NCBI RefSeq assembly: GCF_010994755.1
Contig: NZ_WHSB02000008.1
Span: 1-64,000 of the forward strand
Length of the DNA stretch: 64,000 bases
Direction of reading: 5' to 3'
Source of the DNA: Shinella lacus
GTDB lineage: Bacteria; Pseudomonadota; Alphaproteobacteria; Rhizobiales; Rhizobiaceae
The position numbers and the translations under genes were made by a program. Shown here piece after piece: positions 1-64,000 of this stretch (its first letter is position 1; each line of letters starts with the position of its first letter). The notes under the pieces are model-generated. The model did no database searches, was not told the origin of the DNA, and saw only the letters and a program-made list of their open reading frames with translations.

Positions 1-88
1 CACCCGCACCGCGTCGCAGCTTCACGTCGTGGATCGTGGCGGTGTCGGTTGCGTCTCTCGGCGCGGCGGCGGTTCTTTTCTTGGCCAT
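1..88 (-). CDS. N-terminal fragment of an unidentified protein, cut by the window edge
   Basis: A minus-strand reading frame opens with ATG at 88, preceded by an AGGAG Shine-Dalgarno with an 8-base spacer, and runs off the left edge after 29 codons. The visible peptide starts MAKKRTAAAPRDATD and is basic and Ala-rich, as in the disordered N-termini of nucleic-acid-binding proteins. No family can be named from so little. The call rests on the good ribosome site and the open frame only. Confidence 0.45.
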   Translation of the reverse strand, partial: MAKKRTAAAPRDATDTATIHDVKLRRGAG

Positions 89-135
89 GGATGCGGCTCC
101 TGGTGAACTCGTTTGAGGGCAAGGTTGCGCGGAAA

Positions 136-162
136 CAAAAAGGCCGCCCTGCAAGGCGGCCT
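136..162 (-). terminator. Rho-independent terminator of the yciE/F-like gene
   Basis: Perfect 8-bp stem AGGCCGCC/GGCGGCCT (141-148 and 155-162) with a 6-base loop. Read on the minus strand it is followed directly by TTTTTG. It lies about 20 bases past the stop of the ferritin-like gene at 181. Confidence 0.85.
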
Positions 163-180
163 GATCTGCTTGCGACCAGT

Positions 181-687
181 CTAGCTGGCTTTCTTCGTCG
201 AACCCTTGGCGTTTGCCGAGGATTGGCCGAGGGCCGTCAGCTTCCGGTCGGTTGCAACCTCCTCCTGGAGATTGGCCTCCAGAAGCGGAACCGCGTCCTT
301 GAGGCCAAGCTGCGCCGCCCAGGCCTTGAGCGTGCCGTAGCGGGCGATCTCATAATGCTCGACTGCCTGGGCCGAGGAGATGAGGCCGGCATCGAGCGCC
401 GCGGTGCCCTTGTAGTCCTCCATGATCTCCTCGCCTTCCGCGATGATGCCCTGGATGGCCTCGCAGGTCTTGCCGCGGGCCGGCTTGCCAAGCAGCTCGA
501 AAACCTGTTCGAGGCGCTCGATCTGGCCCTGGGTCTCGTCGCGGTGCTGCAGGAAGCCGGCTTTGGCTTCGTCCGACTGGGCCGCACGCGCCATCTTGGG
601 CAATGCCTTCAGGATCTGCTTTTCGGCGAAGTAGATGTCCTTGAGCGTATCAAGGAAGAGGTCGTTGAGAGTCTTTTCCGAAGCCAT
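181..687 (-). CDS. YciE/YciF-type ferritin-like stress protein (DUF892)
   Basis: 168 aa, the usual length of the family. It opens with MASEKTLNDLFLDTLKDIYF and continues with the helical LxALPKMARAA and HRDETQGQIERLEQVFELLG segments. Glu and His residues spaced along the helices (AEKQ, HRDE, EEIMED, EHYE) fit the four-helix ferritin-like fold that can bind a di-metal site. Members are cytoplasmic and are induced by osmotic or general stress; the exact activity is not established. The C-terminal tail is Lys/Ser-rich. A GGAAC-type stress promoter lies about 40 bp upstream and a terminator follows. The divergent neighbours are also stress genes. Confidence 0.9.
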   Translation of the reverse strand: MASEKTLNDLFLDTLKDIYFAEKQILKALPKMARAAQSDEAKAGFLQHRDETQGQIERLEQVFELLGKPARGKTCEAIQGIIAEGEEIMEDYKGTAALDAGLISSAQAVEHYEIARYGTLKAWAAQLGLKDAVPLLEANLQEEVATDRKLTALGQSSANAKGSTKKAS

Positions 688-727
688 TTGAAGTTCCGAT
701 CACGTTTTCGAGAGGTTGGACTCAAGA

Positions 728-752
728 AACCGTTGATCAGGGACGACGTTCC
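728..752 (-). promoter_or_regulatory. Candidate EcfG/RpoE2 general-stress promoter for the ferritin-like gene
   Basis: Read on the minus strand: GGAAC (752-748), 17 bases, then GTT (730-728), within a GGTTTC -10 element. This fits the alphaproteobacterial EcfG-type pattern (GGAAC, 16-17 bases, GTT). It ends about 40 bp before the ATG at 687. The match is by eye and no transcript data are available. Confidence 0.6.
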
Positions 753-925
753 TGCGGTTCTAAAATAAACCCTGTGTGGTGATGGCAACCAGAGATGATG
801 TGGTGAGGACCGGAAAGCTGATGAATTCGATGCGAAAGCTGCACTGGACGCCGTCTCTTTGATGATGGCCGACTGGAGGGCCGCTGTTGCACTGAGAGCG
901 GCAAAATCGCAAGCGAGGTCTGCTC

Positions 926-952
926 GGAACAAAGGTGAGCCATGTGGGTTTC
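926..952 (+). promoter_or_regulatory. Candidate EcfG/RpoE2 general-stress promoter for the PRC-barrel gene
   Basis: GGAAC (926-930), 16 bases, then GGTTTC (947-952). Spacing and -10 element are the same as in the oppositely oriented candidate at 728-752. It lies 32 bp before the chosen ATG at 984. If it is a promoter, the longer reading that starts at 942 lies within it and cannot be the true start. Confidence 0.6.
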
Positions 953-983
953 GTCAACTCCAATCCATATGGAGGAAACCGAC

Positions 984-1280
984 ATGGACCACACAAATCA
1001 CGTACGCCTCACCGCTGCCGAACTGACGCCTGACGTTTTGGAAGGCGCAACCATTTACGGCGCAGACGACCACAAGGTCGGCACCCTCGACCACGTCCAT
1101 GGTGCTGGCTCTGGAAGCACCGCTGTGATCGACGTCGGCGGGTTCCTTGGCATTGGGGCGAAGCCGGTCGGCGTTCCCCTAACCGACCTGGAGTTCATGC
1201 GCGACGAAGACGGCGACGTTCACGCGGTGACGACCTGGACCAAGGATAAGCTCAAGGAAATGCCCGAACATCATCATTGA
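984..1280 (+). CDS. PRC-barrel domain protein
   Basis: 98 aa from the ATG at 984, chosen because GGAGG at 971-975 sits 8 bases ahead. In-frame starts at 942 and 969 lie in the promoter or lack such a site. The sequence has the PRC-barrel pattern: EGATIYGADDHKVGTLDHV, then a glycine-rich turn and VIDVGGFLGIGAKPVGVPL. The tail is PEHHH. Such small proteins are common stress-induced cytoplasmic proteins in rhizobia, with unknown ligand. A terminator at 1301-1325 makes it monocistronic. Confidence 0.85.
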   Translation: MDHTNHVRLTAAELTPDVLEGATIYGADDHKVGTLDHVHGAGSGSTAVIDVGGFLGIGAKPVGVPLTDLEFMRDEDGDVHAVTTWTKDKLKEMPEHHH

Positions 1281-1300
1281 TCAGCATTTCCGCAATCCTG

Positions 1301-1325
1301 AAGCCCGGCTCGATGCCGGGCTTTT
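1301..1325 (+). terminator. Rho-independent terminator after the PRC-barrel gene
   Basis: Perfect 9-bp stem AAGCCCGGC/GCCGGGCTT with loop TCGAT, followed by TTC. It lies 20 bp after the stop at 1280. Confidence 0.85.
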
Positions 1326-1362
1326 CGTTCGTAGATCGGCTCAAAACTCGCGAGAGATTGAA

Positions 1363-1602
1363 ATGGTGGACAAGGAGCAGCGGCAACGTGAGCGTGCCTA
1401 TAAAATCTGGGAGGATGAGGGCCGTCCGGACGGTCAACATGCCGACCATTGGAGGCGCGCCGGGGAGGAGGGGCAATTGAGCGACCAAGAGTCGGATGAG
1501 GTGACCCGGGTCAATCAGCAAGCCGACGACGAATTCGCACGCGGCGACAGGGAAAGCGAGCCCGAAAACATCAAGCCTCCCTCAGTGGCAAGTCCCGATT
1601 GA
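1363..1602 (+). CDS. DUF2934 family small protein
   Basis: 79 aa. The N-terminus REREAY-like segment (RQRERAYKIWEDEGRPDGQ) followed by HADHWRRA is the DUF2934 signature of short charged rhizobial proteins. The rest is acidic and probably disordered. GAGAG precedes the ATG. The gene ends 17 bp before the next start, so the two are probably co-transcribed. Function unknown; the family often sits among general-stress genes, as here. Confidence 0.8.
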   Translation: MVDKEQRQRERAYKIWEDEGRPDGQHADHWRRAGEEGQLSDQESDEVTRVNQQADDEFARGDRESEPENIKPPSVASPD

Positions 1603-1619
1603 CGTTGCTGGAGGCCAAG

Positions 1620-1829
1620 ATGAGCGAAAGTTTCAATAAAGGCGACAAGGTTAAATGGGAGACGAGCCAGGGCGAAACCGAAGGCAAGGTCGTTAGGAAG
1701 CAGACCGGCGAAACGAAGATCAAGGACCACACCGTCAAGGCCACGAAAGGCGATCCGCAGTTCATTGTCGAAAGCGACAAATCGGGCAAGCGGGCAGCGC
1801 ACAAACCCGAGGCACTCAAGAAGGCTTAA
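1620..1829 (+). CDS. Hypervirulence-associated TUDOR-like domain protein (DUF2945)
   Basis: 69 aa from the ATG at 1620, which has GGAGG five bases upstream; an in-frame start at 1599 lacks this and overlaps the previous gene. The sequence MSESFNKGDKVKWETSQGE followed by GKVVRK and HTVKATKGDPQFIVESDKSG is the small beta-barrel of the HVA1/DUF2945 family. It is basic at the C-terminus (AAHKPEALKKA). No function is established. It forms a two-gene unit with the DUF2934 gene. Confidence 0.85.
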   Translation: MSESFNKGDKVKWETSQGETEGKVVRKQTGETKIKDHTVKATKGDPQFIVESDKSGKRAAHKPEALKKA

Positions 1830-2038
1830 AGTCCTGTGTCAGATGTCAGCGTCGAATGCGGCCGGCAAGACACACCTCGACGACTGCAGATGACGCGTGG
1901 CGCATGCTGGCTTCGCCGCCGCCGAGGCTCCGTTCTATCACATCGGAACCAAAGCCCATCGCTATCGGAATTGTGGCAGTCGGACCAAGGGTGCGGCATA
2001 ACATTTGAACAACGGCCCGCGTCGACCATATAACGGAT

Positions 2039-2425
2039 ATGGAAAAGAACCACATACCCCTTGAACAACTGGCACGCCTTCGACGGATACGCGGACTGGC
2101 GCGGCTGATGGACACGGCGTTACGTATTCCCGGCACGGGCGTGTCGCTCGGTGCCGATTCCCTCCTTGGTCTCATCCCCGGTGTCGGCGATTTTGCAGCA
2201 GCAGCGGTGAGCCTCATCATCGTCAACGAGGCGCGCCGTCTTGGCGTGCCGAACGACAAACTTATCAAAATGCTGGTCAATGTGGGCTTCGACACCGTCG
2301 CGGGAAGCGTGCCGGTGCTTGGCGATGTGTTCGACGTCTATTTCAAGTCGAACCGGCGGAATGTTCAACTGGTTTTAGATCACTTCGATCTCGACCACGC
2401 TGACCTCGACCGCGGGCGCCGGTAA
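2039..2425 (+). CDS. DUF4112 family membrane protein
   Basis: 128 aa. The family signature is clear: LMDTALRIPGTGVSLGADSLLGLIPGVGD, then a hydrophobic segment FAAAAVSLIIVNEARRLG and a second, VAGSVPVLGDVFDVYFKSN. The N-terminus is cytoplasmic-like and charged, and the C-terminus is Asp-rich. Two short hydrophobic stretches suggest membrane association. Function unknown. It is convergent with the LysE gene, with only 13 bp between the stops. Confidence 0.85.
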   Translation: MEKNHIPLEQLARLRRIRGLARLMDTALRIPGTGVSLGADSLLGLIPGVGDFAAAAVSLIIVNEARRLGVPNDKLIKMLVNVGFDTVAGSVPVLGDVFDVYFKSNRRNVQLVLDHFDLDHADLDRGRR

Positions 2426-2438
2426 TCGTCCTCGACGA

Positions 2439-3101
2439 CTACCTCGCGATCGCCGGCGCGGGCGATGGACTTCCCGATAGAAACAGGCGAATGCCGAGAC
2501 CCAGCAGCACGAATCCTGTGAACCGCTCCTGCCACGCCAGCAGTTTCGGCCAGCGATGAAGGACGTGGCCGACCGTCCCGGACGCAAGGGCGACGCCACC
2601 CAACGAGAAGATGCCGACGAGTTTCTGGATTGATCCGAGGACAAGAGGCTGTAGCCAGACAGGACCTGGGGCCGGGTCGACGAACAACGGCAGGAAAGTG
2701 AACATGAACAGCAGGGACTTTGGGTTGGTCAGGCTGTTCAAGGTACCTTCGCGAACCGCCTTCCATGCTGAAACCGGCCTGGCCTGCAGCCTTGCTGCCG
2801 ACTGTTTTCCAAAGCTCGCCCGGATCATCCTGCCTCCAAGGTAGATCAGGTATGCAGCGCCCGCCCATTGCAGGACGGTAAGGGCCGACGGGTAGGCGGC
2901 CAAGAGCGACGCCAGCCCCAGAACCAGCAGGCTGACCTGAACCGCACCCGCTACAAAAATCATGCCGACGACCGTCAACAGGGCTGTCTTGTGCCCCTGT
3001 CCCACACCCCGGGCGATGATAAGCATCATGTCAGGGCCGGGTGTGATCTCAAGGACGACGAGCGCCAGAAGAAAGGTCAGGAAGGTCGAAGCGTCAGGCA
3101 T
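2439..3101 (-). CDS. LysE/RhtB family amino-acid exporter
   Basis: 220 aa from ATG at 3101, the start that gives the usual family N-terminus (MPDASTFLTFLLALVVLEIT followed by PGPDMMLI). A start at 3143 would add 14 residues. The PGPDM motif, the glycine-rich G.G.K.AL segment and six hydrophobic stretches match the inner-membrane LysE/RhtB exporters, which expel amino acids or homoserine lactone-like solutes by proton antiport. The substrate cannot be told. No linked regulator is seen. Confidence 0.85.
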   Translation of the reverse strand: MPDASTFLTFLLALVVLEITPGPDMMLIIARGVGQGHKTALLTVVGMIFVAGAVQVSLLVLGLASLLAAYPSALTVLQWAGAAYLIYLGGRMIRASFGKQSAARLQARPVSAWKAVREGTLNSLTNPKSLLFMFTFLPLFVDPAPGPVWLQPLVLGSIQKLVGIFSLGGVALASGTVGHVLHRWPKLLAWQERFTGFVLLGLGIRLFLSGSPSPAPAIAR

Positions 3102-3143
3102 GATCTCGAAATCCGTGAAACCCAGGTACCAGCCTCTTATCAT

Positions 3144-3585
3144 CCCTCTTTGAGTGCCGCTATCGGCATGTCGGCCGGCGAGTGGGGTTCAAGGCATGCG
3201 CCACTGATGAGTACTGGTGGCTCAGTCGGTTGATATTTTGGTAGGTAAACACTCCCTTTTGCAGGGCCGGGGGTTTGCAATTCTGTGCGAGACATGTCTC
3301 TTTGCGCATGACCAAATTGAGTGCACCTGGAGCCTCGAACATTTGAAAAAGCCACAAAAGAACTTTGTCGTTGAGTACAAGGGTGCGCGTCGGAAACCCA
3401 TACCGCAATCCAAATCGATATGGGGCAACGTCGATTTGCGCCGGTTCTCCAAACACGACGGCGACGTTCAAAAGGCTCCGGCTGATGAGCAAGGCGTTGA
3501 TTCAGATACGCCGATGCGCGAGGTACCGGTGTCAACAGAAAATCTATTGCAAGAAACAACATCAAATTTTCTACCGGAGAAACAG
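3144..3585. other. 442-bp non-coding stretch upstream of the SyrB-like gene
   Basis: No supported gene. The reading frame of the SyrB-like gene stays open back to 3217 without a ribosome site, and its translation there does not look like SyrB. The minus-strand frames overlap each other and show no family. It probably carries the promoter and leader of the gene at 3586. Confidence 0.5.
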
Positions 3586-4002
3586 ATGGCCGACGAAACG
3601 AGCATGACCGAACTGGCGTCAACGGAATCCGAAACTGCGCTTCCGAAGGCACCTGAGCCCAAAAAGCGTGGCCCACGAGCCAAGAAGGCAGCGCTGGAAA
3701 CTGTAACCTCTGATGCTTTGGCCGACACGCCTGTTGTAAAAAAAACACGGGCGAAGAGAGGTAGCAAAAATGCCACAGCCGAGGTGAAGCCAACTGCTCG
3801 CCGTGGTGGACGCAAAGCCAAGGATGCGGTCGGGTCGATTGTCGAACCTGCCTCGCAGGCTGTCTCGCCTGTAAAAGCGGCCGGTGAGGAAATGAAGGAT
3901 CTGCTCCTACTTGAGCAGGAAAACCAGCGACTGCGGAAACTGCTTGCGGAAAAGCTCCGCGAGGAGAATGCGGATCTTCGCAAGCGACTGGGTCTTGACT
4001 GA
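3586..4002 (+). CDS. SyrB-like regulatory protein
   Basis: 138 aa from ATG at 3586, preceded by GGAGA at 3576-3580. This start gives the family opening MADETS. The middle is Ala/Lys/Pro-rich and probably disordered, with repeated KKRGPRAKKA, KKTRAKRGSKN and ARRGGRKAKDA patches that look DNA-binding. The C-terminus is a short coiled coil, LRKLLAEKLREENADLRKRL, conserved in SyrB-type proteins. SyrB of Sinorhizobium meliloti affects expression of the symbiotic regulator SyrM; whether this paralogue does is unknown. A stem-loop follows, and a second protein with a related tail lies downstream. Confidence 0.8.
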   Translation: MADETSMTELASTESETALPKAPEPKKRGPRAKKAALETVTSDALADTPVVKKTRAKRGSKNATAEVKPTARRGGRKAKDAVGSIVEPASQAVSPVKAAGEEMKDLLLLEQENQRLRKLLAEKLREENADLRKRLGLD

Positions 4003-4011
4003 CCTGATGCC

Positions 4012-4047
4012 AGAGGATTGGTCGGCTGCCAGGCCGACCGTCCTCTT
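4012..4047 (+). terminator. Stem-loop after the SyrB-like gene
   Basis: Inner stem GGTCGGC/GCCGACC (4020-4026 and 4033-4039) extended by AGAGGA/TCCTCT (4012-4017 and 4041-4046), 10 bp after the stop. There is no T-run beyond TT, so termination may be partial. Confidence 0.55.
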
Positions 4048-4142
4048 CAGCGCGATGGTGCTGGAGCGCTGACAATGGGAATCTTTGTCTCTGCTGCCCA
4101 GTGGGTTACCGGCGCGCAGGATACGATGGGAGTTGCAAAGCG

Positions 4143-4706
4143 ATGGTAAAATCGCCCTGGAAACTTCTCACCGGATTGTTGTATCGGGAAAAGACTGCGG
4201 ATCAGCACGCTGGCCAAGGCAGCGTCGCCGGAATCCCCAACGAGGCCGAGGGGCTTGGAGCCAATCCCACTGCTGCTGAATCAGCGTTTGGGGGCGAGCC
4301 CGCACCTGGGTCCACACAATCGGCGGCGTCGCAAGCTGCCAAGGCCGAAGCTACAGCTCGTCATGAGCCACCGCTGGTAATGGCGACGGAAGTGACTGAC
4401 TTTATGCCGCCCAACGAAGCCCCCGTGTTGGCCCGGGATCGCACTGTGCTTGCCATCGTCGCCGAACGGCAAAATCATAAAGGCAGGGCCCGGCCGAGCA
4501 CCCGAAGGAAGGTCAAGGCGGAAGCGCCGGAGTATACCAGGGATTTGGTGTCGGCTGAGGACTTGGCGGAGCAACGCGCGAGTACACCAGATCCCGTTCG
4601 GGCGCTGGACAGCGAGATTCGTGAATTGCGATACCTGCTGGCGGGGAAGCTGCGGCTTCAAAACGATCAACTGAGACAAATGCTCAGGCGATTTGAGCCT
4701 AAGTGA
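4143..4706 (+). CDS. SyrB-related protein with a conserved coiled C-terminal tail
   Basis: 187 aa from ATG at 4143, with GGGAG ten bases upstream. It starts MVKSPWKLLTGLLYREK, a hydrophobic/basic leader, and continues through a low-complexity Ala/Glu/Pro stretch and a basic patch RPSTRRKVKAEAP near residue 120. The final helix, LRYLLAGKLRLQNDQLRQML, parallels the tail of the SyrB-like neighbour at 3586 (LRxLLAxKLRxxNxxLRxxL), so the two are probably distant paralogues. Function unknown. The stop is 85 bp from the convergent exonuclease gene. Confidence 0.7.
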   Translation: MVKSPWKLLTGLLYREKTADQHAGQGSVAGIPNEAEGLGANPTAAESAFGGEPAPGSTQSAASQAAKAEATARHEPPLVMATEVTDFMPPNEAPVLARDRTVLAIVAERQNHKGRARPSTRRKVKAEAPEYTRDLVSAEDLAEQRASTPDPVRALDSEIRELRYLLAGKLRLQNDQLRQMLRRFEPK

Positions 4707-4791
4707 GCCGTCTATTGGTTCTGGTTGTTGCAAGACTAAGCCCGGCGTTGAGCCAAAACGCTGCAAACGGTCCAGGCGCGCACGTTCCGGT

Positions 4792-5580
4792 CTAAAGGGT
4801 AGCATCGGTCGGGTTGATCTTGATCATAACCGGTGCGTGGTCGCTCGTGTGCTGCCAACTTCGCGGCCGGCGCCTCACGCTTGCCGAGCGCAACCATGGC
4901 AAAACCATAGGGCTCAGCAGGAAGTGGTCTATCCGCAATCCCGCATCTCGTTCGAACGAGTTTCGCCAGTATTTCCAGAATGTGTAGATCCGTTCATCGG
5001 GATGGAGGTGCCGCATTGCATCCGTCCACCCTTGGGCTAGAAGGCCAGCATACGCTTTCTTCACCTCGGGGCGAAACAGTGCATCGTCACGCCAGCGTTC
5101 CGGCGCGTAGACGTCAAGGTCGGTCGGCATGACGTTGAAGTCGCCGACGAGCAGCGCGGGAACGCCAAGTTCGATCAGTTCGGCCGCATAAGCGTGGAGC
5201 CGTGCAAACCAGTGTAGCTTGTAATTGAATTTCGGGCCGGGGGCGGGATTGCCGTTGGGAAGATAAAGGCATCCGATCAGCAGCCCGTCGACGGCGGCCT
5301 CGATGTAGCGACTGTGTTTGTCATCCGGATCGCCGGGCAGGCCGCGCCGTGTCACGACCGGCACTGTGCCCTTGGCAAGGATTGCGACCCCATTCCAGCT
5401 TTTCTGCCCGTGCCAGACAGCTTCATAACCAAGATGCTGCAATTCACGGCGCGGAAATCTCTCATTCGGTGCTTTAAGCTCCTGAAGACAGACGATATCC
5501 GGCTGATCCTCCTCAAGCCAGCGGAGCAGGATGGGTAGCCTTCCGTTCACACCGTTGACGTTGTAGGTTGCGATCTTCAA
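4792..5580 (-). CDS. xthA: Exodeoxyribonuclease III (AP endonuclease)
   Basis: 262 aa from a TTG start at 5580: GGAGG lies four bases upstream and the protein then begins (M)KIATYNVNGVNGRL, the normal family start. The longer ATG reading adds 18 unrelated residues. Metal and catalytic motifs are present: NVNGVN near residue 7, CLQELKAP with the metal Glu near 34, LVGDFNVMP near 150, and SDHAPV close to the end. The enzyme cuts 5' of abasic sites and removes 3' blocks in base-excision repair. It is the first of several repair genes on this strand (SRAP, DinB, helicase). Confidence 0.92.
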   Translation of the reverse strand: MKIATYNVNGVNGRLPILLRWLEEDQPDIVCLQELKAPNERFPRRELQHLGYEAVWHGQKSWNGVAILAKGTVPVVTRRGLPGDPDDKHSRYIEAAVDGLLIGCLYLPNGNPAPGPKFNYKLHWFARLHAYAAELIELGVPALLVGDFNVMPTDLDVYAPERWRDDALFRPEVKKAYAGLLAQGWTDAMRHLHPDERIYTFWKYWRNSFERDAGLRIDHFLLSPMVLPWLRSASVRRRPRSWQHTSDHAPVMIKINPTDATL

Positions 5581-5744
5581 GTGACCTCCACAAGCGGCAC
5601 AGGCGGGCGGCCGCTGTCGCGGAGGGAATGCCACCGTCTCTGGAAGGTTCCTTCACTTGGTTAGAGACTGTTAGGCATGACCGAGGCGCGTCAGGAACCC
5701 ATTGGTGGTCAGCAGACTTGTCACCTCAACAGGAGGTGACTGTG

Positions 5745-6008
5745 ATGTCCAAGAGGTTCGATGAAATGTACATCTCACGCGGCGAGCACAAGGAGATTGT
5801 CGCGTATTACCAGAAGCTTGTGGTGCACATGTCGCGGAAGATTCGGGCTATGCGCGCCTCGAACGAGACAGAGCCTGCGGTCAGCATAAACGAGCAAGAC
5901 GCCGGGCTTAGTGGTGAGAGCGGCAAGTCGGACGCCCTGATGGACGATTTCCAGAATGTCGTCAGGGTGGATTTCCGGCAGAGGCGTTCTGACGCATCCG
6001 TGCATTGA
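5745..6008 (+). CDS. Small conserved-looking protein of unknown function
   Basis: 87 aa. The ATG at 5745 follows AGGAGGTGA at 5731-5739, an almost ideal ribosome site, which supports a real gene. The sequence begins MSKRFDEMYISRGEHKEIVA, is rich in charged residues and has a likely helical N-terminal half. No family was recognised. A possible GGAAC-N19-TT stress promoter lies at 5694-5719. It converges with the SRAP gene, 5 bp away. Confidence 0.65.
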   Translation: MSKRFDEMYISRGEHKEIVAYYQKLVVHMSRKIRAMRASNETEPAVSINEQDAGLSGESGKSDALMDDFQNVVRVDFRQRRSDASVH

Positions 6009-6013
6009 CTGCA

Positions 6014-6781
6014 TCAGAAGAGGGTCGGCTGTGACGCGGGTTCACCCGTCTTGTCGACGATGGTCGTGCCATATGGCTCGCGCGACGCCACAATCAGGGC
6101 GTCATCCGGCAATGGCCGGACCAAAGCTTTAGCTTCATCCCAGGGAGCGTTCATCCAGATCTCGGTTTCCTCTTTTGTCGGAAGCAGAACCGGCATGGCG
6201 TTCTTGTGAATCGGTTTGACGAGCTCGTTCGGGTCGGTGGTCAGGAACGCATAGAGATCGTCGGTCGTCGGACCGTCCTTCACCTTACGGACACTTGTCC
6301 ACTGCGGAACGTGAACACCGGCAAAGAACATGAGCGACTTGCTCTGATCGCGAGCGAACCAGGCGTTCGGCGTGTGCCCGCCTTCTGTCTTGCTTGCCGG
6401 ATCCGGTTCGGCGAAGCTGGTGACGGGAACGAGGCAGCGGTGTTCCACGCCTAACCACTGCTTCCAATGTTGAAGCTTTCGGAGATTCGTCGTTCCGGGA
6501 TCTCGCATGTTGCGAAGGAGATCGTCAAAATCGACCTCCTTGCCCTTCGCTCGGAGCTTTTGTGCCTTTTCTTCAGCAAGTCCCTTCAACACATAAAAGG
6601 GAGCGGGCAGTCCCCAGCGGGCATGCGCAATCTGCTTTTTCCCCGCCGGGGTATTGCGGATAATCGGCCCGAGCTCGTCGGGGTTCATCTGGTAGACGGG
6701 CCTCTGGTTGATTAGGCTTTCGGCGTCGCGCGCCCATCTGGTTGCCCAATCCTTGTCGTCGAGGCGGTAAAGATTGCACAT
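6014..6781 (-). CDS. SRAP-domain abasic-site DNA-protein crosslinking protein (YedK/HMCES family)
   Basis: 255 aa. The start at 6781 is dictated by the family: Met is removed so that Cys2 (MCNLYR) becomes the N-terminal nucleophile that traps abasic sites in single-stranded DNA. Other active-site positions are present: Asn99 in TTNLRK, Glu125 in VTSFAEP, and His192 in PIHKNAMPV. Family members shield abasic sites at stalled forks. No LexA box was seen directly upstream. It lies between xthA and dinB on the same strand, fitting a lesion-handling cluster. Confidence 0.93.
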
Positions 6782-6857
6782 AGGGTGTCTTCCTCCCCAT
6801 CCTATCGCCAGCAAAATAGCGCGCCTATCGTGGTCGACAATGTCATCCGCCGGCGCG

Positions 6858-7946
6858 CTACAAACGAAATTCCATCTGCTGCGTCACCGACTCACCCTTT
6901 TGTCCGAGTGCCGAAAGGGTCACGCCGAGCAGCCGGATCGGCTTACGGAAAGGGTGGGCGCCTTCGAGCAGCATGGTGGCAGCAGCGAGGATCGCGTCAT
7001 CGTCGGCGAAAGGGCTTGGATTGGTTCGACTGCGGGTGATCACCTGAAAGTCGGCGAACCTGATCTTGACCGTCACTGTTTTGGCGGAGACGTCATTGCC
7101 TTCGCAATACCGCCAGACTTTTGCCACCAGCGGATCAAGCTCTCGCTTCGCCTCGTCGAGGTCGGCAATGTCGATGGCAAAGGTGTCTTCCGCTCCGACA
7201 GACTTTCGCTCACGGTCCGGTTTGACCTGCCGATTATCGATGCCGCGGGCGATGCCATGGAAATAGGGTCCTGACTTTCCGAAGTGCTCCACCAGAAACT
7301 CTACCGACTTGTCCCGCAGGTCAGCGCCCGTTTCGATACCCAGCGCAGCCATTTTTTTCGCTGTCGCCGGACCGACACCATGGAATTTCTTGACCGGAAG
7401 GCTTTCGACGAAGGCGGGACCGTTGTTCGGGGTGATGACCGCTTGCCCATTCGGCTTGTTGAGGTCCGACGCCATCTTGGCGAGGAACTTGTTGTACGAG
7501 ATGCCTGCCGAAGCATTGAGACCGGTGGCCTGCCTGATCCTGGCGCGAATTTCCGTCGCGATCTCGGTGGCGATCGCCATGCCCTTCAGGTTCTCGGTGA
7601 CATCGAGATAAGCCTCGTCGAGTGACAGCGGTTCTATCAGGGGCGTGTATTCGGCGAAGATTTCACGGATCTGCTCGGATACGGAACGATAGACGTCGAA
7701 GCGCGGCTTCACGAAGACAAGACCCGGGCATTGGCGCGCGGCCGTTACGGACGGCATCGCGGAGCGAACGCCGAAGACGCGGGCCTCATAGCTTGCGGCC
7801 GCCACTACGCCGCGTGCGGCAGGGCTACCAACGGCAACGGGCTTGCCGCGAAGTTCCGGATTGTCGCGCTGTTCGACGGACGCATAGAAGGCATCCATGT
7901 CGACATGGATGATCTTCCTGACCACCGTTTGAATGTCCTCGATCAT
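6858..7946 (-). CDS. dinB: DNA polymerase IV (Y-family translesion polymerase)
   Basis: 362 aa from ATG at 7946; longer readings run into the helicase gene. The catalytic acidic residues are intact: [13 protein letters not shown] near the N-terminus and [10 protein letters not shown] in the palm. The LRGKPVAVG finger motif and the HhH segment [20 protein letters not shown] follow. The C-terminus QQMEFRL is a plausible beta-clamp-binding motif. A perfect LexA box (7964-7978) lies 18 bp upstream, between this gene and the helicase stop, so dinB can be SOS-induced separately. Plasmid-borne second dinB copies are common in rhizobia. Confidence 0.94.
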
Positions 7947-7963
7947 GTTTCTGGCCACATGAG

Positions 7964-7978
7964 GTTCAGACCGCGTTC
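7964..7978 (-). promoter_or_regulatory. LexA-binding SOS box upstream of dinB
   Basis: GTTC-AGACCGC-GTTC: two direct GTTC repeats with exactly 7 bases between, the alphaproteobacterial SOS box. It sits 18 bp before the dinB ATG, in the 34-bp gap after the helicase stop. Confidence 0.8.
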
Positions 7979-7980
7979 CA

Positions 7981-10050
7981 TCACGTCCACATCGACCGCA
8001 TGCGGGCACCGACGTCGATCCTGATCTGGCGGGCGCTGCGTTCGCTGGCGGCGGCCGACACCTTCGGCCAGCTCGTCGTTTCAAAAAACTGTAGCATCGT
8101 CACCGGAATGAACCGGGTCCGCGATGCATAGACATGCCGGTCTCCCTGCGTGTTCTGCCCGTGCGTAAAAAACCGCTGCGGCGTGATGAGGGAGAGATTG
8201 TCGCGCGCCCGTGTCATGCCGACGTATAACAGGCGCCGCTCCTCTTCGAGTTCCGCCGTCGTTCCAGCACCAAGGTCCGATGGGATGCAGCCATCGACGA
8301 CATTGAGCATGAAGACGGCCCGCCATTCCTGGCCTTTGGCCGAATGGATCGTCGAGAGGATCAGATAGTCTTCGTCGAGCAGCGGCACGCCGGCCTGGTC
8401 GCTGGTCGCATCGGGCGGATCGAGCGTCAGCTCGGTCAGGAACCGCTCGCGGCTAGGATAGCCGCCGGCGATCTGCTCAAGCTGGATGAGGTCGGCTTTG
8501 CGGGTATCGGCATCCTCGTGGATGCGATCGAGGTGCGGCTCATACCAGGTGCGCGCCAAGCCAATTTCTCCCGGCCATCCACCCTCGGCCTTGCGAAGGC
8601 TCGACAGCAACTCAACGAAGGCAGGCCATGCCTCGCCTGTCTTGGGCGGCGGTGGGATTTCGGCGAGCGACTGAAGCGGCTCCGGGTCGGCGGCGATCGT
8701 ATCGAGGATCTTGCCGGCCGTCTGTGGTCCGATGCCCGGCAGCATCTGGAGAAGGCGGAAGCCGGCGACGCGGTCGCGCGGGTTTTGCGCGAAGCGCAGG
8801 CTGGCTAGCAAGTCTTTCACATGGGCGCTGTCGAGGAATTTGAGACCGCCAAACTTCACGAAGGGGATGTTGCGACGGGTCAACTCAACCTCCAGCGCAC
8901 CGCTATGGCTCGATGTCCGGAAGAGCACCGCCTGCTGCTTCAGCGTCATGCCGTCCTCGCGGTTCGCCAGCACCTGCTCGACGATGTAGTTCGCCTGGTC
9001 CGTCTCATCCTTCACGGTCACAAGCACGGGCCGTTGTTCAGATTCTCGGTCCGTCCAGAGGTTCTTCGTGAAGCGCTCGCGAGCAAGGTCGATGACGCCG
9101 TTGGCGGCAGCCAGGATCGGCTGCGTCGAGCGATAGTTGCGATCGAGCGTGATGATGTCGGCCGGCTTTGGCGAGAACTGGTTCGGAAAGTCGAGAATGT
9201 TGCGCACGGTCGCGGCGCGGAAGGAATAGATCGACTGGGCATCATCCCCGACCACGGTCAGACCGCGCCCACCGGGCTTCAGCCCCAGAAGAATGGCAGC
9301 CTGCAGGCGGTTGGTGTCCTGATATTCGTCGACGAGGACGTGGTCGAAGCGCCCACCGATATCGTCGGCAAGCTCTGGGTCAGACATGACCTGCGCCCAG
9401 TAGAGCAGCAGGTCATCGTAATCGAGCACGTTCTGCGCTTGCTTGGCCTCGACATAGGCGGCGAAGAGCTGCCTCAACTGCTCCTCCCAGCCGAGCACGT
9501 AGGTGTAGGATGCCTTCAGAACCTCGTTGATCGAACTCTCGGAGTTGACGACGCGCGAGTAGATTGCAAGGCACGTCCCTTTGGTCGGAAACCGGCTTTC
9601 CGTCTTCGAGAAACCAAGCTCATGGCGAACGAGGTTCATGAGATCGGCGCTGTCTTCCCGGTCGTGGATCGTGAAATCGACGTTGAGGCCGATCTGCTCG
9701 GCATACATGCGCAGTAGCCGTGCGCCGATACCATGGAAGGTGCCGGCCCAGGCCATGGCGTCCGTCATGACCGCAGCATTGTCTCCGAGCACCTGCCGGC
9801 AGATACGCTGAACACGCCGAGCCATTTCCGATGCGGCACGGCGCGAGAAGGTCATCAGCAAGATACGGCGTGGATCGGCACCATTGACGATGAGATGGCC
9901 CACGCGGTGGGCGAGGGTGTTGGTCTTTCCGGAGCCCGCACCGGCAATGATCAGCAGTGGGCCGCCGATTGCACCGTCCGGCAGCCCAACGCCATGCTCA
10001 ACCGCCTCGCGCTGCCGGTCGTTCAGTTTTTCGAGATAGGCTGCCGTCAT
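7981..10050 (-). CDS. UvrD/PcrA-like superfamily 1 DNA helicase
   Basis: 689 aa from ATG at 10050, with GGGG just upstream; a TTG start at 10059 is possible. All SF1A motifs are visible: Walker A AGAGSGKT at residues 36-43, motif II DEYQDTN, motif III VVGDDAQSIYSFRAA, motif V TIHSAKGQEW and motif VI LLYVGMTRARDNL. It is an ATP-dependent 3'-5' helicase, close to UvrD/PcrA in size, and probably acts in repair or restart. It is divergent from imuA; the shared 218-bp intergenic region has a LexA box and a palindrome, so SOS control of the helicase is possible but unproven. Confidence 0.92.
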   Translation of the reverse strand: MTAAYLEKLNDRQREAVEHGVGLPDGAIGGPLLIIAGAGSGKTNTLAHRVGHLIVNGADPRRILLMTFSRRAASEMARRVQRICRQVLGDNAAVMTDAMAWAGTFHGIGARLLRMYAEQIGLNVDFTIHDREDSADLMNLVRHELGFSKTESRFPTKGTCLAIYSRVVNSESSINEVLKASYTYVLGWEEQLRQLFAAYVEAKQAQNVLDYDDLLLYWAQVMSDPELADDIGGRFDHVLVDEYQDTNRLQAAILLGLKPGGRGLTVVGDDAQSIYSFRAATVRNILDFPNQFSPKPADIITLDRNYRSTQPILAAANGVIDLARERFTKNLWTDRESEQRPVLVTVKDETDQANYIVEQVLANREDGMTLKQQAVLFRTSSHSGALEVELTRRNIPFVKFGGLKFLDSAHVKDLLASLRFAQNPRDRVAGFRLLQMLPGIGPQTAGKILDTIAADPEPLQSLAEIPPPPKTGEAWPAFVELLSSLRKAEGGWPGEIGLARTWYEPHLDRIHEDADTRKADLIQLEQIAGGYPSRERFLTELTLDPPDATSDQAGVPLLDEDYLILSTIHSAKGQEWRAVFMLNVVDGCIPSDLGAGTTAELEEERRLLYVGMTRARDNLSLITPQRFFTHGQNTQGDRHVYASRTRFIPVTMLQFFETTSWPKVSAAASERSARQIRIDVGARMRSMWT

Positions 10051-10115
10051 CTGCCCCAAATTTTCCTAAGAAAAAATTCCTGTGCCGTTCCTTTTCCCCA
10101 TCCCTTTGATCGGCC

Positions 10116-10130
10116 TTGTGGAATCCACAA
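10116..10130. promoter_or_regulatory. Perfect inverted repeat in the helicase/imuA intergenic region
   Basis: TTGTGGA-A-TCCACAA, 7-bp arms around one base, 66 bp before the helicase start and about 140 bp before imuA. It resembles an operator for a dimeric regulator. It is not a LexA box and its ligand is unknown. Confidence 0.45.
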
Positions 10131-10202
10131 AATCGACTTGTCAAAGGCAGCCTTCATGGCCGGCAACGCCGTTTCGAGTGGATTGACTCGCAACGGCATT
10201 AG

Positions 10203-10217
10203 GAACAAAAAAGGAAC
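10203..10217 (+). promoter_or_regulatory. LexA-binding SOS box upstream of imuA
   Basis: GAAC-AAAAAAG-GAAC, direct repeats with exactly 7 bases between them, 51 bp upstream of the imuA start. LexA control of imuAB-dnaE2 cassettes is established in alphaproteobacteria. Confidence 0.88.
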
Positions 10218-10268
10218 ATATCAGCTTAAATAACGGCTGGAAACCCCTGAAGGAGCGTCAATTCCGTC

Positions 10269-11027
10269 GTGTCGAACCGTGCCCTCAATCCTGTGCTTGC
10301 CGAGCTTCGAGAGCGTATCGGCCAGCTCGAAGGCGGGCAAGCGCGCGCGAGATCCGTCCTGCCATTCGCTGTTCCAGAGATGGACCAGGCCCTTCCAGGT
10401 GGCGGGCTGGCCTTCGGGGCGCTTCATGAGATTGCCGGCGGCGGAGGCGGCACGGTCGATGGCGCTGCGGCTGCACTCTTCGTGGCCGGGATTGCTGCGC
10501 GAACCAAGGGCAGGGTGCTGTGGTGCATGACGCGCCGCGACCTGTTTTTTCCCGCGGTCTCGCAAGCCGGGCTGCATCCGGATCGCGTGGTGTTCTGCGA
10601 AAGCGATCGGGATGAAGGCGTCTTGTCGGCGGTCGAGGAGGGGCTGTCCTTTGGCGGTTTATCGGCGGTGGTCGCCGAACTGGTCCGCCTGCCGATGAAT
10701 GCCTCGCGGCGGCTGCAACTGGCGGCAGAGAAGAGCGGATGCATGGGCATCGTGCTGAGACGATGGCGAAGGCAGAACGAGGCCTCGGACTATGGGCAGC
10801 CGACGGCTTCGACGACGCGGTGGCGCATCAGCACCCTGCCGTCGGAAAGATTGCCAGCAGCGGGCGTTGGGAGGTCCCGGTGGCTGGCGGAATTGATGCG
10901 TGTAAAGGCGGGTGAGTGCGCCGAGTTTGAAATTGGAGCTCCCGATGCCAAGGGTCGTATCTGTCTACTTCCCACTTCTGCCGATCGATCGGATCAGACG
11001 GCACGCTTCGGAGCCCTTGCCGGTTGA
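10269..11027 (+). CDS. imuA: ImuA, RecA-like component of the mutasome
   Basis: 252 aa from GTG at 10269 with AAGGAG about 13 bases upstream. ImuA is a RecA/SulA-related protein that cooperates with ImuB and DnaE2 in damage-induced mutagenesis. The family features are here: a LPGGGLAFGALHEIAGGGGG segment in place of a normal Walker A, then LFVAGIAA, GRVLWCMTRRDLFFP and the GLHPDRVVFCE stretch. The last 83 bases overlap imuB in another frame, suggesting coupled translation. It is the first gene of an SOS-controlled operon. Confidence 0.9.
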   Translation: MSNRALNPVLAELRERIGQLEGGQARARSVLPFAVPEMDQALPGGGLAFGALHEIAGGGGGTVDGAAAALFVAGIAARTKGRVLWCMTRRDLFFPAVSQAGLHPDRVVFCESDRDEGVLSAVEEGLSFGGLSAVVAELVRLPMNASRRLQLAAEKSGCMGIVLRRWRRQNEASDYGQPTASTTRWRISTLPSERLPAAGVGRSRWLAELMRVKAGECAEFEIGAPDAKGRICLLPTSADRSDQTARFGALAG

Positions 11028-12459
11028 CAAGCCGCTCGTCGTGGTAGCGCGCAGCGGTTCAAAGCGCTGGATATCCGCCGCGGATCCGATCGCTCTCAAA
11101 CTTGGTTTGCGGGTGGGGATGCCCGCCAGCAAGGCGCAGGCGATGGTTGCCGATCTCCTGATGGTCGACGCGGCGCCGGCCGAGGACGCAGCCGTGCTCG
11201 AAAAGCTGGCTCTATGGGCGCTCCGACAATACAGCCCTGTCGTCGCCGTCGATGGCAGCGATGGCCTGGTGATGGATACCGAAGGGGCAGACCATCTTCA
11301 GGGCGGTGAGGAGCTTCTCGTTTCCGGTCTCGTCAACAGGCTGCACGCCCATGGGTTGACGGTGCGGGCGGCCGTTGCCGAGACATGGGGTGCAGCGCAC
11401 GCGCTCGCCCGGCTCCTGGCCGCGCAGACGACGGTTGTTCCGGTTGGTCACGTCATGAGGACGGTGATCGATCTGCCGCTCGTGGCCTTGCGGCTATCAT
11501 CGGAGATTATCCAAGGCTTGCGGGTCCTCGGGATCGACACGATCGGCAAGCTCTCCGCAATGCCGCGGGCGCCTCTGACGTTGCGGTTCGGGCCGGAACC
11601 TGCCCGTCGGCTCGACCAGATGTTTGGCAGGGTCGCCGAGCCGATCGAACCGATCCGCATCCCGGAGCTTGTCGAGGCTTCGAAAAGTTTCGCCGAGCCC
11701 ATCGGGGCGCCTGACACGATCGCCAGATATGTCCGCCGACTGGTTGGGCAACTGTCGGCTCGACTTGCGGAAAGCGGCCTTGGCGCGCGACGCTGCGACC
11801 TCATCATCCATCGCGTAGACAACACCCGTCAGTATCTTCGCGCCGGGTTGGCAAAGCCGGTCCGCGATCCATCGCGTCTGTCGAAGCTGCTCTGCGACCG
11901 TATCCAAACCATTGAACCGGGCTTTGGTATCGAAAAGATGGTTCTGGTCGCGGTCTTTGCCGAGCCACTTGAGGAGCGGCAGGTGGCGTCTTCCCTCATT
12001 GAAGAGGAGATCGCCGACATCACACCCCTCGTCGACATCCTCGGCAACCACGGCCACCGGCTTTTCCGGGTTACGCCCGTCGCTTCCGACGTGCCGGAGC
12101 GTTCCGTCAGGAGGATTTCGCCGACGGCGCCTGCCACCGGGCAGACCTGGGCCAACAAGTGGCCGCGACCGCCGCGGTTGTTTGCAAACCCCGAACGCAT
12201 CGAGGTCATCGCCCTTTTGCCGGACCAGCCGCCAGCAGTGTTCACCTGGCACGGCAAACGTCGGAAGGTCGTGCGCGCCGACGGACCGGAGCGCATCTTC
12301 GGCGAATGGTGGCTTCGGCCGCGCGAGTTCCATGCCGTGCGCGACTACTTCGTCGTCGAGGACGAGCAGGGCGAACGCTACTGGGTCTTTCGCGCCGGGG
12401 ATGGCATCGACCCCGAAACCGGATCGCACTTCTGGTTCCTGCATGGGGTGTTCGGATGA
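10945..12459 (+). CDS. imuB: ImuB, catalytically inactive Y-family polymerase adaptor
   Basis: 504 aa from ATG at 10945, which follows GGAG with a 6-base spacer; a GTG at 10912 is less likely. The N-terminus [18 protein letters not shown] has the Y-family fold but lacks the metal-binding Asp residues, as in known ImuB proteins that act as a hub between beta clamp, ImuA and DnaE2. The palm/little-finger region ([28 protein letters not shown]) is followed by a C-terminal region with [15 protein letters not shown] and FGEWWLR. It overlaps imuA by 83 nt and dnaE2 by 4 nt (ATGA). Confidence 0.92.
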
Positions 12460-15400
12460 GATATGCCGAGCTCCAGGTCACGAGCCATTTCTCGTTCCTG
12501 CGCGGCGCTTCCAGCGCGGATGAGCTGTTTGCAGCAGCTGCGGCCGTGGGCATCGACGCGCTCGGTATCGTCGATCGCAACAGCCTGGCCGGCATCGTGC
12601 GCGCCTGGGAGGCGGCCAAGGCGACCGGTGTGCGGCTTGTCGTCGGCTGTTGCCTGGATCTGACGGATGGCATGTCGATCCTCGTCTACCCCATGGATCG
12701 GCCAGCCTATTCCCGCTTATGCCGGCTGCTGTCCTTCGGCAAATCGCGTGGCGGGAAAGGCAATTGCCTGATCGATTTCGCGGATGTGTCGGAATATGCG
12801 GCCGGCATGATCGGCGTGCTGGTGCCCGACGAGGCCGACGATACCTGCGGCGTGCAGCTCCGAAAGATGGCCGAGCTGTTCGGTGATCGCGCCTATGTCA
12901 GCCTGTGCCTTCGGCGCCGGCCGAACGACGCGGTCCGGCTTCATGGCATTGCGGCCATGGCCACGCGCTTCAAGGTCAGGACGGTCGTCACGAACGACGT
13001 GCTCTTCCACGAGCCCGGCCGCCGGCAGTTGCAGGATGTCGTGACCTGCATCCGCACCCGCACGACGATCGATGATGTGGGCTTTGAGCGTGAACGACAC
13101 GCCGACCGCTACCTCAAGGCACCGGAGGAGATGCACCGGCTCTTTGCCAAACACCCGGAGGCGCTCGCCCGCACGCGCGAGATTGTCGAGCGTTGCCGCT
13201 TCGATCTCTCCGAGCTGCAATACCAATATCCGGAAGAGGCAATCGTCCCTGGTCTCGATCCTCAGCAGTCGCTTGCGAAGTTCACATGGGAGGGAGCGGC
13301 AGATCGCTATCCCGAGGGCCTGCCGGACAAGGTGCGCAAGTCCGTTCTGCACGAGCTCGAATTGATCCGGACGATGAACTATGCGCCGTACTTTCTGACG
13401 GTCTATTCCATTGTCCGTTTCGCGCGGTCGAAAGGCATCCTGTGCCAGGGCAGGGGTTCTGCGGCAAACTCCGCCGTCTGCTATTGCCTCGGGGTGACGT
13501 CGATCGACCCGGAGACCAACGACCTGCTGTTTGAGCGGTTCATCTCCCAGGAGCGCGACGAGCCGCCGGATATCGACGTCGACTTCGAACACGAGCGGCG
13601 TGAGGAGGTCATCCAGTGGATTTATGACACCTATGGCCGGAGCAAGGCGGCGCTGTGCTCGACGGTCACCCGCTATCGCGCCAAGGGCGCTCTGCGTGAT
13701 GTCGGCAAGGCGCTCGGGCTGCCGGAGGACATGATCGGGCAACTGTCCTCAGGCGTATGGGGCTGGTCGGAAGGTGTCTCCGAACGTCAGCTCAAGGAAA
13801 ACAATCTGAACACAGCCGACTATCGCCTGAAACTGACGCTGGAACTCGCCCAGCAGCTCATGGGCGCCCCGCGGCATCTCGGCCAGCACCCGGGCGGCTT
13901 CGTGCTGACGCAGGATCGACTTGACGATCTCGTACCGATCGAACCGGCTCGCATGGATGACCGCCAGGTCATCGAATGGGATAAGGACGACATCGAAGCG
14001 TTGAAGTTCATGAAGGTCGATGTGCTGGCCCTGGGCATGCTTACCTGCATGTCGAAAGCATTTGCCCTGATGGCGGAGCACAAGGGCGACCCCCGGGATC
14101 TTGCGTCGATACCCTCTGAAGACCCGCCCACCTACGCCATGATTCGGAAAGCCGACACGCTCGGCACGTTCCAGATCGAAAGCCGCGCGCAGATGTCCAT
14201 GCTGCCGCGACTGAAACCGCGCACCTTCTACGATCTGGTCATCCAGGTGGCCATTGTCCGCCCCGGGCCGATCCAGGGCGACATGGTCCACCCATATCTC
14301 CGCCGGCGCGAGGGCAAAGAAAAGGTCGACTATCCGACGCCAGAGCTGGAGGCGGTTCTCTCAAAGACGCTCGGTGTGCCGCTGTTCCAGGAAAGCGCGA
14401 TGAAGGTGGCCATGGTCTGCGCGGGCTTCACGGGTGGCGAGGCGGACCAGCTTCGTAAATCCATGGCGACGTTCAAGTTCACTGGAGGCGTATCGAAGTT
14501 CAAGGAGAAGCTGGTCACCGGCATGGTCAAGAACGGCTACAGCGCGGAGTTTGCCGAACGCACGTTCAGTCAGCTTGAAGGCTTTGGGTCCTACGGATTT
14601 CCGGAGAGCCATGCTGCAAGCTTCGCGCTGATCGCCTATGCTTCCAGCTGGGTAAAGCGCCATCACCCAGACGCCTTCTGTGCCGCGCTCCTGAACTCTC
14701 AGCCGATGGGGTTTTACGCACCAGCTCAAATCGTAGCTGATGCCAGGGCACACGGGGTGGAGGTGCGGCCGGTCTGCATCAACGCTTCCCGCTGGGACTG
14801 CACCTTGGAAGAGGTGGATGGCCATCGATACCACGCGGTCCGTCTCGGCATGCGCATGGTGAAAGGCCTCTCCACGGCAGATGCGGCGAGGATCGTTGCC
14901 GCGCGCGCGGACGATCTGTTCTCGTCGGTCGATGACGTCTGGCGGCGCTCAGCGGTGCCGACGGCGTCCCTCGTCAAACTGGCGGAAGCCGATGCTTTCC
15001 TGCCCTCCCTCAATCTTCAGCGCCGGGATGCCCTCTGGGCGATCAAGGCGTTACGCGACGAACCCCTGGAGCTTTGGGTCGCGGCCGCGGAGCGGGAGGC
15101 AAAGCAAGTCGCCGAAATCGATGAGCCCGACGTCAGCCTGGCCCCGATGAGGGCGGGACACGAAGTGGTCGAGGATTATTCCCATGTCGGCCTCACGCTG
15201 CGGCAACACCCCATCTCGTTCCTTCGGGAGGATCTGAGGCGCAAGCGCATGGTCACCTGTGCTGAAGCCATGGCCGAAAGGGATGGCCGGTGGCTGATGA
15301 CAGGCGGCCTCGTTCTCGTTCGCCAGCGGCCGGGGTCAGCGAAGGGCGTGATGTTCATGACGCTTGAGGACGAGACGGGCATCGTGAACGCCGTGGTCTG

Positions 15401-15716
15401 GCCGACGGTGTTCGAACGGCAACGGAGGCTCGTGCTGTCAGCCTCCATGATCGCGATCAACGGAAAGATCCAGCGGGAAGGCGATGTGGTCCACCTCGTT
15501 GCGCAAAGGCTGTTCGATCTCTCCGACGATCTCGGCAGGCTTGGCGAGCGGGATGAGCAGTTTCCGTTACCACATGGGCGTGGCGATGAGTTTGCTCACG
15601 GAGGCGGTGCGCCGGATTCGCGCGATAGGCCAAAGGCGGCAGCGCCGGCCCGGGATATCTTCATTCCCGATCTATTGATCGATCGGCTCAAGGTGAAGAG
15701 CCGGAATTTTCATTGA
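12456..15716 (+). CDS. dnaE2: Error-prone DNA polymerase III alpha subunit DnaE2 (ImuC)
   Basis: 1086 aa, full length for DnaE2. The start at 12456 overlaps the imuB stop (ATGA) and gives [20 protein letters not shown], the usual PHP-domain opening. The catalytic polymerase motif [15 protein letters not shown] lies around residues 370-384, and the GRGSAANS and [11 protein letters not shown] motifs flank it. The C-terminal OB-fold region ([20 protein letters not shown]) is present. DnaE2 lacks proofreading and performs translesion synthesis with ImuA and ImuB. It is convergent with the next gene, 70 bp away. Confidence 0.95.
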
Positions 15717-15786
15717 GCTCCGTCGTGATGACAACGGTATTTTGCCACTAAGAAGCCTTCCAAACGGGGGCGCGACCCATTGCCTT

Positions 15787-16584
15787 TCAACGGGTCCTGC
15801 TCAAGGCTTCTCTCAATTGGACGCCATAGGTCCGTTCAATACGAGCAAAGCCGGACACATCCTTGTCCGCACCTTCTTCAAGGGTGTAGGCCTGAAACTC
15901 ATTTATCAGAAGTGCTTCGCCTTCCGGGCCATCGAAATTGTAGGTGTTGGCCAAAAAGACGCGTATCTTATCGCGATCGTCAGGGATGACATTTTCGTTC
16001 CAGAACTTTGTCACAACGCTTCTATAAGCCGGGCTTAGGTAATAGCGCGCATGAAGTATCTCGTGCGTTACATTGCTTATGAAGCCTTCACCCCGTGCCT
16101 CTACTGCTAGGATTGCGAAATCCGAGACCTGGCGTTCGTGCAGTGGTTTTATGACCTTCTCGAACAACTCCTTTTCGAGAGGGGAGACGCAAAGCTCCGG
16201 GTCTCCTGCACACTTTTCAGCACTCTTGGCGTAGAATGCGTTGATAAACTCCGCAACGGTGTCATGCCCGACATAGTGAGCCTGATCCGATTCCGTGAAC
16301 CTCGCATTTTTCGCGGATATGAGCTGGCCGCGAGGAGATGCTTCCTTGAAGTAAGACGCCCGTGCCATGAGGCGCGTCAGCAAATCGCTGGTCTGCGTGA
16401 GGCAGAGAAAGGCGTTGGCAATATCTGCAAGCTCCCGGCACTCGACATCACCCGACGATGCATCGCTCCAGGATTTGATTTCAGTCGTCTCGACAGGTTC
16501 AAGGATCGAAATATGAGATTCCAGACCGGCTAAAAACGGTGTAGCGCTCATCGACACCAAGAGTGCCAGCAAGATTGATTTCAT
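15787..16584 (-). CDS. Secreted protein with an HEXXH zinc-protease-like motif
   Basis: 265 aa. A signal peptide is likely (MKSILLALLVSMSATPFLA). The segment THEILHARYY at residues 173-182 contains HEILH, an HEXXH motif, and about 50 residues later NEFQAY supplies a Glu (229) that could be the third zinc ligand of a gluzincin-like site. Four Cys residues (49, 61, 125, 132) could form disulfides in the periplasm. No named family was recognised. It stands alone, convergent with dnaE2. A metallopeptidase role is inference from the motif only. Confidence 0.65.
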   Translation of the reverse strand: MKSILLALLVSMSATPFLAGLESHISILEPVETTEIKSWSDASSGDVECRELADIANAFLCLTQTSDLLTRLMARASYFKEASPRGQLISAKNARFTESDQAHYVGHDTVAEFINAFYAKSAEKCAGDPELCVSPLEKELFEKVIKPLHERQVSDFAILAVEARGEGFISNVTHEILHARYYLSPAYRSVVTKFWNENVIPDDRDKIRVFLANTYNFDGPEGEALLINEFQAYTLEEGADKDVSGFARIERTYGVQLREALSRTR

Positions 16585-16894
16585 GACTCGTCCCGTTCAC
16601 TTGGTCACCCGTGTACTGGCGCCGATATTCGATTACGAGCTGCGTCCAAAGGCAAGGGACAAGACAGTGCGCATTGTGCTGGAGTTCGGCGAAGCACGAA
16701 GTACGGCGTCGTTCCATAAGTCAACGTTGTGCCACGACGCGGTTCTTTTTCAGATGCTTGAGCTATCTGCTCAACGGTCACGGATCGATCCTTTAAAGAC
16801 CTAACTATCATACCGTTGCGGGCCGGGCCAAGAGGGCGAGAGCTCTCGGGCTCTTGCTTTGCATGGCGCCCGTGCGCGCTTTAATCACCGGTCG
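16585..16894. other. 310-bp intergenic region with a repeated palindromic segment
   Basis: No gene is supported. It holds the upstream region of the secreted HEXXH gene. At 16747-16769 it carries TTTTCAGATGCTT followed by GAGCTATCTG, which recurs almost unchanged at 45432-45454. A minus-strand frame through it (about 68 codons) matches no family I know. Confidence 0.5.
16747..16769. repeat. Copy A of a dispersed 23-bp repeat with an imperfect palindrome
   Basis: The palindromic core is CAGATGCTTGAGCTATCTG (16751-16769). Twenty-two of 23 bases agree with the copy at 45432-45454. CAGAT and ATCTG form the outer arms. Confidence 0.55.
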
Positions 16895-17509
16895 TCAACG
16901 AAGCAATCCGTCCGCGTCGAAATCCTCCCAACCCGGGAGGCCCGATGCGGGATCGCCTGTGCCGTTGTCCGCCTTTTTCGACCGCTTGCTTTTCTTCGAC
17001 GGCCGCGCCAAATAGGTGGCATTCCTCTTCTCCGCCCTCGCTTCGGCATCTTCCACCCGCCACTCATCGACAGCGCCACGATTGAGGAGCTCGTCCACCA
17101 CTGACGGTTCGAAAACATGGAAGGTGATCTGGCGGGCCCGCCCGGCCAGCCTGACTGTCCTCGTCCCGGCGCTAGGTAGGCGCCCGTCCGCAAGCCAGCG
17201 ATGCCGCTCGCTGGTCTTCATGCCGAGAATGTCTTGAATTTCGCGCGGGATGACAGGTAGGAATGGCGCATCATCCAGCGTTTGCGTGACCACAGACACT
17301 GCGGCGTTGAAAGCGAATCTTTCATCGGTCGGCATCGCGAGAACAAGATCAACCCCTTCGAGCGAGATCGCTTTCTTCGAGATAGCGGGCAGACGCGCTT
17401 GTACCTCCTGCAGGATACCCTTTGCGCGAACGGATGACCCCATTGTGGCATCGGGTGTTAGGGTCCACCTTCTCATCAACTCGACGTCGTTCTTTTCAGA
17501 TTTTGGCAT
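16895..17509 (-). CDS. Unrecognised protein with a possible helix-turn-helix segment
   Basis: 204 aa, starting at ATG 17509. The middle segment PREIQDILGMKTSERHRWLADGRL looks like a helix-turn-helix of the excisionase/MerR type (DILGM...ERHRWLADGRLP), followed by a Thr/Arg beta region and FEPSVVDELLNRG. The C-terminal 50 residues are Lys/Ser-rich and probably disordered. I do not recognise the family. A DNA-binding role is only suggested by the motif. It has no close neighbour on its strand. Confidence 0.6.
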   Translation of the reverse strand: MPKSEKNDVELMRRWTLTPDATMGSSVRAKGILQEVQARLPAISKKAISLEGVDLVLAMPTDERFAFNAAVSVVTQTLDDAPFLPVIPREIQDILGMKTSERHRWLADGRLPSAGTRTVRLAGRARQITFHVFEPSVVDELLNRGAVDEWRVEDAEARAEKRNATYLARPSKKSKRSKKADNGTGDPASGLPGWEDFDADGLLR

Positions 17510-17767
17510 GTCGCCTAGATGGTGCGCCCGACATCAATGGTCAATGCACTGCCGAGCGGCCGCCGGTCGATCGTTTTCACATGTCACTGTGAAAATACAT
17601 GGCATAGGAAGGGCGATCTTCGAATTCGTATCGCTCATAACCGTTGCCGAGGCGACACGTTTATGCTGCTGATCCAGATGGAGGGACTCCGGTCCGGTGC
17701 TGTCGATCTTGGCCAATCCCAAATCGACAATGCAATCGATAGGTCGCCGTCGCGTGAATATGCTAGG

Positions 17768-19129
17768 TTAGTGAGACGGCTCTGCCTCGCCGACGCTCTT
17801 ACCAGATGCTCGCCGCGCCCGGATCGCCGCGGCGATGAAGACGCGGGAAAGTCCGTGATAGAGCGGCTCGCGCGAGAGGATGCGCGATGTGAGGTAGCCG
17901 ATCATCGAGACGGCCATCAGCGGGATGGCGGCTTCGTGGTCGCCGGTCATTTCGAGGATGATGACGAAGGCGGTCATGGGGGCCTGGACGACGCCGGCGA
18001 AATATCCTGCCATGCCGAGAATTGCCGCGAGCGTGAGACTGGTGCCGAGAAGCGAGCCGACGGTGCTGCCCAGTCCCGCGCCAACGGCCAGCGACGGTGC
18101 AAAGATGCCGCCGGGAATGCCTGAAAGCATGGAGAGAAAACCGGCGGCGAATTTTTCCAGGAAGAAGAGCAGCGGAAGAGCCTCGCCTTGTACGGCGCCT
18201 CGTGCCTGTTCGTAGCCGGTTCCGAAGGTCTTGCCGCCGGAGACGACGCCGATGGTGGCGACAGCGATCCCGCAAAACACGGCAAGCATCACCACGCGTT
18301 TCAGCGGCGCCGGCTGCGCCCACCGGCGGATGCGCTGCCCGAAATACAGTGCCATGCCACTGAAGGCCGCGCCCAACGCCCCGCCGCCAACACCGCAAAT
18401 GAGCACGAGGCTCCAGTCCCGCAGCGTGCCCGGGGCCGCGGAAGCGGACCCGAAATAGTGATAGCTGCCGGAAAGCCCGAGCGCGGCGAGGCCGGACAGG
18501 ATGACCGCGACGAGAACGAGGCCGTTCGCGCGCGCCTCGTAGGTGCGGCTCATTTCCTCGATGGCAAAGACGATGCCGGCAAGCGGCGTATTGAAGGCGG
18601 CGGCGATGCCGGCGGCCGAGCCCGCAAGGATCAAACCTCTCGCCTGCGCCATGCCGCCGAAGCGGGCGACGGCCAGCATGATCGAAGCCCCCACCTGCAC
18701 GGTCGGCCCCTCGCGGCCGATGGAGGCGCCGGAAAAGAGGCCGAGCACGGTCAGGAGAATCTTGCCGAAGGCGATGCGCAATGACAGCAGTTTTCCGCGA
18801 TCCTCGTCATCCTTCAGGTGTCGGGCGGCGATGGCCTGCGGTATGCCGCTGCCCTGCGCGTTGGGGAAGAAGCGCATCGACAGATAGGCCGACAGCGCGA
18901 AGGCGAGCGGCGTCAGCAGCATCGGCAGCAGGAACGTCCAGGAGCCCGCCGTCGTGAGGCGCGTGAAAGCGTGCTGGGCGAAGTCGGCGAGTTTCGCAAA
19001 GCCGACACTGATCACGCCGGTCGCCAAGGCCCCGCACCAGAAGACGAGGCGCGGGCGCCAAAGGGAGAGAGAGCCCCGGAAAACCCGGGAACGACGGAGC
19101 AGCTTCGATTTGCGGTAGAGGTCGGCCAT
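17768..19129 (-). CDS. ClC-family chloride channel/antiporter
   Basis: 453 aa from ATG at 19129 (MADLYRKSKLLRRS); the frame is open further upstream but reads as non-family sequence. All ClC selectivity segments are seen: GSGIPQAIA, GREGPTVQVGASIM and GIPGGIFAPSLAVGAGLG, with about ten hydrophobic segments between. No C-terminal CBS domain is present. The GREGP Glu corresponds to the gating glutamate. Such proteins move chloride, often with proton exchange, across the inner membrane. The gene borders an osmoprotectant importer, so a role in osmotic or acid balance is plausible. Confidence 0.92.
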   Translation of the reverse strand: MADLYRKSKLLRRSRVFRGSLSLWRPRLVFWCGALATGVISVGFAKLADFAQHAFTRLTTAGSWTFLLPMLLTPLAFALSAYLSMRFFPNAQGSGIPQAIAARHLKDDEDRGKLLSLRIAFGKILLTVLGLFSGASIGREGPTVQVGASIMLAVARFGGMAQARGLILAGSAAGIAAAFNTPLAGIVFAIEEMSRTYEARANGLVLVAVILSGLAALGLSGSYHYFGSASAAPGTLRDWSLVLICGVGGGALGAAFSGMALYFGQRIRRWAQPAPLKRVVMLAVFCGIAVATIGVVSGGKTFGTGYEQARGAVQGEALPLLFFLEKFAAGFLSMLSGIPGGIFAPSLAVGAGLGSTVGSLLGTSLTLAAILGMAGYFAGVVQAPMTAFVIILEMTGDHEAAIPLMAVSMIGYLTSRILSREPLYHGLSRVFIAAAIRARRASGKSVGEAEPSH

Positions 19130-19299
19130 CGTGTGGTTTTCAGCTTGTGTCTGTATCGGGCAGCTGTTCGGCGCATGGAATGCCAGGTGGGCATGCCGTC
19201 TTTTTTGCACGAGTTTTGCCGCTTTGACATCACTTACTTCGAGCGGCGGGCTCTTTCGATTGCCCGGCGCGCCGGGGTGGCTTCGTCGAATGCAGGGTC

Positions 19300-19578
19300 T
19301 TACTTCGCTTCCAGCGGGCCTTTGCCCTGGCCGTCGATAAGCCAGGCGATGCTGATCTGGAGGATGCGCGCAAGCATGTCGAGACGGTTGGCGCGAGGTT
19401 CGGAGCGGTCGTTTTCCCAATTGGTCCACGTTTCGGTCGTCACGCCGACCACGCTGGAAATCTGCTCGACCGTCATGCCCATCGCGTCGCGTGCCAGCGA
19501 AATTCGGCCGCCGATCGTGTCGTCTCTAAGTCCGGCGGGCGCGGCGGGCATCAGGGTGTCTTCAGGATAGTCATGCAT
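19300..19578 (-). CDS. XRE-family transcriptional regulator
   Basis: 92 aa from ATG at 19578, which follows AGGAAGGA by eight bases; an ATG at 19599 would add seven residues. The helix-turn-helix is ISLARDAMGMTVEQISSVVG followed by VTTETWTNWENDRSEP. It is a single-domain Xre/Cro-type repressor. It lies 80 bp downstream of the betaine-binding protein gene on the same strand, so it may be the last gene of that operon and its regulator. No operator is established. Confidence 0.85.
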   Translation of the reverse strand: MHDYPEDTLMPAAPAGLRDDTIGGRISLARDAMGMTVEQISSVVGVTTETWTNWENDRSEPRANRLDMLARILQISIAWLIDGQGKGPLEAK

Positions 19579-19658
19579 GGAAAAGTCCTTCCTGTTCATG
19601 ATGAGTGCTCTGCGGGGCTGGCGCCCCACGGAGCTGGATTGGGTATCAAACGCTGGTG

Positions 19659-20534
19659 TCAGCCTTCTTCCTTGCCGAGCCATGCCTTGACCTGGTCGGG
19701 ATGGTCCGTGATGTATTTCTCGACGGCCTTTTCGTAGGAGGTCTCCTGGGCGTCGAACATCGCGGCCTCGAGATCGCCGATCGGCAGCTTCATGCGCGAC
19801 AGGAAGCCGGCCACCTCCGGATTGTCTTCCTCGAAATCCTTGCGGGCGAGCACATCGACATGTTCGGCGTCGCCAAGCGCGCCCTTGGGGTCGGCGATGT
19901 AGCGCAGCTCGTATTTGCCGAACATCCAATGGGGGCTCCAGGAGGTTGCGACGAACCATTCTTCCTTGCGGATCGCCCGATCGACCGTCGTCAGCATACC
20001 GGCCTCGCTGGAAATCTGCAGCTTGTAGCCGTCAAGGCCGTAGTCCGTGACGGCCTTTTCCGACAGTCGCGTCAGGCCGGCCCCGGGATCGATGCCCTCG
20101 ACGCGTCCCTTGAGCTTGGCCTTCACATCATCTTTCTTGAGGTCCTCGATCGAGGCGATCGCATCCTCTGGCACGTATTTGGGGACCACCCAGCCGAGCT
20201 TCGCGCCGTCATAGACGGTGCCGAGCGTCGTCACCTTGTCCTTCACCTTGGCGAAGTAGTCGGCGTGCGTGGCGGGCAGCCAGGCCATCATCATGGCATC
20301 GAGGTCGCCGCGGCTCACGCCCTGATAGAGGGGGGCCACGTCGGTCTGCACCAGCTCGACCTCCTGGCCGAGTTCGTCCTTGATGAGCTTTGCGGCAAGC
20401 TTGGTCACGAATTCGGCATCGGACCAGGCGGCCCACCCGATCTTCACCGGCGCCTTTTCTTCGGCGAAAGCCGTGCCGAAAGCAGCGGTGGCGAGGCCTG
20501 CGGTGAGGCTCATGGCAACGAGTGTCTTGAACAT
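19659..20534 (-). CDS. Glycine betaine/proline ABC transporter, substrate-binding protein
   Basis: 291 aa from ATG at 20534, with GGAG six bases upstream. A signal peptide (MFKTLVAMSLTAGLATAAFG) precedes the OpuAC-type domain: PVKIGWAAWSDAEFVTKLAA, then VSRGDLDAMMMAWLPATHADY and YKLQISSEAGML. Trp residues typical of a betaine cage are present (WAAW, WLP, SWSPHWMF). It captures compatible solutes in the periplasm for the permease and ATPase encoded upstream. A strong stem-loop separates it from the permease gene and could stabilise its message. Confidence 0.92.
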   Translation of the reverse strand: MFKTLVAMSLTAGLATAAFGTAFAEEKAPVKIGWAAWSDAEFVTKLAAKLIKDELGQEVELVQTDVAPLYQGVSRGDLDAMMMAWLPATHADYFAKVKDKVTTLGTVYDGAKLGWVVPKYVPEDAIASIEDLKKDDVKAKLKGRVEGIDPGAGLTRLSEKAVTDYGLDGYKLQISSEAGMLTTVDRAIRKEEWFVATSWSPHWMFGKYELRYIADPKGALGDAEHVDVLARKDFEEDNPEVAGFLSRMKLPIGDLEAAMFDAQETSYEKAVEKYITDHPDQVKAWLGKEEG

Positions 20535-20560
20535 GTTTGCTCCTTTGGACGTTCGCATTC

Positions 20561-20578
20561 GGCGGCGCGGGCGCCGCC
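20561..20578 (-). other. Intercistronic stem-loop between permease and binding-protein genes
   Basis: GGCGGCGC/GCGCCGCC, 8-bp perfect stem with a 2-base loop, between the permease stop (20604) and the binding-protein start (20534). Such structures often set the uneven expression of binding protein and permease. The minus-strand side has no T-run, so full termination is not expected. Confidence 0.6.
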
Positions 20579-20603
20579 ATTTTTCAGCGCGAGCCGGACG
20601 TTC

Positions 20604-21488
20604 TCAGGCCGTGGCCGGGGAGTTCGCCTGCGGTTGCGCTGTCCGGCGGAAGAGGGTGCGCCAGATGCCGGCGCGCTCCTTTCCGAGGCTCTGCGTGATC
20701 CGGTCGAGGATCACGGCAAGGATGACGACGGCGATGCCGCCTTCGAAGCCGGTGCCGACATCGAGGCGCTGGATGCCGGTGAGTACCGTGTTTCCAATGC
20801 CGCCGGCGCCGATCATTGAGGCGATGACCACCATGGACAGCGACAGCATGATCGTCTGGTTGATGCCGGCCATGATCGAGGGCATGGCGTTCGGCAGTTG
20901 CACCTTGAACAGAAGCTGCGAGGAGGTGCAGCCGAACGCGTTGCCGGCTTCGACGAATTCCACATGCACCTGGCGGATGCCGAGATTGGTGAGGCGCACC
21001 ACGGGCGGCATGGAGAAGATGACGGTCGCGATGGTTCCCGGCACGGCGCCGAGCCCGAAGAACATGGCCGCGGGGATCAGGTAGACGAAGGCCGGCATGG
21101 TCTGCATGAGGTCGAGCACCGGGCGTACGACTGCCGCGGCCCGGTTGCTGCGCGCCATGGCAATGCCGAGCGGGAGGCCGATCGCCATGGCGATCAGCGT
21201 CGAGGCGATCACCAGTGAAAGCGACTCCATCATCGCCTGCCACAGGCCCATATGGCCGACCAGCCAGAGCGAAAGGCCGGTGAACACGGCAAAGCCGAAA
21301 CTGACGCGCCACAGCGACAGCAACACAAAGATTGCAAGGCCGACGGGTAGCGGCGTCGCGAGAAGCAGGTTCTGGATTCCGTCCGTCACGGTGCCGATCA
21401 TCAGGGCAATGGTGTCCAGCAACGGGCTGAAATTGTCGAGGATGTAATTGACGACGCTGTCGACGCCGTCTCCGATATCGAAAGTCAT
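20604..21488 (-). CDS. Glycine betaine/proline ABC transporter, permease
   Basis: 294 aa from ATG at 21488 with GGAG eight bases upstream. About six membrane segments and the ProW/OpuAB pattern are seen: ASTLIAMAIGLPLGIAMARS, then RPVLDLMQTMPAFVYLIPA and the coupling loop EFVEAGNAFGCTSSQLLFKV. The segment MVVIASMIGAGGIGNTVL near the C-terminus is family-typical. It forms the membrane channel of the importer. It follows the ATPase gene by 23 bp. Confidence 0.93.
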   Translation of the reverse strand: MTFDIGDGVDSVVNYILDNFSPLLDTIALMIGTVTDGIQNLLLATPLPVGLAIFVLLSLWRVSFGFAVFTGLSLWLVGHMGLWQAMMESLSLVIASTLIAMAIGLPLGIAMARSNRAAAVVRPVLDLMQTMPAFVYLIPAAMFFGLGAVPGTIATVIFSMPPVVRLTNLGIRQVHVEFVEAGNAFGCTSSQLLFKVQLPNAMPSIMAGINQTIMLSLSMVVIASMIGAGGIGNTVLTGIQRLDVGTGFEGGIAVVILAVILDRITQSLGKERAGIWRTLFRRTAQPQANSPATA

Positions 21489-21511
21489 GGAAAAATCTCC
21501 GGGCTGGCGGA

Positions 21512-22744
21512 TCAGGCGGTGCGGTCGAGCGTTTCGAGAAGCACGGATTTGCTGATGGAGCCGAGATAGCGGTTGCTGTCGTCGACGACCGGGACCGGCC
21601 AGGCGCTGGAGGCGACCTTGCCCAGCACGTTGGACAGGCTTTCGGCGGCCGGGATCGGCTCGATGTCCGGCAGAAACGCCCGCTTGTACGGGTCGCTTGC
21701 GCCCTTTCCGGCGGTTTCGATCAGCGACGCGCGGCTGACCATGCCGTGATAGGTCTTGTCGCGACCGAGGATGATCGCGACCTCCCGGTCGAAATGCTTC
21801 ATGCGTTCGAGCGCGGCCGCAGCGGACACGCCCTGGCGCTCAATGATCGTCACCTGCGTCTTGCGCGCGACGTCACCGGCGCGGAAGACCTGCGAGACGT
21901 CGACATTGCGGAAGAAGGATCGAACATAGTCGTTTGCCGGCTTGAGCACGATCTCGTCGGGCGTGCCGACCTGAACGACTTCGCCGTTCTGCATGATGCA
22001 GATGCGGTCGCCGATGCGCATGGCCTCGTCCAGGTCGTGGCTGACAAAGATGATGGTGCGGCTGTGCTCGGCCTGGAGACGCACCAGCTCGTCCTGCATC
22101 TCCGTGCGGATGAGCGGGTCGAGCGCCGAAAAGGCCTCGTCCATCAACAATACCGCCGGCTCGGCGGCGAGCGCGCGGGCAAGGCCGACGCGCTGTTTCA
22201 TGCCGCCGGAAAGCTGGTCGGTCCGGCTGTCGTCATGGCCTTCGAGGCCGACGGCCTTCAGGGCGGCGCGGGCGCGCTGCTTGCGCTCGGCCTCACTGAC
22301 GCCGGCGACTTCCAGGCCGAAGGCGGCATTGTCGAGAACGGAGCGATTGGGCAGCAGCGCGAACGACTGGAAGACCATGCTGATCTGGTGGCGCCGGAGT
22401 GCGATCAGTTCGCTGCGTGAAATCCGAGTGACATCGCGCCCGTCGATCTCGATCGTTCCCGAGGTCGGCTCGATCAACCGGTTGATAAGGCGCAACATGG
22501 TTGATTTGCCGGACCCGGACAGGCCCATGATGACGAAGATTTCGCCGGCGCGGATATCGAAGCTGGCGTCGTTGACGCCGATCGTGCATCCGGTCGCGGC
22601 GTGGATTTCCTGCTTGGTCTTGCCCGCATTGAGAAGGTTGAGGGCCTGTTCCGGACGTACGCCAAAAACCTTGAAGACATTCCTGATGCTGATCTTGACC
22701 GGTCGTTCGTCGCCCGGAAGGTCGCGCTCAGTTGCAAAAGCCAT
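21512..22744 (-). CDS. Glycine betaine/proline ABC transporter, ATP-binding protein
   Basis: 410 aa from ATG at 22744; an upstream extension reads as non-family sequence. The N-terminal helix carries RNVFKVFG and the family insert GKTKQEIHAATGCTIGVNDA. Walker A GLSGSGKST is at 74-82, followed by LSGGMKQRVGLARALA and LLMDEAFSALDPL. The C-terminal 130 residues look like a CBS pair (PVPVVDDSNRYLGSISKS), which in OpuA senses ionic strength. It is the first gene of the ATPase-permease-binding protein operon and is divergent from the M42 peptidase. Confidence 0.94.
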   Translation of the reverse strand: MAFATERDLPGDERPVKISIRNVFKVFGVRPEQALNLLNAGKTKQEIHAATGCTIGVNDASFDIRAGEIFVIMGLSGSGKSTMLRLINRLIEPTSGTIEIDGRDVTRISRSELIALRRHQISMVFQSFALLPNRSVLDNAAFGLEVAGVSEAERKQRARAALKAVGLEGHDDSRTDQLSGGMKQRVGLARALAAEPAVLLMDEAFSALDPLIRTEMQDELVRLQAEHSRTIIFVSHDLDEAMRIGDRICIMQNGEVVQVGTPDEIVLKPANDYVRSFFRNVDVSQVFRAGDVARKTQVTIIERQGVSAAAALERMKHFDREVAIILGRDKTYHGMVSRASLIETAGKGASDPYKRAFLPDIEPIPAAESLSNVLGKVASSAWPVPVVDDSNRYLGSISKSVLLETLDRTA

Positions 22745-23108
22745 ATTGTGTCGGGCCCGGCTCCGGAAGCGAGGCACTCTCCTTTGTTTGATGTATGCTG
22801 GTTCGAGCGACCTATAAGCGAGATCTGTTACAAATCGATGTCGCAAATGAAACACTGTCGCAACAAGGACATTATTTGGCACATTGCTGCCGCAATGTCT
22901 ACCGCAGCGGAAGAAATTTCTACCGAATGGTAAAAATTGCCATTCCGTTAAAACAATTTGGCGTTATGTGCGGCGATCGTGCCGGGTGATTTTTCGTCCG
23001 GGAAGCCCGGCGTTTCCATGGGAGCAGATCGACCGCGGCTATGATGCGGGCGACGCTGCCCGGCGTCGTATTGTTGACGAAACCGGTGTTGGCTGCGACA
23101 ACGCCCCC
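22745..23108. promoter_or_regulatory. 364-bp divergent control region with two inverted repeats
   Basis: This lies between the betaine ATPase gene (minus) and the M42 peptidase gene (plus). It is less GC-rich than its surroundings. It contains ACATTG-CTGCCG-CAATGT (22881-22898) and GAATGG-N9-CCATTC (22925-22945). These could be operators for the local XRE or GntR regulators. No gene is supported in it. Confidence 0.5.
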
Positions 23109-24266
23109 ATGCAGACACCGATCAATATCGACCCGGATTATCTCAGGGCTCGGCTGGAAGCACTGCTCGCCATCCCGAGCCCCACCGGTTTTACCGATGA
23201 AGCCGTACGCCACACGGCGCGCGAATTGGAGCGCCTCGGGCTGGAGGTCAAGCTGACACGGCGCGGCGCAATCCGTGCGCGTCGTCCCGGCGCTGCGGAG
23301 CGGCCGGCCCGCGGCATCGTCTCGCATCTCGATACGCTGGGTGCGCAGGTGAAGGCGTTGAAAGACAACGGCCGGCTCGAACTCGTGTCGATCGGCCATT
23401 GGTCGGCGCGATTTGCCGAAGGCGCGCGCGCCTCGATCTTTTCCGGCAAGGGGATCTATCGCGGCTCCATCCTGCCGCTGAAGGCGTCGGGCCACACCTT
23501 CAACGAAGAGGTCGACACGCAACCGTCGGGCTGGCGGCATATCGAGTTGCGTATCGACGCGCTTGCGCGTGACCGGAAGGACATCGTGCAGCTCGGCATC
23601 GACATCGGCGATATCGTCGCCATCGATCCGCAGCCGGAATTTCTCGACAACGGTTTCATCGTTTCCCGCCATCTCGACGACAAGGCGGGGGTGGCGATCA
23701 TGCTCGCAGCACTCGAGGCCATGCAGCGGGAGGCCATTGAAACGCCGGTCGATACCTATTGGCTTTTCACGATCGGCGAGGAGGTCGGCGTCGGTGCATC
23801 GGCGGCTCTGGTGCCGGATATCGCCTCGCTGGTCGCCATCGACAACGGCACGACCGCGCCGGGCCAGAATTCCGACGAGTTCGGCGTAACGCTCGCCATG
23901 GCGGACCAGACCGGCCCGTTCGACTATCACCTGTCGAAAAAGCTCTATGAGCTGTGCGGCGAGCACGGCATCCGCGTCCAGAAGGACGTCTTTCGCTATT
24001 ATCGCTCCGACGCCGCTTCCGCCGTGGAAGCCGGGCATGACGTGCGCACCGCGCTCCTGGCCTTCGGCGTCGATGCCTCGCACGGCTATGAGCGCATCCA
24101 TCTCCATGCCCTGATGTCGGTTGCAAAGCTGGTAGTGCACTATGCTGCGAGCGAGGTGCAGATCGAGCGCGACGCCGAGGAAGTCTCGGGCCTGCGCGGC
24201 TTCACCCGCCAGAAAGTCGAGCGCGCCGAGCAGGATCTCAGTGCGGACGAGCCCGGCGGGTCCTGA
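23109..24266 (+). CDS. M42-family metallopeptidase of the NAGGN osmoprotectant system
   Basis: 385 aa from ATG at 23109 (MQTPINIDPDYLRARLEALL). Metal and catalytic positions fit the family: SHLDTLGA (His/Asp), RHLDDKAG, TIGEEVGVGAS (Glu pair) and AIDNGT. The SHLDTLGA variant instead of the usual DTHLDEVG is that of the peptidases linked to N-acetylglutaminylglutamine amide loci. It is likely a cytoplasmic aminopeptidase-like enzyme that turns over the dipeptide or related peptides. The peptide importer follows 135 bp downstream, and the NAGGN synthesis genes follow after that. Confidence 0.88.
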   Translation: MQTPINIDPDYLRARLEALLAIPSPTGFTDEAVRHTARELERLGLEVKLTRRGAIRARRPGAAERPARGIVSHLDTLGAQVKALKDNGRLELVSIGHWSARFAEGARASIFSGKGIYRGSILPLKASGHTFNEEVDTQPSGWRHIELRIDALARDRKDIVQLGIDIGDIVAIDPQPEFLDNGFIVSRHLDDKAGVAIMLAALEAMQREAIETPVDTYWLFTIGEEVGVGASAALVPDIASLVAIDNGTTAPGQNSDEFGVTLAMADQTGPFDYHLSKKLYELCGEHGIRVQKDVFRYYRSDAASAVEAGHDVRTALLAFGVDASHGYERIHLHALMSVAKLVVHYAASEVQIERDAEEVSGLRGFTRQKVERAEQDLSADEPGGS

Positions 24267-24312
24267 TCAGTTTTCCGCGGAGCGCGAGAGGCGCGTCAAT
24301 CCACGGTTTTGG

Positions 24313-24331
24313 AATTTAATCATGATAAATT
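24313..24331. promoter_or_regulatory. AT-rich inverted repeat upstream of the peptide importer operon
   Basis: AATTTA-A-TCATGA-TAAATT: 6-bp arms around a 7-base centre that contains the palindrome TCATGA. It sits 71 bp before the binding-protein start, and TTATAAATAG (a possible -10) lies between. It is a candidate operator for the GntR regulator at 29572. It is strikingly AT-rich for this replicon. Confidence 0.5.
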
Positions 24332-24401
24332 ATTGCACGGAGTGTATTTGTAGTTATAAATAGCAGCTCACGAACGATGCCAAATCGAAAGGATCTTCCC
24401 C

Positions 24402-25967
24402 ATGAAGAGGCTGTTTCGGAGCGCCCTTGCGGCTGCTGCCCTTGCCTGCGCCGCGCTTGCCACGGGGCCGGCCGCCGCACAGACACCACCCAATGTTTTG
24501 GTCGTCGGCCAGATCGCCGAGCCCCAGTCTCTCGATCCGCACACGGTTACCGCGACCAACGATTTCCGGATCCTCGTCAACATCTATGACGGCCTCGTGC
24601 GCTTCAAGGACGGCACGCTGGAGGTCGAGCCGGCGCTTGCCGAAAGCTGGGACATTTCCGACGATGGCAAGACCTACACGTTCAAGCTTCGCCAGGGCGT
24701 GAAGTTCCATGACGGTTCGGATTTCAATGCGGAGGCGGTGAAGTTCAACTTCGACCGCATGCTGAAGAAAGACCATCCCTTCTACAACACCGGGCCATTC
24801 CCGCTGTCGTTCAACTTCGCTTCGGTCGAATCCGTCAACGTGATCGATCCGCAGACCGTCGAGTTCAAGCTGAGCGAGCCCTTCGCACCGTTCCTTTCCA
24901 ATCTGGCCTACCCGACGGGTTTGATCGTCTCGCCTGCCGCGGTTGAGCAGCATGGCAAGGACTATGGTCGCAGCCCCTCGGGAACCGGGCCGTTCAAGTT
25001 CGTCGAGTGGCTGTCGAGCCAGCGCGTCGTCATCGACCGCAACCCAGATTACTGGGATGGTGCGGCGAGCCTCGCGGCCGTCGTGTTTCGGCCGATCACG
25101 GATGCCAATACGCGCGTCGCGGAGATGATGGCCGGTGGCATCGACGTCATGGTGGAGGTCCCGCCGGACAATCTCGCGACCTTCAAGCAGGACGCCAATT
25201 TCGCCGTTGCGGAACAGGCCGGCCCGCATGTCTGGTTCGGCATTCTCAACACCAAGACCGGTCCCTTCGCCGACAAGCGTGTGCGCCAGGCGGCCAATTA
25301 TGCCGTGAACAAGGAAACGCTCGTCAACGATGTCCTGCAGGGCACCGCGACGGTCGCGGCCGGTCCGATTCCGCCGGCCTTCAACTGGGTGGAAAGTGCT
25401 GTCGAGCCTTATGCCTACGATCCCGAAAAGGCCAAGGCGCTGCTGGCCGAGGCGGGTGTCGAAAATCCGCAGCTGACCTTCTACGTCACCGAGGGCGGTT
25501 CCGGCATGCTCGATCCGATCACCATGGGCGCAGCGATCCAGGCGGACCTTCAGGCCGTCGGGTTCACGGTGAAGATCGAGACCTACGAGTGGAACACCTT
25601 CCTCGGCCGTGTCAATCCGGGTCTCGAGGGCAAGGCGGACATGGCTGAAATGGCTTGGATGACGAACGATCCGGACACGGTGCCCTACCTGACGCTGCGC
25701 ACGGACGCGATGCCGGACAAGGGCGGCTTCAACTCGGGTTATTACTCGAACCCGAAGGTGGACGAGCTTCTGCAACAGGCACGCGTATCGACGGATCAGG
25801 CCGAGCGCGGCAAGCTCTACGGCGAGGTGCAGGCGATCGTGCATGACGATGCGCCCTGGCTCTTCGTTGCCAACTGGAAGCAGAATGCGGTCACCACCGC
25901 GGCCGTACAGGGCTTCAAGCTGCAACCCTCCTTTCTGCTCAATCTCCATGGTGTGACAAAGCAGTAG
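24402..25967 (+). CDS. Peptide ABC transporter, substrate-binding protein (SBP_bac_5)
   Basis: 521 aa. A signal peptide (MKRLFRSALAAAALACAALA) is followed by the DppA/OppA-type domain: VVGQIAEPQSLDPHTVTATN, LAESWDISDDGKTYTFKLRQ and RNPDYWDGA. It is a periplasmic binding protein for di- or oligopeptides. AAAGGA precedes the ATG. It heads an operon with two permease units, two ATPase units and a GntR regulator, next to NAGGN synthesis genes. The ligand may therefore be a modified glutamine peptide, but that is inference. Confidence 0.92.
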   Translation: MKRLFRSALAAAALACAALATGPAAAQTPPNVLVVGQIAEPQSLDPHTVTATNDFRILVNIYDGLVRFKDGTLEVEPALAESWDISDDGKTYTFKLRQGVKFHDGSDFNAEAVKFNFDRMLKKDHPFYNTGPFPLSFNFASVESVNVIDPQTVEFKLSEPFAPFLSNLAYPTGLIVSPAAVEQHGKDYGRSPSGTGPFKFVEWLSSQRVVIDRNPDYWDGAASLAAVVFRPITDANTRVAEMMAGGIDVMVEVPPDNLATFKQDANFAVAEQAGPHVWFGILNTKTGPFADKRVRQAANYAVNKETLVNDVLQGTATVAAGPIPPAFNWVESAVEPYAYDPEKAKALLAEAGVENPQLTFYVTEGGSGMLDPITMGAAIQADLQAVGFTVKIETYEWNTFLGRVNPGLEGKADMAEMAWMTNDPDTVPYLTLRTDAMPDKGGFNSGYYSNPKVDELLQQARVSTDQAERGKLYGEVQAIVHDDAPWLFVANWKQNAVTTAAVQGFKLQPSFLLNLHGVTKQ

Positions 25968-25983
25968 CCCTCGTCTGTAAAGC

Positions 25984-26009
25984 CACTGCCGGTAGAAACG
26001 CCGGCAGTG
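25984..26009 (+). other. Intercistronic stem-loop after the peptide-binding-protein gene
   Basis: CACTGCCGG-N8-CCGGCAGTG, a perfect 9-bp stem, 16 bp after the stop and 22 bp before the permease ATG. No T-run follows. It probably protects the binding-protein message so that it exceeds the permease message. Confidence 0.7.
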
Positions 26010-26031
26010 CCACGGATGTCCCGGAGGTCCC

Positions 26032-26979
26032 ATGTCGGCCTATATCCTGAAACGGCTGATCGCCGTCGTGCCCGTGCTGTTCGGCCTTTCCATCATCGTC
26101 TTTCTGGTGATGGCGCTGATCCCGGGCGATACCGCCACGGCCATTCTTGGCGCCTATGCCACGCCGGAAAACGTCGAGCGCATCAACCGCGACCTCGGTC
26201 TCGACAAGCCCTTGGTGCAGCAATACCTGATCTGGATCGGCAACGTCCTTCATGGCGATTTCGGCCGGTCCTTCGCCCTCAACCGCCCCGTGCTCGACGA
26301 AGTGCTGGAGCGTTTTCAGGCAACGCTCGTGCTGGCCGGCGTGTCGCTCGTGCTGTGTTCCGTGATCGGCCTGCTCGCGGGCGTGGTTTCGGCGGTTCGG
26401 CAGTTCGACTGGGTGGACCGGACGATCACATTCTTCGTGCTCGCCGGCATCTCCATGCCGTCCTTCTGGCTCGGGCTCCTGCTTATCTATCTGTTCGCCG
26501 TGCACTGGCGCATTCTGCCGGCGTCCGGCATGTATGCGGTCTATGGCGGCGGGGATCTCAAGGACCTCCTGATCCACCTGATCCTGCCGGCAACCACGCT
26601 GGCGGTCGTTGCCGCCGGGGTTATCGCCCGGCTGACGCGCGGCGCGATGCTGGAGGTGCTGCGGCAGGACTATGTGCGCACGGCGCGTGCCAAGGGCCTG
26701 CCCGAACGGCGCGTGATCTACGGCCATGCCTTCCGCGCGGCGCTTGTCAGCATCATTCCCGTCATCGGCATCCAGGCTGGCTTCGTGCTGGGCGGTGCCG
26801 TCTATATCGAGACGGTGTTCCAGTGGCCGGGCATCGGCGCCATGCTGGTGAAGGCGATCTCGACCCGCGACATCCTTCTGGTGCAGGGCGGCGTCCTCGT
26901 GGTCGCAGCGAGTTACGTCCTGTTCAATCTCGTCGCCGACGTGTTTCAGTCCATGCTCGATCCGAGGATCCGCACATGA
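26032..26979 (+). CDS. Peptide ABC transporter permease (DppB type)
   Basis: 315 aa. MSAYILKRLIAVVPVLFGLS, then the conserved LGLDKPLVQQYLIWIGNVLHGDFG, are classical for DppB/OppB subunits. The coupling loop is VRTARAKGLPERRVIYGHAF. Six membrane segments are expected. The stop overlaps the next start (ATGA), so translation is coupled. It is one half of the membrane channel of the importer. Confidence 0.94.
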   Translation: MSAYILKRLIAVVPVLFGLSIIVFLVMALIPGDTATAILGAYATPENVERINRDLGLDKPLVQQYLIWIGNVLHGDFGRSFALNRPVLDEVLERFQATLVLAGVSLVLCSVIGLLAGVVSAVRQFDWVDRTITFFVLAGISMPSFWLGLLLIYLFAVHWRILPASGMYAVYGGGDLKDLLIHLILPATTLAVVAAGVIARLTRGAMLEVLRQDYVRTARAKGLPERRVIYGHAFRAALVSIIPVIGIQAGFVLGGAVYIETVFQWPGIGAMLVKAISTRDILLVQGGVLVVAASYVLFNLVADVFQSMLDPRIRT

Positions 26980-28772
26980 GCGCGCTTGCCGAAGCGCCGG
27001 CGTCGAAAGCGCCCCGGCGGATCACCTCCTGGCACCTGCTGCTCAACAATCGTCTGGCGACGGCAGGGCTGGTGCTGCTCGGCCTGATCGCCCTCCTGAT
27101 CCTGCTGGTGCCGATCCTGCCGCTGCCCGATCCCGACGCGACGGCGCCGGCCGACCGGCTGAAACCCCTGCTGACGGCCGGCCACCTGCTCGGCACGGAC
27201 CAGCTTGGCCGGGACATCCTGAGCCGCTTGCTCTGGGGTACGCGCATATCCATCGCGGTCGGTTTTGCCGCAACCCTGATAGCCGCCCTCATCGGTTCGG
27301 CAATCGGCATCGTGGCGGGCTATGCGGGCGGGCGCACCGACAATGCGATGATGCGCGGCATCGATATGCTCATGGCCTTTCCTTATATCCTGCTGGCGCT
27401 GGCGATCGTCGCGGCGCTTGGTCCGGGCCTGATGAACGCGCTTTATGCAATCGCCGTCGTCAACATCCCCTTCTTCGCCCGCAACGTGCGCGGTGTGACG
27501 CTCGGCTACGTACACCGCGAATTCGTCGATGCGGCGCGGCTCTCCGGCAAGGGCAACCTCTCGATTATCCTCACCGAGGTGCTGCCCAATGTCCTGCCGG
27601 TGATCATCATCACCATGTCGACGACGGCGGGCTGGATGATACTCGAGACGGCGGGCCTCAGCTTCCTCGGCCTCGGCGCGCAGCCGCCGCAGGCCGATCT
27701 CGGCTCCATGCTGGGCGAGGGGCGGGCACAGCTGTTCACTGCGCCGCATGTCTCCATCGTTCCGGGCGTGATGATCTTTTTCATCGTCATCAGCCTGAAC
27801 GTTCTCGGCGACGGTGTCCGCGACGTGCTCGACCCGCGCCTACGCTCGGGTGCGCTTGCGCGGCCGGGGCCGGTGACCGAAGTCGCGAGCGGCCGCGCCA
27901 TGCCGGCAAATGCCGTAGCGGATGCTGCTCTTTCGATGGCGGGCCTCGAAACCGGCTTCCGGCGCGGCGGCGCGGTCGTGCCGGCGGTGTGCGGTGTCTC
28001 GCTGCATGTGAAGCCGGGCGAATGCCTCGGCCTCATCGGCGAAAGCGGCTCGGGCAAGAGCGTCACGGCGCTGTCCGTCATGGGGCTGGTGGCGTCTCCG
28101 CCAGGGCTGATCTGCAACGGGGCGGTCTATCTCGGAAACGAGGACGTGCTGGCGATGCCCGAGACGCGCCTGATCGCCAGCCGTGGCAGCCGCGTTGCCT
28201 ATGTCTTCCAGGACCCGCTGACGACGTTGCACCCGATGTATCCAGTCGGGCGGCAGGTGGAAGAGGCCATCGCCGCGCACCAGTCGATCGGTGCTGCGGC
28301 GTGCCGGGAAAGGGCGGTCGCCCTTCTGGACAAGGTTGGCATCCCGGAGGCGCGGGAGCGGGCAAAACACTATCCGCACCAGCTTTCGGGCGGCCAGCGC
28401 CAACGTGTCGGCATTGCCATGGCGCTTGCCAACGACCCGGACGTGATCGTCGCAGACGAGCCGACGACCGCCCTCGATGTTACCGTGCAAGCCCGCATCC
28501 TCGAACTCCTGCGCGACTTGCAGCGCGAGCGCGGCATGGCCCTGCTGTTCATCACCCACGATTTCGGCGTCGTCTCGGAAATCTGCGACCGGGTGGCGGT
28601 GATGAAGGACGGCGAGATCGTCGAGACGGGCGAAACCCGCGCGGTGCTCGCCAATCCGCAGCATGCCTATACCAAGCGACTGATCGCCTGCGTGCCCGAA
28701 CTTGGCACGGGGGAGCGTTTCCTGGAGCGTGTCGCCGGGCTCTTCGCCGGCGGCAAGGAGCAGGCATCATGA
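26976..28772 (+). CDS. Fused peptide ABC transporter permease (DppC) and ATPase (DppD)
   Basis: 598 aa, one continuous frame joining two subunits that are normally separate. Residues 1 to about 300 are a DppC-type permease (LGTDQLGRDILSRLLWGTRI, then EFVDAARLSGKGNLSIILTE). After a short linker RPGPVTEVASGRAMPANA comes an ABC ATPase with Walker A GESGSGKS near 355-362, the Q-loop VFQDPLTTLHP, signature LSGGQRQRVGIAMALA and Walker B VIVADEPTTALD. The C-terminal PELGTGERFLERV motif is family-typical. Such fusions are known among rhizobial peptide importers. Both ends overlap their neighbours by 4 nt. Confidence 0.93.
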   Translation: MSALAEAPASKAPRRITSWHLLLNNRLATAGLVLLGLIALLILLVPILPLPDPDATAPADRLKPLLTAGHLLGTDQLGRDILSRLLWGTRISIAVGFAATLIAALIGSAIGIVAGYAGGRTDNAMMRGIDMLMAFPYILLALAIVAALGPGLMNALYAIAVVNIPFFARNVRGVTLGYVHREFVDAARLSGKGNLSIILTEVLPNVLPVIIITMSTTAGWMILETAGLSFLGLGAQPPQADLGSMLGEGRAQLFTAPHVSIVPGVMIFFIVISLNVLGDGVRDVLDPRLRSGALARPGPVTEVASGRAMPANAVADAALSMAGLETGFRRGGAVVPAVCGVSLHVKPGECLGLIGESGSGKSVTALSVMGLVASPPGLICNGAVYLGNEDVLAMPETRLIASRGSRVAYVFQDPLTTLHPMYPVGRQVEEAIAAHQSIGAAACRERAVALLDKVGIPEARERAKHYPHQLSGGQRQRVGIAMALANDPDVIVADEPTTALDVTVQARILELLRDLQRERGMALLFITHDFGVVSEICDRVAVMKDGEIVETGETRAVLANPQHAYTKRLIACVPELGTGERFLERVAGLFAGGKEQAS

Positions 28773-29566
28773 CCGTATCCGCCATTCAGATCCGCGACCT
28801 TTCCAAGACGTTCGGCGGCGGCAGGAGCCTGCTCGGCAAGGCGCGCCATGAGGTCAGGGCCGTGAAATCCGTCTCGCTCGATGTTGCGAGCGGCGAGACG
28901 CTTGCCGTCGTCGGCGAAAGCGGCTCCGGCAAGAGCACGCTCGCCCGAATGCTTGTCGGCCTTGAAGCGCCCACCGCCGGTAGCCTGATGATCGGCGGAA
29001 AGGATGCCGGTGCATTGCGGCGCGAGGGGCCGCGCGCCTTCGGCAAGATGATTCAGTACGTCTTTCAGGATCCGGTCGCCTCGCTCAATCCGCGCAAGAC
29101 GATCCGCGATATCCTCGACACGCCGCTCAAACTCCTGTGCGGCTACGAGGCGGCGAGGCGTACCGCGCGGATGAGGGAATTGCTCGACGCAGTGCAGATG
29201 CCGGAAGATACGCTCACCCGGTATCCACACGAGTTTTCCGGCGGTCAGGCGCAGCGCATCGCGATTGCCCGGGCACTGGCGGCGGAAGCCGAAATCATCG
29301 TACTCGACGAACCGGTGAGTGCACTCGACGTCTCCGTGCAGGCGCAAGTCCTGTTGCTGCTGCGCGACCTGAAGGTGCGCTTCGGTCTATCCTATCTCTT
29401 CATCAGTCATGACCTCGCCGTCGTGGAGGCGATCTCCGATCGTGTCGCCGTCATGTATTTCGGCGAGGTGGTCGAGACGGCGCCCGCGGCGCGTCTCTTT
29501 GCCAATCCCGGGCACGCCTATACACAACGGCTTGTCGCGAGCGCGCCTCGCATCAGAAGAGAGTGA
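28769..29566 (+). CDS. Peptide ABC transporter ATPase (DppF type)
   Basis: 265 aa. It has Walker A GESGSGKST (49-57), Q-loop YVFQDPVASLNPRKTIRD, signature FSGGQAQRIAIARALA and Walker B IIVLDEPVSALD. The C-terminus carries the HAYTQRLVASAP motif of Dpp/Opp ATPases. It would pair with the ATPase half of the upstream fusion protein. ATGA overlap with the fusion gene. Confidence 0.93.
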   Translation: MTVSAIQIRDLSKTFGGGRSLLGKARHEVRAVKSVSLDVASGETLAVVGESGSGKSTLARMLVGLEAPTAGSLMIGGKDAGALRREGPRAFGKMIQYVFQDPVASLNPRKTIRDILDTPLKLLCGYEAARRTARMRELLDAVQMPEDTLTRYPHEFSGGQAQRIAIARALAAEAEIIVLDEPVSALDVSVQAQVLLLLRDLKVRFGLSYLFISHDLAVVEAISDRVAVMYFGEVVETAPAARLFANPGHAYTQRLVASAPRIRRE

Positions 29567-29571
29567 CGGGC

Positions 29572-30357
29572 ATGCCAGGCATCAGGGAAAAACGCAGCAC
29601 GATCGGCGAAGATGGCAAACGCCTCTTCACGCCCGCCGGCAAGACGAAGCGGCGGCCCGAGGCGATTGCCGACCGGATGAAAGATTATATCCGCTCGGAA
29701 GGCCTCGCCCCCGGCGACCGCCTGCCGCAGGAGCGCGAACTGATCGATCGGTTCAAGGCGGCCAAAGGCACCGTGCGGGAGGCCATGAAGACGCTGGAGA
29801 CGCAAGGCCTGGTCTTTACGCGCAGTGGCCCAGGTGGCGGCGCGTTCGTTGCCGCGCCCTCCGCCCAGCACGCCATGGAGTTGCTGTCGACCCACTTCTT
29901 CTTCGACCAGCCGAGCCTGTCCGACATCTATGCCATCCGTAAGGCGCTGGAGCCCGAAATAGCGGCCCTGCTTGCGGGCCGGGTGACGGCCGAGCAACTC
30001 GCTTTGCTGGAAAATACGATCCGCATCTACGATCATCCGCCGGGCGATCCCGACGAGCAGTATCGCCAGCGCGTGGCAGAACTCGACTTCCACTCGCAAC
30101 TCGCACAGATCTGCCCCAACCCGTTGCTCGGGTTCCTCTGCGGGCTGATGCACAACCTGTTACGCGAGTTGCCGTTGGCGCGACGGATCTATGCCGATCC
30201 GGCGTCCAGCTCCCGTGAGGAAGGGCTGTCCTTCCAGTATCGCCTGATGGCCGCGTTGAAGGACGGAAGGACGGACGATGCGCGCCGCATCGCCGCCGAG
30301 CATATGGCATTCGCTGAGGACTATATGCTGGCGCGTGCAAAGACGATCGGGGGATGA
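29572..30357 (+). CDS. GntR-family regulator with FCD domain (FadR subfamily)
   Basis: 261 aa from ATG at 29572; a GTG at 29563 overlapping the ATPase stop is the alternative. The winged helix is RPEAIADRMKDYIRSEGLAP then GDRLPQERELIDRFKAAKGT and GLVFTRSGPGGGAFVA. A C-terminal all-helical FCD ligand domain follows (LSDIYAIRKALEPEIAALLA), with His residues suited to a metal or acid ligand. It is translationally linked to the importer genes and probably senses the imported solute or a breakdown product. A strong terminator separates it from the NAGGN genes. Confidence 0.9.
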   Translation: MPGIREKRSTIGEDGKRLFTPAGKTKRRPEAIADRMKDYIRSEGLAPGDRLPQERELIDRFKAAKGTVREAMKTLETQGLVFTRSGPGGGAFVAAPSAQHAMELLSTHFFFDQPSLSDIYAIRKALEPEIAALLAGRVTAEQLALLENTIRIYDHPPGDPDEQYRQRVAELDFHSQLAQICPNPLLGFLCGLMHNLLRELPLARRIYADPASSSREEGLSFQYRLMAALKDGRTDDARRIAAEHMAFAEDYMLARAKTIGG

Positions 30358-30408
30358 AGTCAGCTCCGGAAGGGAACATCGTGCCGCGTCGGACATTGGG
30401 TTTTCATA

Positions 30409-30448
30409 CGACGTCAGGGCCGTGGAGCTTTTCACGGCCCTGACGTCG
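30409..30448 (+). terminator. Strong terminator or attenuator before the NAGGN synthesis genes
   Basis: A 16-bp perfect stem, beginning CGACGTCAGGGCCGTG (30409-30424), closes on 30433-30448 with an 8-base loop GAGCTTTT. It is followed by CATTTTG. It ends the importer/GntR operon and leaves only 36 bp before the next gene, so read-through or anti-termination may feed the NAGGN genes. Confidence 0.8.
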
Positions 30449-30484
30449 CATTTTGTACCAACAATGGAGGTTTTGACCCAGTAT

Positions 30485-32260
30485 ATGTGTGGAATTTGCG
30501 GAGAAGTCAGGTTCGATGGCGGGTCACCGTCGGTTTCAGCGGTCTCGATCATGGCGGACGTTCTCGCGCCTCGCGGGCCGGATGGATCGGGTGTCGTGGT
30601 TCGAGGGAATGTGGGACTCGGACACAGGCGATTGCGCATCCTCGACCTGTCGGACAAGTCGCAGCAGCCAATGGTCGATCCCGACCTCGGCTTGTCGATG
30701 GTCTTCAACGGCTGCATCTACAATTTTCGTGAACTCAGGTCGGACCTCGAAGCCAAGGGCTATCGGTTCTTCTCCGACGGCGATACCGAAGTCATCCTGA
30801 AGGCATGGCATGCCTGGGGCGAAGACTGCGTTTCGCGCTTCCACGGCATGTTCGCCTTTGTCATTCATGAACGCGACAGCGGCCGCGTCATCATGGCTCG
30901 CGACCGCTTCGGCATCAAGCCGCTCTATGTAGCGGAAGTTGCGGGGGCCTTGCGCTTTGCGTCCAGCCTGCCGGCGATCGTGAAGGCAGGTGGTGTCGAT
31001 ACGTCGATCGACAAGGTGGCCCTGCACAACTATATGACCTTCCATGCAGTCGTGCCGCCGCCGCGCACCATCCTGAACGGCGTGCGCAAACTACCCCCCG
31101 CGACGATCCGCATCTTTGGACGCGATGGCAGTTTTGAGGATCGCCGCTACTGGGATCCACCATACCGGCGCCAGCCCGCCGATGCCGCGATCCGGCGTGA
31201 GGACTGGCAGGCCCAGCTTCTCGAAGCCCTTCGCCTCGCCGTCAAGCGTCGCATGATCGCCGACGTGCCCGTTGGCGTACTGCTTTCCGGCGGTGTCGAT
31301 TCCAGTCTGATCGTCGGTCTGCTCGCGGAAGCGGGCCAACATAATCTTATGAGCTTTTCCGTCGGCTTTGAGGAGGCCAATGGCGAGAAGGGCGATGAGT
31401 TTGTCTATTCGGATCTCATCGCCGAACATTTCGGCACAGATCACCACAAGATTTTCGTGCCTTCATCTGACCTGATGGGGGCGTTGCCTGGCACGATAGC
31501 GGCAATGTCTGAGCCCATGGTGTCATACGATAATGTCGGATTCTACCTGCTCTCCAAGGAGGTCTCGAAGCACATCAAGGTCGTGCAGTCCGGCCAGGGT
31601 GCGGACGAGGTTTTTGGCGGCTATCACTGGTATCCGCCTCTGGTCGATTCCAACGATGTCGTCGCCGATTACGGCAAGGCATTCCGCGATAGATCGGATG
31701 ACGTTCTGCGAACACAGTTGTCGGAAGCGTGGATCGCGGATCACGATGCCAGCGGCGCATTGCTCAGAGAGCATCTGCTGCGAGACGGCGCCGATACGCC
31801 CGTCGACCAGGCGCTCCGTCTCGACAGCAATGTCATGCTGGTCGATGACCCCGTGAAGCGCGTCGACAACATGACCATGGCCTGGGGGCTGGAAGCCCGC
31901 GTGCCCTTCCTCGACCATGAGCTGGTGGAGCTTGCCGCGCGCATTCCGCCGGAAGAGAAGCTGCGCGACGGCGGCAAGGGCATCCTCAAGGACGTGGCCC
32001 GCAAGGTCGTTCCAAGCGAGGTGATCGATCGCAAGAAGGGCTACTTCCCGGTTCCGCAGCTCAAATATATCGCCGGTCCCTATCTCGACATGATCCGCGA
32101 CACGCTGCATTCGCAGAAGGCGCGCGAGCGCGGCTTCTTCCGCGAGGACTATCTCGACCGTCTGCTCCTCAAGCCGTCGGACCACATCACGCCGCTTCGC
32201 GGCTCCGAACTCTGGCAGGTCGGGCTGCTGGAAATGTGGCTCCAGGCCCAGGGGGTTTGA
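30485..32260 (+). CDS. asnO: N-acetylglutaminylglutamine amidotransferase (AsnB-like)
   Basis: 591 aa. The start at 30485 places Cys2 (MCGICGEVRFDGG) as the N-terminal glutaminase nucleophile; an upstream start would block it. The second half is an asparagine-synthetase-type ATP-pyrophosphatase with SGGVDSS near 268-274 and GQGADEVFGGYHWYPP. In Sinorhizobium meliloti and Pseudomonas the enzyme amidates N-acetylglutaminylglutamine to give the compatible solute NAGGN under osmotic stress. The synthetase gene follows after one base. The HWYPP segment separates it from ordinary AsnB. Confidence 0.93.
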   Translation: MCGICGEVRFDGGSPSVSAVSIMADVLAPRGPDGSGVVVRGNVGLGHRRLRILDLSDKSQQPMVDPDLGLSMVFNGCIYNFRELRSDLEAKGYRFFSDGDTEVILKAWHAWGEDCVSRFHGMFAFVIHERDSGRVIMARDRFGIKPLYVAEVAGALRFASSLPAIVKAGGVDTSIDKVALHNYMTFHAVVPPPRTILNGVRKLPPATIRIFGRDGSFEDRRYWDPPYRRQPADAAIRREDWQAQLLEALRLAVKRRMIADVPVGVLLSGGVDSSLIVGLLAEAGQHNLMSFSVGFEEANGEKGDEFVYSDLIAEHFGTDHHKIFVPSSDLMGALPGTIAAMSEPMVSYDNVGFYLLSKEVSKHIKVVQSGQGADEVFGGYHWYPPLVDSNDVVADYGKAFRDRSDDVLRTQLSEAWIADHDASGALLREHLLRDGADTPVDQALRLDSNVMLVDDPVKRVDNMTMAWGLEARVPFLDHELVELAARIPPEEKLRDGGKGILKDVARKVVPSEVIDRKKGYFPVPQLKYIAGPYLDMIRDTLHSQKARERGFFREDYLDRLLLKPSDHITPLRGSELWQVGLLEMWLQAQGV

Positions 32261-32261
32261 C

Positions 32262-34049
32262 ATGAAGAAGGTAGGGGATGCGACGTTGCCGCGCCAGCGC
32301 AGCAAGGGAACCAAGGCAGTCAACCATCGACTGAAGCAGTTGCGCACGCGCGCCCAGCCCGGCCGGCATGTCGGACGGCCGGAAACCTCCGGCACGCAGA
32401 AGAAGGACGTGGTGCTGGACTGCGGGTGGGGGCGACTGGTCTTCGCCCAGACCTTTTCCGACCACGAGACGCTGTTGTCGGAGCTGCGCGACGAAGCGCC
32501 GTCCAGCCGGGATATCGCATTCTATGTGCGTGATCCGCATGTGCTTCTATCGCGGGCGCCGCAGGAGATTTTCCTCGACCCCTCGCACACATTCCGGCTC
32601 AACCTGTCGACCTATCGGGCAAAACCGCGCCGCATGCGCGGCATCACCATCCGCCGGCTGGCGACCGAGGCCGATGCCGAGGGCATCAATCATGTCTATG
32701 CCGCCTGCGGGATGGTGCAGATCCGCTCGGACTTCTTCTCCTCCGAACGGGACAACCGGTCGCTCACCTATTTTGTCGCCCAGGACGATGCCTCCGGCGA
32801 GATCGTCGGCACGGTGACGGGCATCGATCATCAGCGGCTGTTCGACGATCCGGATCGGGGGGCCTCGCTCTGGTGCCTTGCCGTGCATCCGCATGCGCGC
32901 CAGCCCGGGATCGGCGAGAAGCTGCTTTGCAAACTGGCCGAACATTTCCAGGCGCGTGGCCTCTCCTATGTCGACCTGTCGGTGATGCACGACAATGAAC
33001 TGGCGATAAAACTGTACGAGAAACTCAACTTCCAGCGCATGTCGCTCTTCACCGTCAAGCGGAAGAACGCCATCAACGAGAAGTTCTTCGCGATGCCGCA
33101 TCAGTCCTACGATGCCCTCAACCCCTATGCGCGGCTGATCGTGGACGAAGCGACGCGGCGCGGCATCCATGTTGATATCACGGATGCCGGAGGCGGGTTC
33201 TTTCGCCTGACCCATGGCGGCCGATCCATCCATTGCCGCGAGAGCCTCTCGGAACTGACATCCGGGGTGGCGATGTCGATCAGCGACGACAAGGCCATCG
33301 CGCGCCGCATCGTCTCGTCTGCGGGCCTTGCCGTCCCGGAGCAGATCGAGGTGGGTGAAGATAGAACGGCCCTTCAGGCCTTTCTGGAAAAACACCGCAA
33401 GGTTGTAGTAAAGCCCGCGCGCGGCGAGCAGGGGCGCGGCATCTCGATCGGCATCACGACGATGGAAGGGCTGGACGCGGCGATCGCCTCGGCGCGCCAG
33501 GTCTGCGAGCGGGTGTTGCTCGAAGCGTGTTTCGAGGGGCAGGACCTGCGCCTCGTGATCATCGATTATGCGCTGGTCGCCGCCGCCGTGCGACGTCCGC
33601 CCGCCGTCATCGGCGATGGCCACAGCACGATTGCCTGCCTCATCGAGCGGCAATCCCGCCGCAGGCAGGCCGCGACGGGCGGAGAGAGCCGGATCCCGAT
33701 CGACGCGGAAACAGAGCGCTGCCTTGGAGGGCAGGGGCGGAATCTCGAAACCGTGCTCGACGAAGGGCGTGAGATCACGGTGCGCAAGGCCGCAAACCTG
33801 CATACCGGCGGGTCGATCCACGATGTCACGGACACGGTGCATTCGGATCTTGTCGCAGCCGCCTGCCGGGCCGCACGCGCAATCGACATTCCGGTCGTCG
33901 GCATCGATTTCATGGTCCGCGATCCCTCGCAGCCGGATTATGTGTTCATCGAGGCCAATGAACGCCCGGGCCTTGCCAATCACGAACCGCAACCGACGGC
34001 GGCCCGCTTTGTCGACCTGTTGTTTCCCGGCACGCGCACGATGGCCTGA
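32262..34049 (+). CDS. ngg: N-acetylglutaminylglutamine synthetase (GNAT plus ATP-grasp)
   Basis: 595 aa. A basic N-terminal tail is followed by a GNAT acetyltransferase domain (about 125-270; LWCLAVHPHARQPGIGEKLL). From about 300 on comes an ATP-grasp ligase domain resembling cyanophycin synthetase/glutathione synthetase (VVVKPARGEQGRGISIGITT, then VVGIDFMVRDPSQPDYVFIE and NERPGLANHEPQP). One protein thus acetylates glutamine and joins it to a second glutamine. It lies one base after asnO, with which it forms the NAGGN synthesis pair. Confidence 0.93.
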   Translation: MKKVGDATLPRQRSKGTKAVNHRLKQLRTRAQPGRHVGRPETSGTQKKDVVLDCGWGRLVFAQTFSDHETLLSELRDEAPSSRDIAFYVRDPHVLLSRAPQEIFLDPSHTFRLNLSTYRAKPRRMRGITIRRLATEADAEGINHVYAACGMVQIRSDFFSSERDNRSLTYFVAQDDASGEIVGTVTGIDHQRLFDDPDRGASLWCLAVHPHARQPGIGEKLLCKLAEHFQARGLSYVDLSVMHDNELAIKLYEKLNFQRMSLFTVKRKNAINEKFFAMPHQSYDALNPYARLIVDEATRRGIHVDITDAGGGFFRLTHGGRSIHCRESLSELTSGVAMSISDDKAIARRIVSSAGLAVPEQIEVGEDRTALQAFLEKHRKVVVKPARGEQGRGISIGITTMEGLDAAIASARQVCERVLLEACFEGQDLRLVIIDYALVAAAVRRPPAVIGDGHSTIACLIERQSRRRQAATGGESRIPIDAETERCLGGQGRNLETVLDEGREITVRKAANLHTGGSIHDVTDTVHSDLVAAACRAARAIDIPVVGIDFMVRDPSQPDYVFIEANERPGLANHEPQPTAARFVDLLFPGTRTMA

Positions 34050-34052
34050 CCC

Positions 34053-36332
34053 ATGGAACTTCCCTTGATGAGAACCGTCCTTCTTCTGATCTTCATGTTC
34101 GTTGCAGGCATCATGCCCGCGGCCGCGCAGCAATCCCTCCTGCCGGGCGCCACCCAGGAACGGCCGGCCGAGGCTGCGAAGCTTCAGGATCTCATCGACG
34201 TCCTTCGCGACGACAAGACACGCGAGACGTTCCTTGGTGAGTTGCAGAAAGCCGCGGATGGTGAAAAGGCGCTTTCCGCCGATGCCGCGCAACCGCCGGC
34301 GGCACAGGATACTTCGCTCGGCCAGAAGATCGCGGAGGTCACACGACAATCCGCCGAGAGGGCTGTTTCTTCAGTCATCGTCTTCTCAAGGCAACTGGCG
34401 GCCGCGCCGGCAACATTTGCCAATCTGAGCGGTGCGGAAGGCGAAGTGCTGTTGCGCACGTTGCGCGACCTAGCCCTCGTGATCGTCGTCACCTACGGGG
34501 TTTTCATGGCCTTGCGCCTGGTTACGCGGCGGATCGACCGTTCCTTCGGAAAACGCTCCGCCTCGGCCGGGTTTTTCGAGAAGGCCATTCTCATTGCAGC
34601 CTCGGCCGCGCTCGATATCGGCATTGTCGTTGTCGCATGGGGCGCCGGATATGTGGCGGCGCTCACGGTCTTCGGCGAATTGGGGCGCATGGATATCCAG
34701 CAGACGCTCTACCTGAATGCGTTCACGGTGGTACAGCTGGCGAGGGTGGCGATCAGAACCGCCCTTTCGCCCTCGGCCGGCGAATTGCGGCTGGTGCGCA
34801 TATCGGATGAGGCCGCCCGGAAAACCAGTCGGATCCTTGGCTGGATCGTCAGCATTCTCGGCTATGGGCAGCTTCTCCTCCAGCCGGTTCTCTCGCAAGC
34901 GGTGTCCCTCGCTTCCGGTCGGGCGATCTCCGCACTCGTCGCGCTCATTGCCCTGATCATCGCCATATCGGCGACCTTCATGAACCGCCAGGCGGTGACC
35001 GACTGGCTCCTGACGACCCCGGACCACAGCCCTCGCCACCGTCAGGCCCGCTTCATGGCGACACGCTGGCATTGGCCGGTGCTCGTTTATCTCGCATTCC
35101 TCTTTTTCGTCGTGCTGATCGGGCCGGCCGAACGGCTGTTTTCCGTGCTGGCCGCGAGCGCCCAGGCCTTTGCAGCCATCATCATCGGCTTTGTCGTCGC
35201 GGACTGGCTGGCGCGCACGGTGACGCGTGGCGTGCGGCTGCCAGTCAATGTCAACGAACGCCTTCCGCTTCTCGAAAGACGCGTCAACGGTCTCGTTCCG
35301 CGCTTCCTGACGATCCTTCGCATCGTCATCCTGGCGGTGGTTCTCGGGATCGTGCTTTCGGCAATGGGTATTTTCGACATCGCGACGATGATGCAATCTC
35401 GCATCGGGCTGGCCTTCACCAGCGCGATCGCCTCGGTCTTCGTCATCCTGCTGGTCGCCTATATCTTCTGGCTCGCTTTGACGTCCTGGGTCGACTATCG
35501 TCTGAACCCCGCCTTCGGCTCCATTGCGACCGCACGCGAGACAACTCTACTCACACTCCTCAGAAATGCGGCGACCATCGCGATCGTAGTGATCGCTCTC
35601 ATGTTTTCGCTTTCGCAAATGGGACTGGATATCGCGCCACTTCTGGCATCCGCCGGCGTGATCGGTCTGGCGATTGGCTTTGGCGCTCAAAAGCTTGTGC
35701 AGGACGTCATCAACGGCGTGTTCATTCAACTCGAAAACGCGATCAATGTGGGTGACGTCATCACGGTCGGCAGCACGACGGGCACGGTAGAGCGATTAAC
35801 GATCCGCTCTGTCAGCCTGCGAGACGTTCGGGGCGCGTACCACATTATTTCGTTCTCCTCGGTGGAGATGGTCACCAATCTCATGCGTGACTTCTCCTAC
35901 CATGTCGGCGATATTGGTATCGCCTACCGCGAGGATGTCGAGATCGCTCGCGCGGCCCTGTTTGATGCATTCGAGGAACTGCGTGGTGATGCGGAGATCA
36001 ACGGCGTCATTCTGGGCGAGATGGAATGGTTTGGCGTGCAAGAGCTTGCCGACAGTGCTGTCATCTTGCGCGTGCGTATCAAGACGCTGCCCGGGAAACA
36101 ATGGGCTGTTGGTCGGGCTCTTAATGGCGCAGTAAAACGCGTATTCGATGCACGCGCGATCGAAATTCCGTTTCCGCATCAGACGATCTATTTCGGGGTC
36201 GACAAGAACGGAGAGGCTCCGCCCGCCTTTGTGTCCATGCGCGAGCGAGAGCCTGCTCAGAAGGACCCTCGTAGAGTCAAGTCGGCCAAGGTCTCGGAAG
36301 TCGCGTCAGATGCTGAAGATCTTGAGAACTGA
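34053..36332 (+). CDS. Large MscS-family mechanosensitive channel
   Basis: 759 aa; start 34053, or 34068 giving a cleaner signal peptide (MRTVLLLIFMFVAGIMPAAA). A periplasmic N-terminal region and about ten membrane segments lead to the MscS pore helix and beta domain around residues 535-715 (GLAIGFGAQKLVQDVINGVF, then GTVERLTIRSVSLRD). Large MscS proteins release small solutes on hypo-osmotic shock. It starts 3 bp after ngg, so it is likely co-expressed with NAGGN synthesis. The last residues (DAEDLEN) end about 11 bp from an IS3 scar, so the original C-terminus may have been altered. Confidence 0.9.
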   Translation: MELPLMRTVLLLIFMFVAGIMPAAAQQSLLPGATQERPAEAAKLQDLIDVLRDDKTRETFLGELQKAADGEKALSADAAQPPAAQDTSLGQKIAEVTRQSAERAVSSVIVFSRQLAAAPATFANLSGAEGEVLLRTLRDLALVIVVTYGVFMALRLVTRRIDRSFGKRSASAGFFEKAILIAASAALDIGIVVVAWGAGYVAALTVFGELGRMDIQQTLYLNAFTVVQLARVAIRTALSPSAGELRLVRISDEAARKTSRILGWIVSILGYGQLLLQPVLSQAVSLASGRAISALVALIALIIAISATFMNRQAVTDWLLTTPDHSPRHRQARFMATRWHWPVLVYLAFLFFVVLIGPAERLFSVLAASAQAFAAIIIGFVVADWLARTVTRGVRLPVNVNERLPLLERRVNGLVPRFLTILRIVILAVVLGIVLSAMGIFDIATMMQSRIGLAFTSAIASVFVILLVAYIFWLALTSWVDYRLNPAFGSIATARETTLLTLLRNAATIAIVVIALMFSLSQMGLDIAPLLASAGVIGLAIGFGAQKLVQDVINGVFIQLENAINVGDVITVGSTTGTVERLTIRSVSLRDVRGAYHIISFSSVEMVTNLMRDFSYHVGDIGIAYREDVEIARAALFDAFEELRGDAEINGVILGEMEWFGVQELADSAVILRVRIKTLPGKQWAVGRALNGAVKRVFDARAIEIPFPHQTIYFGVDKNGEAPPAFVSMREREPAQKDPRRVKSAKVSEVASDAEDLEN

Positions 36333-36342
36333 GGCGGCGATC

Positions 36343-36782
36343 GAGCCGAGCGACCGTGCAGCGGGCGATGTCGTAGCGTTCGCGTTGCAACTGCCGCCAG
36401 ACTTTACGCGCGCCGTAGACCTGGAAGTTATCATTGAACACCCGGCGTATCTCGATCTTCAGGCCGCTATCGCTGCGGGCGCGAACCGACAGGCGGTCCA
36501 CATCCAGGCGCTTGGCGACGTTCTCGTAGTAGGTTGATGGGGCAATCGGCAAAAGCCTGCAGATCGGCTCGACCCCGAACACGCTACGGTGTTCGTCAAT
36601 GAACGAGATCATCGTTTGAAGGGGCGGTTGAGCTCCGCCATCGCGAAATAAGCAGACGCCTTGCGCAAAATCTCGTTGGCCTGACGAAGCTCGCGGTTCT
36701 CCCGCTCAAGAGCCTTCATCTTCTCGGCTGCGTCGCTCGGAAAGCCTGCTCGTTTGCCGCTGTCGACCTCGATCTTCCTCAC
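36343..36782 (-). mobile_element. IS3-family insertion sequence remnant (orfA 3' end and orfB 5' end)
   Basis: On the minus strand the last part of OrfA reads [20 protein letters not shown] then [15 protein letters not shown], typical of IS3-group OrfA. Next is the start of Orf[21 protein letters not shown], then VYGARKVWRQLQRE. The OrfB homology stops at TVARL near 36343, and OrfA begins abruptly near 36782. The catalytic DDE region is absent, so the element is dead. Its edges lie at the 3' end of the MscS gene and inside a GAF gene. Confidence 0.85.
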
Positions 36783-37219
36783 TCCGTGCCGCCAATCGAG
36801 AGCGGCACCAGCAGCACTTCCGGCAGCTCGATATTCGCGTCAGATACCCAACTGTAGGCCCATTCCGGATGACGCGCGAGCGTGGGGCGAAGAGTATCAG
36901 GTGTCACGCCACAAGGGCTGTAATTGCGCGGAGTCGTTGCACCTTCGAAGGCAGCAAGCTCTCCGCACATATGAAGCCATCGGAATGACTTGCCAGCTTC
37001 ATCATGGATGCTCAATCCTGCCGACTCGCCGCCGGTCATCTGCATCGCGAGTTGGACGAAGCGTGGAAGCACGGCATCCGGATCGATAACCATCCGTGCC
37101 GCCAGGTCCTGAATTGCAATCTTTTCCTTCAGGAAATCGGCGCGTTCGATTGGCCTGCTTTCCAGTTCGTCCGCTATGAATATCTTGGAAAAGAGGTCTT
37201 GTGGAATGTTCTGCAGCAT
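36779..37219 (-). pseudogene. GAF-domain protein truncated by the IS3 remnant
   Basis: 146 codons from ATG at 37219 (MLQNIPQDLFSKIF). The GAF domain is recognisable: FVQLAMQMTGGESAGLSIHD, then GTTPRN-like and [14 protein letters not shown]. It stops at GGTE exactly where the IS3 sequence begins, so the C-terminal part (probably a HWE histidine kinase, as in the neighbour) is lost. A TTG start at 37261 is possible but weaker. It was probably a two-component sensor facing the intact kinase at 37387. Confidence 0.75.
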
Positions 37220-37386
37220 GGTCGTGGTGCGCCCCGCCGCGCAGGAACTTTCATTTTCCAATCTCTACAGCACTAGCGCCATTCATTCCAGCGATACAGT
37301 GACTGGAACAATGGCGCGCCGAGGCTTCCCAAAGTTCGGGTGAAATGCAATGGTGTTTGTCTGGTTAAAACTCAAGAAAGCAAAGC

Positions 37387-38916
37387 GTGCCGCCGCCTCC
37401 TTACACAACAGATGCGACGCGCCTTGCAAGCCTCGCCAGTTACGACATCCTCGATACGCCACCCGAGCAAGGTTTTGACGACATCGTCGGCCTCGCGTGC
37501 CTTCTCTGTGAAACACCAGTCGCGCTCGTGAGCCTTGTTGCCGGGAACCGCCAGTGGTTCAAGGCGAGGATCGGCTTCGAGCCATGCGAGACCGATCTCG
37601 ACCGCTCGGTCTGCGCTCATGCTCTTGTCGAGGATGATCTTCTCGTTATCACAGACCTCAGGAATGACGAACGAACGCGTGAAAACCCCCTTGTTACCGG
37701 CGAGCCGCACATACGTTTCTATGCGGGAGCACCGCTTCGCGACGTTGATGGAAACGTCCTTGGCAGTCTCTGCGTCATAGACGGCACACCGCGCCCTGGA
37801 GGACTAACGGCAAGCCAGGCCGATGGACTGAGAGCCTTGGCCCGTCAGGTCATGACGCAAATGCATCTGCGAAAGGCTGTCCTGGAACGTGATACTGCGA
37901 TGTCGCGTCAGAAGGAGGGCGACCGGAAGCGGTACGAAAGCGAAGAGCAGTACCGGCTTTTGTTCGAAGCCATTGAGGATGGTTTTTGCATCGTCGAGAT
38001 GAAATTCGATGGTGACGTCCCTACCGATTATCGCTTCGTCGAGATCAATCCGGCATTTGCGACCCAGACAGGTTTGGTGGACGCTCAGGGCAAATGGATG
38101 CGCGACCTCGCTCCAAATCATGAGCAACATTGGTTCGATATTTATGGCGGCGTCGCGCTTAGTGGCGAGCCGGTGCGGTTCGAGCACGTCGCCAAAGAGT
38201 TGAGTGAACGCTGGTTTGACGTTCACGCGTTTCGCGTTGGCGACCCGAATAGCCACCGTGTCGGTATCCTCTTCACGGACAAATCTGAACGGAAGGAAGC
38301 GGAAAACCTAAAATGGCTTGCAGAGGAGGCACAGACCGTTCGCAACGAGGAACTCAGCCATCGCATGAAAAACACCTTTGCCATGGTCCAGGCGATTGCC
38401 ACGCAGACCTTGCGCAGCGTCGCCGACCGAGCCCCCGTTGATGCATTCACGGACCGGCTTCACGCGCTCTCGACCGCACATGATGTCCTTCTGCAGCAAA
38501 GTTGGTCGAATGCGAGCCTTGGTGATGTTGTTAGCGCGGTCCTCGCGAACTTCATGAGTGCGAAGAACCTGGCGGTCGATGGGCCTTCGGTTGACCTTGG
38601 TCCAAGAGCCACGCTGTCTATCTCTCTTCTTTTGCATGAACTTGCCACCAATGCGACCAAATACGGCTCACTCCTGAACCCGGACGGCCTCGTCATAGTC
38701 ACCTGGCACCTGCGAGACCTCGGCGGCGAAGATGAGCTGGTGTTCAATTGGAAAGAGAAAGGCGGACCTCCTGCCGTCGAACCGAATGGCAAGGGATTCG
38801 GTTCGAAGCTGATTCGTATGGGTTTGATTGGAACAGGTGGCGTTGACGTTCGTTTCGAACCATCGGGCTTTGAAGCCGAATTCCATGCACCACTCGCTCA
38901 GGTGCAAATGTCCTAG
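37387..38916 (+). CDS. HWE-family sensor histidine kinase with GAF and PAS domains
   Basis: 509 aa from a GTG at 37387 with AAGAAAG upstream. A GAF domain spans about 10-165 (RLASLASYDILDTPPEQGFD, ending GSLCVIDGTPRP). A PAS domain spans about 185-305 (FEAIEDGFCIVEMKF). The kinase core has the H-box ELSHRMKNTFAMVQAIA with His325 and the N-box LLLHELATNATKYGSL, then FNWKEKGGP and GFGSKLI. No membrane segment is present, so it is a soluble sensor, of the type often linked to light, redox or general stress. A receiver gene follows 17 bp downstream. Confidence 0.92.
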   Translation: MPPPPYTTDATRLASLASYDILDTPPEQGFDDIVGLACLLCETPVALVSLVAGNRQWFKARIGFEPCETDLDRSVCAHALVEDDLLVITDLRNDERTRENPLVTGEPHIRFYAGAPLRDVDGNVLGSLCVIDGTPRPGGLTASQADGLRALARQVMTQMHLRKAVLERDTAMSRQKEGDRKRYESEEQYRLLFEAIEDGFCIVEMKFDGDVPTDYRFVEINPAFATQTGLVDAQGKWMRDLAPNHEQHWFDIYGGVALSGEPVRFEHVAKELSERWFDVHAFRVGDPNSHRVGILFTDKSERKEAENLKWLAEEAQTVRNEELSHRMKNTFAMVQAIATQTLRSVADRAPVDAFTDRLHALSTAHDVLLQQSWSNASLGDVVSAVLANFMSAKNLAVDGPSVDLGPRATLSISLLLHELATNATKYGSLLNPDGLVIVTWHLRDLGGEDELVFNWKEKGGPPAVEPNGKGFGSKLIRMGLIGTGGVDVRFEPSGFEAEFHAPLAQVQMS

Positions 38917-38933
38917 AGCGACGGAGCATTCTT

Positions 38934-39293
38934 ATGTCCTCAGCAATCATTCTTGTGGTCGAAGACGAGCCTCTTCTGCGGATGGCCGCGATAGATTTGA
39001 TTGAATCGGCTGGGTTCGAAGCAGTGGAAGCTGCCGATGCCACTCAGGCGGTGGAAATTCTGCAAAACCGTCTGGATATCTCGATTGTATTTACCGACAT
39101 CGATATGCCGGGCGGTATCGACGGACTGTGTCTCGCCGCCATGATACGCGACCGTTGGCCGCCCATTCATGTGATCATCACCTCCGGCCACACCAAACCA
39201 CCACAGGGTAGCTTGCCGTCGGACGTGGTGTTCTTTTCCAAGCCTTATCGCGAAGAAGAGGTAATTGCGACGATGATGCGAATGGCGGCGTAG
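38934..39293 (+). CDS. Single-domain response regulator
   Basis: 119 aa, only a receiver domain. The acidic pocket (VVEDEP), phosphoacceptor Asp55 (VFTDIDMPGG) and Lys103 (FFSKPYREEEV) are present. It is the likely partner of the HWE kinase 17 bp upstream and probably passes phosphate to another protein. No output domain is present. Confidence 0.92.
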   Translation: MSSAIILVVEDEPLLRMAAIDLIESAGFEAVEAADATQAVEILQNRLDISIVFTDIDMPGGIDGLCLAAMIRDRWPPIHVIITSGHTKPPQGSLPSDVVFFSKPYREEEVIATMMRMAA

Positions 39294-39638
39294 TCTCGAC
39301 ATCCGAGCTCTTGGAGAAGTTCAGCCCCGTCAGGGATTGGCTACGGCCGCTCGACAAGGTGCCAACGAGCCACCGCTTACGAAAAACTTTGCACAAAGGG
39401 AGATCGATTGCCCGACAGCTGCGGCGTGGAAACGCTGTTGACGGGAACCGGTTGCGGCCGATGCGTCGATTAAAAGGGCCGCCTTCCTCCAGAAACCGGA
39501 CCCCGTACGACCTTCGCGCGCAGCAAACAGACACGCGTTGAAACGGGCTTTCCAGGCCACACTAACAGTTTGTGAGGATGGAGCTTGTTTCTGGGAATGG
39601 GCAGCTTGTTCGCATTATTTATTGACACGCCAACACGC
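39294..39638. other. 345-bp stretch without a recognised gene
   Basis: It follows the response-regulator stop. Overlapping short frames on both strands show no family resemblance, and no strong hairpin was noticed. Confidence 0.4.
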
Positions 39639-39914
39639 TCACGGAAGCAACCTTAGGCTTTCCAGCCGCCTGCCCCGATGCCCGTTCATAATTTCTACAG
39701 CCCGCTTGGAAATGGCCTGGGCCGTATCAACCAACGGCCAAAAGCCCGTAACTCTCTGGATATCGCGGGCGGCCAGCAGATACATTTCTTTGGGAACTGT
39801 TTGGTCGCTCGAAAGAGGGGCATATTCCTTGCAGACACCGGCAACCGTCTTAAGTGAAAGACCGAGCTTTTGCGCGATTGCGACATAGGTCAGGCGGTGT
39901 GCGCAAAGCGCCAA
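39639..39914 (-). CDS. Possible small DNA-binding protein, unrecognised
   Basis: Up to 91 aa with a TTG start at 39914; no good ribosome site. The segment LTYVAIAQKLGLSLKTVAGV looks like a helix-turn-helix and the rest (MYLLAARDIQRVTGFWPLVD, then TAQAISKRAVEIM) has natural-looking helices. It may be a small regulator or the remains of a longer gene. Evidence is composition and one motif only. Confidence 0.35.
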   Translation of the reverse strand: MALCAHRLTYVAIAQKLGLSLKTVAGVCKEYAPLSSDQTVPKEMYLLAARDIQRVTGFWPLVDTAQAISKRAVEIMNGHRGRRLESLRLLP

Positions 39915-39981
39915 AATGCTCTGATCCAGTATGATTGCGTGATTGAAAGAGGCTTTCTACAGAGCGCTGGTTCGGGTCCCA

Positions 39982-41025
39982 TCAAGCGCGAGATCGCCCG
40001 TCTGGCGATCTCGCTGAATTTGATCTTTTCGACGCCGTCGATGACGGCCGGACGACAAGGGTGGGCGGGGCGAGTGCCTGCGGCGTGGTCGCTCCGTCTC
40101 CCAGATGCGCTAGAAGTAAATCGACCGCGGCGGCTGCGACGTGATCGAGGTGAAGGTCGACTGCGGTGAGCGGAGGCGTCGCCAGTTTGGCGCGCATGCC
40201 GTCGTAGCGGGTGGCAAGGCGGAGGTCTTCAGGAACTCTGCGACCCAAAGCCCGCGCCGCGTCCAGAACGCCGGTCGCGAAGGCATCGACCGGCACGCAT
40301 AGGGCCGAAATGGAGGGTTCTGCGCGCAGGAGGCGTTCGGCGGCTTCGGCGGCAGCCTGCTCACCGCCATTTTCATCTATCCGGATAGCGGTGGGGGAGG
40401 CGCCTGTCTCCTCTATCCGCGCCGCATAGGCGGCTTCCATCTCGATATAGGAGTTGCGCCGCTGCTGGCCGGTGATCAGGCCGACATTGCTGTTGCCGGA
40501 AAAGAGATGATCAAGCAGAAGCCGCGCCGTCGCACCGCTCTGCAGGTCCACGAAAGGCAGGTCGTCCCGACCCGGCGCGCGGCCGATGCACACGATATTC
40601 ACGCCGCGATCGGAAAAGAAGTCCAGGACCGGATCGTCACGCTCCGGCTCCACGACGATCGCGCCGTCCACTTCGAGCGCTTCCAGGCTGTCACGGGGCC
40701 CAAGTGGCGGCACGAGACAAAGGGATATGCCGCGTGAAAAGGCGGTGACGGCTGCGGCTGCGGCGATTTCCATCAGGAAGCCCAGCCGGGAGGGGCCTGC
40801 GGCTACGGCGAACGGCATGGATGAGACGAGGGCGATGGATCCTGCCCGTCCGGTTCGCAAACGCTGGGCGCGGTGATTGGGACGGTACCCGATCTCCTCT
40901 GCGAGCGCTTCGATGCGCCTGCGCGTTTCCGGCTCGACATGCCGCCGTCCGCTGAAGGCATGCGACACGGTGGTGACGGATACGCCTGCGGCGCGCGCAA
41001 GGTCGGTGATTGTCGGTTTTCCCAT
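39982..41025 (-). CDS. LacI-family transcriptional repressor
   Basis: 347 aa from ATG at 41025, with GGAGG four bases upstream. The LacI headpiece is clear: PTITDLARAAGVSVTTVSHA then FSGRRHVEPETRRRIEALAE and IGYRPNHRAQRL. The periplasmic-binding-protein-like core follows (AIVVEPERDDPVLDFF, DLQSGATARLLLDHL, RYDGMRAKLATPPLTAVDLH). It is divergent from the permease gene, and two identical palindromes lie in the 139-bp gap. It probably represses its own gene and the permease operon until a purine-like inducer binds. Confidence 0.93.
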   Translation of the reverse strand: MGKPTITDLARAAGVSVTTVSHAFSGRRHVEPETRRRIEALAEEIGYRPNHRAQRLRTGRAGSIALVSSMPFAVAAGPSRLGFLMEIAAAAAVTAFSRGISLCLVPPLGPRDSLEALEVDGAIVVEPERDDPVLDFFSDRGVNIVCIGRAPGRDDLPFVDLQSGATARLLLDHLFSGNSNVGLITGQQRRNSYIEMEAAYAARIEETGASPTAIRIDENGGEQAAAEAAERLLRAEPSISALCVPVDAFATGVLDAARALGRRVPEDLRLATRYDGMRAKLATPPLTAVDLHLDHVAAAAVDLLLAHLGDGATTPQALAPPTLVVRPSSTASKRSNSARSPDGRSRA

Positions 41026-41069
41026 GATGCCTCCAGCGGCATTCGTCCTAGCACGTCGAAAGCGTTCAA

Positions 41070-41083
41070 GCAAAACGATTTGC
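41070..41083. promoter_or_regulatory. LacI-type operator, copy 1
   Basis: GCAAAACGATTTGC, an imperfect palindrome with the central CG usual for LacI operators. An identical copy lies at 41117-41130; the centres are 47 bp apart. Copy 1 lies nearer the repressor gene. Confidence 0.75.
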
Positions 41084-41116
41084 AAAAGGTAAAAAGCGTG
41101 ATAGGAAACGCGCAAT

Positions 41117-41130
41117 GCAAAACGATTTGC
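41117..41130. promoter_or_regulatory. LacI-type operator, copy 2
   Basis: GCAAAACGATTTGC, identical to the copy at 41070-41083, 34 bp before the permease ATG. The pair could allow looping or control of the two divergent promoters. Confidence 0.75.
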
Positions 41131-41164
41131 ATAAGCGGCTTGAGGAGGCCGGGAGGAGGAAATC

Positions 41165-42532
41165 ATGAAAAGTGAATGGAATAGCGTGGTCGATCCAGCC
41201 GACGAGAAGCTGCCTTTGCGCAGCCTGATGCTGTTTGGCCTGCAACATGTGTTGGTGATGGCAGCGTCGCCGATCACCGCAGTCTTTCTCGTCAGCAAGG
41301 CGCTCGGTTTTTCCGACGCGGTGACGGTATCGTTGATCAGTGCAACATTCTTCGTCTGCGGTCTGGGCTCGATGCTGCAGAGCTTCGGACCGAAGGGGTT
41401 TGGCGCGCGTCTGCCATTCGTCATGGTACCCGGTGGTGCGCCTATCGCCATTTTTCTGGCGATCGCGCAGCAGACGGATGTTCAGACGGCCGTCGGCGCG
41501 GTCATCATGACGGCGCTGTTCTACTTTCTCGCTCTGCCGGTCTTTCGCCGGCTGCTCCGATATTTTCCGCCGATCGTCGTTGGAACCATGCTTCTGCTGG
41601 TCTCCGTCAATCTCGTGCGCATCTATGGCGTGACGATTACCGGCAAACCCGGAACGGAGGGTTTTGCCGCGCCGGTCGAAGTGGGGCTCGCTCTCATTAC
41701 AATCGTTCTCACGATCATCGCCGCGCGCGTCTTTTCCGGCACGCTTCAGCGGTTGGCCGTCATGCTCGGCCTTGTCGGGGGCTCGCTCGTCGCGTTTGCG
41801 CTCGGCCATATCGACATGTCCGGCGTGTTTTCCGGCCCCGTGATTGCCGTTCCGCAGTTGTTTCCCTTCGGCATGCCGAAATTCGATCTCATCGCCGCCA
41901 TTCCATTGATCGTTTTCTCGATCATTTCCATGGCGGAAGCGACCGGCCAAACCATTGCGACGGCCGAGATTGTCGGGCGGCGTGGTGACGCGCATGCCAT
42001 CGTCCCGGCAACCATTCGTGGCGACGCGCTGATGTCGCTGGTCGGCGGCCTGTTCGGCACATCGCTGATCATCACCAGCGGCGAGAATGTCGGCATCGTG
42101 CGGGCGACCAATGTCAAATCGCGCTATGTGACGGCGATGGCCGGTGCGATTCTCGTGTTGATCGCCCTGTTTGCACCGATCGGACGTATGGCGACGGCCT
42201 TGCCGGAGGCAGTTGTCGGCGGCACGGCGGTGATCGTGTTCTCCATCATTGGCGTCATCGGCATCGATCTCCTGCGCCGCGTCGATCTGCGGGAGCATGG
42301 GCCGATGTTCACGCTCGCCTCCGCGCTGTCGCTCGGGCTGCTGCCGATCTTAGTGCCGGGTGTCTACAGTCAATTCCCGCAGTGGGTCCAGATGATCCTC
42401 GGCAATGGTCTTGCCGCCGGCACCATCACGGCCGTCGTCGTCAATGCCCTCTTTTCCAATCACGGCGCCGGCCGGAATTCCGAAGAAAAGGCGCCTTCCC
42501 TGCAAAGCACCGCCCAAGGAGCAAGCGAGTGA
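41165..42532 (+). CDS. NCS2-family purine/uracil permease
   Basis: 455 aa. GGGAGGAGG precedes the ATG. The family motifs are seen: LMLFGLQHVLVMAASPITAV, then MAEATGQTIATAEIVGRR and GGLFGTSLIITSGENVGIVR, with about 12 to 14 membrane segments. NCS2 proteins bring in xanthine, uric acid, guanine or uracil with protons. The SENVGIV-type motif favours a purine or pyrimidine base. It shares an operon with an amidohydrolase (GTGA overlap), suggesting import followed by deamination. Confidence 0.92.
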   Translation: MKSEWNSVVDPADEKLPLRSLMLFGLQHVLVMAASPITAVFLVSKALGFSDAVTVSLISATFFVCGLGSMLQSFGPKGFGARLPFVMVPGGAPIAIFLAIAQQTDVQTAVGAVIMTALFYFLALPVFRRLLRYFPPIVVGTMLLLVSVNLVRIYGVTITGKPGTEGFAAPVEVGLALITIVLTIIAARVFSGTLQRLAVMLGLVGGSLVAFALGHIDMSGVFSGPVIAVPQLFPFGMPKFDLIAAIPLIVFSIISMAEATGQTIATAEIVGRRGDAHAIVPATIRGDALMSLVGGLFGTSLIITSGENVGIVRATNVKSRYVTAMAGAILVLIALFAPIGRMATALPEAVVGGTAVIVFSIIGVIGIDLLRRVDLREHGPMFTLASALSLGLLPILVPGVYSQFPQWVQMILGNGLAAGTITAVVVNALFSNHGAGRNSEEKAPSLQSTAQGASE

Positions 42533-43929
42533 GCGCGATCCGCGAAAAACTGTCCAGAACCGGTGATCTCCTCCTGCATCCCGGTCAGGTTCTGCTGCCG
42601 GAAGGGCCCTGCGCCAGCATGGCCGTGGTCGTGCGAGGCGGAACGTTCAACAGGATCGATACCGTAGAGATCGTGGCGCGAGACTATCCGGATCTGACGC
42701 CGGTCGATCTGCCCGATCACCTGCTGATGCCGGGCTTCGTCGACACGCATACGCATCTCACCCAGTCGCTCGGCAAGTCACTGGTCTTCGGTGAGCCGTC
42801 GGAAATTTTCCGGCGAATCTGGGTGCCGCTGGAGGGCAGCCTGGACGAGCGCATGGTCTATCTCTCGGCGAAACTCGCCGCGCTCGAATGCCTGCGGGGC
42901 GGTTTCACCACCGCGGTCGATGCCGGTACGCGTTCGCAGGGCCATGTCGGCGCGCTGGTCCGGGCAGCACGGGAGGTTGGGCTTCGCAGCGTGGTGGGCT
43001 TCATCTGCAACGACCTTGGCGGAACCGCGCAGATACCTGACGCCGACGTCATTTTGAGCCAGGCCGAAGAACATCTCGCGACCTACAGGCAGGATTCGTT
43101 GATCCATCCGTCGCTCGCGATCTCCATTCCGGAAGCAGCGAGCGACGGAATGCTGAAGGCGGTGTCCGACATGGCGGCGGCGAACGGGGTCGTGTTCCAG
43201 ACGCATGTCAACGAACACCTCGTCGCCGTCGAGCGCTCTCTCGTGGCGCGTGGGCACCGGCCGATCGACCATCTGGCCCATCTCGGAGCGCTCGGTTCCC
43301 ACGTCCTGCTTGCGCACTCGACGCTCATCACGCCGCATGAACTCAACCTCCTGCAGAAGACCGATACCGCCGTCGCCTACAATCCGGTGGCGAGCCTCTG
43401 GAAAGGGAATGCGGTGGCGCCGGCACTGCAGATGGCGGCACTCGGCATTCGCTTCGGGCTGGGCACGGATGGAACGCGCGCCGATGGCTTCCGGCTGATG
43501 GATGCGGGCGAGGGGCTGCAACGCGCCGGTTTCGGCCTCATGACGGGTGATTCGTCCTGCGGTGGCGGCTGGCTCTGGCTCGATCGAGCGACGACGGGCG
43601 CCGCGAACGCCGCCGGTCTTTCGGGCCTGACCGGCGCTATCGTCGAGGGACTTGCCGCCGATTTTCTGCTCGTCGATCTCGACCGGCCGGAGTTCACGCC
43701 CACGCATGATCTGATGTGGGAACTTGTGCGCTACGGCAACCGAGACCAGATCGACGCCGTCTTCACCGGCGGGCAGCTACGGCTGTGGCAGGGCTGGCCG
43801 GTCGATTGGGATGCGCGAGCCTTGCTGGCAGAGGTGCGCGGCGATACGGCCGCCACCATCGCGAAAGCGCCGATCCAGCGCATTCACCCGGTTTCGCAAA
43901 CCCATCGCAGTCTCGGACACTATCAATGA
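42529..43929 (+). CDS. Amidohydrolase, guanine/cytosine deaminase-like (ATZ/TRZ type)
   Basis: 466 aa from GTG at 42529, which overlaps the permease stop and has AAGGAG eight bases upstream. Metal ligands of the superfamily are present: DTHTHLTQSLGKS (HxH), FQTHVNEH, LLAHSTLI and GLGTDGTRADGFRLMDAGEG. It is probably a cytoplasmic hydrolase that deaminates a heterocyclic base imported by the linked permease; the exact substrate is unknown. ATGA overlap with the downstream TSUP gene makes a tight three-gene operon under LacI control. Confidence 0.85.
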   Translation: MSAIREKLSRTGDLLLHPGQVLLPEGPCASMAVVVRGGTFNRIDTVEIVARDYPDLTPVDLPDHLLMPGFVDTHTHLTQSLGKSLVFGEPSEIFRRIWVPLEGSLDERMVYLSAKLAALECLRGGFTTAVDAGTRSQGHVGALVRAAREVGLRSVVGFICNDLGGTAQIPDADVILSQAEEHLATYRQDSLIHPSLAISIPEAASDGMLKAVSDMAAANGVVFQTHVNEHLVAVERSLVARGHRPIDHLAHLGALGSHVLLAHSTLITPHELNLLQKTDTAVAYNPVASLWKGNAVAPALQMAALGIRFGLGTDGTRADGFRLMDAGEGLQRAGFGLMTGDSSCGGGWLWLDRATTGAANAAGLSGLTGAIVEGLAADFLLVDLDRPEFTPTHDLMWELVRYGNRDQIDAVFTGGQLRLWQGWPVDWDARALLAEVRGDTAATIAKAPIQRIHPVSQTHRSLGHYQ

Positions 43930-44633
43930 GCATGAGCCTCCTCGCCATCCTGGCGATCGTGACCTTCATTTCCGCTTTCATCCAGGGATCGCTCGGAATT
44001 GGCTTCGCGCTGATCGTCGCGCCTGTCGTCGGGATGCTGAAACCCGACCTCCTGCCCGTTACCCTATTGCTGCTGATGCTGCCGCTCAATCTGCATGTTG
44101 CGGTGCGTGAGCGCGACCATGTCGACTGGTCGGGCGCCAAATGGATTACGGTCGGTCGCTTTGCGGGTACGTTCGCAGGTCTATGGCTGCTGGCTGCCCT
44201 TTCGGTCGACCAACTCGACCTCGCCGTCGGCATCTTCACGGTGGTTGCCGCGGGTGCGGCCCTGGTCGCCCCGCCGTTCTCGCCGAACAAGCCGAGCGCC
44301 CTGGGCGTCGGCCTGTTTACCGGCGTGACCGAAACCGCCACCGGCATCGGCGGACCGCCGCTCGCTCTTCTTTACCAGCACGCCAAAGCGCCGGTTCTGC
44401 GGGCGACAGTTGCGCTTTGCTTCTTCGTCGGCGAGATCATGTCGCTGGTCGTATTGGCTTTTTCCGGGCGCATCGGGTCCGAACAGCTACTGGCCGCGCT
44501 CTACCTGACGCCGCCGGTCCTCCTGGGCAGCGCCGCCTCCCGACTGGCGCATCACCGCATCGGCGGGCGCGGGCTGCGGCTCGGCGTACTGGCATTCGCC
44601 ATCGTGAGCGGGCTGTTTCTTATCCTGCGCTGA
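43926..44633 (+). CDS. TSUP-family transporter (TauE/SafE type)
   Basis: 235 aa. The first half begins MSMSLLAILAIVTFISAFIQ then GSLGIGFALIVAPVVGMLKP; the second repeat has GVTETATGIGGPPLALLYQ. These are the two TSUP half-motifs, with about eight membrane segments. TSUP proteins move sulfite, sulfonates or small organic acids. Here the gene is translationally coupled to an amidohydrolase, so it may export or import an acid product. The substrate is not known. Confidence 0.88.
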   Translation: MSMSLLAILAIVTFISAFIQGSLGIGFALIVAPVVGMLKPDLLPVTLLLLMLPLNLHVAVRERDHVDWSGAKWITVGRFAGTFAGLWLLAALSVDQLDLAVGIFTVVAAGAALVAPPFSPNKPSALGVGLFTGVTETATGIGGPPLALLYQHAKAPVLRATVALCFFVGEIMSLVVLAFSGRIGSEQLLAALYLTPPVLLGSAASRLAHHRIGGRGLRLGVLAFAIVSGLFLILR

Positions 44634-44903
44634 AGCTTGATTGGCCGCGCAATAGGGGACCGATACTCCGTTCATGGTCGACCGTCAGCGCCGAGCTGCG
44701 GAAAATGTTGTCTACCACAGTGTGTTTCGTGCCGCCCATTCTCGGAAATGGCTTTCAAGTGCTTTGTTCGAGAACATTTTATGCTTCCATTCGCGTGCAT
44801 CGCAGTACCTAATTCGACTTTGAAAGCTCCCAGCCCGTCGACCAGACCCGTTTACGGGGACTGACGTCAGAGGTTCCTGCTTGTGAGGGGTGGGGATTCG
44901 AGC
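44634..44903. other. 270-bp non-coding stretch before the recombinase scar
   Basis: No gene is supported. Short frames show no family. It separates the LacI-controlled operon from the mobile-element scars. Confidence 0.4.
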
Positions 44904-45122
44904 TTACGCGGCCTTCCAAATCTGATTGAGGATTTTGGCGGCCAGTGCAGCGTTGTCTTGTGGCAGGAAATGACCGTAGTGTTGCTGCACGACATCGGGC
45001 GTGCCTTGAATGGCATAGCTCGCCTGCTCGTAGAACCCGGTCTGCTTCAGAATATGCGTCGCAAGAATGTCCCGCGGGTTATGCGGGCCATGCAGCAGCA
45101 AGCCCTTGTTGCACCTCGCCCT
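44904..45122 (-). pseudogene. C-terminal remnant of a tyrosine recombinase (integrase)
   Basis: About 70 codons on the minus strand carry the end of a site-specific recombinase: HGPHNPRDILATHILKQTG (box II HxxR), then YEQASYAIQGTPDVVQQHYG with the catalytic Tyr in QHYGHF, and a closing KILNQIWKAA. The N-terminal part and box I Arg are missing; the frame joins directly to an IS5 fragment near 45123. It is a broken copy and inactive. Confidence 0.75.
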
Positions 45123-45320
45123 GCGTAGGGATTGTAGCGCTCGTGGACAAAGGGATCCATAGTTTGACTGCTGCGATGGTGCCCAAGCCAAGGTAGGATT
45201 TCTTGGTCTTGTCATAGCGGGTAGCAACGCGCCGCCAGTTCTTGAGCTTGTTGAAGAGCCGTTCGACCTGGTTGCGCCATTTGTATTTGGCTTTGAGTGA
45301 CGCATTACGTTTTACTCAGA
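45123..45320 (-). mobile_element. IS5-family transposase C-terminal remnant
   Basis: On the minus strand the sequence encodes KANYKWRNQVERLFNKLKNW then RRVATRYDKTKKSYLGLGTI and AAVKLWIP, the typical C-terminus of IS5-group transposases. Only this end remains; it abuts the recombinase remnant. Boundaries are approximate. Confidence 0.75.
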
Positions 45321-45344
45321 TGCGGTTGTATATCGGTGCCTAGA

Positions 45345-45367
45345 AATGCACATCAAACCTGTGCATT
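45345..45367. repeat. Perfect inverted repeat near the IS5 scar
   Basis: AATGCACA-TCAAACC-TGTGCATT: 8-bp perfect arms, 7-base spacer. It may be an operator or an old element end. Confidence 0.5.
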
Positions 45368-45431
45368 GCCGCAAACGCGGTCGCCCGAGGCACATGAGTT
45401 TTATAAAGTCGCGTTTTGCTGAAAGAATGTC

Positions 45432-45454
45432 TTTTCAGATGCTTAAGCTATCTG
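45432..45454. repeat. Copy B of the dispersed 23-bp repeat
   Basis: TTTTCAGATGCTT then AAGCTATCTG, one base different from 16747-16769. Sequence just upstream (CTGAAAGAATGTCTTTTCAG) forms a further small hairpin. Confidence 0.55.
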
Positions 45455-45621
45455 GGCGACGGCTGGGCCGTCCATATCCACCAGATCGGGTTTGAGCCAA
45501 ATCGGCAGGCGTCTCGCTTCAGGCGCTGGTGGAGATGATCGAGGGTTCCGGCTGTACCGCGAGTTCACCTCATGGCGCACGAGTAAGTGTAGCTGCCTCT
45601 CGGTGCACTATGGAATTCCTC

Positions 45622-45636
45622 TCCTCATTTTGAGGA
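45622..45636. promoter_or_regulatory. Inverted repeat, candidate PucR operator upstream of the flavin reductase operon
   Basis: TCCTCA-TTT-TGAGGA, 6-bp perfect arms, 92 bp before the start at 45728. A related sequence, CTCTTTTTGAAGGAAGAT, follows at 45655-45672. The core TCCTC-N5-GAGGA resembles TCCTC-N6-GAGGA at 57193-57208 beside the PucR gene. Confidence 0.55.
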
Positions 45637-45727
45637 TAATAATCGCTTCTGCTGCTCTTTTTGAAGGAAGATAAGATCGTCCGCCCTCGTATCCTCCACT
45701 CCACAACCGAGCGTGGGAGGAGCGATC

Positions 45728-46708
45728 GTGAGCGAAACGGAAAGAGCACCGGCCAATCGGACCATCGACTCCGTCGAATTGCGCCGTGCATTCGGCACCT
45801 TCGCAACCGGGGTGACGATCATCACCACGTTGGATGAAAGCGGCGCGCCGAGAGGCATGACGGCGAATTCTTTCACATCCGTCTCGCTCGATCCGCCTCT
45901 CGTCCTTATCTGCGTTGGAAAGTCGGCGGCGAGCTGCGAAGTCTTCGAGAAATGCAGCGCCTTCGCGGTCAATGTCCTGCATGAACGGCAGGCTGGCGTT
46001 TCCAGCGTCTTTGCCTCGAAGTCCGCCGACAAATTCAGCAATGTCGACTATTGCGCCGTGCACACCGGAGCCCCGGTGCTGACGGACAACCTCTCCTGGT
46101 TCGACTGCACGGTCTATGACAAGCATGTCGCCGGTGATCATCTTATCCTGATTGGCCAGGTCCAGGCCTTCGGGGCCAGTCCCGCAGCGCCGCTGGCGTT
46201 CTGCCGGGGACGTTACGCGCATATCCAGAACGCGCTGCCGGATGGCTGGCTTCCCTCGCGCGGCATGATCACCGGTTACCTCATCGAAAAGGAGGGCAGC
46301 GTGCTCCTGCGTTGCGACGCCGAGGGCCGGCTTCTTCTTCCGGTGGCGAGCAAGCGCAAGCCGGGAAGCCGGCTGGAGCTGGCCGATGGGCGGGAGGTCG
46401 AAATCCTGCCGGACACGGCCTTCCTCTATTCGGTGTTCGATGTCGCCGACAGCGACCCCGGTTACCTCGTCTATCGCGCGGCTCTGGCACCGGGCTTCAG
46501 CCCTCAGGACCTGCCGCCGGAACTGCAATTCTTCCCGCTTGACGATCTCCCGGATGACCGGGTGGCGAGCCAGGAGTTGAGGGCCGTCCTGCGGCGCTAT
46601 GCCCGTGAACGCCTCGACCACCGCTTCGGCATCTATGTCGGGCATCCCGAGGGCGGTCGCATCGCGATGCTCGAGGTCGAAACCCCTTCGAATTCCTTCC
46701 AACCATGA
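45728..46708 (+). CDS. Flavin reductase-domain protein with a C-terminal extension
   Basis: 326 aa from a GTG at 45728, preceded by GGGAGGAG. The N-terminal 170 residues are a flavin reductase domain: LRRAFGTFATGVTIITTLDE, then GMTANSFTSVSLDPPLVLIC and FAVNVLHERQ. Residues 175 to 326 form a second domain (GMITGYLIEKEGSVLLRCDA) that I cannot name. Such reductases supply reduced FMN to luciferase-like monooxygenases, and one is encoded two genes downstream. It heads the operon, with a putative PucR operator upstream. Confidence 0.85.
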   Translation: MSETERAPANRTIDSVELRRAFGTFATGVTIITTLDESGAPRGMTANSFTSVSLDPPLVLICVGKSAASCEVFEKCSAFAVNVLHERQAGVSSVFASKSADKFSNVDYCAVHTGAPVLTDNLSWFDCTVYDKHVAGDHLILIGQVQAFGASPAAPLAFCRGRYAHIQNALPDGWLPSRGMITGYLIEKEGSVLLRCDAEGRLLLPVASKRKPGSRLELADGREVEILPDTAFLYSVFDVADSDPGYLVYRAALAPGFSPQDLPPELQFFPLDDLPDDRVASQELRAVLRRYARERLDHRFGIYVGHPEGGRIAMLEVETPSNSFQP

Positions 46709-46721
46709 TTGCGAGACTGCC

Positions 46722-48233
46722 ATGAAGCGAGCCGTAAGCTCTTTCGAAGGATCCCGTCAGGGACTTTATATCGGCGGAAAGTGGCTTGAGCCGAAGAGCG
46801 GCGAACACCTGCCGAGCTATGATCCGACCACCGGCCGGCAATGGTACGAGTTTGCCGATGCCGGTGCGGACGATGTCAACGCGGCCGTGCGGGCCGCCCA
46901 GGATGCCTTCGTCGATCCGAAATGGCGGCGCATGACGCAGACGGATCGCGGCAAGCTGGTTCGCCGGCTGGCGGAGCTGTTCCTGGAAAACGCCGATACG
47001 CTTGCGGAAATCGAGACCCGCGACAATGGCAAGTTGATCAAGGAGATGCGTGCGCAGATGCGCGCCCTGCCGGACTCCTACACCTATTTTTCCGGCATGG
47101 CCGACAAGCTCCAGGGCGATACCGTGCCGGTTAACAAGCTCGACATGCTGAACTTCACGATGCGCGAGCCCATCGGCGTGGTGGGTATGATCACGCCTTG
47201 GAATTCGCCGCTGATGATGCTGACGGGCACGCTGGCGCCTTGCCTTGCGATCGGCAACACCGTCGTCATCAAGCCGTCCGAACACACCTCCGCTTCGACG
47301 CTGGCTCTGATGGAGCTTATCGAGGAGGCGGGCTTTCCGCCCGGCGTCGTCAATGTCGTCACCGGCGCGGGCCGCACGGCAGGCGAGGCGCTGGTGCGCC
47401 ATCCGGGGCTTGCCAAGGTCGTCTTTACCGGCAGCACGGAAACCGGACGCAAGATCGCCGCGAATGCGGCGGCCAATCTCGTGCCCTGTCAGATGGAGCT
47501 TGGCGGCAAGTCGCCGCATGTCGTCTTCGCCGACGTGGATATCGAGCGGGCCGTCAATGGCGTCGTGGCCGGCGTCTTTGCCGCGGCGGGACAGACCTGC
47601 GTCGCCGGCTCGCGCTGTTTCGTCGAACGGTCGATCTACGACCGTTTCGTCGAAGCGCTGGTCGAGCGCACGAACCGCATCGCGATCGGGCATCCGATGA
47701 GCGAGACGTCCGACATCGGGCCGCTCGCGCTTTCGGAGCAGGTCAAGAAGGTGAAGACCTATGTCGCCTCGGGCCTTGCCGAGGGCGCACGGGTCGCGGC
47801 CGGCGGCAAGCAGCCCCGGCGCGAGGACCTCGCGGATGGCTGGTATTTCGAGCCGACCGTGCTGACTGACGCCAGCAATGACATGGGATTCATGCGCGAC
47901 GAACTGTTCGGCCCTGTCGTCGGCGTCATGCCCTTCTCCTCGGAAAGCGAGATGATCGCGCTGGCGAACGACACCCGCTACGGGCTCGCCTCCGGCATCT
48001 GGACCAAGGATATCGACCGCGCGATGCGTTTCGCCCGCGCCGTCGATGCGGGAACGGTGTGGATCAACACCTACCGGTCCGCCTCCTTCATGTCGCCGAT
48101 GGGGGGCTTCAAGGAAAGCGGCTACGGCCGACGCGGCGGTTTCGACGTCATGCGGGAGTTCTCGCGCGTGAAGAACGTGGTGCTCGATTATTCGGGCGCG
48201 ATGCAGGACCCCTTTGTCATTCGCCTGCGCTGA
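46722..48233 (+). CDS. Aldehyde dehydrogenase
   Basis: 503 aa. NAD-binding and catalytic motifs are intact: FTGSTETGRKIA, Glu259 in QMELGGKSP and Cys293 in AAGQTCVAGSR. It oxidises an aldehyde to its acid with NAD(P). It starts 13 bp after the flavin reductase stop and is followed closely by the monooxygenase gene. Its aldehyde is probably the ring-opening or oxygenation product of that enzyme, but this is inference. Confidence 0.92.
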   Translation: MKRAVSSFEGSRQGLYIGGKWLEPKSGEHLPSYDPTTGRQWYEFADAGADDVNAAVRAAQDAFVDPKWRRMTQTDRGKLVRRLAELFLENADTLAEIETRDNGKLIKEMRAQMRALPDSYTYFSGMADKLQGDTVPVNKLDMLNFTMREPIGVVGMITPWNSPLMMLTGTLAPCLAIGNTVVIKPSEHTSASTLALMELIEEAGFPPGVVNVVTGAGRTAGEALVRHPGLAKVVFTGSTETGRKIAANAAANLVPCQMELGGKSPHVVFADVDIERAVNGVVAGVFAAAGQTCVAGSRCFVERSIYDRFVEALVERTNRIAIGHPMSETSDIGPLALSEQVKKVKTYVASGLAEGARVAAGGKQPRREDLADGWYFEPTVLTDASNDMGFMRDELFGPVVGVMPFSSESEMIALANDTRYGLASGIWTKDIDRAMRFARAVDAGTVWINTYRSASFMSPMGGFKESGYGRRGGFDVMREFSRVKNVVLDYSGAMQDPFVIRLR

Positions 48234-48256
48234 GCGCGGTTTCTTCGGAGTTGAAC

Positions 48257-49330
48257 ATGAAATTCTCAGTCTCTCTCTATCTTGAGCGCAAATCGCCCGA
48301 CATGCTTATGACCGAGGTGGCGCAGAATGCGCTCGCTCTTGCCAAGCTGTCCGACCAGGGCGGTTTCGAGATGATCTGGACCGCCGAGCACCACACGATC
48401 GAACTGACGGTCGCGCCCAATCCGTTCACTTTCCTCACCTGGATCGGCCAGCATACCGAGCAGATCCGCCTTGGCACGGCGACGGTCGTCGCCCCCTACT
48501 GGAGCCCCATCCGGCTGGCCGGCGAGGCGGCGCTCTGCGACCATCTCACGGGCGGGCGTCTCGAACTTGGCATCGCGCGTGGCGCCTACCAGTACGAGTT
48601 CGACCGCATGGCCGGCGGCATCCCGCAGCAGCAGGGCGTCGCCTACATGAAGGAGCTGGTTCCTGCAGTGAGGAAGCTGTGGGAAGGCGACTATGCGCAT
48701 GCCGGCGAAATCTGGAATTTCCCGACGGCGACGTCCGTGCCCAAGCCACTCCAGCAGCCGCATCCGCGCATCTGGGTGGCTGCACGCGATCCGGGGACGT
48801 TCGATTGGGCAATTGCGCAAGGGGCCAACATCCTGTCGACCCCGCTCGCCGCGCCGAATTCCGAAATCGCGGTGCTCGGCGAGAAGTTCAGGAAGGCCTG
48901 TGCCGACCATCCGGAAATGCCGCGTCCGCGGTTCATGATGCAGCGCCGCGCCTGCCTCTACACGAAGCCGGAGGAGCGGGAGACGGCGATCCGGTGCAGC
49001 ATGGAATATGGCCGGCTCTTCGAAAACCTCTTCCAGAACCTCGGCGCGGTCACCAACGGTTTTCCCGAAGCGGTGCCTTACGAAGCCGTCGCCGGCAAGG
49101 AGAACTACGATCCGCAGAACATCGAACGGAATTTCCTCTTCGGCACGCCCGACGAGGTGATCGAGAAACTGCTCGACTACGAGGCCGCCGGCGTGGACCA
49201 GGTGAGCCTCGGCATCAACTTCAACGTTCCCTTCGAACTGCAGAAGAAGACGATAGAGCTCTTCGCCAAGGAGATCATCCCGTTCTTTGCTGCGAGGGAA
49301 AGCCGGTCCGCGTTGGAAGCCGCGCAATGA
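48257..49330 (+). CDS. LLM-class flavin-dependent monooxygenase (bacterial luciferase-like)
   Basis: 357 aa from ATG at 48257. Luciferase-like motifs are seen: MKFSVSLYLERKSPDMLMTE, FEMIWTAEHHTIELTVAPNP, RLGTATVVAPYWSPIRLAGE and LTGGRLELGIARGAYQYEF. The enzyme uses reduced flavin and oxygen to insert oxygen into its substrate and needs a separate reductase, encoded at 45728. Its substrate is unknown; related two-component enzymes open N-heterocyclic rings or oxidise amines. Confidence 0.9.
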   Translation: MKFSVSLYLERKSPDMLMTEVAQNALALAKLSDQGGFEMIWTAEHHTIELTVAPNPFTFLTWIGQHTEQIRLGTATVVAPYWSPIRLAGEAALCDHLTGGRLELGIARGAYQYEFDRMAGGIPQQQGVAYMKELVPAVRKLWEGDYAHAGEIWNFPTATSVPKPLQQPHPRIWVAARDPGTFDWAIAQGANILSTPLAAPNSEIAVLGEKFRKACADHPEMPRPRFMMQRRACLYTKPEERETAIRCSMEYGRLFENLFQNLGAVTNGFPEAVPYEAVAGKENYDPQNIERNFLFGTPDEVIEKLLDYEAAGVDQVSLGINFNVPFELQKKTIELFAKEIIPFFAARESRSALEAAQ

Positions 49331-50169
49331 GCGATCTCGAACACATCACGAACGATGTGGCGATCCGCTACAGGATCCACGGCGACGGCCCCGAGCCGCT
49401 GCTGTGCATCCACGGGGTCGGCGCGTCCGGTGAATCCTGGGATGACGTCGCCGCGCGCCTGTCGGATCGCTTCACCATCGTGACATTTGACCTGAGGGGA
49501 CACGGGCGGTCGACGAAGGTGAAGGGGCGCTATGAAATTGACGATTTCGTCGACGATGCGCTTTCGATTGCCGACCATGTCGGGTTTTCCGATTTCAACC
49601 TCGCCGGATTTTCCCTCGGAGGGCTGATCGCCCAGCGCATGGCGCTGACGCACGCCTCCCGGGTGCGCCGCCTGTTCCTGTTTTCGACGGTGGCGAACCG
49701 GACCGAGGAGGAGCGCGAGCGGGTCCTGGCGCGGTTGCACGCGCTGAGGACGACCGAGCGCGGATCGCACTACGACGCGTCCATGTCCCGCTGGTTTTCC
49801 GACGGGTTTCGCACGGCAAACCCCGAACTCATGGCGCAATTGCGTGCGCAGAACGCCAAAAATGACCCCGAAAGCTACGCCTCTGCCTATCGCGTGCTGG
49901 CGGAAACCGATTTCGGCGGCCTGCTCGACCAGATTCGCTGCCCGACGCTGATCGCCACCGGCGAGCACGACATCGGGTCCAACCCGCGCATGGCGCGTAC
50001 CATGCATGAAGCGATCGTCGGCTCGGAGCTGGCCATTCTGGAGGGCCTTCGGCATTCGATCCTCGTCGAGGCGCCGGATGTCGTCGCAAGCCTCATCGGC
50101 ACCTTCGTAAGCGGCAAGACGGTCCGCCGACGGACGTCCGATGCGTTGCGGGAGGAGCGCGCGCGATGA
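49327..50169 (+). CDS. Alpha/beta hydrolase
   Basis: 280 aa, ATGA overlap with the monooxygenase gene. The fold markers are LLCIHGVGASGESWDDVAAR (oxyanion region), the nucleophile elbow GFSLGGL, the acid in ATGEHDIGSNP and the His in GLRHSILVEAP. It probably hydrolyses an ester, lactone or amide intermediate of the pathway. The last bases overlap the NIPSNAP gene. Confidence 0.9.
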   Translation: MSDLEHITNDVAIRYRIHGDGPEPLLCIHGVGASGESWDDVAARLSDRFTIVTFDLRGHGRSTKVKGRYEIDDFVDDALSIADHVGFSDFNLAGFSLGGLIAQRMALTHASRVRRLFLFSTVANRTEEERERVLARLHALRTTERGSHYDASMSRWFSDGFRTANPELMAQLRAQNAKNDPESYASAYRVLAETDFGGLLDQIRCPTLIATGEHDIGSNPRMARTMHEAIVGSELAILEGLRHSILVEAPDVVASLIGTFVSGKTVRRRTSDALREERAR

Positions 50170-50480
50170 TCGTCGAGGAGCGCAGCTACCGGATTCGTGG
50201 CGGAATGATGGGCGCTTACCTTCGCTTGGTCGAAGAGGAGGGGTTGGCCATCCAGCAGCCGATCCTGGGCGATCTCGTCGGCTATTTCGTCACCGACATC
50301 GGCCCGCTCAATCAGGTCGTGCACCTCTGGCGATATCAGGACCTGGAAGATCGGACGCAGCGGCGCAAGCGCCTTGCCGATGATGAACGATGGCAGGCGT
50401 TCACGCCGCGGCTTTCCGCCTGTATCGCGCAGATGGACAACAGGATACTCATTCCGACCGCATTTTCGCCGATGAAATAA
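50166..50480 (+). CDS. NIPSNAP-family small protein
   Basis: 104 aa. MIVEERSYRIRGGMMGAYLR then HLWRYQDLEDRTQRRKRLAD is the ferredoxin-like NIPSNAP pattern. ATGA overlap with the hydrolase gene ties it to the catabolic operon. Such proteins may be small enzymes or binding partners; the role here is unknown. Confidence 0.88.
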   Translation: MIVEERSYRIRGGMMGAYLRLVEEEGLAIQQPILGDLVGYFVTDIGPLNQVVHLWRYQDLEDRTQRRKRLADDERWQAFTPRLSACIAQMDNRILIPTAFSPMK

Positions 50481-50554
50481 GGCGCCCGGTCGGGCGGTGA
50501 AGGCAAATGCCGGAGACGGGAACCTCCGGCGGGCATCGAACTGGGATAGGGAAC

Positions 50555-51742
50555 ATGAGCGAGCGGCTAAAGATAGACAATCTCTACAAGATATATGGCG
50601 GCTCCCCGGAGCCCGCGATTTCCCGCCTCCGCAACGGGGCGACGAAGGACAGGGTCCTGGCCGAAACCGGGCTCGTTGTGGGGCTGAACAATGTCAGCCT
50701 CTCGATCGAATCGGGCTCGATCTACATGATCATGGGCCTGTCCGGCTCGGGAAAATCCACCCTTGCGCGCTGCGTCAACCGGCTGAATGAGCCGAGCGCC
50801 GGCAAGATCCTGCTCGATGGGCGCGACCTCGTGGCGCTCGACGAACAGGCGCTGCGTGAGGTGCGGCGCACGCGGGTCTCGATGGTGTTCCAGCACTTCG
50901 CCCTGCTGCCCAACCGCACCGTCCGGGAGAACGTCGAGTTCGGCCTGAAGCTGCGCCGTATCGCGCCGGCCGTGCGCCGCCGCAAGGCGGAGGAAATCCT
51001 CGCCGTCGTGGGCCTCGCGGCCTGGGGAGAGCGGATGCCGCATGAACTGAGCGGTGGCATGCGCCAGCGTGTGGGGCTTGCCCGTGCGCTGGCCACCGAT
51101 GCCGACGTGCTTATCATGGACGAAGCCTTCAGCGCGCTCGATCCGCTGATCCGCGCGGAAATGCAGGATGAGCTGCTGCGCCTCCAGCGCACGCTCCAGA
51201 AGACCATCCTCTTCATCACGCACGATTTCCAGGAGGCGCTGAAGCTTGGCACGCGCATCGCCATCATGGCCGATGGGGAGGTCGTGCGGGAAGGCGAACC
51301 GCAGGACATCGTGCTCGATCCGCAAAGCGACTATGTCGCGGAGTTCACGCGCGACGTCGATCGGTCTCGGGTGTTCGACGTTCGCTCGGCCATGTCGGCT
51401 GCCGCGGCCGCCGACCTCATCGGCGGGCATCGCGTGGTGCTCTGCGCAAACGGCGGCTTCGCAATCGATGGAGACGGCCGCGTCAAGGGACACATCGCCC
51501 GCGCAAGGATCGACGATCTGCGCGCCGGCGCCGACATCGCGCCCCTCATGGCGTCGAGCTTCAGCGCCATCTCCGCGGACGCCAAGCTGCTCGATGTGTC
51601 CCGCGTCTTCACGGCGGGCCAGCCTGTCGCCGTCCTGGATGGGGACGATTGCATCATCGGCACGGTCTCGCCGGAAGCGGTTCTGCGCCAGCTGTCCTCC
51701 TCTCCCGCCGCGCCGAAAAGCAAGGAAAAAGTACATGTTTGA
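50555..51742 (+). CDS. Quaternary-amine ABC transporter ATP-binding protein (ProV type)
   Basis: 395 aa from ATG at 50555 with GGGATAGGG upstream. Walker A GLSGSGKST is at 61-69; the signature LSGGMRQRVGLARALA and Walker B VLIMDEAFSALDPL follow. The C-terminal about 120 residues form a CBS-like region that ends in GTVSPEAVLRQLSS. It energises import of a betaine-like solute. It is paralogous to the ATPase at 21512 but sits in a catabolic operon, so its solute may be a growth substrate rather than an osmoprotectant. It overlaps the permease gene by 8 bp. Confidence 0.92.
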   Translation: MSERLKIDNLYKIYGGSPEPAISRLRNGATKDRVLAETGLVVGLNNVSLSIESGSIYMIMGLSGSGKSTLARCVNRLNEPSAGKILLDGRDLVALDEQALREVRRTRVSMVFQHFALLPNRTVRENVEFGLKLRRIAPAVRRRKAEEILAVVGLAAWGERMPHELSGGMRQRVGLARALATDADVLIMDEAFSALDPLIRAEMQDELLRLQRTLQKTILFITHDFQEALKLGTRIAIMADGEVVREGEPQDIVLDPQSDYVAEFTRDVDRSRVFDVRSAMSAAAAADLIGGHRVVLCANGGFAIDGDGRVKGHIARARIDDLRAGADIAPLMASSFSAISADAKLLDVSRVFTAGQPVAVLDGDDCIIGTVSPEAVLRQLSSSPAAPKSKEKVHV

Positions 51743-52655
51743 CGCAAACGATCTCGCAGTCCTGCCGGTCGCCCGCTGGATCCAGGCCGGCGTGGAGTGG
51801 CTTTCCTACAATTTCCGGCCGGTCTTCATCGCCATCAAATGGCCGATCGAGAACGGGCTTGCGCTGACCGATGCGGCACTGCAATCGGTGCCGTTCCCGA
51901 TCACGGTCCTGCTTTTCTCGGCGGTTGCATGGAAGCTGGCCGGCCGGTCGACCGCGCTCTTCACGGCCGTTTCGCTGGTCGTGATCGCCGCCCTCGGCGT
52001 CTGGTCGGAGGCCATGACGACGCTCGCGCTGATCGCGACCGCCATCGTCGTGTGCGCGGTGATCGGCATCCCTGTCGGCATCTGGTCGGCGCGCAACGAC
52101 CGGGTGTGGAACGTCGTCCGGCCGATCCTCGACATCATGCAGACGACGCCCACCTTCGTCTATCTGATCCCCGTCGTCATGCTCTTCGGCGTGGGCACGG
52201 TTCCCGGCGAGGTCGCGGTGATCGTGACTGCCGTCCCCCCGCTGATCCGCTTCACCAATATCGGCATCCGCCAGGTCGACAAGGAGATCGTCGAGGCCGG
52301 GCATGCCTTCGGTGCCGACTCGCGCCAGTTGCTCTGGGAAATCCAGCTTCCGCTGGCGGTGCCAACCATTCTCGGCGGTCTGAACCAGACCGTTCTGACC
52401 GCCATGGTCATGTCCGTGGTCATTGCGATGATCGGTGCCGAAGGGCTTGGTTTGGTCGTGATGCAAGGGCTTGGCCGGCTTGACGTGGGCCATGCAGCCA
52501 TCGGCGGCATTGCGATCGTGCTGCTTGCGATGATCCTGGACCGGGTCACCCAGGGCATGGCCTCCAGGAGCGGGCGGCCGAACCGAGCGGCTGTGAAGGC
52601 CGGCTTCTGGGCCCGGCTTTTCTTCCCGCACAAGCTGGAGGAGATCAAGACCTAA
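51735..52655 (+). CDS. Quaternary-amine ABC transporter permease (ProW type)
   Basis: 306 aa. Family motifs: ATAIVVCAVIGIPVGIWSAR, RPILDIMQTTPTFVYLIPVV and the coupling loop EIVEAGHAFGADSRQLLWEI, with MSVVIAMIGAEGLGLVVMQG. About six membrane segments are expected. It starts within the ATPase gene, which implies coupled translation. Confidence 0.93.
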   Translation: MFDANDLAVLPVARWIQAGVEWLSYNFRPVFIAIKWPIENGLALTDAALQSVPFPITVLLFSAVAWKLAGRSTALFTAVSLVVIAALGVWSEAMTTLALIATAIVVCAVIGIPVGIWSARNDRVWNVVRPILDIMQTTPTFVYLIPVVMLFGVGTVPGEVAVIVTAVPPLIRFTNIGIRQVDKEIVEAGHAFGADSRQLLWEIQLPLAVPTILGGLNQTVLTAMVMSVVIAMIGAEGLGLVVMQGLGRLDVGHAAIGGIAIVLLAMILDRVTQGMASRSGRPNRAAVKAGFWARLFFPHKLEEIKT

Positions 52656-52716
52656 GGACCATCTCATCGTCACCACAACGAGAAAACCTGAAAACCGCTA
52701 AAAATGGGGAACGAAA

Positions 52717-53745
52717 ATGCATAAGCTTTACAAGATGCTGACGGCCACGGCGTGCTGCGTCGCGATCACTCATGGCGCCTTTGCGCAGAGCCTGCCGGGC
52801 GAGGGCAAGACCATACGGTTCGCCCGTGGCGACAGCCTCGGCGCGAACTATATCCAGGACGACATTCTCATCCAGGGCCTGGAGAAGCTTGGCTACGACG
52901 TCAAGCTGACGACGGTCAGCACGATCGCGTTCTTCCAGGCCGCCTCGCAGGGCGACCTCGACGTGGCCGCGGACATCAACATCCCGCAGGAGATCGCCGC
53001 CTACGAGCCTGTCAAGGACACGGTCGAACTTGTCGGCGACGGCAACATTGTCGGCGGGGGAACGAACGGCTATCTCGTCGACAAGAAGACGGCGGAGACC
53101 TACAATCTCACGAATTTCGAGCAACTCAAGGACCCGAAGATCGCAGCGCTCTTCGACGCGAATGGTGACGGCAAGGCCGATCTCGTCAACTGCGATCCGG
53201 GCTGGCAATGCGGCGACGTCGTCGACTACCAGGTGGAGAAATTCGGCCTCGCCGACACGGTGAAGACCGTCCGCGGCAAATACGAGGTCCTGCTCGCCGA
53301 GACCTTTGCGCGCTTCAAGCGCGGCGAGCCGACCCTCGTCTACACATGGCAGCCGTCGTGGGTCACGGACACGCTGAAACCCGGCACTGAAACCGTCTGG
53401 CTGCCGATCCCCTACGACGCCATGCCCGACAATATCCATGCCACGAACGGGCACCTCGTGAAGGGCGTCGTTGGTTGCGCGGGCGGGCAGGATCCGTGCC
53501 GCATGGTGACAGGCTCGTGGAACTGGATGTCCGCCGCCAATCGCGACTTCATTGCGGAAAACCCGGCGGTGCGCGCTTTCCTTGCCGAGGCGAAGTGGCC
53601 GACCTCCACCTGGGCGGAATGGGAATCGGAACTCAACAAGGACACGTCCGACCGCGCGATCAAGACGATCGCGGACGGATGGATTGCGAAGAACCAGGCG
53701 CAGTTCGACACATGGGTCGAAGCCGCGACGAAGGCCGTCGACTAG
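52717..53745 (+). CDS. Quaternary-amine ABC transporter substrate-binding protein (ProX-like)
   Basis: 342 aa. A signal peptide (MHKLYKMLTATACCVAITHG) leads to IRFARGDSLGANYIQDDILI. Two Cys pairs (NCDPGWQCGD and GCAGGQDPCRM) resemble the disulfide-linked loops of Escherichia coli ProX, unlike the binding protein at 19659. Trp residues that could cage a cationic head group are present (YTWQPSWV, GSWNWM). The ligand could be any quaternary ammonium compound. Confidence 0.9.
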   Translation: MHKLYKMLTATACCVAITHGAFAQSLPGEGKTIRFARGDSLGANYIQDDILIQGLEKLGYDVKLTTVSTIAFFQAASQGDLDVAADINIPQEIAAYEPVKDTVELVGDGNIVGGGTNGYLVDKKTAETYNLTNFEQLKDPKIAALFDANGDGKADLVNCDPGWQCGDVVDYQVEKFGLADTVKTVRGKYEVLLAETFARFKRGEPTLVYTWQPSWVTDTLKPGTETVWLPIPYDAMPDNIHATNGHLVKGVVGCAGGQDPCRMVTGSWNWMSAANRDFIAENPAVRAFLAEAKWPTSTWAEWESELNKDTSDRAIKTIADGWIAKNQAQFDTWVEAATKAVD

Positions 53746-53846
53746 AGAAATTCCAGCAAAAGTGCGAAGCGGTTTCGCGTCCGGAATTACGTAAAAACAA
53801 AGAGGTAGAGCGTTTTCGCGATTCGAAGAATAGCGGAAATGCTCTG
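53746..53846. repeat. RIME-like rhizobial intergenic repeat
   Basis: About 100 bp begins AAATTCCAGCAAAAGTGCGA and runs through GCGGTTTCGCGTCCGGAATT, AAAACAAAGAGG and TAGAGCGTTTTCGCGATTCG to GAAATGCTC. I recognise this as the common palindromic intergenic mosaic element of Rhizobiaceae. It lies just after the binding-protein stop and can fold into hairpins. Boundaries are approximate. Confidence 0.75.
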
Positions 53847-53860
53847 CGAATGTGGCAATC

Positions 53861-53891
53861 CGGGTGGAGGGCTCGTCGAGACCTCCACCCG
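53861..53891 (+). other. Strong stem-loop before the aminotransferase gene
   Basis: CGGGTGGAGG-N11-CCTCCACCCG, a perfect 10-bp stem whose loop itself contains CTCG/CGAG. It ends 23 bp before the ATG at 53915 and only about 11 bp before the ribosome site. It lacks a T-run. It may act as an attenuator or as an RNA processing site. Confidence 0.6.
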
Positions 53892-53914
53892 AAGGAGTGA
53901 AAGGGAGATCGGAA

Positions 53915-55312
53915 ATGAACATCGAGGTACGGCACGAGCTTGGCGACGAAGGCCCGAAAGACGCCGCGCGCCAGCACCTGATCAATCCGTCGGAAGAGAT
54001 GGCCAAGCTCGGCCGGTCCGACCGGCCGCTTTTCACGCATGCGGATGGCATCTATGTGTGGGACGACGCCGGGCGCAAGCTGATCGACGGGCCTGGCGGC
54101 ATGTGGTGCACCCAGATCGGTTATGCCCGCCGGGAAATCGCCGACGCCATCCGCGACCAGGCGATGACGCTCAGCTACAATTCGCCCTGGTACTTCGTGA
54201 ACGAGCCGGCGGCGGAGCTTGCGCGCCGCATCGCCGAACTGGCGCCGGGCGACCTGAACCACGTGTTCTTCACGACCGGCGGATCGTCCGCCGTCGATTC
54301 CGCGCTCCGCTTCATGCAGTTCTACAACAATGTGCTCGGGCGCGCGAACAAGAAGGCGATCATCTGCCGCATTGACGGCTACCACGGCAGCACCCAGTTG
54401 ACCGCTGCCTGTTCCGGCCGCGCCTGGAACCGGCCGAACTTCGACCTCGCCTCCGACCAGATCGCTTTCATCTCCGCGCCCAACACCTTCCGCCGGCCGC
54501 GTGGCATGTCGGAGGCGGCCTTTCTCAATTTCCTCGTGGAGGAATTCCGATCCAAGGTTGCCGAGCTCGGACCGGAAAATGTCGGCGCTTTCCTTGCCGA
54601 ACCGCTTCTGGCGTCCGGCGGCGTCATCGTGCCGCCGAAGGGCTACCACCAGCGAATCCTGGAGATCTGCCGCCAGCACGACATCCTCTATATCTCCGAC
54701 GAGGTGGTCACGGCCTTCGGACGGTGCGGCCATTGGTTCGCGTCCGAGGATGTCTTCGATATCGTTCCCGACATCATCACCTTCGCCAAGGGTGTTACGT
54801 CAGGCTACCTGCCCCTCGGCGGCCTCGTGATTTCGGATGCCGTTCTTGGCCGCATCAGCGGAGAAAATGCGAAGGGCAGCTTCTTCACCAACGGCTATAC
54901 CTATAGCGGCCATCCGGTGAGCTGCGCCGCGGCACTCGCCAATATCGATGTCATTTCCCGCGACCGCATACTCGAGCATGTGCGCGAGACAGCGCCATAC
55001 TTCCAGGAAAGAATCGGGTCGCTGCGGGACCTGCCGCTTATCGGCGATACGCGCGGAACAGGGCTGCTCGGATGCGTGGAATGTGTGACCGATCCTTCTT
55101 CCGAGCAAGCGACCAAACTCGACGCCGAAATGGCCCTTCGTGTTGACCGCGAATGCTACGAGGCCGGTCTTATCGTGCGGCCGATCTCGAACATGTGCGT
55201 GCTCTCCCCGCCGCTTATCATCACGCGTGAGGAGATCGACACGATCGTCGGCATCCTCGGGCGCAGCATCGAAAAGGTCACGAATGAGCTTCGGGCCGAG
55301 GGCCGGATCTGA
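53915..55312 (+). CDS. Class III PLP-dependent aminotransferase
   Basis: 465 aa from ATG at 53915. PLP-binding features: TGGSSAVDSALRF, GYHGSTQLTA, Asp262 in YISDEVVTAFGR and the Schiff-base Lys292 in TFAKGVTSGYLPLGG. It is of the omega-amino-acid/taurine:pyruvate type, passing an amino group from an omega-amine to a keto acid. It follows the importer genes and faces the PucR gene, suggesting that the imported compound yields a primary amine or omega-amino acid. Its exact substrate is unknown. Confidence 0.9.
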   Translation: MNIEVRHELGDEGPKDAARQHLINPSEEMAKLGRSDRPLFTHADGIYVWDDAGRKLIDGPGGMWCTQIGYARREIADAIRDQAMTLSYNSPWYFVNEPAAELARRIAELAPGDLNHVFFTTGGSSAVDSALRFMQFYNNVLGRANKKAIICRIDGYHGSTQLTAACSGRAWNRPNFDLASDQIAFISAPNTFRRPRGMSEAAFLNFLVEEFRSKVAELGPENVGAFLAEPLLASGGVIVPPKGYHQRILEICRQHDILYISDEVVTAFGRCGHWFASEDVFDIVPDIITFAKGVTSGYLPLGGLVISDAVLGRISGENAKGSFFTNGYTYSGHPVSCAAALANIDVISRDRILEHVRETAPYFQERIGSLRDLPLIGDTRGTGLLGCVECVTDPSSEQATKLDAEMALRVDRECYEAGLIVRPISNMCVLSPPLIITREEIDTIVGILGRSIEKVTNELRAEGRI

Positions 55313-55320
55313 AAAACGAC

Positions 55321-55345
55321 GCCGCCGCGCCATGGGCGCGGTGGC
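55321..55345. terminator. Bidirectional terminator between the aminotransferase and PucR genes
   Basis: GCCGCCGCGCC-ATG-GGCGCGGTGGC forms an 11-bp stem with one G-T pair. Reading minus, TTTTTC follows shortly after; reading plus, GGTTTCC follows. It sits 8 bp after one stop and 7 bp before the other. Confidence 0.75.
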
Positions 55346-55351
55346 GGTTTC

Positions 55352-57136
55352 CTATTCGTCGAGCAGCTTTGAAATCCTCAACGCCAACTCGAATTCAAAA
55401 CGCTTCTGCGAGGATTCCAGATCGAGGCCGAACAGGTCGACGATCCGCGAGAGCCGGTAACGCAGCGTGGTGACATGGATGGCCAGCTGGTCCGCGCACT
55501 GCTGGTTGCGATAACCCGCATCCACAAAGCTCGAAAGCGTCTCGTAGAATTTCGTATCGTGCTCGCGGTCATGGAGAATGATCGGGCCCAATGAAGCGTT
55601 GATATGCGTTCTGATCTGCTGCAGATCGGCGGTGACCAGAAGCATGCTCAGCGGGCCAAGCATCGAGGCGGAGACGACGCCACGTTTTGCGAGCGAGAGG
55701 GCGATGTCCATGACGCAGGACAACCGCTCGAATTGCAGCGCATAGTCGGAAAGCCGCTCGCATGGATCACTGATCGCGATCGTCGGCATGTCGCGATGGT
55801 GGCGCATCACCTCCTGCATGATCTTCGCGGTGACGGTCTTCAGGTAGGCGGGGCTCGGTGCTTCGGGCTCCGGCAGCCAGACGACGATGCCGTTCTGCCT
55901 GGCAATGACGACCGCGCGCGGTTCGAAATGTTCCGCCAGAAAGGAAAGGCCGCGCAGGATCCCGTCCCGCACCTGGCTCCGGATGGCGTCGGCATTGATA
56001 TAGGACACATAGAGAAGCCGGTGGCGCGCGCCTGTCCTGATCCCGAACTTCAAGGAGCGCTGCGCGATGTCATTTTCGCTTTTCCAGCTGCCTTCGATCA
56101 GTTCGATGAACAGCGCATCGAGGGAACGCTGTTCGAACTGGAAACGGATCTGGTTGCGCATCAATTGAACACTGAGAGCCTGCTTGGCGCTTTCGATGAG
56201 CAGAAGGTCGATTTCCGGAATTTCTTCGTCGCCGATGAAGATCAGCGCCCCGACCGCCTTTCCATCTACGGTGAGGCCGTGCATACGGGCGACCGCCGTG
56301 GCGGTCTGCGTCCCCTTCGTATAGTGGAAATCGACATTGGCGGTCGCGCCACCGGCGAGGCTTTCCGAGGCGAGGGTGAGGATCCTGTCGCCCAGTTCGC
56401 TCTCGACATAATGCCGCCATTCCTCGTCGTCGTAGAAGCGCGGGTCCGGGCTCTTGCTCGGGAGGATGGTGTTTGTCGTCCAGTCGACGACGAGAAGCGG
56501 CTGCTTGAAGATCGGATCGATCGTGGCAGCGAGATTGCGCACGGAATCGTCGGAGAGCGCCTGGTTCATCCACTGTATGTGTCGTCCTAGAACCTCCTCC
56601 TTCTGCTCCGCGGCAGTCTTCTGGGCCAGAATGTGCTTCTGTTTCTCCAGTGCTGCGGTTCCCAGCTGCACGATCAGCTTGATGAGGGACAGGTCATCCT
56701 GTTTCAGTTCCTTGATCTCGCGTGAGACGAGGGTGAGGACGATCGGGCGCCCCAGCAGATCGGTGCAGGCCATGGGTGTCACGAGGACGCTGCTGTAGTC
56801 CTTCTCGATCGATTCCCGCTGGAAGCCTGGAAACTCGGCGGATGTCTTGGCGTTGGGAATGAAGACCGGTTCGTTGTAGCGCAGGGCGACCAGGGAGGGG
56901 CTCGTTGCCAGTGCCCAGTTCGTCGCCCCGTCGTTCGGCACCAGTGCCGGGTCGTAGCGGACCGTGACATAGGCGTAACCGCTTGCCAGATCGATGCTCA
57001 TGATCGTCCCGCGATACCAGTTGAGATGGTGGCATGCCGCGCGGATCAACTGCCTGAGGATGGTGTCGGTATCCTGCTCGGCATTGATCGACGTCGCGAT
57101 ATCGCTCAACGACGCGATAAGCTGGCTTACGTCCAT
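55352..57136 (-). CDS. PucR-family transcriptional activator with GAF domain
   Basis: 594 aa from ATG at 57136, with GGAGGAG upstream. An N-terminal GAF domain (about 1-170; DTILRQLIRAACHHLNWYRG) is followed by a middle sensory region and a PucR C-terminal helix-turn-helix: NQQCADQLAIHVTTLRYRLS then RIVDLFGLDLESSQKRFEFE. PucR-type regulators activate catabolic genes for purines, amines and related nitrogen compounds. It lies between the aminotransferase and AA_synth operons. An inverted repeat at 57191-57210 and a related one at 45622 are candidate binding sites. Confidence 0.88.
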   Translation of the reverse strand: MDVSQLIASLSDIATSINAEQDTDTILRQLIRAACHHLNWYRGTIMSIDLASGYAYVTVRYDPALVPNDGATNWALATSPSLVALRYNEPVFIPNAKTSAEFPGFQRESIEKDYSSVLVTPMACTDLLGRPIVLTLVSREIKELKQDDLSLIKLIVQLGTAALEKQKHILAQKTAAEQKEEVLGRHIQWMNQALSDDSVRNLAATIDPIFKQPLLVVDWTTNTILPSKSPDPRFYDDEEWRHYVESELGDRILTLASESLAGGATANVDFHYTKGTQTATAVARMHGLTVDGKAVGALIFIGDEEIPEIDLLLIESAKQALSVQLMRNQIRFQFEQRSLDALFIELIEGSWKSENDIAQRSLKFGIRTGARHRLLYVSYINADAIRSQVRDGILRGLSFLAEHFEPRAVVIARQNGIVVWLPEPEAPSPAYLKTVTAKIMQEVMRHHRDMPTIAISDPCERLSDYALQFERLSCVMDIALSLAKRGVVSASMLGPLSMLLVTADLQQIRTHINASLGPIILHDREHDTKFYETLSSFVDAGYRNQQCADQLAIHVTTLRYRLSRIVDLFGLDLESSQKRFEFELALRISKLLDE

Positions 57137-57190
57137 GTCTCTCCTCCAGGCTCCCGAAGCTCCTATTATTCTATAGCACGTCATCGCAAG

Positions 57191-57210
57191 CTTCCTCTTT
57201 TTTGAGGAAG
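57191..57210. promoter_or_regulatory. Inverted repeat, candidate PucR operator in the divergent promoter
   Basis: CTTCCTC-TTTTTT-GAGGAAG, 7-bp perfect arms, between the PucR gene start (57136) and the AA_synth start (57271). The core TCCTC-N6-GAGGA resembles that at 45622-45636. Confidence 0.6.
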
Positions 57211-57270
57211 ATCATGCGCCCTGTTTCCCTAGTCTTTGGCCATCCGAAAGCCAGGCATGGAGGTTGTGTG

Positions 57271-57852
57271 ATGGCGCCCGCAATTCGAAAGTTCGTGACG
57301 TTTATCGAGGAGACCTTCATTGAAGGGGGACGACATTCAGACCGGCCCGTCACCGCCGTCGGCGTCGTCGCCATTCTGGAAAACCCCTGGGCGAACCAGC
57401 CCTTCGTCGACGATCTCACCCCGATCATCAATGCCTATGCGCCTATTCTCGGCGAGGAGATGACACGTCGTCTCGTTGCCCTGCTGCCGGCGGAGCGCAT
57501 CGAGGCCTATGGCAAATGCGCGGCCGTGGGGCTGAATGGCGAGGTCGAGCACGGCTCGGCGCTCATCCACACCCTGCGGTTCGGCAATATCTTCCGTCAC
57601 GCGGCGCAGGGCACCAGCTATTTGAGCTTTGCCAACACGCGCAATGCTGCCGGCGCGCTGCTCTCGCTGCCGATGACGCACAAAAGCGTTACGGGCACCC
57701 GCTCGCACTTCCTGACCCTGAACCTGCAGGTGGCGGATGCGCCTCGGGAAAACGAAATCCTCATCGCGATCGGCGCGTCCGATGGCGGCAGGCCGCATGC
57801 ACGCATCGGCGACCGCTTTCGCGACATGGAGGAGATGGGGATCAAGGCGTGA
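57271..57852 (+). CDS. AA_synth family protein (DUF1185-like)
   Basis: 193 aa from ATG at 57271, with GGAGG seven bases upstream. Characteristic stretches are AIRKFVTFIEETFIEGGRHS, VTAVGVVAILENPWANQPFV, the GKCAAVGLNGEVEHGSALIH segment and ending GASDGGRPHARIGDRFRDM. The family is often annotated amino-acid-synthesis protein without a proven reaction. It heads a two-gene operon with an aldehyde dehydrogenase, divergent from PucR. A hydrolytic or isomerising role in the pathway is possible but not shown. Confidence 0.85.
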   Translation: MAPAIRKFVTFIEETFIEGGRHSDRPVTAVGVVAILENPWANQPFVDDLTPIINAYAPILGEEMTRRLVALLPAERIEAYGKCAAVGLNGEVEHGSALIHTLRFGNIFRHAAQGTSYLSFANTRNAAGALLSLPMTHKSVTGTRSHFLTLNLQVADAPRENEILIAIGASDGGRPHARIGDRFRDMEEMGIKA

Positions 57853-57896
57853 CCTTGAACCCCGCAAACGGCAAGTGCACGGAGAGGGCGGACGGG

Positions 57897-59327
57897 ATGC
57901 TGGACAGAAGACAATTCTATATCGACGGAAAATGGTGTGCGCCTGCGCAGGAAAGGACGATGGAGGTGCTCAATCCGGCGACGGACGAGCCCTTTGCCGT
58001 CATTTCCTCCGGCTCGGAGCAGGATGTCGACCGGGCCGTCGCCGCTGCCCGGTCCGCCTTTGCGTTCTGGAGCAAGGTCGGACTGACGGAAAGGCTCGGC
58101 TATATCCGCCGGATCGTCGATATCTACCAGTCCCGTCTCGCCGAAATGGGGAAGGCCATCTCGCAGGAAATGGGCGCGCCGATCGACTTCGCGACCCACT
58201 CCCAGGCTGAAGCCGGCCTCTACCACGCAAGGGCCTTTCTGGCGGCGCTCGACGAGTATCGTTTTGAAGAGCTCTTGCGGCCGGACCTGCCCGACCAGAG
58301 GATTCTTCACGAACCCATTGGCGTCTGCGGCCTCATCACGCCGTGGAACTGGCCCATGAACCAGCTGGCGCTGAAAGTCATACCGGCAATCGCGACGGGC
58401 TGCACCGTTGTTTTGAAGCCCTCCGAAATCGCGCCGATTTCCTCCATGCTGTTTGCCGAATTCGTCGACGCAGCCGGGCTTCCCGCCGGCGTCTTCAACC
58501 TCGTCAACGGGGAGGGGGCGATCGTCGGCGAGGCGCTGAGCCGCCATCGCGACGTCGACATGATATCGTTCACGGGCTCCACCCGTGGTGGCGCGGCAGT
58601 GTCGCGCGCCGCTGCGGCAACCGTGAAGCGTGTGTCGCTGGAACTCGGAGGCAAGTCGCCGTTCATCGTCTTTGCCGACGCGGATGTGCAGACCGCCGTG
58701 GCACGCGGCGTCATGCAATGTTTCAACAATACCGGGCAATCCTGCAACGCCCCGACGAGGATGCTCGTCGACAAAACGGTGTATGACGAAGCCGTCGCGG
58801 TCGCAAAGGCGACAGCCGAGGCCGTTGCCATCGGCCAGCCGGACGAACCGGGCGATCATCTAGGCCCACTAGCCTCGCACGGCCACTATGCACGGGTCCA
58901 GGACCTGATCGACGTCGGCATAAAGGAAGGCGCGCGCGTCGTCGTCGGGGGGCTTGGCCGTCCCGATGGTTTCGAGAAGGGAAGCTTTGTCCGGCCGACG
59001 GTCTTTGCCGATGTGGACAATACCATGACGATCGCCCAGGAGGAGGTGTTCGGCCCGGTCCTCACGATCATTCCGTTTTCCGGCGAAGACGAGGCTATCG
59101 CCATAGCCAATGACACTCGCTTCGGCCTTGCCGCATTCGTCGAAACCGCGGACCTCGACCGGGCGCAGCGGGTGGCGCGACAATTGCGCGTCGGCATGGT
59201 CCAGATCAACGGCACGCCCAAGGCGGCCGGCAGCCCGTTCGGTGGCTACAAGCAATCCGGAAACGGGCGCGAAGGCGGCAGATGGGGCCTTGAGGACTAC
59301 CTTGAGGTCAAGCTCATCAGCGGTTGA
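57897..59327 (+). CDS. Aldehyde dehydrogenase (second in the regulon)
   Basis: 476 aa from ATG at 57897; a GTG at 57849 overlapping the previous stop would add 16 residues. Active-site residues are Glu249 (SLELGGKSPF) and Cys283 (NNTGQSCNAPT), with FTGSTRGG for NAD. The sequence differs clearly from the dehydrogenase at 46722, so two distinct aldehydes are probably processed. It could be a semialdehyde dehydrogenase feeding central metabolism. A hairpin lies between it and the convergent dadA. Confidence 0.92.
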   Translation: MLDRRQFYIDGKWCAPAQERTMEVLNPATDEPFAVISSGSEQDVDRAVAAARSAFAFWSKVGLTERLGYIRRIVDIYQSRLAEMGKAISQEMGAPIDFATHSQAEAGLYHARAFLAALDEYRFEELLRPDLPDQRILHEPIGVCGLITPWNWPMNQLALKVIPAIATGCTVVLKPSEIAPISSMLFAEFVDAAGLPAGVFNLVNGEGAIVGEALSRHRDVDMISFTGSTRGGAAVSRAAAATVKRVSLELGGKSPFIVFADADVQTAVARGVMQCFNNTGQSCNAPTRMLVDKTVYDEAVAVAKATAEAVAIGQPDEPGDHLGPLASHGHYARVQDLIDVGIKEGARVVVGGLGRPDGFEKGSFVRPTVFADVDNTMTIAQEEVFGPVLTIIPFSGEDEAIAIANDTRFGLAAFVETADLDRAQRVARQLRVGMVQINGTPKAAGSPFGGYKQSGNGREGGRWGLEDYLEVKLISG

Positions 59328-59337
59328 ACCAACGGCT

Positions 59338-59364
59338 GATCGCGACATGGAAATGGTCGCGATC
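59338..59364. terminator. Stem-loop between the aldehyde dehydrogenase and dadA genes
   Basis: GATCGCGAC-N9-GTCGCGATC, a perfect 9-bp stem, 10 bp after the dehydrogenase stop and 26 bp from the dadA stop. No long T-run is present. Confidence 0.6.
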
Positions 59365-59389
59365 GGCGTTCACTCCGTTCCAGCAGCCG

Positions 59390-60640
59390 TCAGGCGTATC
59401 GCGCAACGGCAAGGTCAGTGGCATCAATATCCGGTTTTCTGCCAGAGACGATGTCGGCAATGACGCGGGCGGAACCCGAGCTCATCGTCCAGCCGAGCGT
59501 GCCGTGGCCGGTGTTGAGGAAGAGGCCGGCGATCTTCGTCGCGCCGATGACCGGCGTGCCGTCCGGCGTCATAGGCCGAAGGCCCGACCAGAAGGTGGCT
59601 TTGCCGGTGTCCCCGCCAGGGAACAGATCCATGACGGAATGCTCAAGTGTGCGGCGACGGGTAAGGCCGAGGTCATTAGTGTAGCCTGATATTTCTGCCA
59701 TGCCGCCGACGCGGATGCGATCGCCGAGGCGGGTGATCGCGATCTTGTAGGTCTCGTCCATCACGGTCGATTCCGGCGCACGCGCCGCGTCGGTGATCGG
59801 GATGGTCAGCGAATAGCCCTTGACCGGATAGACCGGCAGGCGAATGCCGAGGGGACGAACCAGCAGCGGCGAATAGCTGCCGAGCGCCACAACCACCGCG
59901 TCGGCCGAAAGCTTTCCCGTGCCGGTCGTGACGCCACGCACCCTTCCTGCATCAACGTCGAGGGCATTGATTGCAGTGTTCCACATAAAGCGAACGCCGA
60001 GCGCCTCTGCATTCGCCGCCAACGCATTGGCGAACTTGAAGCAATCGCCGGTCTCGTCCTTCGGCGTCAGCAGGCCGCCGACAATTTTTTCGCGCACATG
60101 CCTGAGCGCCGGCTCCACGCGGATGCAGCCCTCGGGGTCGAGCACCTCATAGGGAATGCCGTCGGCGGCGAGCGCCTTGACGTCCTTGGCGGAGGCGTCG
60201 AGCTGTGCCTCGGTGCGGAAGAGCTGCAGCGTACCCTGCATGCGCTCGTTATAGGCGATGCCGGTTTCCTCGCGCAGGGCGGCGAGCGCGATGCGGCTGT
60301 AGTCGGCCAGCCGCAACATGCGGCTCTTGTTGATGGCGTAGCGCCGCGAGGTGCAGTTGGCGAGCATCTGCGCCATCCAGGAAAGCATGGTGGCATCGAT
60401 CTTGGGCCGCAGGATGAGCGGCGCGTGCTGCATGAACAGCCACTTCATCGCCTTCATGGGAATGCCGGGAGCGGCCCAGGGCGAGCAGTAGCCGAAGGAG
60501 ACTTCGCCGGCATTGGCGAAACTCGTCTCCAGCGCCGGGGCGGGCTGGCGGTCGACAACCGTGACCTCGTGGCCGGCCCTGGCAAGTTGATAGGCCGACG
60601 TGACGCCGATAATGCCGGCGCCCAGAACGATGACTTTCAT
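59390..60640 (-). CDS. dadA: D-amino-acid dehydrogenase small subunit
   Basis: 416 aa. The FAD-binding N-terminus is [20 protein letters not shown] then [20 protein letters not shown]. Further motifs are [15 protein letters not shown], the [15 protein letters not shown] segment and [20 protein letters not shown], all usual for DadA. The enzyme oxidises D-alanine and other D-amino acids to keto acids, passing electrons to the respiratory chain. It follows alr by 24 bp; GAGG precedes the ATG. Together they catabolise alanine. Confidence 0.94.
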
Positions 60641-60664
60641 GGATCCTCACTTGGAAAGAAGGGG

Positions 60665-61798
60665 TCAGCAATATTGCCGTTCGTATCGGCGGCCGAGACC
60701 GGTCAGAATTTCGTAGGAAATGGTGCCGGCGTCGCGTGCGACATCCTCAAGCGTCTGGTGAGGTCCGAGCACCTCCACGAGACTGCCGCATATCAGGCGG
60801 CCCGCCGGCAGGGCGGAGATGTCGATGATGATGCTGTCCATCGAGACGCGCCCGATGATTGGCAGGCGGATACCGTCGCAATAGACCGCGCCCCGGCCAC
60901 CGAGACTGCGCGGCAGACCGTCCGCATAACCGGCGGCAATGGTGGCAAGCCGCATTTCGCCCGTCGTGACATGGCTGGCGGCATAGCCGACACGCGTGCC
61001 AGCCGACACGGTGCGTGTCTGCACGACGGCGACATCGAGGCGCACGACCGGCTCCATCGGATTGTCACGCCCGGCGGTTGGCGCGCCGCCATAGAGCGCG
61101 ATGCCGGGGCGGGCGAGCGCGCCGTGGTAGACCCTTCCGAGAAAGATGCCGCCCGAATTGGCGAAGCAAACGTCGAATTCAGGAAACTCGACCGAGATGC
61201 GCTCCATCTCGGCACGTTGGTCATCGTTCTGGTCGCTGTCGACATCGTCGGCGGAGGCGAGGTGACTCATGATGAAGAGGACCTCGATCCGGCCGTCGGC
61301 CTCGACGTATTCTGAAAGCATCGCCCGGTCTTCCGGCGGCACGCCGAGGCGCGACATGCCGGTGTCGAATTGCAGCACGGCCGGCAGCGTGCGGCCGAGC
61401 GTCTTTGCGGCGGCACACCATTGCCGCCACTGGCCCAAAGAATTGATCACCGGCACGATGCCGCTGCGTGCGCAGGCGAGTTCGTTTTCGGGCTGCAGGC
61501 CGTTCAGCACGAAGACCGCGGCGTCCGCGGCAAGAAGCGGCCGCAGGCGAAGGGCTTCGACAAACTGGGCGACGAAGAAATGACGGCAGCCCTGCGCGTA
61601 GAGCCTGGGTGCGACCCGATCGGCGCCGAGGCCATAGGCATCCGCCTTGACCACCGCCGCCGCGCGCGCCGGGGCCACCTCTTTCGCCAGCTTTTCGTAG
61701 TTGCGGGCAAGTGCGGCTAGATCAATGGTCAGATAGCCCGTTGCGCCGCCCGTGCGGATCGCGTCGCTCTGCCCGTCTTCATGAATTCCGATATGCAT
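60665..61798 (-). CDS. alr: Alanine racemase (catabolic type)
   Basis: 377 aa. The PLP Lys51 lies in AAVVKADAYGLGADRV, and the RVGYAASH motif holds the catalytic Tyr. Fold type III features such as FDTGMSRLGVPPEDRA are present. It converts L- to D-alanine, feeding dadA downstream. The N-terminal 20 residues (HIGIHEDGQSDAIRTGG) are a little longer than usual. The gene is divergent from an Lrp-type regulator, the classical dad arrangement, so this copy is probably for catabolism rather than wall synthesis. Confidence 0.93.
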   Translation of the reverse strand: MHIGIHEDGQSDAIRTGGATGYLTIDLAALARNYEKLAKEVAPARAAAVVKADAYGLGADRVAPRLYAQGCRHFFVAQFVEALRLRPLLAADAAVFVLNGLQPENELACARSGIVPVINSLGQWRQWCAAAKTLGRTLPAVLQFDTGMSRLGVPPEDRAMLSEYVEADGRIEVLFIMSHLASADDVDSDQNDDQRAEMERISVEFPEFDVCFANSGGIFLGRVYHGALARPGIALYGGAPTAGRDNPMEPVVRLDVAVVQTRTVSAGTRVGYAASHVTTGEMRLATIAAGYADGLPRSLGGRGAVYCDGIRLPIIGRVSMDSIIIDISALPAGRLICGSLVEVLGPHQTLEDVARDAGTISYEILTGLGRRYERQYC

Positions 61799-61922
61799 GT
61801 CCAGCCCCCGACTTCAGCGGAGCCTATTGAAACGATCACGAAATTTGGCACTAAATGGCGCTTGATTATTGTGCTAGATCACGATTTTTGAATGAAACGA
61901 CGAAGATTTGGAATGTTCTGCG

Positions 61923-62396
61923 ATGATGGCTCTGGACGCAATCGACCGCAATATCCTGAGGCTCCTCCGGCTCGATGCGCGCATGAGCAATGCGAGCCTC
62001 GCCGTCGAAGTGGGTCTTTCGCCTTCGGCGTGTTTGCGTCGGATCAAGCTGATGGAGCAGACGGGCGTCATCCGTGGCTATACCGCCCTCGTGGATGCGG
62101 GAAATGTCGAGTCCACAATTGCCGTCATCATCAACGTCACGCTGGAACGGCAAACGGAAGACTACCTCGATCGCTTTGAGGCGGCCGTGCGCAAATATCC
62201 GGAAATTCGAGAGTGCTTCCTGATGACGGGCGGCTCGGACTACCTGCTGCGCGTCGAGGTCGCCAATGCAGGCGAGTTCGAGCGCATCCACAAGGAAATC
62301 CTCTCGGCCATGCCGGGTGTTTCGCGGATCCATTCAAGCTTTGCGATCCGCAACGTGCTCGCGACACGGCCAAGGAGACAATCAAAGCGCGTCTGA
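61923..62396 (+). CDS. Lrp/AsnC-family transcriptional regulator
   Basis: 157 aa from ATG at 61923 (ATGATG; either Met fits). The helix-turn-helix is LDAIDRNILRLLRLDARMSN then ASLAVEVGLSPSACLRRIKL. A RAM effector domain follows (CFLMTGGSDYLLRVEVANA). It is divergent from alr-dadA with a 124-bp gap and probably activates that operon in response to alanine, as established for Lrp-type DadR proteins. Confidence 0.92.
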   Translation: MMALDAIDRNILRLLRLDARMSNASLAVEVGLSPSACLRRIKLMEQTGVIRGYTALVDAGNVESTIAVIINVTLERQTEDYLDRFEAAVRKYPEIRECFLMTGGSDYLLRVEVANAGEFERIHKEILSAMPGVSRIHSSFAIRNVLATRPRRQSKRV

Positions 62397-62444
62397 ATGG
62401 AAACAGGTGGGGCTGTTGCGATGCCACAGTTGGCGGCGACGGCG

Positions 62445-62526
62445 ACGCCTCCTGATCCACAGCGCGCCACAGCCAGTGCTTCTTGCCGCGGATCGAAACG
62501 AAATGGCTTGATCTCGTGTCATCCAT
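62445..62526 (-). mobile_element. IS6-family transposase fragment
   Basis: On the minus strand about 20 codons read HFVSIRGKKHWLWRAVDQE, the conserved IRGxKHWLWRAVD block of IS6/IS26-type transposases. Nothing else of the gene remains. Confidence 0.6.
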
Positions 62527-62619
62527 GACGCCGAGTCTCGCCGTGGAAGAGAATCGCGTCCAACGACCTTTCGGAATCGGTTCGCGCGGATCGATTCATG
62601 CGCGTGATGGGTTCGCGAT

Positions 62620-62635
62620 GTTAACAGGTGTCAAC
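62620..62635. promoter_or_regulatory. parS-like palindrome upstream of repA
   Basis: GTTAACAGGTGTCAAC: arms match except one position. It fits the repABC parS outline GTT-N4-GC-N4-AAC apart from GG in the centre. It is 322 bp before repA. It may be a RepB binding site for partition, but the central mismatch lowers confidence. Confidence 0.45.
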
Positions 62636-62831
62636 GCGGCCGTGGTGAATCCGGTGGATGACCGCGGCGGCGCCAGGGGCGAAAAGCCCGGTTTTCCAGC
62701 CTCGCGCCGGGTTCGGCGTTAAGATTTCGTTAACCAAAAAACGCTTGACGCGACTCGGAAGCTGCCGCACCGTCCCTAACGGAACCGGGCGAAGATTGTA
62801 ACTTTCGCCGTAACTGCCAAAAGCATCTGTA

Positions 62832-62869
62832 GATTCTCCCGTCCCCGCATATCCCCGGGGTGGAGAATC
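62832..62869 (+). other. Leader hairpin upstream of repA
   Basis: Outer arms GATTCTCC/GGAGAATC (62832-62839 and 62862-62869) with inner CCCCG/CGGGG pairing. It ends 87 bp before the ATG. TATAGG follows at 62879. It may be a leader RNA structure controlling repA or part of its promoter. Confidence 0.5.
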
Positions 62870-62956
62870 GGAGACACTATAGGCGAGACGATCCGCCCGA
62901 TCATGACGGGACAGGGGGATTGAGCCCAAAGACTGGGCAAGGAACGGAGACTGCGG

Positions 62957-64000
62957 ATGGCCAAGCCGTCGGAGACAGCGTTGGGAGAACAGGTGCCGCT
63001 TCGCCCGGCCGACGAGACCATTGCGGAAGATGCGCATGCGCTTTCCGTGCAGCTCCAGGCGATGCGCGACCGGCTCTTCCCGCCGACCTCGCAGAAGACG
63101 CTGCGCAGCTTCACCTCCGGCGAGGCGGCGCGGCTGATCGGCGTGTCGGACGGCTACCTCAGGCAAATCTCGCTGGCGGGGGAGGGGCCTGAACTTGCGA
63201 CCGGCCCCGGCGGCCGGCGCATGTATTCGCTCGCCGACATCGACGCGCTGCGCCATCACCTCGCCGAGCAGGCCCGCGCCAAGGGCAATGCCGCCAAGGC
63301 CCGCGCCTATGTGAAATGGCGCGACCCCGCGCGCGGCGAACACCTGCAGGTCATCTCCGTCACCAATTTCAAGGGCGGCTCCGGCAAGACGACCTCTTCC
63401 GTGCATCTCGCCCAGCATCTGGCCATGACCGGCCACCGGGTGCTCGCCATCGACCTCGATCCGCAGGCCTCGCTCTCGGCGCTCTTCGGCTACCAGCCGG
63501 AACTCGATCTCGTCGGCAACGACACGATCTACGGCGCGATCCGTTACGACGCAGAAGTGCGCCCGCTCTCGGCGATCATCCGGAAAACCTATTTCCACAA
63601 TCTCGACCTGGTGCCGGGCAATCTGGAGCTCCAGGAATTCGAACATGCGACGCCGCGTGCGCTGACCGAGCGCAAGGCCGGCGAGGCGCATGGCCTGTTC
63701 TTCACGCGGGTGCAGGCGGCACTCGCCTCGGTCGCCGACGATTATGACGTGGTGGTGATCGATTGCCCGCCGCAGCTCGGTTACCTGACGCTGTCGGCGC
63801 TCTGCGCCTCGACCTCGGTCATCGTCACCGTGCATCCGCAGATGCTCGACGTCGCCTCGATGAGCCAGTTCCTGTTCATGACCTCCGACCTGCTCGGCGT
63901 GGTGCGCGAGGCGGGCGGCCAGCTCAATTTCGATTTCCTGCGCTACCTCGTTACCCGCTACGAGCCGCATGACGGGCCGCAGGCGCAGATCGTCGGCTTC
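62957..64000 (+). CDS. repA: Plasmid partitioning protein RepA (ParA-type ATPase), 5' part
   Basis: 348 codons are present from ATG at 62957 with CGGAG seven bases upstream; the frame is open to the window edge. The N-terminal region holds a helix-turn-helix-like segment (TSGEAARLIGVSDGYLRQIS) for self-repression. The deviant Walker A is KGGSGKTT, followed by the ParA motifs AIDLDPQASLSALFG and VVIDCPPQLGYLTL. In repABC replicons RepA, with RepB, partitions the plasmid and represses its own operon. repB, the antisense RNA and repC should follow outside the window. Confidence 0.95.
   Translation, partial: MAKPSETALGEQVPLRPADETIAEDAHALSVQLQAMRDRLFPPTSQKTLRSFTSGEAARLIGVSDGYLRQISLAGEGPELATGPGGRRMYSLADIDALRHHLAEQARAKGNAAKARAYVKWRDPARGEHLQVISVTNFKGGSGKTTSSVHLAQHLAMTGHRVLAIDLDPQASLSALFGYQPELDLVGNDTIYGAIRYDAEVRPLSAIIRKTYFHNLDLVPGNLELQEFEHATPRALTERKAGEAHGLFFTRVQAALASVADDYDVVVIDCPPQLGYLTLSALCASTSVIVTVHPQMLDVASMSQFLFMTSDLLGVVREAGGQLNFDFLRYLVTRYEPHDGPQAQIVGF

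Follow-up and report, generated by a model that had tools for sequence, protein, structure and literature searches.

Among the closest described counterparts of the locus analysed here is the trigonelline (tgn) route of Acinetobacter, whose enzymes we take to be TgnA–TgnE with their customary reactions, the tie of TgnE to TgnF apart. TgnF, a homologue of the DUF1185 (AA_synth) family, stimulates TgnE-dependent oxidation of succinic semialdehyde in A. baylyi, and a coumarin pathway also has a DUF1185 protein, for which the stimulating effect could not be shown (PMC7913881). The AA_synth family has in addition been linked to branched-chain amino acid genes (PMC2954203). Some luciferase-like FMN monooxygenases (LLMs) are Baeyer–Villiger enzymes, one of which acts on progesterone (PMC12239570).

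Within the window, the whole 64,000-nucleotide stretch of Shinella lacus DNA that was analysed, positions 45728–59327 hold twelve genes that form a tight, plasmid-borne catabolic locus of this soil bacterium. The genes named in a preliminary description are all open frames, at the places and of the families it gave. They are listed here with two operator-like sites:

45622–45643, + strand: operator-like site 1, a TCCTC-N5-GAGGA palindrome running into TTTTGAGGATAATAAT, 85–106 bases upstream of the fre start
45728–46708, + strand: flavin reductase, fre (Pfam PF01613, Flavin_Reduct, 4e-40)
46722–48233, + strand: aldehyde dehydrogenase 1, aldh1 (PF00171, Aldedh)
48257–49330, + strand: LLM, oxygenase component (PF00296, Bac_luciferase, 4.6e-56)
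49327–50169, + strand: alpha/beta hydrolase, abh, PcaD-like (TIGR02427, PcaD, 3e-49)
50166–50480, + strand: NIPSNAP protein (PF07978, 1.4e-31)
50555–51742, + strand: ProV-type importer ATPase (TIGR01186 proV, 348.1 bits, above the cut-off of 326.6)
51735–52655, + strand: ProW-type permease (PF00528; PRK10952, 329.6 bits, below the cut-off of 439)
52717–53745, + strand: ProX-type binding protein with an altered pocket (PRK11119, 353.2 bits, above the cut-off of 215)
53915–55312, + strand: class III aminotransferase (Aminotran_3, PRK07036 family; NF005447, 714.5 bits, above the cut-off of 618)
55352–57136, − strand: PucR-type regulator, presumed activator (PF13556 and PF17853 above cut-off)
57193–57215, + strand: operator-like site 2, in the gap separating pucR from AA_synth; TCCTC-N6-GAGGA that continues into TTTTGAGGAAGATCAT
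57271–57852, + strand: AA_synth protein (DUF1185, the family of TgnF; PF06684, 3.4e-61)
57897–59327, + strand: aldehyde dehydrogenase 2, aldh2 (PF00171, 5.1e-158)

Ribosome-binding sites shift three of the starts, placing that of pucR at 57136 (not 57184) and the ATG codons of AA_synth and aldh2 at 57271 and 57897, respectively; fre starts with GTG, with GGGAGGAG. Along the run from fre to proX, neighbouring genes either share 4 or 8 bases or stand 13–74 bases apart. The aminotransferase gene starts 169 bases downstream of the proX end, a gap that leaves its membership of the same transcript unproven.

The grouping of the core genes is beyond chance, since flavin reductase, aldehyde dehydrogenase (ALDH), LLM, hydrolase, AA_synth and PucR co-occur in 54–56 of 57 close relatives (PucR in 56, AA_synth in 55), the relatives being representatives whose LLM shares 60% identity or more, drawn from the similarity-ranked matches listed and not at random. 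The single catabolic locus proposed earlier is borne out, and the window, which has pucR, fre, aldh1, llm, abh and AA_synth all together, belongs to the PucR-type LLM cassettes. These are carried on plasmids and contigs of rhizobia, Azospirillum, Agrobacterium, Pandoraea, Bosea, Caballeronia and others; we found no published description of them, and literature on homarine and on rhizobial trigonelline, as well as searches by locus tag, gave nothing informative. The importer has been exchanged among cassettes and the enzymes have stayed alike: 30 of the 57 relatives have a ProU-type and 24 an amino-acid-type (PAAT) importer, never both, with a NIPSNAP gene in 27 of the 30 and in none of the 24. 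A CMD or CMDac gene is present in 31 of the 57, and neighbouring genes include SSADH (12), AT3b (8) and Lrp (23). Such neighbours might point to the product of the pathway, although in R. phaseoli the aminotransferase, SSADH and Lrp genes lie near an ectoine cluster and so may belong to it.

AA_synth had been regarded in the preliminary description as lying outside the trigonelline route. This is wrong, given its presence in 55 of 57 close relatives and 23 of 26 tgn-type cassettes and the membership of TgnF in the same family (PMC7913881). The host genome has three AA_synth genes, one per cassette, and the idea of an unrelated gene was rejected in favour of a regular cassette member. Across genomes of the host's family, AA_synth is found in 70/70 of those whose LLM match reaches E<=1e-70 and in 139/324 of the rest, a count of co-presence in genomes, not of adjacency, and uncorrected for kinship. 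The protein matches PDB entries 2qtp (5.4e-34) and 3byq (5.2e-20). Its presence is nonetheless no proof of an N-heterocyclic substrate, because DUF1185 also occurs in the coumarin pathway (PMC7913881) and has been linked to branched-chain amino acid genes (PMC2954203).

The resemblance to the trigonelline route noted in the preliminary description holds: LLM, flavin reductase, ALDH, hydrolase and a DUF1185 partner are found together in the window, and they are 39, 34, 45, 29 and 50% identical, respectively, to those of an Acinetobacter baumannii cluster (L016) taken as tgn by its gene content. More broadly, GntR-controlled cassettes built like tgn contain this enzyme set too, AA_synth included, at 34–54% identity (hydrolase 25–34%). 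In the LLM tree, however, the window lies outside the tgn-type clade (defined by L016 and the host's own C9 copy), in another clade, at ~40% identity to tgn-type LLMs, and its LLM has the residue of its close relatives at 18 of 18 positions that separate its class from the tgn-type class. Around one tgn-type LLM, L089, the flanks are complete but hold no cassette. The host carries three cassettes, namely that of the window, a PAAT-type one on C1 (LLM 73% identical to that of the window) and a tgn-type one on C9, which includes GntR, SSADH and an ABC importer and whose LLM is 71% identical to the Acinetobacter and 82% to the S. meliloti pSymA enzyme. With C9 in the same host, trigonelline is probably not the compound that the window copy acts on, as had already been suspected, and it was rejected as the likeliest substrate on account of the separate clade, the 18 conserved differences and the C9 cassette. 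That the locus encodes a second trigonelline pathway, as its enzyme set with AA_synth might suggest, appears very unlikely: besides these differences, no SSADH was found at the window locus, where aldh2 scores 366.1 bits on TIGR01780 against a cut-off of 646.35.

The flavin reductase carries ~155 additional C-terminal residues, in which no Pfam family was matched; it matches 3rh7 across residues 11–312 (3.6e-47), and its predicted structure (pLDDT 79.3, pTM 0.52) has 3rh7 as the sole full-length match among the 50 structure matches listed (TM 0.39). ALDH1, 73–80% identical to close relatives, falls under the cut-off for all of the best 25 of 45 NCBIfam families matched. Kinship of the LLM, whose best PDB match is 7bip (RslO1), to enzymes acting on alkanesulfonates or fatty aldehydes would have told against the earlier reading but was not found, as the scores lie far below the cut-offs for NtaA/DmoA (31.9 against 279.7), SfnG (59.8 against 382.95) and luciferase alpha (79.2 against 600), and the alkanesulfonate (SsuD) model is absent among the best 25 of 29 families matched. 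Membership of NtaA/DmoA and SfnG was accordingly rejected, as was the pyrimidine Rut pathway (RutF 84.8 of 254.75, RutD 69 of 238.5). The hydrolase reaches 167.7 bits on PcaD (TIGR02427), below the cut-off of 255.85, and matches 2xua (3.7e-30) and, weakly, the amide hydrolase 3kxp (6.7e-11).

Alternatively, the substrate might be a ketone or a ring without nitrogen, attacked by a two-component LLM of the type II Baeyer–Villiger or aldehyde-oxidising kind, with the PcaD-like enzyme then hydrolysing a lactone or ester; we consider this improbable. The 21 other LLM representatives that are 44–58% identical to that of the window occur mostly outside such cassettes (14 without AA_synth, 14 without reductase) and sit closer to its clade in the tree than do the tgn-type LLMs, whose clade a long branch separates. 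The closeness of the hydrolase to PcaD and the CMD proteins of 31 relatives point the same way, as do the DUF1185 gene of the coumarin pathway (PMC7913881) and, if akin to the window LLM, the LLM acting on progesterone (PMC12239570). However, tgn-type hydrolases likewise score best on PcaD-type models, so the PcaD match is not discriminating; AA_synth, the extended reductase and NIPSNAP are common to tgn-type cassettes, and the importer is of betaine type with two cage tryptophans kept.

For the importer, the earlier assignment to a betaine-binding type stands, with the ProV and ProX models exceeded, the ProW equivalog PRK10952 below its cut-off and two box tryptophans retained. ProX matches 1r9l (1.4e-54). 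Relative to the residues that we take, from the published structure, to form the E. coli glycine-betaine box, it has N88 at the place of W65 and E92 at that of H69, and keeps W163 and W211; across the ProX set, W140 and W188 are kept in 43/43 and W65 is Asn in 42/43, the window included. The tryptophan box for glycine betaine is thus incomplete, and with two of its three tryptophans kept and the third lost, the predicted pocket fits a betaine other than glycine betaine itself. The pocket string, commonly NFPQREP among relatives, is NIPQEIA in the window, where Glu may reflect drift in a fast-changing copy. Of 37 PAAT binding proteins, 35 retain an Arg motif and 33 have Ser at the Asp of a solved amino-acid binder (the other 4 being outside the search pattern), which, given the role we presume for that Asp, would suit a ligand that has no free alpha-amino group.

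What sets the window apart is the aminotransferase (1.7e-193 to 3i5t) and aldh2, which flank pucR and AA_synth. The window alone of the 57 has both, and the aminotransferase, at 60% identity or above, is absent from all other 56. These genes could be unrelated passengers and the sequence differences drift, the compound being the one used by the 56 relatives; we regard this as possible but on the unlikely side. Core enzymes 52–80% identical to close relatives, the 18 class-separating LLM positions all kept, and enzymes alike despite swapped importers are in keeping with it. The window cassette is the most divergent among the 22–32 compared for LLM, hydrolase, ProX and PucR, but copies from Labrys (L074) and Microvirga (L075) are almost equally so, and aldh2 also has relatives (60–64%) without the aminotransferase (L129, L130), or, in L131, with only a 4-aminobutyrate transaminase further along. 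By contrast, the pair is co-located in three other plasmid loci (L121–L123, of Shinella zoogloeoides Teo12, Shinella sp. PSBB067 and Rhizobium sp. ACO-34A), with aminotransferase 74–77% and aldh2 64–67% identical, ~3–5 kb apart, on either side of a gene that bears the annotation N-methylproline demethylase or of a relative of that gene. Moreover, the pair flanks pucR and AA_synth, the AA_synth–aldh2 unit has a motif resembling that upstream of fre, and ProX and PucR are the window parts furthest from average.

That motif has a looser second copy of site 1 at ~45655–45672. Its pattern was drawn from both sites themselves, so that their exact matches are by construction; elsewhere in 7.04 Mb there is no other exact match and one at one mismatch, and among 158 other real sequence stretches 2 reach an equally high score. 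It was not found in other cassettes, and no operator conserved across them came to light. The GAF_2 domain of PucR (PF13185) scores 23.8 bits, under the cut-off of 28.6.

Overall, the earlier observation is confirmed and its interpretation partly supported. The explanation we favour, with about even confidence, is that the locus forms a plasmid-borne regulon of tgn type, inducible and controlled by PucR, for the catabolism of a different zwitterionic N-heterocycle, a betaine that perhaps bears an amine. The sequences themselves show which genes are present, that the unit is conserved, that one genome holds three cassettes, that the pocket has changed, that the last two enzymes are co-located elsewhere and that the two sites are alike. 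We infer its reactions, ring opening, regulation and substrate class as follows. ProX–ProW–ProV would take up the substrate; the flavin reductase would supply FMNH2 to the LLM, which would oxygenate the ring and open it to a semialdehyde (or hydroxylactone). ALDH1 would oxidise the ring-opened semialdehyde, and the PcaD-like hydrolase would cleave an amide or lactone, the products being an amine plus a small acid or semialdehyde, with AA_synth aiding a late step. In the window specifically, the aminotransferase and aldh2 may convert an amine, on or released from the substrate, to aldehyde and then acid, and PucR would induce both transcription units via the shared site. Against this regulon stand the LLM identity to tgn-type enzymes of only ~40%, with the 44–58% LLMs nearer in the tree, and a hydrolase that tops on PcaD and not on 3kxp.

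More tentatively, and with rather low confidence, PucR-type cassettes may constitute an undescribed ring-opening pathway, widespread among bacteria of soil and plants and with interchangeable importers, of which the window would hold an offshoot retuned to an N-heterocyclic betaine carrying an aminoalkyl group; the change from Arg to Glu in ProX would then hold the extra positive charge, and the transaminase and second aldehyde dehydrogenase would strip the amine. If the favoured regulon is real, a family of orphan catabolic cassettes (at least 57 distinct representatives) would represent one pathway, a handful of growth tests could reveal its substrate, and the poorly understood AA_synth/DUF1185 family would be tied to ring-opening catabolism, since AA_synth is present in every one of the 70 genomes sampled from the host's family that have such an LLM. 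Three sister cassettes in one genome also provide a natural system for how a monooxygenase pathway changes substrate.

Compared with known systems, the window shares with the tgn cluster and cassettes (L016, L017 of S. meliloti pSymA and C9, L105) the C-terminally extended flavin reductase, LLM, ALDH, alpha/beta hydrolase and AA_synth. Among 26 tgn-type cassettes, reductase, ALDH, hydrolase and AA_synth occur in 21–23, NIPSNAP, as in the window, in 17, and SSADH within reach in 8, whereas the regulator is GntR in 22 and PucR in the window, which unlike them has a ProU importer, the aminotransferase and aldh2. With E. coli ProU the window shares the ProV and ProX models and two of the three box tryptophans, but E. 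coli ProX has W65 and H69 where the window has Asn and Glu. The L121–L123 stretches gave no match to LLM cassette genes and, in contrast to the window, contain a pyrroline-2-carboxylate-reductase-like protein and one of the OYE family, which in L121 carries the annotation N-methylproline demethylase. The PucR-type cassettes of Azospirillum oryzae (L009), A. fabrum C58 pAt (L127), Rhizobium phaseoli (L011) and the host's own C1 (L104) have the fre–aldh1–llm–abh order, PucR and AA_synth of the window and LLMs 66–76% identical to its own, whereas none of the 56 close relatives has an aminotransferase or aldh2 of the window kind.

The twelve genes at 45728–59327 constitute a real, coherent catabolic unit, carried with the rest of the window on contig C50, in a genome of 7.04 Mb, and the protein families proposed for them in the preliminary description are upheld. 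From fre (flavin reductase) to proX, neighbouring genes either share 4 or 8 bases or are separated by 13 to 74; a gap of 169 bases lies between proX and the aminotransferase gene. pucR runs in the opposite direction and is followed by the AA_synth gene and then by aldh2 (second aldehyde dehydrogenase), with starts revised by ribosome-binding sites to 57136 (pucR), 57271 (AA_synth) and 57897 (aldh2). Other features of the window are:

6858–8084 (−): a further Y-family polymerase gene
10912–15716: a Y-family polymerase gene, then a DNA polymerase III alpha gene, presumably ImuB-like and DnaE2-like, respectively
22884–36332: genes for an M42 peptidase, an asparagine-synthase/glutamine-amidotransferase, a GNAT plus ATP-grasp protein and an MscS-type channel, a set that we take to resemble the NAGGN osmolyte cluster
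44904–45329: just upstream of the cassette, what we take to be a transposase remnant and an integrase-like frame, both interrupted by stops; a Pfam search of 44904–45305 gave no match
59390–62396 (−): directly past aldh2, DAO-family (dadA-like) and alanine racemase genes, beside an Lrp regulator
near 63000: beyond the DAO and alanine racemase genes, presumably a plasmid RepA gene-like sequence

TTTTGAGGAWRATMAT, which forms a palindrome with the TCCTC before it, is found at two places: 45628, ahead of fre, and 57200, in the gap between pucR and the AA_synth gene. Because the pattern was derived from these two sites themselves, only its rarity elsewhere is informative, and the rest of the genome contains a single site, at one mismatch. 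When the two promoter regions were compared independently of the pattern, the best score was 12, at a looser second copy near 45655; 0 of 300 shuffles reached this score, but 2 of 158 other real stretches did. The motif was not seen in the 16 other cassettes examined. Judged from sequence, it lends moderate support to what may be one regulon.

Loci with a homologous luciferase-like monooxygenase (LLM) were compiled from plasmid records, GTDB contigs (best 80 among the matches listed) and further genomes; grouping these 130 loci, a similarity-ranked rather than random sample, by 97% LLM identity left 104 representatives. Among the matches listed, 57 representatives have an LLM at least 60% identical to that of the window, and within ~10 kb of it these close relatives encode PucR (56/57), AA_synth (55/57, the exceptions being L079 and L144) and flavin reductase, the first aldehyde dehydrogenase (ALDH1) and hydrolase (54/57 each). 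Where each flank extends 6 kb or more (n = 50 among the matches listed), PucR is found in 50, AA_synth, ALDH1 and hydrolase in 49 each and the reductase in 48. The broad idea put forward in the preliminary description holds. No recognised description of the PucR-type cassette was found in the open literature, with most subscription papers outside the scope of the search and absence unproven.

Near the cassette of Azospirillum oryzae (L009, 26–6412) lies a nicotinate-type gene set, with annotations as 2,5-dihydroxypyridine dioxygenase, FAD monooxygenase, hydrolase, Asp/Glu racemase and amidohydrolase. A gene annotated as D-2-hydroxyacid dehydrogenase or glyoxylate reductase adjoins AA_synth in Agrobacterium fabrum C58 (L127, 13783–14709) and likewise in R. 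leguminosarum CB782 (L128, 18017–18943); in both it might provide a product-processing step.

Among the matches listed, the importer of the 57 close relatives is of the ProU type (ProV/W/X) in 30 and of the amino-acid type (PAAT) in 24; no locus has both, and three have neither in reach. The nesting of PAAT forms inside ProU forms in the LLM tree (SH-aLRT on these branches only ~86–91) suggests that the importer may have been swapped with the enzymes retained. NIPSNAP accompanies 27/30 ProU versus 0/24 PAAT loci among the matches listed (Fisher 4e-12, kinship ignored), and a CMD-type gene occurs in 31/57 overall, 13/30 ProU and 18/24 PAAT (among the matches listed, kinship ignored). Three cassettes are present in the host: that of the window, one on contig C1 (PAAT type) and one on contig C9, of trigonelline make-up (tgn type). 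The C1 LLM is 73% identical to that of the window, and the C1 cassette matches a Shinella plasmid (L014) at 92.6% identity across 10.2 kb.

Relative to E. coli ProX (1r9l), in which we take W65, W140 and W188 to be the glycine-betaine box of the published structure, W140 and W188 are retained in 43/43 ProX proteins, W65 is replaced by Asn in 42/43 and H69 by Arg in 39/43, with Glu in the window only. PAAT binding proteins have an Arg motif in 35/37 and, in 33/37, Ser at the position of an Asp that, in a solved amino-acid binder, presumably holds the alpha-amino group. As read from alignments, these changes would suit a zwitterionic ligand that lacks a free alpha-amino group.

Among hand-picked loci, the window copy is the most divergent in mean identity for LLM (71.4% vs 79.4% among other loci, n = 32), hydrolase (64.9% vs 72.9%, n = 32), ProX (53.8% vs 67.2%, n = 22) and PucR (36.7% vs 55.2%, n = 31); in the same set, Labrys and Microvirga copies are nearly as divergent in several genes. 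No LLM more than 75% identical was found in the other 393 genomes of the family, and at E ≤ 1e-70 ProX has one relative besides its own copy in 61 genomes (61%, G794). The CMD gene is absent from the window cassette and present in C1. Among the matches listed, a PRK07036-type aminotransferase and an aldh2 reaching 60% identity accompany the LLM at just 1/57 loci, that of the window. Three records of the plasmid collection (L121–L123) contain an aminotransferase above 70%, each with an aldh2 relative (64–67%) 3–5 kb on; between them lie an OYE-family gene, annotated in L121 as N-methylproline demethylase, and a pyrroline-2-carboxylate-reductase-like gene. The next aminotransferase record in that collection (60%) is adjoined by a different aldehyde dehydrogenase. 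L129, L130 and L131 each have an aldh2 relative (60–64%) but no such aminotransferase, the last of them showing a 4-aminobutyrate transaminase ~5 kb further on; more distant aminotransferase relatives (53–54%; L125, L126) lie beside Rieske-type oxygenase and aminomethyltransferase-family genes.

The predicted LLM structure is of good quality (pLDDT 90.9) and has RslO1 and bacterial luciferases as its nearest solved folds, a likeness that, in a model, does not decide between ring opening and Baeyer-Villiger chemistry. One LLM is described as a proven Baeyer-Villiger enzyme in PMC12239570. In the LLM tree, the window's clade is closer to LLMs mostly without a cassette than to the tgn-type clade; PcaD-type models score best for the window hydrolase and the tgn-type hydrolases alike. 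The cassette makes an orphan pathway open to test.

AA_synth, which is DUF1185, is encoded by exactly three genes in the host, one per cassette. Across 394 genomes of the host's family, an AA_synth gene is present in 70/70 with an LLM match (E ≤ 1e-70) versus 139/324 without, counted as genome presence rather than adjacency. AA_synth genes without LLM, arranged in several genomes as tandem pairs, were also seen in this survey; AA_synth therefore has further roles. According to PMC7913881, TgnF, a homologue of the DUF1185-family protein HcdD from a coumarin pathway, stimulates TgnE-dependent succinic semialdehyde oxidation in Acinetobacter baylyi, and the authors were unable to show such stimulation for HcdD. 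The earlier remark that AA_synth falls outside the trigonelline route was mistaken, because TgnF is homologous to a member of the AA_synth family. By itself, AA_synth is no proof of an N-heterocycle.

Among the matches listed, the tgn-type clade comprises 26 representatives whose LLM shares 55% identity or more with the C9 copy, with AA_synth and ALDH in 23 each, GntR in 22, reductase and hydrolase in 21 each, NIPSNAP in 17 and SSADH in 8. Two of the three loci without AA_synth are on short contigs; the third, L089, is fully flanked yet has no cassette. In Acidiphilium multivorum (L020, 10921–13417), a tgn-type cassette has an LLM gene that appears split by an IS110 element. The C9 LLM is 42% identical to that of the window, 71% to that of Acinetobacter and 82% to that of S. 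meliloti pSymA; the pSymA cluster, also within the clade, probably contains SMa0793, a reductase whose solved structure is 3rh7. At 18 LLM positions the close-relative and tgn-type clades are each conserved (≥93%) but differ from one another, and the window LLM has the close-relative residue at 18/18. C9 includes SSADH and an importer of its own; no SSADH was found at the window locus. Given the separate C9 cassette, the 18 LLM differences and the locus without SSADH, trigonelline is an unlikely candidate and probably not the substrate of the window cassette. The tgn-type cluster L016, from Acinetobacter baumannii, includes genes of cytosine-permease-like, porin-like, SSADH and CMD-like kinds, labelled by our own reading of translations (SSADH via its kin). 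Compared by gene content, the trigonelline cluster, whose genes we take to bear the letters TgnA to TgnE, agrees with the tgn-type clade.
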